Shown here one piece after another: positions 1 through 22,508 of a DNA stretch of 22,508 nucleotides. The notes beneath the pieces were generated by a model. The model searched no databases, was not told where the DNA came from, and saw nothing but the letters and a program-made list of their open reading frames with translations. The DNA comes from a virus: positions 1-22,508 of the IMG/VR virus record IMGVR_UViG_3300047444_000412; one strand, written 5' to 3'. Positions within the stretch are counted from its first letter, which is position 1, and each line of letters opens with the position of its first letter. The translations under genes were made by a program, and so were the position numbers.

Positions 1-110
1 CGTCTGAGTTTTGCACGAACCTGGAAGCGGATCGGATCATCGAGAGCATCGGCGAGGCGACGGCGCAGAAGATGATGAAGGCGCTGATCGACGAGAAGTT
101 GTCGCGCTGA
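1..110 (+). CDS. C-terminal end of probable terminase small subunit (partial)
   Basis: The frame beginning at base 3 stays open to the TGA at 108-110 and gives the last 35 residues of a protein whose start lies outside the window. The visible tail is helical and charged and ends in KALIDEKLSR. The stop shares its final A with the ATG of the large terminase (TGATG), an arrangement typical of translationally coupled phage genes. The call as small terminase (the DNA-recognition subunit that hands DNA to the large subunit) rests only on position directly before the large terminase. No diagnostic motif is visible in this short piece, and another small packaging-module gene is possible. Confidence 0.5.
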   Translation, partial: SEFCTNLEADRIIESIGEATAQKMMKALIDEKLSR

Positions 111-1702
111 TGGCGGGTCGCACGTCGAAGGCGCTCAACACCAGCCATGCGCGGGCGGGCAAGGTGAAGCTGTACGAGCCGCCCGACGATGCGGGGGCGG
201 CGTTCATGGCGAGCGATGCCTTCGTGCGGGGGATTCGCGGACCCTTCGGCAGCGGCAAGTCAGTGCTGTGCGTGCATACGCTGCTGATGTACTCGCAGCT
301 GCAGCGGCCATGGCTCAATCCCAATGGCGAGATGGTGCGCCAGACGCGCTGGGCGGTAGTCCGCAACACGTTTCCCGAGCTCAAGCTCACAACGGTCAAG
401 ACGTGGCTCGAGTGGGTGCCCGAGAGCCTGGGTCCGTTCCTGCGGAGCGCGCCCTACACGCATCACCTGATGTACCAGCTGCCCGACAAGACGTTCGTGG
501 ACTGCGAGGTGATCTTCCTCGCGCTCGACCGGCCGGCCGACGTGGCGAAGCTGTTGTCGATGGACCTCACCGGGGCGTGGATCAACGAGGCGCGGGAGAC
601 CGACAAGGACATCGTCGACGGGCTGACGGCGCGTGTGAACCGCTATCCGTCGCCCGACCAGGGCGGGCCGAGCTGGTCTGGCATCCTGATGGACACCAAC
701 GCGCCGCCGGAGGACCACTGGTGGGCGGTGATGAGTGGCGAGGTGCAGCCGCCCGACTGGCTGAGCGAGGAAGAGAGAAGGCTGCTGATCAAGCCGAAGA
801 ACTGGGAGTTCTTCACCCAGGAGCCGGCGATGCTCGAGATCAAGGGCGAGGACGGCCATGTGCTGAGCTACGCGATGAACCCGAATCGGGCCAATCAGGC
901 GTTGCCGGACAAGTACTATCTCAACATGCTGCCGGGCAAGTCGCGGACGTGGATCAACATTTACGTTCTCAATCGGTACGGCCAGATGCTCGAGGGCAAG
1001 CCGGTCTACCCCGAATGGTCGGATGAGATCCACATTGCGAGCGAGCGGCTGGAGCCGCGCCCGAGCCATTCGATCACGGTGGGCGCCGACTTCGGCCGCA
1101 CGCCCGCGGCGGCGTTCACCCAGGAGATCGACGGCCGCACGATCGTGTTCCACGAGCTCGTGCTGAGCGGCGTGTCGACGCAGACCTTCGCCAGCCTGCT
1201 CAAGAGAGAGATCACCCGGCGCGGCTGGCACGGCTACACCTTCCGCTTCTTCGGCGATCCCTCGGGCGACGACATGGCGCAGACCCGCGACGAGACCTCC
1301 ATGCAGATCATGCGGGCGGCGGGGCTGAAGTTCGTCGGCGCGCCAACCAATGACCCGCAAATCAGGATCGAGGCGACGGCGGCGCTGCTGACCAAGATGA
1401 CGCCCAAGGGCCCGGCCTTCCTGGTGAGCCCGCATTGCAAGAACCTGATCGCTGGCTTCCGCGGCGGCTATCAGTTCAAGGAAGTGGCCGGCAGCCATGG
1501 CCGGCTGCACGAGACCAAGCCGTACAAGAACCGTCACAGCCACGTTCACGACGGGCTGCAGTACGCGATCGTCGGCTCGGGCGCGTGGACGCCGGTGATC
1601 CGCGGCACCAAGCCCTACAGGTCGGTGACGGTGAGCCGCATCGGCAACCCCTTCACCAGGCAGGCCCAGAGAGCGGGCACCGGCCGGTGGGCCAACCGCT
1701 AG
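110..1702 (+). CDS. terL: Terminase large subunit (packaging ATPase/nuclease)
   Basis: This 530-residue protein is the motor that pumps DNA into the procapsid through the portal and cuts it. An N-terminal ATPase domain carries a Walker A loop GPFGSGKS at about residues 44-51, a Walker B-like segment GAWINEAR near 155-162 with a putative catalytic E160, and a coupling-type motif MDTNAPPEDHW near 194-204. The C-terminal RNase H-like nuclease domain shows the expected spaced acidic residues: D327 in GADFGR, D383 in FGDPSGDD and D481 in HVHDGLQYA. I chose the ATG at 110 because it overlaps the upstream stop; an in-frame ATG at 11 would add 33 low-complexity charged residues that lie inside the preceding gene. 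There is no strong Shine-Dalgarno, which agrees with coupled translation. Length is ordinary for the family. Confidence 0.95.
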   Translation: MAGRTSKALNTSHARAGKVKLYEPPDDAGAAFMASDAFVRGIRGPFGSGKSVLCVHTLLMYSQLQRPWLNPNGEMVRQTRWAVVRNTFPELKLTTVKTWLEWVPESLGPFLRSAPYTHHLMYQLPDKTFVDCEVIFLALDRPADVAKLLSMDLTGAWINEARETDKDIVDGLTARVNRYPSPDQGGPSWSGILMDTNAPPEDHWWAVMSGEVQPPDWLSEEERRLLIKPKNWEFFTQEPAMLEIKGEDGHVLSYAMNPNRANQALPDKYYLNMLPGKSRTWINIYVLNRYGQMLEGKPVYPEWSDEIHIASERLEPRPSHSITVGADFGRTPAAAFTQEIDGRTIVFHELVLSGVSTQTFASLLKREITRRGWHGYTFRFFGDPSGDDMAQTRDETSMQIMRAAGLKFVGAPTNDPQIRIEATAALLTKMTPKGPAFLVSPHCKNLIAGFRGGYQFKEVAGSHGRLHETKPYKNRHSHVHDGLQYAIVGSGAWTPVIRGTKPYRSVTVSRIGNPFTRQAQRAGTGRWANR

Positions 1703-2224
1703 ATGCCGCAGTTCAGCCAGGCCGAGCCGTCGTGGACGCCCTGGGTGGGCCGCTGGCAGGTCTGTTTCATCCCGGCCCCGCTGCACTGGATCACCTCGGC
1801 GCTGCGCCGGAATCGGGCGCCTTTCCAGCACTGTTTTCTGCTGCAGCCGGTCGGCGACGGCGACCACTGGCTGATGGCCGAGTGGACCTTCCGCAGCTAC
1901 GGCGTCACGATCGTCGATCGGCCGACCGCGGCCCGATTGCACCGCATCGTACAATCGCGGGGCGCCATGCTCGAGTTCTGGGGCTCAGAACAGGTGCCCC
2001 AACCCTCTCTTTTTTGGGCCTTCAGGCCGAAAACGTGCGTTACGTTCGTCCGCTCCGTGCTGGGGCTCAGGCCCAAGACCTTTGTGTGGACTTGCGAGCA
2101 GCTGTGGTACGAATTGCTCGACCTCGGCGCCGTTGCGCTGATAGATCCCCCTCACAGGAGGCCGGCATGTCCCTTGGCGGTGGCGGAGAATCCAAAGCAC
2201 AGTCCGATATGTTCTGGGAGATGA
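1703..2224 (+). CDS. Hypothetical phage protein, possible permuted papain-like fold
   Basis: This 173-residue, Trp- and Cys-rich protein starts on the base after the terminase stop (TAG-ATG). I do not recognise a named family with certainty. A histidine followed by a hydrophobic strand (FQHCFLL, H43), then WLMAEW with E60, then KTCVTFVRSVLGL (C112) followed by TCEQLWYELL resembles the order His-Glu-Cys of circularly permuted papain-like (YiiX/NlpC-P60-like) proteins. There the cysteine begins a helix and a T-x-x-x-L helix follows. That fold call is inference. The last 19 residues overlap the next gene in another frame and look unstructured. An unusual T-run (TCTCTTTTTT, 2006-2015) sits just before the cysteine motif. 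No Shine-Dalgarno is obvious, so coupling to terL is likely. Being a real gene is well supported by position and spacing; its function is not. Confidence 0.7.
   Translation: MPQFSQAEPSWTPWVGRWQVCFIPAPLHWITSALRRNRAPFQHCFLLQPVGDGDHWLMAEWTFRSYGVTIVDRPTAARLHRIVQSRGAMLEFWGSEQVPQPSLFWAFRPKTCVTFVRSVLGLRPKTFVWTCEQLWYELLDLGAVALIDPPHRRPACPLAVAENPKHSPICSGR
2156..2161 (+). promoter_or_regulatory. Strong Shine-Dalgarno AGGAGG
   Basis: A perfect AGGAGG lies 5 bases before the ATG at 2167. It fixes the start of the small gene preceding the portal even though that start lies 58 bases inside the upstream open frame. Most other junctions in this window lack so strong a site and rely on overlap. Confidence 0.8.
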
Positions 2225-2433
2225 AGAAGCAGATGGACGACGCTCGCATGGCCAACGAGATCGCCCAGTCCAAGATCGACGTCCAGAACAAGGCCGCGGC
2301 CGACGCCGCCGACCTCAAGCGCAAGACCAGCTACTCGACGGCGGGCATCGCGGCACTCGCCACGGCGGGCTACGCCGGCTACTCGACGACCGCCCGCCCG
2401 CTCGGCGGCCAGTCGGCCCCGCTCGGCGCCTGA
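2167..2433 (+). CDS. Small hypothetical protein upstream of portal
   Basis: This 88-residue protein is placed by the perfect AGGAGG 5 bases before its ATG and by its stop, which shares one base with the portal start (TGATG). Residues 8-55 are strongly helical, rich in K, D, Q and A (for example KKQMDDARMANEIAQSK), and could form a coiled coil. The C-terminal part has an alanine/glycine-rich stretch (TAGIAALATAGYAGY) and a flexible tail ending in PLGA. Small proteins of this type are common just before portal genes in podoviruses, but I cannot name a function. Its position suggests a role in connector assembly or packaging; that is inference only. Confidence 0.75.
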   Translation: MSLGGGGESKAQSDMFWEMKKQMDDARMANEIAQSKIDVQNKAAADAADLKRKTSYSTAGIAALATAGYAGYSTTARPLGGQSAPLGA

Positions 2434-4190
2434 TGGCGCGCCGGCCCAACCTGCAGCGCCAGCAGCAGCGCGAGCTCACCATGCCGTCGCCGCGCTACAG
2501 CGGCTCGGCCAAGCAGAGCTCCACGGCCGTCGAGCCGATGAACGCGCAGCAGCGTTTCCAGATGGGCGACACGGCCGGCACGATCGCGCCGAAGAAGCCG
2601 AACGCCGACACCAAAAAGACCTACGACAAGCTCTATGCCGAGGCCAATCGCGGGCGCGATCCGTGGATCCAGCTGTGGCAGGAGATCTACAACTACACGC
2701 TGCCGCAGCGCGAGCACTTCTATCAGAAAACGCCGGGCCAGCAGCGCACCGACCTGATCTTCGACGAGACCGCCGTGACCGGCGTGCCGCGCTTCGCCAG
2801 CCGCATGACCTCCGGCTTCTTCCCGCAGTACGGCGAGATCTTCTCGCTGGCCTATGGCCCTGAGAGCCCGCGTCATCTCAACAACCCGCAGGGCCTCCTG
2901 AAGCTCGAGCTGCTGACGCAGATGATCCATCGTTCGTGGCAGCAGTCGAACTTCGCCGCCGAAGTCAGTGAAAGCATGATCGACCTCGGGATCGGCACCG
3001 CCAACGTCTGCCTCGAGGCCGGCGACTTTCCGGGTGACGTCGTGTTCTCGGCCGTGCCGCCGACCCACATCGCCATCCTGCGCGGCCGCGGCGACACGAT
3101 CCGTGGCTGGTTCACCTGGTCGGAGATGGCGCTCGAGGACATCTACCAGCAATGGCCCAAGGGCGACTACGACGACCAGTTCAGGAACCGGCTCAAGAGC
3201 GATCCGCGGGGAAAAGAGAAAGTGGTTCGGGGCGTCTGGGAGTGCGGCACCATCGTGAACCCGGAATGGGTCTCGGTGGTGTGCTGCGCCGGCGCCGCCA
3301 ACAAGCTGATCGTCGAGGAGCGCCTGCGCGGCGCGGGCGCCTGTCCGTGGTCGACCTGCCGGTGGAGCAAGACCGGCATGGACGCCTGGGGCCGCGGCCC
3401 GCTGCAGCTCATCATGCCGGCGGTCAAGACGGCGAATCTCACGGTGCAGCTGGTGCTGGAGAACGCCGAGCTCGCGCTGGGCGGCGTCTGGGTCTATGAC
3501 GACGACGGGGTGTTCAACCCCGACAACATCATCCTGCAGCCGGGCACCTTCATTCCCAAGAGCGCCGGCAGCACGGTGGCGCCGCTCACTTCGGCCGCCA
3601 AGTTCGACGTCAGCCAGCTGGTGCTGGCCGACATGCGGACCAACATCAAGAAGGGCCTGTTCATCGACGAGATGGACACGCCGGGCAAGACGCCGCGCTC
3701 GGCCTACGAGGTGCAGAACCGCATCGCCGAGACCGCCCGCGACCTCAGCGCCCCGGGCGCCCGCATCACCAAGGAACTGCTGGTGCCGTGGGTCAACCGG
3801 ACCATCTACATCTTCGAGAAGCAGGGCATCCTCGAGAGCCTCGGCATGAGGGTGGACGGCAAGCAGCTCAAGCTCGACGTGAAGAGCCCCTTCCTGCGCG
3901 GGCAGGACCAGATCCAGATGAACGACATGATGCAGTTCGCCGGCCAGGTGAACGCGATCTTCGGCGCCGGCACGTCGGCGCTGCTGATGAAGCGCCAGAC
4001 CGCGGTGCCCGAGATGGCCCGGCGCAACGGGGTCTCTCTTTCCTTCCTCAACAGCGACGAGGAAGTGGCCGCGATCCTCGCCAAGGGCGCGCAGGGCGCC
4101 GGCCAGGCCCAGATGGCGGGCGGCCAGGCGCCGGGCAGCGGCGATCCGACCGCGGTTTTCGATAGTCTCGTCAATGCGACCAAGCAATGA
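2433..4190 (+). CDS. Portal (head-to-tail connector) protein
   Basis: This 585-residue protein is expected to form the dodecameric ring at the tail vertex through which terminase loads DNA and to which the tail attaches. Family resemblance to podovirus head-tail connectors is seen in the N-terminal helical segment (DKLYAEANRGRDPWIQLWQ), the motif TDLIFDETAV..VPRFASRMTSGFFP near residues 109-131, and the later ETARDLSAPGARITKEL helix typical of the clip/stem region. Residues 1-50 look disordered. The start at 2433 overlaps the preceding stop by one base; a later ATG at 2481 would remove 16 basic, Gln-rich residues and cannot be excluded. The C-terminus is Gln/Gly/Ala rich. An AAAAGAGAAA run at 3212-3221 (GGA AAA GAG AAA) and TCTCTTT at 4035-4041 are atypical codon clusters in this gene. 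Confidence 0.93.
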   Translation: MARRPNLQRQQQRELTMPSPRYSGSAKQSSTAVEPMNAQQRFQMGDTAGTIAPKKPNADTKKTYDKLYAEANRGRDPWIQLWQEIYNYTLPQREHFYQKTPGQQRTDLIFDETAVTGVPRFASRMTSGFFPQYGEIFSLAYGPESPRHLNNPQGLLKLELLTQMIHRSWQQSNFAAEVSESMIDLGIGTANVCLEAGDFPGDVVFSAVPPTHIAILRGRGDTIRGWFTWSEMALEDIYQQWPKGDYDDQFRNRLKSDPRGKEKVVRGVWECGTIVNPEWVSVVCCAGAANKLIVEERLRGAGACPWSTCRWSKTGMDAWGRGPLQLIMPAVKTANLTVQLVLENAELALGGVWVYDDDGVFNPDNIILQPGTFIPKSAGSTVAPLTSAAKFDVSQLVLADMRTNIKKGLFIDEMDTPGKTPRSAYEVQNRIAETARDLSAPGARITKELLVPWVNRTIYIFEKQGILESLGMRVDGKQLKLDVKSPFLRGQDQIQMNDMMQFAGQVNAIFGAGTSALLMKRQTAVPEMARRNGVSLSFLNSDEEVAAILAKGAQGAGQAQMAGGQAPGSGDPTAVFDSLVNATKQ

Positions 4191-4474
4191 GCGCACGTGC
4201 ACGGGTTCAGGGCGGCCTCCGCGAGCAGATCCAGCGGCCGCAGTCGCTGGACGGCCGGGAGTACAAGCCGGAGATGGAGGAGGAGCTCAACAAGCTGTTC
4301 TGGAGGGTGTTCAAGGAGGACGACGGCCAGAAGATCCTCAGCTACCTCAAGAACCTGACCATCAACGTGAGCTTCGACCACACGATCACGCCCGAGCAGC
4401 TGCTCCACTTCGAGGGCCGGCGCTGGATCGTGAGTTTGATGCTCAAGCGTTTTCAAACTGGAGAAAAAACATGA
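4187..4474 (+). CDS. Bbp19-like small phage protein
   Basis: This 95-residue protein starts inside the portal stop (ATGA). Its core, EEELNKLFWRVFKEDDGQK then a YLKNLT segment and FEGRRWIVSLMLKRF, matches what I know of small podovirus proteins related to Bordetella phage Bbp19. These have a helix ending in F...DGQ.(V/I)L..L, then a (G)RR..V..(I/L) helix. Such genes sit next to the portal in many podoviruses; their biochemical role is unknown to me. The family assignment is from memory of the pattern and should be treated as moderate. Its stop overlaps the next start (ATGA), so it belongs to the same coupled chain. The first 25 residues are basic and probably flexible. Confidence 0.72.
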   Translation: MSARARVQGGLREQIQRPQSLDGREYKPEMEEELNKLFWRVFKEDDGQKILSYLKNLTINVSFDHTITPEQLLHFEGRRWIVSLMLKRFQTGEKT

Positions 4475-4743
4475 GCGAACGGCCTGCAGCGATCGAGCGC
4501 GACATCCACGTTGTCATTTCCGGCAGCGCCCAGCGCCACATCCGCTTTTCCTTCAACCCGTCGAATCTCGACGAGGTCGCCGAGATCAAGACGTTGAGCG
4601 GCGCGCTCATAACCCGCCTCGAGGGCCTGATGCACAAGACGATCGAGCGCGACGAGCTCGCCCAGGACGCGATCAAGCTGGTGCGGGCGGCCTCGATGGC
4701 CGCCGTGCTGGCGGCAACTGCAGAAGTACCCAAGAAAGAGTAA
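4471..4743 (+). CDS. Candidate Acb2/Tad1-type hairpin-domain protein
   Basis: This 90-residue protein is preceded by GGAG at 4460-4463, 7 bases before the ATG, and overlaps the upstream stop (ATGA). Residues 23-52 read RHIRFSFNPSNLDEVAEIK then LSGALITRLEGL, followed after a short linker by ELAQDAIKLVRAASMAAVLAAT (about 62-83). This two-helix plan, with an N-P-S...(V)..IK..(A).LI first helix and an A....(E/R).ASM.AV.A second helix, resembles the Acb2/Tad1 hairpin domain. Acb2 proteins sequester cyclic oligonucleotide signals of CBASS and Thoeris defence. The domain also occurs in uncharacterised phage proteins within structural operons. The resemblance is from recall, not a search; a virion or assembly role is the alternative. 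A gene is very likely real here; sponge activity is unproven. Confidence 0.55.
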   Translation: MSERPAAIERDIHVVISGSAQRHIRFSFNPSNLDEVAEIKTLSGALITRLEGLMHKTIERDELAQDAIKLVRAASMAAVLAATAEVPKKE

Positions 4744-4768
4744 TAGTTCAGGGGTAAATCCTGTTTTC

Positions 4769-4773
4769 GGAGG
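4769..4773 (+). promoter_or_regulatory. Strong Shine-Dalgarno GGAGG
   Basis: GGAGG lies 5 bases before the ATG at 4779 and favours that start over the in-frame ATG at 4803, which has no such site. The preceding 35-base gap (4744-4778) is one of the few non-overlapping junctions in the head module. Confidence 0.75.
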
Positions 4774-4778
4774 CGATC

Positions 4779-5297
4779 ATGCACCTGCGCGGCAGACTGA
4801 CGATGCAGCCCAAGGGCGGCCCGTTCGACAAGGCCAAGGCCAATGCCGGCACCCAGGGCAAGTTCCTCGACACCGGCCTGGGCGCCGGCGCCGACGGCAT
4901 CCGCTCGGGCAGCTCGAGCTCGGGCCAGCATCCGGCGGAAAAGGGCATCGGCACCTCGGGCAAGGGCGAGAGTGGCGCGATCGGCGCTCGTGGCGGCGGC
5001 AACAGTGCCGGCCTGCACGCAAAAGAGAAAATCGCCTCCGGCGCCAAGGGACCGGGCGGCCAGAGCCAGGGCGCCGCGCAGTTCGGCGGGATGCGCCATC
5101 GCGGGCCGATGAAGAAGATGGGCGAGAGCGGCGCTGCCAGCCTCGTCATCTCCAAGGACGTCAAGAACAGCGCCAACGCGAGCCGCAACATGGGCCTCTA
5201 TGCCGGCGAGCAGCCCAGCCTGCGCCTCGATCCGAGCCAGCCGATCGGCGCGCTGCAGCGCCAGCTCAACTACAGCCAGCAGATGTTCCGCAAGTAG
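4779..5297 (+). CDS. Glycine-rich hypothetical protein
   Basis: This 172-residue basic protein is rich in Gly, Ser, Ala and Lys and probably mostly disordered over residues 10-115. The C-terminal third is more ordered in character (SLVISKDVKNSANASRN, then RLDPSQPIGALQRQLNYSQQ), suggesting a short docking segment. I do not recognise a family. Its position between the small head genes and the scaffold, and its strong GGAGG ribosome site, point to abundant expression in the head-assembly phase, perhaps as a minor structural or assembly factor; that is inference. The segment GCA AAA GAG AAA ATC at 5019-5033 departs from the AAG-dominated lysine usage of neighbouring genes. A gap of 9 bases carrying AGGAGAGG separates it from the scaffold start. 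Confidence 0.75.
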   Translation: MHLRGRLTMQPKGGPFDKAKANAGTQGKFLDTGLGAGADGIRSGSSSSGQHPAEKGIGTSGKGESGAIGARGGGNSAGLHAKEKIASGAKGPGGQSQGAAQFGGMRHRGPMKKMGESGAASLVISKDVKNSANASRNMGLYAGEQPSLRLDPSQPIGALQRQLNYSQQMFRK

Positions 5298-5303
5298 GAG
5301 AGG
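5296..5303 (+). promoter_or_regulatory. Shine-Dalgarno AGGAGAGG for scaffold gene
   Basis: The purine tract AGGAGAGG begins within the upstream TAG stop and ends 3 bases before the ATG at 5307, its AGGAG core being 6 bases away. It supports 5307 as the scaffold start. Confidence 0.7.
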
Positions 5304-5306
5304 CCG

Positions 5307-6284
5307 ATGTCGTTTCCGTTCAATGGCCCGCCACTCAGGATCTGCCATGCACCCCCCGACGGAGAGGCAGGAGCCGGCGCCGGAGATGGGTCCGGCGCCG
5401 GCGACGGCAATGCCGGCGATGGCAGCCAGTCTGGCTCGCCCGCGGCTGGCGCGTCTAAAGGCGCTGCTGCTGATGGAAAGGGAGCTGGAGATCAGGCTGC
5501 TGGAGGCGGTGACGGCAAGGGAGCAGTCAAGAAGGACGGAGCAGCTGGTGACGGTAAGGCTGGTGCTGGCGATGGCGCTGGCAAGGGCGATCAAGGACCG
5601 AAGATTCCCGACAAGTTCCTCGTCGACGGAAAGCTAGACCAGAACAAGCTGCTGCAAAGCTACAGCGAGCTCGAGCGCGCCCAGTTCCGCCGCCGCGAGG
5701 AAGTCCGCGCCGAAGCGCGCAAGGAGATCGAGGACGAGCTCACCGGCCAGCGGCCGGCGACGCCGGGCGACTACAAGGTGGCCGAGACCTTCAAGATCGG
5801 CGACCGCGAGATCCAGCTCAACACCAAGGACCCGATGCTGGACTGGCTGAAGGAAACGGCGCACCGCTACAACATCCCGAACAGCGAGATCGACGGCATC
5901 ATCCAGGGCTATGTTGGCCAGATGATCGCCGCGGCGCCGGCCTGGTCGGCCGAGGCCGAGCAGCTGGGCGTCAACGCCGATGCGCGCCACGCCCGCGTCG
6001 ACGGCTGGCTCAAGGGCAATCTCAGCAAGGAGAACTACAACACCTTCGCCACCATGCCGGCGACCGCCAGGATGATCAAAGCGGTCGAGGAGCTCATGAC
6101 CGTGGCGGGCTCGCCGCCGGTCAGCGAGGACAAGGCCGAGCTGCCGGGCGAGGTGTTCAGCCGCGACGAGCTCAAGGCCATGATGCGCGATCCGCGCTAC
6201 TCCGGCGTTGGCGGCAAGATCGACCAGGCCTACGTTCACAAGGTCAGGGCCGGCTTCCAGCGGTTGAACAACGGCCGCTCGTAA
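5307..6284 (+). CDS. Capsid assembly scaffolding protein
   Basis: This 325-residue acidic protein is expected to template procapsid assembly inside the head and leave before or during packaging. Two podovirus scaffold signatures are visible: IPDKFLVDGKLDQNKLLQSY followed by SELE near residues 100-123, and the C-terminal block FSRDELKAMMRDPRYSG...DQAYVHKV followed by a GFQRL helix near 284-320, which in this family contacts the capsid protein. Residues 19-98 are a Gly/Ala/Asp/Lys low-complexity stretch with repeated GAGDG and DGKG units, presumably a flexible linker. That stretch uses GGA, GGT, GCT, GAT, TCT and AAA codons far more than the rest of the gene, so it differs in codon use from its own 3' half. 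The gene lies directly before the capsid gene, as is standard for scaffolds. Confidence 0.9.
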   Translation: MSFPFNGPPLRICHAPPDGEAGAGAGDGSGAGDGNAGDGSQSGSPAAGASKGAAADGKGAGDQAAGGGDGKGAVKKDGAAGDGKAGAGDGAGKGDQGPKIPDKFLVDGKLDQNKLLQSYSELERAQFRRREEVRAEARKEIEDELTGQRPATPGDYKVAETFKIGDREIQLNTKDPMLDWLKETAHRYNIPNSEIDGIIQGYVGQMIAAAPAWSAEAEQLGVNADARHARVDGWLKGNLSKENYNTFATMPATARMIKAVEELMTVAGSPPVSEDKAELPGEVFSRDELKAMMRDPRYSGVGGKIDQAYVHKVRAGFQRLNNGRS

Positions 6285-6293
6285 GGCTATAAG
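6264..6293 (+). promoter_or_regulatory. Possible sigma70-type promoter before capsid gene
   Basis: TTGAAC (6264-6269) and TATAAG (6288-6293) are separated by 18 bases, matching 4 of 6 and 5 of 6 positions of the bacterial -35/-10 consensus. The pair spans the scaffold 3' end and the longest leader in the window (6285-6422). AT-rich hexamers are scarce in this DNA, and extra capsid transcription would make sense, but the match is by eye only. Confidence 0.35.
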
Positions 6294-6327
6294 CGAGCCA
6301 CGGCCCCGCTGCATACCTCGGCCCGAG

Positions 6328-6354
6328 CAATGCAATTCCGGTGGAGTTGCATTG
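6328..6354 (+). promoter_or_regulatory. Strong RNA hairpin in capsid leader
   Basis: CAATGCAATTCC (6328-6339) pairs with GGAGTTGCATTG (6343-6354) around a GGT triloop: 12 base pairs, including one U-G wobble at 6336/6346. The outer 8 base pairs are perfect. No T-run follows, so it is not a standard terminator. It lies 68 bases before the capsid ATG, within 6285-6422, where no gene is present. It could stabilise the capsid mRNA 5' end or be a processing site; function is inferred. Confidence 0.7.
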
Positions 6355-6422
6355 TCCGGACAACCTGCTGGCCCGCTCCGGGATGAACCGCCTCACAGGC
6401 TTTTCATTCAACGGAGCATCCG

Positions 6423-7238
6423 ATGCCCAACCCGACAATCGACGTCGCCTTCGTTCAGGAGTTCGAGCAGGGCGTGCACGAAGCCTACCAGCTGCAGGGC
6501 AGCCACTTCCGCGCCTGCTGCCGCACCCGCTCGGGTGTGAAGAACAAGACCACCTTCCAGAAGTACGGCGCCGGCGTGGCCACCCAGAAGGCCCGCAACG
6601 CCATCATCCCGCCGATGAACAACGATCACACCAACGTGTCGGTCACGCTCGAGGACTGGTACGCCGGCGACTTCATCGACGACCTCGACGTGCTGCGCGT
6701 CAACCACGACGAGATGCTCGCCAGCCAGCGCGCCGGAGCCTTCGCTCTCGGCCGCAAGACCGACGAGCAGATCATCAACGCGCTGTCGGCCTCGACCACG
6801 ACCAACGACGAGACCACCAACGGCGCCACGCTCGCCTGGGCAACCGCCAGCATGGTCACGATGGGCAACAATAACGTGCCCGACGACGGCGACCGCTTCG
6901 CGCTCGTCGGCTGGGAACAGTGGGGCCGCCTCATGGGGATCGTGCAGTTCTCGAACAGCCAGTACGTCGGCGAGGACGACCTACCCTACAAGCTCGGGAC
7001 CCAGGCCAAGCGCTGGATGAGCTTCATGTGGATGCCGTTCTCGGGCTACGTCCGCGGCACCAACTCGACCAACTATCAGTTCCATCGCTCCGCGGTGGGC
7101 CACGCCATCGGCGAGGACGTCAACAGCACGATCACCTATGAAGGCACGCGGGCGGCCTACTGGGCGATGAACAAGATGCAGATGAACGCCGTGATGATCG
7201 ACACGTTCGGCGTCATCAAGTGCAGCCTCAAGGTCTAG
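6423..7238 (+). CDS. Major capsid protein
   Basis: This 271-residue protein is the likely major head shell protein. It follows the scaffold and precedes a small accessory gene and a strong terminator, the standard position. The sequence fits the short capsid proteins of T7-like and related marine-type podoviruses: an N-terminal FVQEFEQGVHEAYQLQGS helix, then a VSVTLEDWYAGDFIDDLDVL strand/helix block near residues 68-90, a polar TTTNDETTNGAT loop, FALVGWEQWGRLM near 159-171, and a C-terminal MNAVMIDTFGVIKCSLKV strand. The fold is presumed HK97-like from family knowledge, not visible here. GGAG at 6413-6416 lies 6 bases before the ATG. Its 138-base leader contains a hairpin and a possible promoter, consistent with high dedicated expression. 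Confidence 0.9.
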   Translation: MPNPTIDVAFVQEFEQGVHEAYQLQGSHFRACCRTRSGVKNKTTFQKYGAGVATQKARNAIIPPMNNDHTNVSVTLEDWYAGDFIDDLDVLRVNHDEMLASQRAGAFALGRKTDEQIINALSASTTTNDETTNGATLAWATASMVTMGNNNVPDDGDRFALVGWEQWGRLMGIVQFSNSQYVGEDDLPYKLGTQAKRWMSFMWMPFSGYVRGTNSTNYQFHRSAVGHAIGEDVNSTITYEGTRAAYWAMNKMQMNAVMIDTFGVIKCSLKV

Positions 7239-7276
7239 GCCGCACGGTTCTCACTCCAGCATAAGGACACTCCCCA

Positions 7277-7525
7277 ATGGCTTTCGATCGTTCCAAGATG
7301 CAGCTGATCGGCACCGGCGGCGCCGGCAAGAACTGGTCCTACGACACCGCGGATACCCACGCCACGGTGATCGCAGCCAACTACTTCTCACCGATGCAAA
7401 ACGATCTGGTGCTCAACGACCGCATCCAGCTCCACGACGGCACAGGTTTCTACGACCTGGTGATCGCCACATCGGTCAAGGCCACCGGCGCCGTCACCGT
7501 CCTCTCCAGCGCAGCTTACGCTTAG
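7277..7525 (+). CDS. Small head-associated (possible decoration) protein
   Basis: This 82-residue protein is preceded by AAGGA (7263-7267), 9 bases before the ATG. The pattern MAFDRSKMQLIGTGG, a W.YDTADTHATV core, an NYFSP segment, and LNDRIQL..GTGFYDLVIATSV is a beta-rich plan that I recall from small proteins encoded directly after podovirus capsid genes. They may decorate or stabilise the head, but I cannot cite a characterised member. It lies between the capsid gene and the terminator at 7551-7588, so it is the last gene of the head transcription unit and should be co-expressed with the capsid. Confidence 0.75.
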   Translation: MAFDRSKMQLIGTGGAGKNWSYDTADTHATVIAANYFSPMQNDLVLNDRIQLHDGTGFYDLVIATSVKATGAVTVLSSAAYA

Positions 7526-7550
7526 CGGCTTTCAACGAGGGGCGTACATA

Positions 7551-7588
7551 GGGGCCGGTCGACGCGCCAGCGATCGGCCCCCTTTTTT
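7551..7588 (+). terminator. Rho-independent terminator after head module
   Basis: GGGGCCGGTCG (7551-7561) pairs with CGATCGGCCCC (7571-7581): 11 base pairs with one G-U wobble around the 9-base loop ACGCGCCAG. An extra C and six T's (7583-7588) follow. This is a textbook intrinsic terminator 25 bases after the accessory head gene and 14 bases before the first tail gene. Its place parallels the T7 terminator after gene 10; no clear promoter follows, so partial read-through into the tail genes is likely. Confidence 0.92.
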
Positions 7589-7602
7589 AAGACGAGGTCG
7601 CG

Positions 7603-8229
7603 ATGGCCCAGGAACCGCTGCCCAAAAACCCGCAGGAGGTGGCGTCAAGGGCCGCGGTGATGCTGGGGCTGGACCCGATCACCAGCTTTGCCGAGCAGGA
7701 GCGCGCCGAGGTCATCGTCGCCAGCCAGCTCTACGAGGTCATCCTGGCCGACGTGACGGCCGCCTATCCGTGGCGCCATTGCACCGGCCAGCAGCAGCTC
7801 GAGGTCGATCCCGACCCACCGCTCGACCGCTACGAGACAGCCTTCCATCTGCCGGTGCTCGAGGATGGCCAGCCCTTCACGATCGAGCGCATCACCTGCG
7901 GCGGTCTCGAGGGCGTGCGCTACGACATCAACGGCAGCCGGCTCTATGCCTACACCGACGCCAATCAGGTCGTGATCTGCACCTATCAGTACAGGGTGGC
8001 CGAGGCCTTCTGGCCGCCGTGGTTCACCCTGCTGCTGATCTTCCGGCTGGCCGAGGCGCTGGCCAGCGCGGTGACGCGCAATGCCGGGCAGATCAAGGGC
8101 ATGGGCGAGCTCGCCGATCGGCAGTTCAGCCGCGCCAAGACCCGCGACAGCCAGCAGGTCACGACCAAGGTGATGCGCCAGAGCGCGTTCGAGCGGAAGC
8201 GCCGCGTGCAGGGCGGCTTCACCTCATGA
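7603..8229 (+). CDS. Tail tubular protein A (gatekeeper, T7 gp11-like)
   Basis: This 208-residue protein is close in length to T7 gp11 (about 196). It is expected to form the ring joining portal to tail nozzle and to attach the fibres. Family features are an N-terminal helical block (ASRAAVMLGLDPI...EQERAEVIVASQLYEVILADV) followed by YPWRHC, typical of the A-PW segment in these proteins. A beta-rich middle has YETAFHLPVLEDG, and a long helix near 140-190 (LLLIFRLAEALASAVTRN) carries the alternating A/R pattern. GAGG at 7594-7597 precedes the ATG by 5 bases. Its stop overlaps the next start (ATGA), coupling it to tubular protein B, its assembly partner. Confidence 0.9.
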   Translation: MAQEPLPKNPQEVASRAAVMLGLDPITSFAEQERAEVIVASQLYEVILADVTAAYPWRHCTGQQQLEVDPDPPLDRYETAFHLPVLEDGQPFTIERITCGGLEGVRYDINGSRLYAYTDANQVVICTYQYRVAEAFWPPWFTLLLIFRLAEALASAVTRNAGQIKGMGELADRQFSRAKTRDSQQVTTKVMRQSAFERKRRVQGGFTS

Positions 8230-10193
8230 TCCGCAAGCTGCAGAGCAATTTCACCAACGGCGCCATCTCGCAGGTCATGCACGCCCGCGTCGACCACCCG
8301 AGCTATCAGAACAGCGCCAAGACGATCGAGAACTGCAAGCTGCTGCCGCAGGGCGGCGTCACGCGCCGGCCCGGCACCTTCATGGTCGGCGAGGTCGCCT
8401 ACTCCGATGCCCAGGTCGAGGAGTTCGTGTTCTCGAGCACGCAGGCCTACACGTTCTTTCTGTCCGAGGGCCGGCTCGACATCTGGGACAAGAACGCGAT
8501 CGCCTTTGCCCAGACGCTGACCGGCCTGCCGTGGACGGCGACGCACGTTGCCAACACGGCGCTGTGCTGCACGCAGGCGCTCGACACCATGCTGATCAGC
8601 AACCAGGACTTCGCCACGGTTGTGATCAAGCGCTACGGGCCGACCGATTTCCGGGTCGAGGGCATCGCCTTCCCCTACGATGGCAACACCAACTTCCTTT
8701 GCCCGTTCCACAAGTTCGCGCCGACCGATTCGACGCTCCAGCTGAGCGGAGCCGGCCCCGGCGCCGGCATCACCGCGACCTGCTCGGTTGCCTACTTCAC
8801 GGCCGGTCACGTCGGCACCAACATCCGCTACAAGGGCCAGCAGATGGCGATTGTGTCGCTGGTGGGTGCGGCGCCGGCGACCACGGTGAACGTCTATGTC
8901 CGCCCGCCAGGCATCAAGCCGCATCCCGACCTGACGCCAGACCTCGGCCCAGACCCCGAGTGGGACGAGGAGGCGATCCCCGGCTCCGGCATCCACGGCT
9001 GGATCAAGACGACGGCCTTCCACGAGCAGCGCCTGGTGCTGGGCGGCACGCGGGACCTGCCGAATACGCTGTGGCTCAGCCAGACCAACCAGCCGTTCAA
9101 CTTCGACCTCGGCACCGGCCTCGACAGCGAGGCGATCAAGGAAACGATCTATGCCGATCGCGTCGTCGAGATTCGCGCCCTGGTGTCGATGGGCAACCTG
9201 CAGATCTTCTGCGGCCACGGCGAGTTCATCGTTCCGTGGGGCGGCCAGAACGCGCTGACGCCGGCCAACTTCTCGGTCAAGCAGCAGTCGGGCTACGGCA
9301 TCAAGATGGCGCGGGCCCGCCGCTTCGACCAGGCGACAGTTTTTGTCACCCGTGTCGCCAACTCGGTGCGCGAGTTCGCGATCACCACCGGGACCTGGGT
9401 GGAGAGCTACGCCGCCGATTCGATGACCTTCATGGCCGAAGGCATCGTACGCAGCCCCAAGTCGCTCGACACTCAGATGGAGGGCATCGGCAGCCAGCAG
9501 GCGATCTGCTACGTCACCAACAGCGACGGCACGCTCGCTGTGCTGACCAAGGTGAAAAAAGAGAGCATCGGGGGCTGGCTGCTGTGGACCACGGCCGGCA
9601 CCTTCCAGCGTATCGGCATCGTCGATCGCCAGGGCTGGACGCTGACCCGCCGCAATATCGCCGGGACGTGGCGCAACTTCATCGAGGTGTTCGACGACGA
9701 CTGGCGGCTCGACGCGGCCATCTCGGCCGTGTTCGGCTCGCCGACAAGCCACGTCGGCCCGTTTCCGCTCTATGTCGGCCAGAGCGTGACGGCGATCACC
9801 GGCGACCTCTACATCGGCGAGTTCGTCGTCGACAGCACGGGCTATATCGACCTGCCGCTCGAGGTCTCGCAGGTCGAGATCGGCCTCAACTTCGTGCCCA
9901 GGGTGGTGCCGCTGCAGATGGAAGTGCCGCTCGCCGACGGCATCAGCTACGGCAAGCCCAAGCGCTACGTCCGCACCATCGCCGACATCCTCGACACGGC
10001 CTCGATCCGCGTCGCCGGCCGAACGCTCAACACCAGCCAGCCCGACACCGACCCGGGAGCGCCGACGCCGACGCGCACCGGGCAGTTCGAGGTCTGGCAT
10101 CTCGGCTGGCACGTCCAGCCGGACATAGAGATCACGTCGCCCCTGCCGCTGCCGTTCACGATGCGCGGCCTCATGATCGAGGTGGAAGTATGA
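8226..10193 (+). CDS. Tail tubular protein B (tail nozzle, T7 gp12-like)
   Basis: This 655-residue protein is somewhat shorter than T7 gp12 (about 794). It should form the distal nozzle of the short tail through which DNA exits. The N-terminus is diagnostic for the family: FTNGAISQVMHARVDHPSY, then a KTIENCKLLPQ segment and GGVTRRPGT at residues 43-51. The rest is beta-rich, with FVFSSTQAYTFFLSEGRLDI near 68-87 and a later block of the form EWDEEAIPG...W, HEQRLVLGGTRDLPNTLWLS and NQPFNFDLG that recurs in nozzle proteins. The start is set by the ATGA overlap with tubular protein A. GTG AAA AAA GAG AGC at 9552-9566 is an AT-rich codon cluster. It ends in an ATGA overlap with the next gene. Confidence 0.93.
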   Translation: MIRKLQSNFTNGAISQVMHARVDHPSYQNSAKTIENCKLLPQGGVTRRPGTFMVGEVAYSDAQVEEFVFSSTQAYTFFLSEGRLDIWDKNAIAFAQTLTGLPWTATHVANTALCCTQALDTMLISNQDFATVVIKRYGPTDFRVEGIAFPYDGNTNFLCPFHKFAPTDSTLQLSGAGPGAGITATCSVAYFTAGHVGTNIRYKGQQMAIVSLVGAAPATTVNVYVRPPGIKPHPDLTPDLGPDPEWDEEAIPGSGIHGWIKTTAFHEQRLVLGGTRDLPNTLWLSQTNQPFNFDLGTGLDSEAIKETIYADRVVEIRALVSMGNLQIFCGHGEFIVPWGGQNALTPANFSVKQQSGYGIKMARARRFDQATVFVTRVANSVREFAITTGTWVESYAADSMTFMAEGIVRSPKSLDTQMEGIGSQQAICYVTNSDGTLAVLTKVKKESIGGWLLWTTAGTFQRIGIVDRQGWTLTRRNIAGTWRNFIEVFDDDWRLDAAISAVFGSPTSHVGPFPLYVGQSVTAITGDLYIGEFVVDSTGYIDLPLEVSQVEIGLNFVPRVVPLQMEVPLADGISYGKPKRYVRTIADILDTASIRVAGRTLNTSQPDTDPGAPTPTRTGQFEVWHLGWHVQPDIEITSPLPLPFTMRGLMIEVEV

Positions 10194-10735
10194 GCGTCCA
10201 GTACGCGATGATGGGGATGCAGCTCGCTGGCACGGTGATGAGCGCGCTCAGCCAGAAGGACACTGGCCAGCTTCAGGCCCAGCAGGGCGTCCTGCAGGGC
10301 ACCTCGGCCGATCTTCAGAAGAGCCAGGTCGGCCTCGAGGAGGCAATGACCGAGCGCAAGATGCGGATGCAGGTCGCCCAGCTGCTCTCGACCAACGAGG
10401 CCTCCGCCGGCGCCCGCGGCATCAGCCTCGATCCGGGTACGTCCTTCGACGTGATCCAGAAGCACGATGTTTCCTCGATGGAGGAGAACATCGCCAACAT
10501 GAGGCTGATGGGCGAGAGCAAGAAAGCGCAGCTCTCTTTTGCCGCCGAGGACGCCGTGGCGGCCGGGCAGGCGGCCCAGCAGGGCGCCAATACTGGCATG
10601 TGGGCCACCCTGCTGTCGGGCGGCGCCAAGGCTCTCGGCATGGGCAAGCTCAACCTGGGCGATCCCAGCAAGTGGTTCGCCAGCGACGCCACGAAGGGCA
10701 TTCCCGATCCCGGCAGCTACGGCGCGAGTGCCTGA
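10190..10735 (+). CDS. Internal virion protein, T7 gp14-like
   Basis: This 181-residue protein is close in size to T7 gp14 (about 196) and lies directly after the nozzle gene, the T7 position. It is expected in the internal core, ejected at infection to form the outer-membrane part of the DNA channel. The N-terminus is hydrophobic and Met-rich (MMGMQLAGTVMSAL), followed by long helices and the signature ASAGARGISLDPGTSFDV (about 71-88), seen in gp14-type proteins. A second hydrophobic stretch (MWATLLSGGAKALGMG) lies near 137-152, and the end is short and flexible. GAGGTGG at 10179-10185 and the ATGA overlap set the start. The stop shares one base with the next ATG (TGATG). TCTCTTTT at 10533-10540 is in the LSF codons. 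Confidence 0.87.
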   Translation: MSVQYAMMGMQLAGTVMSALSQKDTGQLQAQQGVLQGTSADLQKSQVGLEEAMTERKMRMQVAQLLSTNEASAGARGISLDPGTSFDVIQKHDVSSMEENIANMRLMGESKKAQLSFAAEDAVAAGQAAQQGANTGMWATLLSGGAKALGMGKLNLGDPSKWFASDATKGIPDPGSYGASA

Positions 10736-13700
10736 TGGCCGACCTTCAGCGCATTGATCCCTCGGTCGTTCCGACGCCCACGGAGAGCGCGCCGCCGACG
10801 CAGCTCGTCAACCAGCTGACGCGCAACGCCGAGCAGCTGCAGCGCGCCATCCCGGCGCTGACCGACCAGCTCTACCAGGTGGCCGATGCCGCCTCGGCCG
10901 ACGCCGGCGCCAAGGATGCCGCCAAGCTCATCGACCCCAACGGCGACGGCAAGGTGGTCGCCCCTGCATCGTTCCGCCCGCCCGGCTGGCAGTTCAACAG
11001 CTACGCCAACACCTACGAGCAGACGGCGCGGGCGCTCTACTTCACCGCCGCCAAGTCCGAGTTCGACACCTTTCGCCAGACGCAGGAGACCAAGTTCCCG
11101 ACCGACAGCGTGGCTCTTGGGACCGCGCTGAAGGAAAAGAAAGACGCCATGCTTTCCCAGATGGGCGCCGAGTACCGCCCGTTCATGGCGGTCACGTTCA
11201 ACAGCTCCGTGGCCCAGTCGATCTCGAAGGCCGAGAACAACGCCGAGCTCGAGAAGCACCAGGCCCTCGTCAGCACGGCGAATCGCGAGATGGCGGGCTT
11301 CGCCGACGAGGTCGGCAAGTCGGCCGGCTGGCAGGCCAACATCGACAAGGCCGGACCCGGCGGCATCAGCCAGGAGACCATCGACGCCACCTTCAAGCTG
11401 CACGAGCTCGACTGGCAGCAGCGCATCAAGCCGCTGCTCGAGAAGGCCGGCGCCTCACCCGCCGCGATCGCCGACTATCAGGAGAAGGTCAAGGCCAAGG
11501 CCATCGTCGCCGGCGGTCAGGCCTGGATGGGCCGGGCCAACCTGCTCTATCCCCCCGGCCACGAGCGCGCCGGAATGCCCAATCAGGAAGCGATCGCGCA
11601 GGCCGAGCAGTTCATTCGCGACGTCAGCAAGGGCAAGTACGCCGCCGAGATCCGACAGGGCCTGTCGGCCGGGCTCGCCGAAGCGAGCTCGATCGCCTCG
11701 CATCTCGGGCAGGCCAAGCGCGACCAGAAAGACGACGAGATCATGACCCAGCATCGCACGACGATGCAGACGGTCGAGAGCATGAAGCAGACCGACCTGC
11801 CCGACAGCGAGCAGAACGCGGCGATCGTCAACATGCTGAAGAAGCAGCGCCAGGACATCCTGTTCGATCCGCGCTTCTCGGCCGCCGACACGGCCAAGCG
11901 GCTGGCGCTGAACGACCAGGTGCTGCACACCCAGACCGCGGCCAACCACGAATACTACGGTGGCCAGATCGTGCAGCTCGCTGCCCAGGCGCACGATGCG
12001 GCGCTCACGCCCTCGCAGCGCCAGCAGTCGGCCGACGACCTGCAGGCGATGGTGCAGGATCCGAACCTCGCGCCCGTGCTGTCGCCGGCGCTGAAGGCCC
12101 ACGCCGAGCAGTCGCTTGGTCAGTTCCATCGCGCCAAGGCAGCCACGGAGTTCCATGCGGTGGTGGCCGACATGGCGGCGGGCAACGTCCCGATCGCCTC
12201 CTACTCCGACTTCGTGCGCGACTTCGGCGCGAGGGGAATGATCTCGGGCGACCCCGGCGCGGTCGGCACTGAAACTCAGATGGCGCAGGCGATGGCGGCC
12301 GGCGCCAAGATCCAGAAGGAGCGCAAGCAGAACCAGCAGATGGCCGCCGACGGCTACAAGGCCGTGCAGGACGGAGGCGTGCCGAGCGCCGAGCAGGCCA
12401 AGGCCATCTCGGCCGGCCAGCCCTTCACGGTCGGTGGCAAGCCGTTCAACCCGATGACGCCCGGCCACGCCGAGGCGATGGTGGCGTCCTACCGCGTCAA
12501 CCGCGTGGTCGATCCCACCGTCAAGACGGCGATGGAGGATCTGCCGTTCGCCGGCAACGCCGACGCCGCCGAATCCGTCCGCAAGATCTATGACGGCATG
12601 AGAAAGGTGCTGCGCGAGACCGTGCCGGCGGGCCAGAACATCGGCATCCACGCCACCATCCAGAAGCAGCTCGGCACCGACGTCGCAGACTTCGGCCGCC
12701 TGGTGTCGCGCACCGGCGATCCGCTGCTGGCGATGAAGGAGTGGACTAACCGCTCGGTGTCCGATTCGGGCAGCGCCGGCGCCAGCACCAAGGACATTGC
12801 CGGCCGCACCAACGACGCCATCGACCAGTGGCTCAACAACCCCGACACCATCGGCTACCTGCAGAGCTCGCTGCCCGGCAAGTGGCTCTACGGCAAGCCG
12901 ACGATCGCCCAGCAGGCGATGGCCGACATGGCCGGCCGCGGCCGATCGGCGACGACGCTCGGCGGCTTCGGCGGCGCCCGCTACAACAGGGTGGAGATCG
13001 AGGACGGCTCGATCCGCGAGGAATGGAACAACCATGCCTCCGGCGCCGTGATCAGCAACGGAGGGCTCGCCCAGAGCATCACCGGCGATCGCTGGCGCGA
13101 TGCCGTCGAGACCGGCCAGCGCATGATCGCCGACGACCTCGAGATCGTCGATCACCCGACCAAGCCCGGCGTCGGGCTGCTGCAGCGCCTCGGGTCGGAG
13201 ACCCTGACGGCCAAGGCCAACGGGCTCGATCCAACGGCGGTGACACGCGACGATGCGTGGCGCTACTGGGGCACGATCGCCAACAGCTGGCGGCAGATCA
13301 ACGGCGGCGCGGCCGGTCCCGAAGTGGACCCCACCACGGTGCGCGCCGAGTCCTTCCGGGCCGACGACGGCACCAAGATGATCCGCGTCACCGATCGCGT
13401 CGGCGGCACGAAGAGCTGGTATGGCGGCATGACGCAGGGCGGCCAGGAGCGGGTGATCTTCGAGCTGCCGCAGGATCATCCGGTGATGACGCTGGGCCGC
13501 GACCTGCAGTACATGGCCGCCCAGCACATCGACCAGATCATCCGGCCCAAGCCCAGCCCCGAGCTCGAGGCGATGAAGCCGGCGCTCAGCATGGCCTATG
13601 CCGGCTATCTCGCCGAGCGGGCGCTGCACTTCGGCGAGTACGCCCAGGTCAAGACGCCCGGCCTCAACGAGCGTTTCCGCAAGGGACTGATGTTCGAGGA

Positions 13701-13950
13701 GCTGCGCGCCGGCACCGGCTCGCCCTCGTTCTTCGCCCACCCCGAGATGCTGTGGACGCGCATGAGCAACATGCCGTCGGCCCCGACCGTGGCCGAGTGG
13801 CGCAGCAAGCTGGCGGCCCAGAGCGAAGCCGGACGGCAGGCGCGCATCCGCGATCAGGAGAGCCTCAGCATCTCCAAGTTCCTCACCCAGGGCGGCGAGC
13901 TCGGCGCCGGCATGCCCATGCCGCGGCCCGATACCCGCGTGGCGCCCTGA
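10735..13950 (+). CDS. Large internal virion protein, T7 gp15 position
   Basis: This 1071-residue protein occupies the position of T7 gp15 (about 747 residues), so it is notably longer. The first two thirds are Ala/Gln/Lys/Glu-rich helices, for example AENNAELEKHQALVSTANRE and AQAMAAGAKIQKERKQNQQ, as expected for a periplasm-spanning ejection protein. The C-terminal third (about 720-930) changes to a mixed Gly/Trp/Asp-rich region (GGFGGARYNRVEIEDGSIRE, DAWRYWGTIANSWRQINGG). I see no peptidase, transglycosylase or nuclease motif. The start is set by TGATG overlap with the gp14-like gene, and the end by TGATG overlap with the next. The assignment rests on order, size class and helical composition rather than a recognised domain. 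Confidence 0.8.
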   Translation: MADLQRIDPSVVPTPTESAPPTQLVNQLTRNAEQLQRAIPALTDQLYQVADAASADAGAKDAAKLIDPNGDGKVVAPASFRPPGWQFNSYANTYEQTARALYFTAAKSEFDTFRQTQETKFPTDSVALGTALKEKKDAMLSQMGAEYRPFMAVTFNSSVAQSISKAENNAELEKHQALVSTANREMAGFADEVGKSAGWQANIDKAGPGGISQETIDATFKLHELDWQQRIKPLLEKAGASPAAIADYQEKVKAKAIVAGGQAWMGRANLLYPPGHERAGMPNQEAIAQAEQFIRDVSKGKYAAEIRQGLSAGLAEASSIASHLGQAKRDQKDDEIMTQHRTTMQTVESMKQTDLPDSEQNAAIVNMLKKQRQDILFDPRFSAADTAKRLALNDQVLHTQTAANHEYYGGQIVQLAAQAHDAALTPSQRQQSADDLQAMVQDPNLAPVLSPALKAHAEQSLGQFHRAKAATEFHAVVADMAAGNVPIASYSDFVRDFGARGMISGDPGAVGTETQMAQAMAAGAKIQKERKQNQQMAADGYKAVQDGGVPSAEQAKAISAGQPFTVGGKPFNPMTPGHAEAMVASYRVNRVVDPTVKTAMEDLPFAGNADAAESVRKIYDGMRKVLRETVPAGQNIGIHATIQKQLGTDVADFGRLVSRTGDPLLAMKEWTNRSVSDSGSAGASTKDIAGRTNDAIDQWLNNPDTIGYLQSSLPGKWLYGKPTIAQQAMADMAGRGRSATTLGGFGGARYNRVEIEDGSIREEWNNHASGAVISNGGLAQSITGDRWRDAVETGQRMIADDLEIVDHPTKPGVGLLQRLGSETLTAKANGLDPTAVTRDDAWRYWGTIANSWRQINGGAAGPEVDPTTVRAESFRADDGTKMIRVTDRVGGTKSWYGGMTQGGQERVIFELPQDHPVMTLGRDLQYMAAQHIDQIIRPKPSPELEAMKPALSMAYAGYLAERALHFGEYAQVKTPGLNERFRKGLMFEELRAGTGSPSFFAHPEMLWTRMSNMPSAPTVAEWRSKLAAQSEAGRQARIRDQESLSISKFLTQGGELGAGMPMPRPDTRVAP

Positions 13951-16900
13951 TGGCCGACCCCAAGACCCAGCTGCTCGACAGCAGCGGCGCCCCGATCCAG
14001 CCGGACTTCATGGCCGAGCATCGGGCGGCGATGGACGGCATCTATCGGCGCATCCTGGGCGAGCCGCTGATGCAGGCGCCCAACCCGGTCGCCGACGCCA
14101 TCGGCCTGCGCCACGCCACGCTCGCCTCCGCGCCGCCGATCGACCTCAGCCCCGAGGAACCGGCCGGCAGTCCCTACCTGCGCCTGCCCGAGAGTAATCT
14201 CTTTCTTCAACAGCACAGCCTGGGCTGGCTCGAGCCGGCGACCGATTTCATCGGCAACAACGCCGCCAGCTTCGCGCACGCCTTTCACAACTCGTCGATC
14301 GGCAAGATGGTCAACGGCCTGTCGGAAGCCGTGGCCAATCGCTTCACCGACCAGCCGGGCTACGATCCCTTCAAGGATCCCCAGGTGCTGAACTCGCCGC
14401 TGAACGGACAGTGGCACCTGTTCGAGGGCAGCAGCAGCGAGGCGCAGACGCGGTGGATCATCGGCCGCCAGCGCGAGCAGGCGAAGATCGAGGAGTACCT
14501 GCAGAGCGCCCGCTCGGTGAGCCCGGTGTCGTCGTTTGTCGCCCAGATCATCGGCGACCCGCTGACCTACACGCCGATCGGCGGCATCAGCCTCGCCAAC
14601 TCGGCGAGCCGCATCGCCCGCGGCGCCGCCAGTGCGGGCGAGAAGGCGGCCTTCCAGTGGAAAAGCGTGGCGTTCGGCTCGCTGGGCGACGCCGTTCGCG
14701 GCGCGGGCACGCAGGCGGCGCTCGGCCTTGCCTCGATGGCGGCGCAGCAGGGTTTCGACGCCCACGCCCACTCCGGCGACATTGCCGAGCAGCTCGCCCT
14801 GCCGATGGCCCTGGGCGGTGCGGTGATGGGCATACATGGCGCGATGAGCCGGCTGGGCGGCAACCTCAACGCCGTGCGCGAGATGCTGCTGAACCGCGAT
14901 TCGGGCTTCACCGACGCCACCGGACCGGGACCGAGGCCCGGCGACCTGCCGCCCGGCCTCGACCCCGGCACGATCGAGCGGACGTGGCGCAACTTCGCCC
15001 AGGACCTGCACTGGGCCCACATCAGGGACGAGGCGGCCGGTCCGGCCATACCCGACCCGGCCTACGACCTGCTGAAGCCGGGCGCGCTGGCGACCAACTA
15101 TTCGGTGCTGACCGCGGCCGAGCACGCCCACGGCCTGGCGCTCGATCGCATGGAGGAGGTGCTGCAGCGCAAGGACTTCGTGCCCGAGAGCACGATCCCG
15201 GCGACGCGGGCCAAGGCGCTGTCGATCGCCCAGGGCGAGATCGCCGCGGAGTTCCCTGGCATGACCGGCATCGTCGATCCAGCCGAGGCGATGAAGCAGG
15301 CCGCTCCGAGCGGTAGCGTCGGCGCGGCGATGGCCGACCCGTCGAAATGGACACGCGAGGCCCAGCTCGCCGGCAACCGGCTGGTCAAGGTGCGTGGCCT
15401 GCCCGACCTGCCCAACCCGGTGTTCCGGGCGGCGGCGTCGAACCTGCTGGCCTTCCAGCATGTGGTCGAGGACCTGGTCGACAGCGGCGGCCTGCTGCGG
15501 GTCAAGAACCTTGCCGGCATGGCCAGCCTGCCGAGCGTCGAGGGGGCGATCCGTCAGGTCTGGAACCGGCCGATGGTGCAGGCGCTCCGCACCACGCTCG
15601 ACGAGTGGCGCAAGTTCAGGGAGGGCGGCGGCTACGAGCCCAAGGGCGACTACGGCAGCTTCTTCGCCGCCCAGAAGCTCAGGGCCCGCGACAAGTTCGG
15701 CGACACGGGGCAGCTCAGCTACGAAGCTTTTCGCCGGCGCGTCGGCGATGCGCTTCGCAACGGCGATCGCGACACCGTGCAGGACGCGGCAAGCAAGAAC
15801 GTCGAGGCCGCGGCGATGGCGCACCGCGAGATCTACCGGGCCACCAAGGAGCAGGGCCTCGAGGTCGGCCTGTTCAGGCAGGCGCACGAGCGTGCGCTGG
15901 AGCAGGGCCGCAAGGAGCTCGACGCGATCGAGAAGAAACTCGGCGATTCCACGCTGAGCGCGAGCGAAAAGAAAGCTCTGGAGGACCAGCGCGAGCGAGC
16001 CGAGGCGGTGTTCGAGCTCGACAAGAAGCGCCTCGACAAGTTCCTCGCCAACGGCATCGACAGCTCGGAGACCGCGCCCTCGTACCTGCCGCGCTATTGG
16101 CTCGCCCAGACGCTGAAGGACAACGAGGCAGAGGCCAAGTCGATCTTCCAGAACCATCTCTACAGCAAGGGCGTCGGCTGGGAGGAGGCTGGCAAGGGCG
16201 CCAACGAGATCTTCGAGATCGTGTCGCGCCAGAAGCCGCTCTATGAGCGCGGGGACATCGACGCGGTGTTCAAGAGCGTGGCCGACCCGATGAGCGCGCA
16301 TGCCCGCAGCTTCCAGATTCCCGACTACAAGGTGGCGAAGTTCCTCGAGAACGACGCCGAGATGATCCTGCGCCATCACGTCAAGGACATGGGCGCCAAG
16401 ATCGAGATGATGCGCCGCTTCGGCAGCACCGACCTGGTCGAGGAAGCCGGCGAGATCAGCCGCGAGACCGTCAATCTCATTCAGGAGGCGCACACGCGCC
16501 TCGGCGAAGGGCCGGAGTTCGAAGCCGAGAAAGCCACGCTGATGAAGCAGCGCGACAGCGCGCTCGAGGACATGCAGGCGTTGCGCGACCGGCTCTACGG
16601 CACCTACGGCGCCGCGGCCGATCCGCACCGGCTGCAGAGCCGGCTAATCCGCATGGCCAAGCAGTTCACCAACCTGACGACGCTCGGGATGTCGGGCATC
16701 ACCGCGCTAGGCGACCTCGCCCGGCCGGCGATGACCGAAGGCCTGCAGGCGATGAACCACTACGGCTTCCAGACGCTGATGAGCGATGCCCGGGCGACCA
16801 TCCTCAACCTCAGCCGCCGCGAGCTCGAGCTCGGCGGCGATGCGATGGAGCTGGAGCTCAACCTGCGCTCGGCTTCGCTCAGCGACTCCGGCGAGATGTT

Positions 16901-17861
16901 CATGGAACGCTCTGGCTTCGAGCGCTTCCTGAACAAGACCAACGAGCTCTTTTTTGTCGCCAACGGGCTGAACTTCGCCAACCAGATCGACAAGCACTGG
17001 GGCGGCCTCATCCTGATGGCGAACATGAACGAGCGCCTGATGGGCCACCACCTGGGCGACGTGCCGATGGACCCGACGCTGGCGGCTCGCTATGCGGCGA
17101 CCGGCATCGACCAGGCGATGGGCAAGCGCATCGCCGGCGAGCTCGAGCAGCACGGCATCCGTTTCAAGAACCTGACACTGGCCAACACCGAGGCGTGGAC
17201 CGACCGGCTGGCGGCCGACACCTACTCGAAATCCATCGTGGCTCAGGTCAACCGCGTGGTGCCGACGCCCGGTGCCGGCGATCGCCCGCTGTTCATGTCG
17301 AGCGAGCTTGGCTCGCTGCTGACGCAGTACAAGGCCTTCGGCATGGGGGCGACGACACGCATCCTCTATGCCGGGCTGCAGGAGGAAGGCGCGAAGTTCT
17401 GGCTCGGCGCCTCGGTCATGGTGGGCGGCGCACTGCTGCTGAACGAGATGCGCTCGCGGCTGTTCTCCAACCAGTCGACGGCCGACCGGCCGATGACGGC
17501 GATGGTGGCCGACGCGATCGACCGTTCCTCGGTCATGGGCATCTTCTCCGACGCCAACCGGGCGGTCGAGATGCTGTCGGGCCATCGCCTGGGCGTACGG
17601 CCGATGCTGGGCGGCGAATCGGCGCACGGCGAAGGCTGGGGCCGGCAGGTTGGCTCGGTTGCCGGACCCTTCGCCGGCCAGGTCGCTAACGCGGCGAGCG
17701 TGGTCGACGACACGTTCTTCAATCATCCGGTGGCGGCGACCTTCCGCAACGCCCGCCAGCTCGTGCCGGGCCAGAACCTTCCGTACATTGATCCCATTGC
17801 CGATCGCGCCGTCAGCATCGCCCGCCACATGATGCTGAGGCCGCCGGGGCAGGAGGACTAG
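13950..17861 (+). CDS. Largest internal virion / DNA ejection protein, T7 gp16-like
   Basis: This 1303-residue protein is very near the length of T7 gp16 (about 1318) and is third in the ejection-protein series. In T7 this protein spans the inner membrane and pulls in the first part of the genome. Visible features are a hydrophobic stretch SPVSSFVAQIIGDPLTYTP near 190-209 and alanine/glycine-rich helices to about 310. A charged coiled-coil-like region lies near 630-700 (QGRKELDAIEKKLG, KKALEDQRERAEAVFELDKK). The C-terminal block GSLLTQYKAFGMGATTRI, then a hydrophobic segment WLGASVMVGGALLLNEM near 1150-1167 and AIDRSSVMGIFSDANRAVEM, is a plan I recall from large podovirus ejection proteins. 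T7 gp16 has an N-terminal lytic transglycosylase domain; I see no such domain here. Coupled start by TGATG. Confidence 0.85.
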   Translation: MADPKTQLLDSSGAPIQPDFMAEHRAAMDGIYRRILGEPLMQAPNPVADAIGLRHATLASAPPIDLSPEEPAGSPYLRLPESNLFLQQHSLGWLEPATDFIGNNAASFAHAFHNSSIGKMVNGLSEAVANRFTDQPGYDPFKDPQVLNSPLNGQWHLFEGSSSEAQTRWIIGRQREQAKIEEYLQSARSVSPVSSFVAQIIGDPLTYTPIGGISLANSASRIARGAASAGEKAAFQWKSVAFGSLGDAVRGAGTQAALGLASMAAQQGFDAHAHSGDIAEQLALPMALGGAVMGIHGAMSRLGGNLNAVREMLLNRDSGFTDATGPGPRPGDLPPGLDPGTIERTWRNFAQDLHWAHIRDEAAGPAIPDPAYDLLKPGALATNYSVLTAAEHAHGLALDRMEEVLQRKDFVPESTIPATRAKALSIAQGEIAAEFPGMTGIVDPAEAMKQAAPSGSVGAAMADPSKWTREAQLAGNRLVKVRGLPDLPNPVFRAAASNLLAFQHVVEDLVDSGGLLRVKNLAGMASLPSVEGAIRQVWNRPMVQALRTTLDEWRKFREGGGYEPKGDYGSFFAAQKLRARDKFGDTGQLSYEAFRRRVGDALRNGDRDTVQDAASKNVEAAAMAHREIYRATKEQGLEVGLFRQAHERALEQGRKELDAIEKKLGDSTLSASEKKALEDQRERAEAVFELDKKRLDKFLANGIDSSETAPSYLPRYWLAQTLKDNEAEAKSIFQNHLYSKGVGWEEAGKGANEIFEIVSRQKPLYERGDIDAVFKSVADPMSAHARSFQIPDYKVAKFLENDAEMILRHHVKDMGAKIEMMRRFGSTDLVEEAGEISRETVNLIQEAHTRLGEGPEFEAEKATLMKQRDSALEDMQALRDRLYGTYGAAADPHRLQSRLIRMAKQFTNLTTLGMSGITALGDLARPAMTEGLQAMNHYGFQTLMSDARATILNLSRRELELGGDAMELELNLRSASLSDSGEMFMERSGFERFLNKTNELFFVANGLNFANQIDKHWGGLILMANMNERLMGHHLGDVPMDPTLAARYAATGIDQAMGKRIAGELEQHGIRFKNLTLANTEAWTDRLAADTYSKSIVAQVNRVVPTPGAGDRPLFMSSELGSLLTQYKAFGMGATTRILYAGLQEEGAKFWLGASVMVGGALLLNEMRSRLFSNQSTADRPMTAMVADAIDRSSVMGIFSDANRAVEMLSGHRLGVRPMLGGESAHGEGWGRQVGSVAGPFAGQVANAASVVDDTFFNHPVAATFRNARQLVPGQNLPYIDPIADRAVSIARHMMLRPPGQED
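17851..17856 (+). promoter_or_regulatory. Strong Shine-Dalgarno AGGAGG for first fibre gene
   Basis: A perfect AGGAGG ends 5 bases before the ATG at 17862 and overlaps the 3' end of the ejection-protein gene. It suggests the fibre gene is translated independently and strongly instead of relying on coupling. Confidence 0.8.
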
Positions 17862-19061
17862 ATGCCAGAGATCCTGTCGACCTCGATCGGCGAGGGCACC
17901 GGCTGGCGCCAGACCACCGTGTCGGGCTCGATGACGAACTTTGCCATCGACTTCCCGTTCTTCGGCCTCGACGACGTGCATGTGTTCTACCAGCTGCCCG
18001 GCGCCAACGTGCAGCAGCTGTTCCGCGGCACCGACTTCGACATCACCGGCACGCTCGGACCCGATGGCATCTATGCCAGCGGCACCGTGGTGATGCGTAA
18101 CGCGCTCACCAGCGGGACGGTGACGCTGGCGCGCCACACGGCGATCCAGAACGACGCGACCTTTCCGCTCACCGGCTACTTCGACCGGCTGGCGCTCAAC
18201 GCCGAGCTCGATAGGCTGACCCTGATCCTGCAGGACTACCGGCGCTACGCGATGGGCAGCCTGCGGGTCGGCGAGACCGAGCAATGGGACAATCCCAACC
18301 TGATCCTGCCGCCGATGAGCGGCAGCCCCAACTCGGCGCTGATGTTCGACAGCCTGGGCGCGCCGTTCTTCGGCCAGGTCACGCCCTCGGGCACGCTGGC
18401 GAGCTCGGCCTTCGGCCGGCAGGTGCTGCAGGCCGCGTCGGCCTCGGCGCTGATGACGCTGATGGGCTTCTCGGCCTACTTCCAGACGCTGGTGGGCGCA
18501 CCCGACGCGGCAACGCTCAGGAGCCTCATCAATGCCGGGGCGGCCGCGCCCGACCCCTACAGCTTCGTGCCGATCGGCACGATCGTGCTGTGGACCTCGG
18601 CGGGCACGACGCCGCCGGTCGGCACCATGTTCTGCAACGGTGCGGCCATCTCGAGGACGACCTACTCGGCGCTGTTCGCCCTGATCGGCGTGACCTTCGG
18701 CAGCGGCGATGGCTCGACGACGTTCAACATCCCAGACCTGCGAGGCCGGGTGCCGGCCGGTCGCGACGACATGGGTGGCTCGGCGGCCGGGCGCATGAAC
18801 GCGACGGGCGGCGTCACTGGCACCGCGGTGGGAGCCACGGGCGGCGCCCAGGCCAAGGTGCTGGCCACGGGCGAGCTGCCGCCGCACAGCCATGCGGTGC
18901 CGGCCAACCTGCAGAGCGGTGGATCGCTGGCTGGCGGCACCGGCGCCTACATCAGCCTCGCGCTCGCCAACGACGGCACTTCGGGGCTGACGGGAAGCGG
19001 CAACGGCTTCCCCATCCTGCCGCCGCTGCAGATCGTCAACTACCTGATGAAGGTGATCTGA
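17862..19061 (+). CDS. Tail fibre with T7-like anchor and tail-collar tip
   Basis: This 399-residue fibre probably binds the tail at its N-terminus and host or environment at its C-terminus. Residues 1-140 resemble the T7 tail fibre N-terminal domain: EGTGWRQT, FAIDFPFFGLDDVHVFY, a GTDFDITGT turn, a GTVTLAR strand and the helix LNAELDRLTLILQDYRR. Residues 237-399 form a phage tail collar-type domain: PIGTIVLW, PPVGTMFCNGAAISRTTYSA, GSGDGSTTFNIPDLRGRVPAG, a conserved ELPPHSH (338-344) and LPPLQIVNYLMKVI at the end. A short Ala/Gly linker joins them. It is compact compared with T7 gp17 (about 553). The next gene has a closely related N-terminus, so the two compete for, or share, the tail attachment site. 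Confidence 0.88.
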   Translation: MPEILSTSIGEGTGWRQTTVSGSMTNFAIDFPFFGLDDVHVFYQLPGANVQQLFRGTDFDITGTLGPDGIYASGTVVMRNALTSGTVTLARHTAIQNDATFPLTGYFDRLALNAELDRLTLILQDYRRYAMGSLRVGETEQWDNPNLILPPMSGSPNSALMFDSLGAPFFGQVTPSGTLASSAFGRQVLQAASASALMTLMGFSAYFQTLVGAPDAATLRSLINAGAAAPDPYSFVPIGTIVLWTSAGTTPPVGTMFCNGAAISRTTYSALFALIGVTFGSGDGSTTFNIPDLRGRVPAGRDDMGGSAAGRMNATGGVTGTAVGATGGAQAKVLATGELPPHSHAVPANLQSGGSLAGGTGAYISLALANDGTSGLTGSGNGFPILPPLQIVNYLMKVI

Positions 19062-19062
19062 G

Positions 19063-21513
19063 ATGCCTACCATCGTCACCGAAACAACGGTCGGCGAAGG
19101 CACCGGCTGGAAGCAGACGGCGGTGGGCACGACGCCCGCCACCGTGTTCGCGATCGACTTCCCCTTCTTCGGTCTCGACGACATCGTGGTGGAGAAGCGC
19201 GTCGGCACGGCGGGCGGCGTCATCCTGCTGCGCGGGGTCGACTACAACATCACCGGCACGCCGGACAGCCAGGGCGTCTATCCGACCGGCACGGTGACGC
19301 TGTTCGTCGCCGTCGCCAGCTGCATGATCACGCTGTGGCGCGAGACCTCTCTCTTGCGCTCGTCCAACCTGCCGCTGACCGGCTACCTCGATCGCACCAG
19401 CCTCAACGCCGACCTCAACCGCGAAGTGGTGTCGGCCCAGGACGAGCGGCGGCACTGGGGCCTCTCTCTCAAGTTCTCCGAGTACGACTTCGCCAGCGTC
19501 AAGGATCTGACGATGCCGCTGTGGGCCTTCGCGCCCTCGTCGGTGATCGGCTTCGACGGCTCGGGCGTGCCGACCTTCTACCCGCTTGGCAGCTTTGGTG
19601 GTGGATCTCCGACCGGCCCGGCCGGCGGCGCCCTGTCGGGCACCTACCCGAATCCCACGCTGGTCGGCGGACCGCTCTCGAACTACCTCACGACCGCCAC
19701 GGCCGCGGCGACCTACATCACCGCTGCGGCTGTCGCTGCAGGCTACCAGCCTCTCGACGCGCAGCTCACCGGCCTTGCGGCGCTGGACACGACGACCGGC
19801 CTGGTCGAGCAGACCGGGGCGGCGACGTTCGCAAAGAGAGCTCTTGGGGTTGCCACGTCGGCCTCGGTCCTGACGCGGGCGGACGGCGACGGCCGCTACC
19901 TCGGCACCGGCTCGAGCGCGCCGCCTTCGGGAGCGGCCGGTGGCGCTCTTGCAGGCACCTATCCGAACCCGACGCTGGTGGGAGGACCGCTCAGCAACTA
20001 TGCGCCGCTGGCGGGTCCGACCTTCACCGGCGTGCCGGCCGCACCGACCGCGGCGCCGGGCAACAACACGACGCAGCTGGCGACCACGGCCTTCGTGACG
20101 GCTGCCGTGGCGGCGGGCGGCGGTGGCGGCACCGGGGTGTCGATCGGCCTCACGCCTCCGGCCTCGCCGGTGGCGGGCCAGCTGTGGTGGTTTACCGACG
20201 GCACGACTGGCGGCGGCCAGCTTTATCTCTGGTACGTCGACGCCAACAGCTCTCAGTGGGTGCCGAGCGTCACCTCGCCGATCAGCGCGGCTCCTTCGGG
20301 TGCGGCGGGCGGCGACCTTGCCGGCACCTATCCCAATCCGACGCTGGCCTGGATCAGCCGGGTTGCCGCCAAGACGCTGACCCTCAGCAACACGATGACG
20401 CTGGCCGGCACCGACGGCTCGACGCTCAACATCGGCGGCGGCGGCACGCTGGGCAGCGCGGCCTTTACGGCCTCGAGCGCCTATCAGGCAGCCGGTGCCA
20501 CGGCAGGCGGCGCGCTCTCGGGCACCTACCCGAACCCGACGCTGGCCACGGCCTACATGCCGATCGCCGGCGGCACCTTCACCGGCAAGGTGACGGACGT
20601 GGCCTCGGCCGCGGGCGGTGCCGGTACAAACTTCCCGCATGGCGCGGCGCCCACGGCGCCGGTCAATGGCGACATCTGGACGACGACCACGGGCATCTTC
20701 GTGCGGGTCAACGGTGCCACCGTGGGCCCGCTCATCTCGGCCGCCTCGATCCCCGGCTCCCTGCCGCCAAGCGGCAGCGCCGGCGGGGATCTGGCCGGCA
20801 GCTATCCCAACCCGACGCTCGCCTGGATCAGCCGCACGGCCTCGCAGACGCTGGCGATCGGCGCCGGCGGGACGCTGGGCAGCAATGCGTTCAACTCGAC
20901 GGCCTACCTGCCGCTCGCCGGCGGCACGCTCACGGGGCTGCTGACCACGATAGCCTCGGCGACGGGCACCTCGGGCTTCAACCTGCCGCACGGCGCTGCA
21001 CCGACGGCGCCGGTCAATGGCGACGTCTGGACGACTTCGGCCGGAGGCCTGTTCACCCGCATCAACGGCGTGACCGTGAACCTGGCACCGCTGGCCTCGC
21101 CGACCTTCACGGGTACACCGGCGGCGCCTACAGCCACGGTTGGCACCAACACGACCCAGATCGCCACCACGGCTTTCGTGCAAGCCGCTCTCGCCCTGGT
21201 GCCGCAGAACGCCCAGACCGGCAACTACACGGCTGTGCTGGCCGATGCCGGCGATCATCTCTATCACGCCGTGGCGGCGGCCGCGGCGACCTACACCATC
21301 CCGGCCAATGCCAGCGTCGCCTACACGATCGGCACGACCATCACCTTCGTGAACGACAGCACCAATGCCGTCACCATCGCGATCGCCTCCGACACGCTGG
21401 TGTGGTCGCCAAGCGGCGGCACCGGCTCGCGCACGCTGGCGCAGTTCGGCATGGCCACGGCGCTCAAGGTCACGTCGACGCGGTGGATCATCAGCGGAAC
21501 CGGCCTCACATGA
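19063..21513 (+). CDS. Second tail fibre, T7-like anchor with YPNPTL repeats
   Basis: This 816-residue fibre starts one base after the first fibre's stop. Residues 1-140 are a paralogue of the first fibre's anchor (GEGTGWKQT, FAIDFPFFGLDD, YNITGT, LPLTGYLDRTSLNADLNR). The shaft contains five GTYPNPTL-type units at 193-200, 298-305, 421-428, 487-494 and 579-586. Two copies of a 27-residue PTFTGxPAAPTA...TTAFV module lie at 319-345 and 680-706, and two copies of GAAPTAPVNGDxWTT at 527-541 and 644-658. Such repeats are common in trimeric phage fibres. The end (about 718-816: GNYTAVLADAGDHLYH, TIPANASVAYTIGTTITFVN, WIISGTGL) is a beta-rich terminal domain often seen in phage fibres. It ends in an ATGA overlap with the third fibre gene. 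Confidence 0.9.
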   Translation: MPTIVTETTVGEGTGWKQTAVGTTPATVFAIDFPFFGLDDIVVEKRVGTAGGVILLRGVDYNITGTPDSQGVYPTGTVTLFVAVASCMITLWRETSLLRSSNLPLTGYLDRTSLNADLNREVVSAQDERRHWGLSLKFSEYDFASVKDLTMPLWAFAPSSVIGFDGSGVPTFYPLGSFGGGSPTGPAGGALSGTYPNPTLVGGPLSNYLTTATAAATYITAAAVAAGYQPLDAQLTGLAALDTTTGLVEQTGAATFAKRALGVATSASVLTRADGDGRYLGTGSSAPPSGAAGGALAGTYPNPTLVGGPLSNYAPLAGPTFTGVPAAPTAAPGNNTTQLATTAFVTAAVAAGGGGGTGVSIGLTPPASPVAGQLWWFTDGTTGGGQLYLWYVDANSSQWVPSVTSPISAAPSGAAGGDLAGTYPNPTLAWISRVAAKTLTLSNTMTLAGTDGSTLNIGGGGTLGSAAFTASSAYQAAGATAGGALSGTYPNPTLATAYMPIAGGTFTGKVTDVASAAGGAGTNFPHGAAPTAPVNGDIWTTTTGIFVRVNGATVGPLISAASIPGSLPPSGSAGGDLAGSYPNPTLAWISRTASQTLAIGAGGTLGSNAFNSTAYLPLAGGTLTGLLTTIASATGTSGFNLPHGAAPTAPVNGDVWTTSAGGLFTRINGVTVNLAPLASPTFTGTPAAPTATVGTNTTQIATTAFVQAALALVPQNAQTGNYTAVLADAGDHLYHAVAAAAATYTIPANASVAYTIGTTITFVNDSTNAVTIAIASDTLVWSPSGGTGSRTLAQFGMATALKVTSTRWIISGTGLT
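19639..20820 (+). repeat. Five dispersed GTYPNPTL-coding repeats in fibre shaft
   Basis: Copies lie at 19639-19662, 19954-19977, 20323-20346, 20521-20544 and 20797-20820, each encoding G-(T/S)-YPNPTL after a G-G-(A/D)-L-(S/A) lead-in. The spacing is irregular (about 315, 369, 198 and 276 bases), and the linking segments differ, except that copies 1 and 2 share VGGPLSNY and copies 3 and 5 share AWISR. The nucleotide copies have diverged at third codon positions, so they are protein-level repeats rather than fresh DNA duplications. Confidence 0.9.
20017..21180 (+). repeat. Two further duplicated fibre-shaft modules
   Basis: Module B (PTFTG.PAAPTA...NTTQ.ATTAFV) occurs at 20017-20097 and 21100-21180. 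Module C (GAAPTAPVNGD.WTT) occurs at 20641-20685 and 20992-21036. Each pair differs at a few positions. They show that the shaft grew by internal duplication or recombination of short modules. Confidence 0.85.
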
Positions 21514-22508
21514 GCGTGCGCGCCCTTCTCCTGCTGGGAACGGCGATCGTATCGGGCTCGCCGCTGGCGCTCTCGATCACCGTCGTCACCTCGTCGGGTG
21601 CCGGCAGCGTCACGATCCCGGCCGGCTACAGCTTCTACACTGGCGAGGCGATCGGCTCGGGCGGCACGGGCTTCGGCAACAACACGGCGGCCAACCGTGC
21701 AGGCGGGGGCGGCGGCCAGTACGCCAGCAGCAACGCCCGAATCGCGGTCACGCCGGGCAACTCGATCTTCTATTCGGTCGGCGCCGCCGGCGGTGGCAAC
21801 GACAGCTGGGTGAACACCACCAACGCCGTTCCGACGCTCGCCTCGACGGGCTGCCGGGCTCGAGGCGGGACCAACGCCGCCAGCGCAACGGCCGGCATCG
21901 GCAGCACGGCGGGTGCGGTGGGCGCAGTGACGCGCAACGGCGCCAACGGCACGACCAACACCGGAGCGGTGGGCGGCGGCGGCAGCGGCTACTCGACCGC
22001 GGCCTCTGGCACCACGGCCGGCACCGACACCAGCAATCTCTCGGCGTCGATCATGGGCGGCGGGACCGGCGGCCCGTCGCTGGGCGCCGGCACGGCGCCG
22101 GGCGGCGGGGGCGGCAGCTCGGCCACCACGGGCACCAACCCGGCCGGCTCGATCGGTCGCGTCCGAATCGTGTTCTTCGGCACCAATGGCACGCTGTTCG
22201 ACTTCATGCCGGCGTCGATCCCGGTAGGCGGCGGACTGACGCGGGCCTCGTCGGGCACGCGCATCAATGTCTCCGGCACCCTGGTGAACGAAGTCAGCAA
22301 CGTGGCGCGCTTCACCTACGATGGTGTCAGCCACGCCCTCGAGGGCCTGCTGGTCGAGCCGTCGCGCACCAATCTCAACGGTGCGAGTGAAGACTTGAGC
22401 AACACCACGTTCAATGGAGCCTACCACGGGACCGTCACGCTCGCGTCCGGCACGGCTCCTGACAGCGCGAACACCGCCAATCTTTTGCAAGTGACCGGAT
22501 CCGGTAAT
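21510..22508 (+). CDS. Glycine-rich tail fibre / receptor-binding protein (partial, 3' end outside)
   Basis: The frame opened by the ATGA overlap at 21510 is uninterrupted for 333 codons to the window end. Residues 28-220 are Gly/Ala/Ser/Thr/Asn-rich, of the type SVTIPAGYSFYTGEAIGSGG, AGGGGGQYASSNARIAVTPG and SVGAAGGGND. This pattern of glycine runs between short beta-like strands is seen in phage adhesins with polyglycine-helix sandwiches. Residues 229-289 (LFDFMPAS..., GLTRASSGTRINVSGTLVNE, then ARFTYDG and GLLVEPSRTNL) match a widespread phage tail module that precedes a carbohydrate-binding-like domain, whose start (SEDLSNTTF) is visible. The hydrophobic N-terminus (ALLLLGTAIV) resembles a signal peptide, but secretion would be odd for a fibre. 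No T7-like anchor is present, unlike the two fibres upstream. Confidence 0.82.
   Translation, partial: MSVRALLLLGTAIVSGSPLALSITVVTSSGAGSVTIPAGYSFYTGEAIGSGGTGFGNNTAANRAGGGGGQYASSNARIAVTPGNSIFYSVGAAGGGNDSWVNTTNAVPTLASTGCRARGGTNAASATAGIGSTAGAVGAVTRNGANGTTNTGAVGGGGSGYSTAASGTTAGTDTSNLSASIMGGGTGGPSLGAGTAPGGGGGSSATTGTNPAGSIGRVRIVFFGTNGTLFDFMPASIPVGGGLTRASSGTRINVSGTLVNEVSNVARFTYDGVSHALEGLLVEPSRTNLNGASEDLSNTTFNGAYHGTVTLASGTAPDSANTANLLQVTGSGN

Follow-up and report, generated by a model that had tools for sequence, protein, structure and literature searches.

Organization of a podovirus head operon

The stretch of DNA analysed here (the window; 22,508 nt, IMG/VR virus record IMGVR_UViG_3300047444_000412, 22.5 kb) carries podovirus head and tail genes, including the terminase large subunit. 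Its head genes run in the order portal, Bbp19-like protein, 90-aa gene, 172-aa ORF, scaffold and major capsid protein, after which the tail genes follow:

2433–4190, + strand: portal / head-tail connecting protein (PF12236, E = 4.2e-63)
4187–4474, + strand: Bbp19-like small protein, the upstream neighbour (PF25181, E = 8.5e-4, below the cut-off)
4471–4474, + strand: ATGA start/stop overlap with the upstream gene, seen in the sequence, with a TTGA counterpart in the relative L010 (8019–8022); candidate translational coupling
4471–4743, + strand: 90-aa protein, very probably a diverged Acb2/Tad1-hairpin homologue (profile score, hhalign, AlphaFold hairpin with family alignment)
5307–6284, + strand: scaffold / capsid assembly protein (PF05396, E = 1.8e-8)
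6423–7238, + strand: major capsid protein (PF19821, E = 2.3e-50)

The homologues of the Bbp19-like protein encoded at the corresponding position in Hodr and L050 score over the PF25181 cut-off.

The translation of 4471–4743 is MSERPAAIERDIHVVISGSAQRHIRFSFNPSNLDEVAEIKTLSGALITRLEGLMHKTIERDELAQDAIKLVRAASMAAVLAATAEVPKKE (90 aa); it carries FNPSNLDEVAEIK and an A..R.ASM.AV.AAT-like second helix, so that the ORF and sequence pattern given in a preliminary description of this DNA are real. Because its ATG overlaps the upstream stop, the translational coupling proposed there is plausible. A second phage contig (L010, 38 kb) holds a 60%-identical copy (58–60%) in the same slot between head genes, with a TTG start at 8019 that overlaps the upstream stop in the same arrangement, which argues that the start of the 90-aa gene is well placed; three other IMG/VR contigs carry identical copies. 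Substitutions between the window and L010 copies number 31, 24 and 47 at codon positions 1, 2 and 3 (90 codons), the third position being the richest. From the identical copies, the same-slot homologue and this third-position bias, 4471–4743 is a genuine coding ORF. Scans for close relatives of the protein returned this one lineage only, and the window's own MAAVLAAT motif, used as a query, retrieved no further relatives.

The preliminary description had set the gene between portal-proximal genes and the scaffold. One correction is needed: a 172-aa Gly/Ser/Lys-rich ORF with no family match (4779–5297) intervenes before the scaffold gene. L010 has no room for such an ORF (8289–8420), so the stretch of the head operon 3' of the hairpin gene is variable. 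The hairpin gene itself is absent between the Bbp19-like gene and the scaffold in L009 (whose capsid protein is 81% identical to that of the window), Hodr, MEP301 and MT838907; since these related phages have the same head genes and an empty slot, the 90-aa gene looks like an accessory insert. The portal-to-scaffold location and the coupling to the preceding gene would also suit a head-assembly or virion protein, with the hairpin taken over as a small structural component or a partner in scaffolding, as would the loss of family-conserved residues described below. We consider such a role unlikely: related phages lack the gene while retaining the rest of this head operon, and PF24729 proteins whose motifs are intact are encoded at this slot but also in replication and lysis regions of other phages, a distribution that fits accessory cargo better.

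Farther downstream, two very large ORFs without a Pfam match (10735–13950 and 13947–17861, about 1071 and 1304 aa) occupy the position of the internal virion protein genes in T7-like phages. A tail-fibre-like ORF (19063–21513) repeats a stretch coding for GG(A/D)L(S/A)GTYPNPT four times or more (at 19624, 19939, 20308 and 20506), where none is expected by chance.

Sequence relationship to the Acb2/Tad1 hairpin family

Acb2 and Tad1 bind cyclic di- or trinucleotides or gcADPR and so act against CBASS or Thoeris. Their shared hairpin domain is modelled in Pfam as PF24729 (Acb2_Tad1_hairpin, curated cut-off 27 bits), and this model gave no match to the 90-aa protein at E up to 1 and nothing in the L010 relative or in either whole record at E up to 10; control sequences scored 37–74 bits. 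Direct searches of the ORF against Pfam, PHROGs, NCBIfam and PDB sequences returned chance matches only, and a profile comparison of the two-sequence query with 18 Acb2/Tad1 types alone failed. A weak tblastn match (E = 3) in phage records, which fell within a Paenibacillus tail-region gene, was rejected.

A connection emerged through a subgroup of the family. MWAVKA[AV]T, which we take to be a motif of one PF24729 subgroup, was used as a DNA pattern in viral contigs and gave at least 120 matches; nearly all of the 80 loci among the matches listed code for short proteins that follow the pattern ...FNPS...V..IK...A.LID...R...LA.T..E.AAMWAVKAAT. All 21 of the subgroup proteins sampled match PF24729, and members, for example from Pasteurella phage Pmp11, Enterobacter phage EcP1 and DSL-LC05, match PHROG 717 and PHROG 1454. 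As the loci were picked by the motif, conservation of its Trp and Lys across the 80 is by construction, and six isolate phages found by similarity, not by motif, served as a check. Bait sequences were used for record fetching and as positive controls only; the evidence for homology rests on the real sequences found afterwards.

Against a profile of 75 real PF24729-type proteins the window protein scored 38.3 bits, the highest score among 10,000 shuffles being 13.7 bits; the L010 relative scored 34.6 bits against the subgroup profile. Among 7,964 ORFs in a background test, the window ORF reached 35.3 bits and the next unrelated ORF 6.7, while other ORFs sharing just the MAAVLAAT motif scored at most 4.4 bits. 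The six-isolate profile, free of motif selection, gave 32.1 bits versus 14.7 for shuffles. The profile-profile check suggested in the preliminary description was borne out, with hhalign aligning the window protein to real PF24729 subgroup proteins at a probability of 97.1% (E = 6.6e-11); the subgroup in turn aligned to Acb2/Tad1 types at 96.6% (E = 6.2e-10). The link from the window protein to Acb2 thus takes two steps, because the direct step fails.

In register with the subgroup, the window protein shares FNPS, I-K, L-I and A-x-M-x-A-V-x-A-x-T, at about 23–39% identity over the alignment. It differs in having A77 and L80 in place of Trp and Lys and E62 in place of Arg, in lacking a G-E-K/R motif before FNPS, and in a longer N-terminus, whose extra stretch of about 15–20 residues is missing from most relatives.

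Taken from these profile comparisons, the window protein is very probably homologous to the Acb2/Tad1 hairpin group. The earlier assignment to that family therefore survives by way of the FNPS subgroup, and finds nothing in the Pfam model or in the profile of Acb2/Tad1 types alone. It is highly improbable that an unrelated Ala-rich helical protein resembles the family by chance: the Pfam model and the PDB sequence search do miss the window protein, but its score lies far above shuffles, background ORFs and motif-sharing ORFs, and real family members show independent synteny in related head operons. Since the protein neither reaches the Pfam cut-off nor retains the full set of conserved residues of Acb2, we call it neither Acb2 nor Tad1 and treat it as a diverged homologue, which may nevertheless act as they do.

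Predicted fold and ligand-side residues

An AlphaFold (AF2) model built with the family alignment (pLDDT 91) has a short helix at residues 18–23 and long helices at 34–52 and 58–83, so that the two-helix hairpin proposed from the sequence pattern is also predicted by structure modelling. The elements map to the window as follows:

4522–4539, + strand: N-terminal element, residues 18–23; predicted short helix (family-based model), or strands 8–14 and 22–28 (two-sequence model)
4552–4563, + strand: FNPS motif, residues 28–31, kept across the subgroup; F28 aligned with the Acb2 tyrosine
4570–4626, + strand: predicted helix 1, residues 34–52 (AF2, alignment); K40 aligned with the Acb2 lysine
4642–4719, + strand: predicted helix 2, residues 58–83 (AF2, alignments); E62, K69, A77 and L80 replace the subgroup Arg, Thr, Trp and Lys

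A second, lineage-only model made from two sequences (pLDDT 69) also contains the helical hairpin, and the models agree on its limits (residues 33/34–52/53 and 58–83/84) and differ in the N-terminal element, which the second builds as a beta hairpin whose strands 8–14 and 22–28 are of low confidence (block pLDDT 44–57). In a Foldseek search of a viral library, the top two matches to the family-based model were Acb2/Tad1-hairpin proteins (E = 1.2e-3 and 1.0e-2); the PDB gave no significant match, and the two-sequence model found no relative in the viral library, so that the fold match depends on the family alignment. The predicted fold is consistent with the sequence result. A short N-terminal element followed by two long helices, as in the family-based model, is the layout of the Acb2 protomer (PMC12043709, PMC10419184).

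Likeness to Acb2 (Pseudomonas phage type, PDB 8h2j and 8ixz; T4 Vs.4) extends in that model to two long antiparallel helices with a short N-terminal element. In a joint alignment, the tyrosine of the Acb2 GYR motif falls on F28 and the helix-1 lysine on K40, whereas the helix-2 Arg, Thr and Arg fall on E62, K69 and L80, and the C-terminal aromatic, a Phe in Acb2, is absent from the window protein. From this alignment, we take the helix-1 Lys and the helix-2 Arg/Thr/Arg to be ligand-side positions of Acb2. In the pocket comparison called for in the preliminary description, the protein thus does not keep the ligand-side set of Acb2: of the N-terminal aromatic, Lys, Arg/Thr/Arg and C-terminal aromatic, F28 and K40 are the only members retained. 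The roles of the Tyr and the C-terminal Phe are described in PMC12657218, F82 of T4 Acb2 being the C-terminal base-stacking residue. Tad1 (PDB 7uav, 8kbe) resembles the window protein in its C-terminal helical hairpin, which belongs to the same Pfam domain, and possibly in the N-terminal beta element of the two-sequence model; it is longer, has a four-strand N-terminal sheet (PMC12043709) and gave no direct match to the window protein.

The Trp and Lys replaced by A77 and L80 in the window lineage are present in each of the six isolates (canonical Acb2 likewise lacks that subgroup Trp). Both lineage members, window and L010, share the helix-2 changes, and the C-terminal part of the helix (ASMAAVLAATAEVPK) is invariant between them, so the divergence looks maintained and not random. 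Another helix-2 register, keeping R60 and LAQ-AI, was judged less likely, as the helix would then have to contain both a deletion and an insertion of three residues.

Loss of the Arg, Thr, Lys/Arg and C-terminal aromatic positions, together with confinement of the gene to one lineage, could be read as decay, in which a former Acb2/Tad1-type gene has lost ligand binding and is kept by hitch-hiking in the operon. This is improbable, given that the frame stays open at 58–60% identity in a relative with 68% portal identity, that changes are biased to the third codon position and that the end of helix 2 is invariant; by these same signs, selection seems to act on the 90-aa gene. Alternatively, the hairpin might now bind some other partner, a host protein for example, instead of a nucleotide signal. 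A helix-2 surface that is changed yet conserved within the lineage would suit a new partner, as would the extra N-terminal residues, but F28 and K40, which align with ligand-side positions of Acb2, are kept, and we regard this reading, too, as unlikely.

Hairpin genes in the head operons of other phages

The preliminary description had called a late, structural-operon location unusual; this is not supported, for such a location recurs in L090, Thiohalocapsa phage MD04, L050 and Gordonia phage Chidiebere. In L090, a PF24729 gene (7017–7370) lies within the order TerL-like ORF, portal, PF24729, scaffold-like ORF, capsid, and in MD04 (LS06-2018-MD04) the canonical Acb2-like gene 15 lies between portal and scaffold, both exactly the portal-scaffold slot of the window. 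The MD04 protein differs from the window protein in keeping the GYR, K, RW, R and C-terminal F motifs. L050 has the order Bbp19-like, scaffold, PF24729, capsid, with the hairpin gene (1393–1701) adjoining the capsid gene, and L162 also carries a PF24729 gene in its head operon (5998–6222). In Chidiebere (L017), a PF24729-type gene (4998–5216) directly follows the portal gene; genes annotated as RNA ligase and VIP2-like ADP-ribosyltransferase come next in that operon.

Elsewhere, the gene lies between terminase and portal in DSL-LC05 and before the terminase in Pmp11 and S1249, and in other phages PF24729 genes are found near replication, early or lysis genes. Rhizobium phage RHph_X2_26 (L032) carries an Acb2-type gene (277–525) directly after a TIR-domain gene, a possible defence/anti-defence pair.

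A candidate late-acting sponge

We propose, at even chances and from sequence comparison, that the 90-aa protein is a late-expressed, diverged nucleotide sponge, probably with an altered choice of ligand. The gene sits as an accessory insert among conserved late head genes of a podovirus and encodes a small homologue of the FNPS...AVKAAT type with two predicted helices; the protein would oligomerise as does Acb2, which is a compact homohexamer, the oligomer would bind a nucleotide-type defence signal, and CBASS- or Thoeris-like effectors would stay off while head proteins accumulate. As the helix-2 residues have diverged, the ligand is probably not that of canonical Acb2, or binding is weaker. 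Phages deleted for acb2 are reported to escape CBASS by mutation of a major capsid gene (PMC10419184), and a capsid-gene escape route of this kind makes a late sponge plausible. Counting against a sponge is that we found no ligand reported for the FNPS...AVKAAT subgroup. That the protein functions as a nucleotide sponge of some kind is, in our judgement, about as likely as not.

Retention of the operon slot and the hairpin, with replacement of conserved helix-2 residues, suggests a further alternative, namely that a sponge fold was converted in one podovirus lineage to a head-morphogenesis or virion protein, or to a sponge that takes up a signal not yet described; we hold this to be rather doubtful.

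The diverged late sponge is our preferred reading. The window protein represents a further branch of the Acb2/Tad1 hairpin family, missed by Pfam, PHROGs and NCBIfam models, and genes of this hairpin type recur inside head operons. This opens to experiment the question of whether signal sequestration is timed in some phages to coincide with the making of capsids, the step to which the CBASS capsid escape mutation points. Should members of this branch bind none of the known signals, they would illustrate the distance that the fold can travel from its sponge function.
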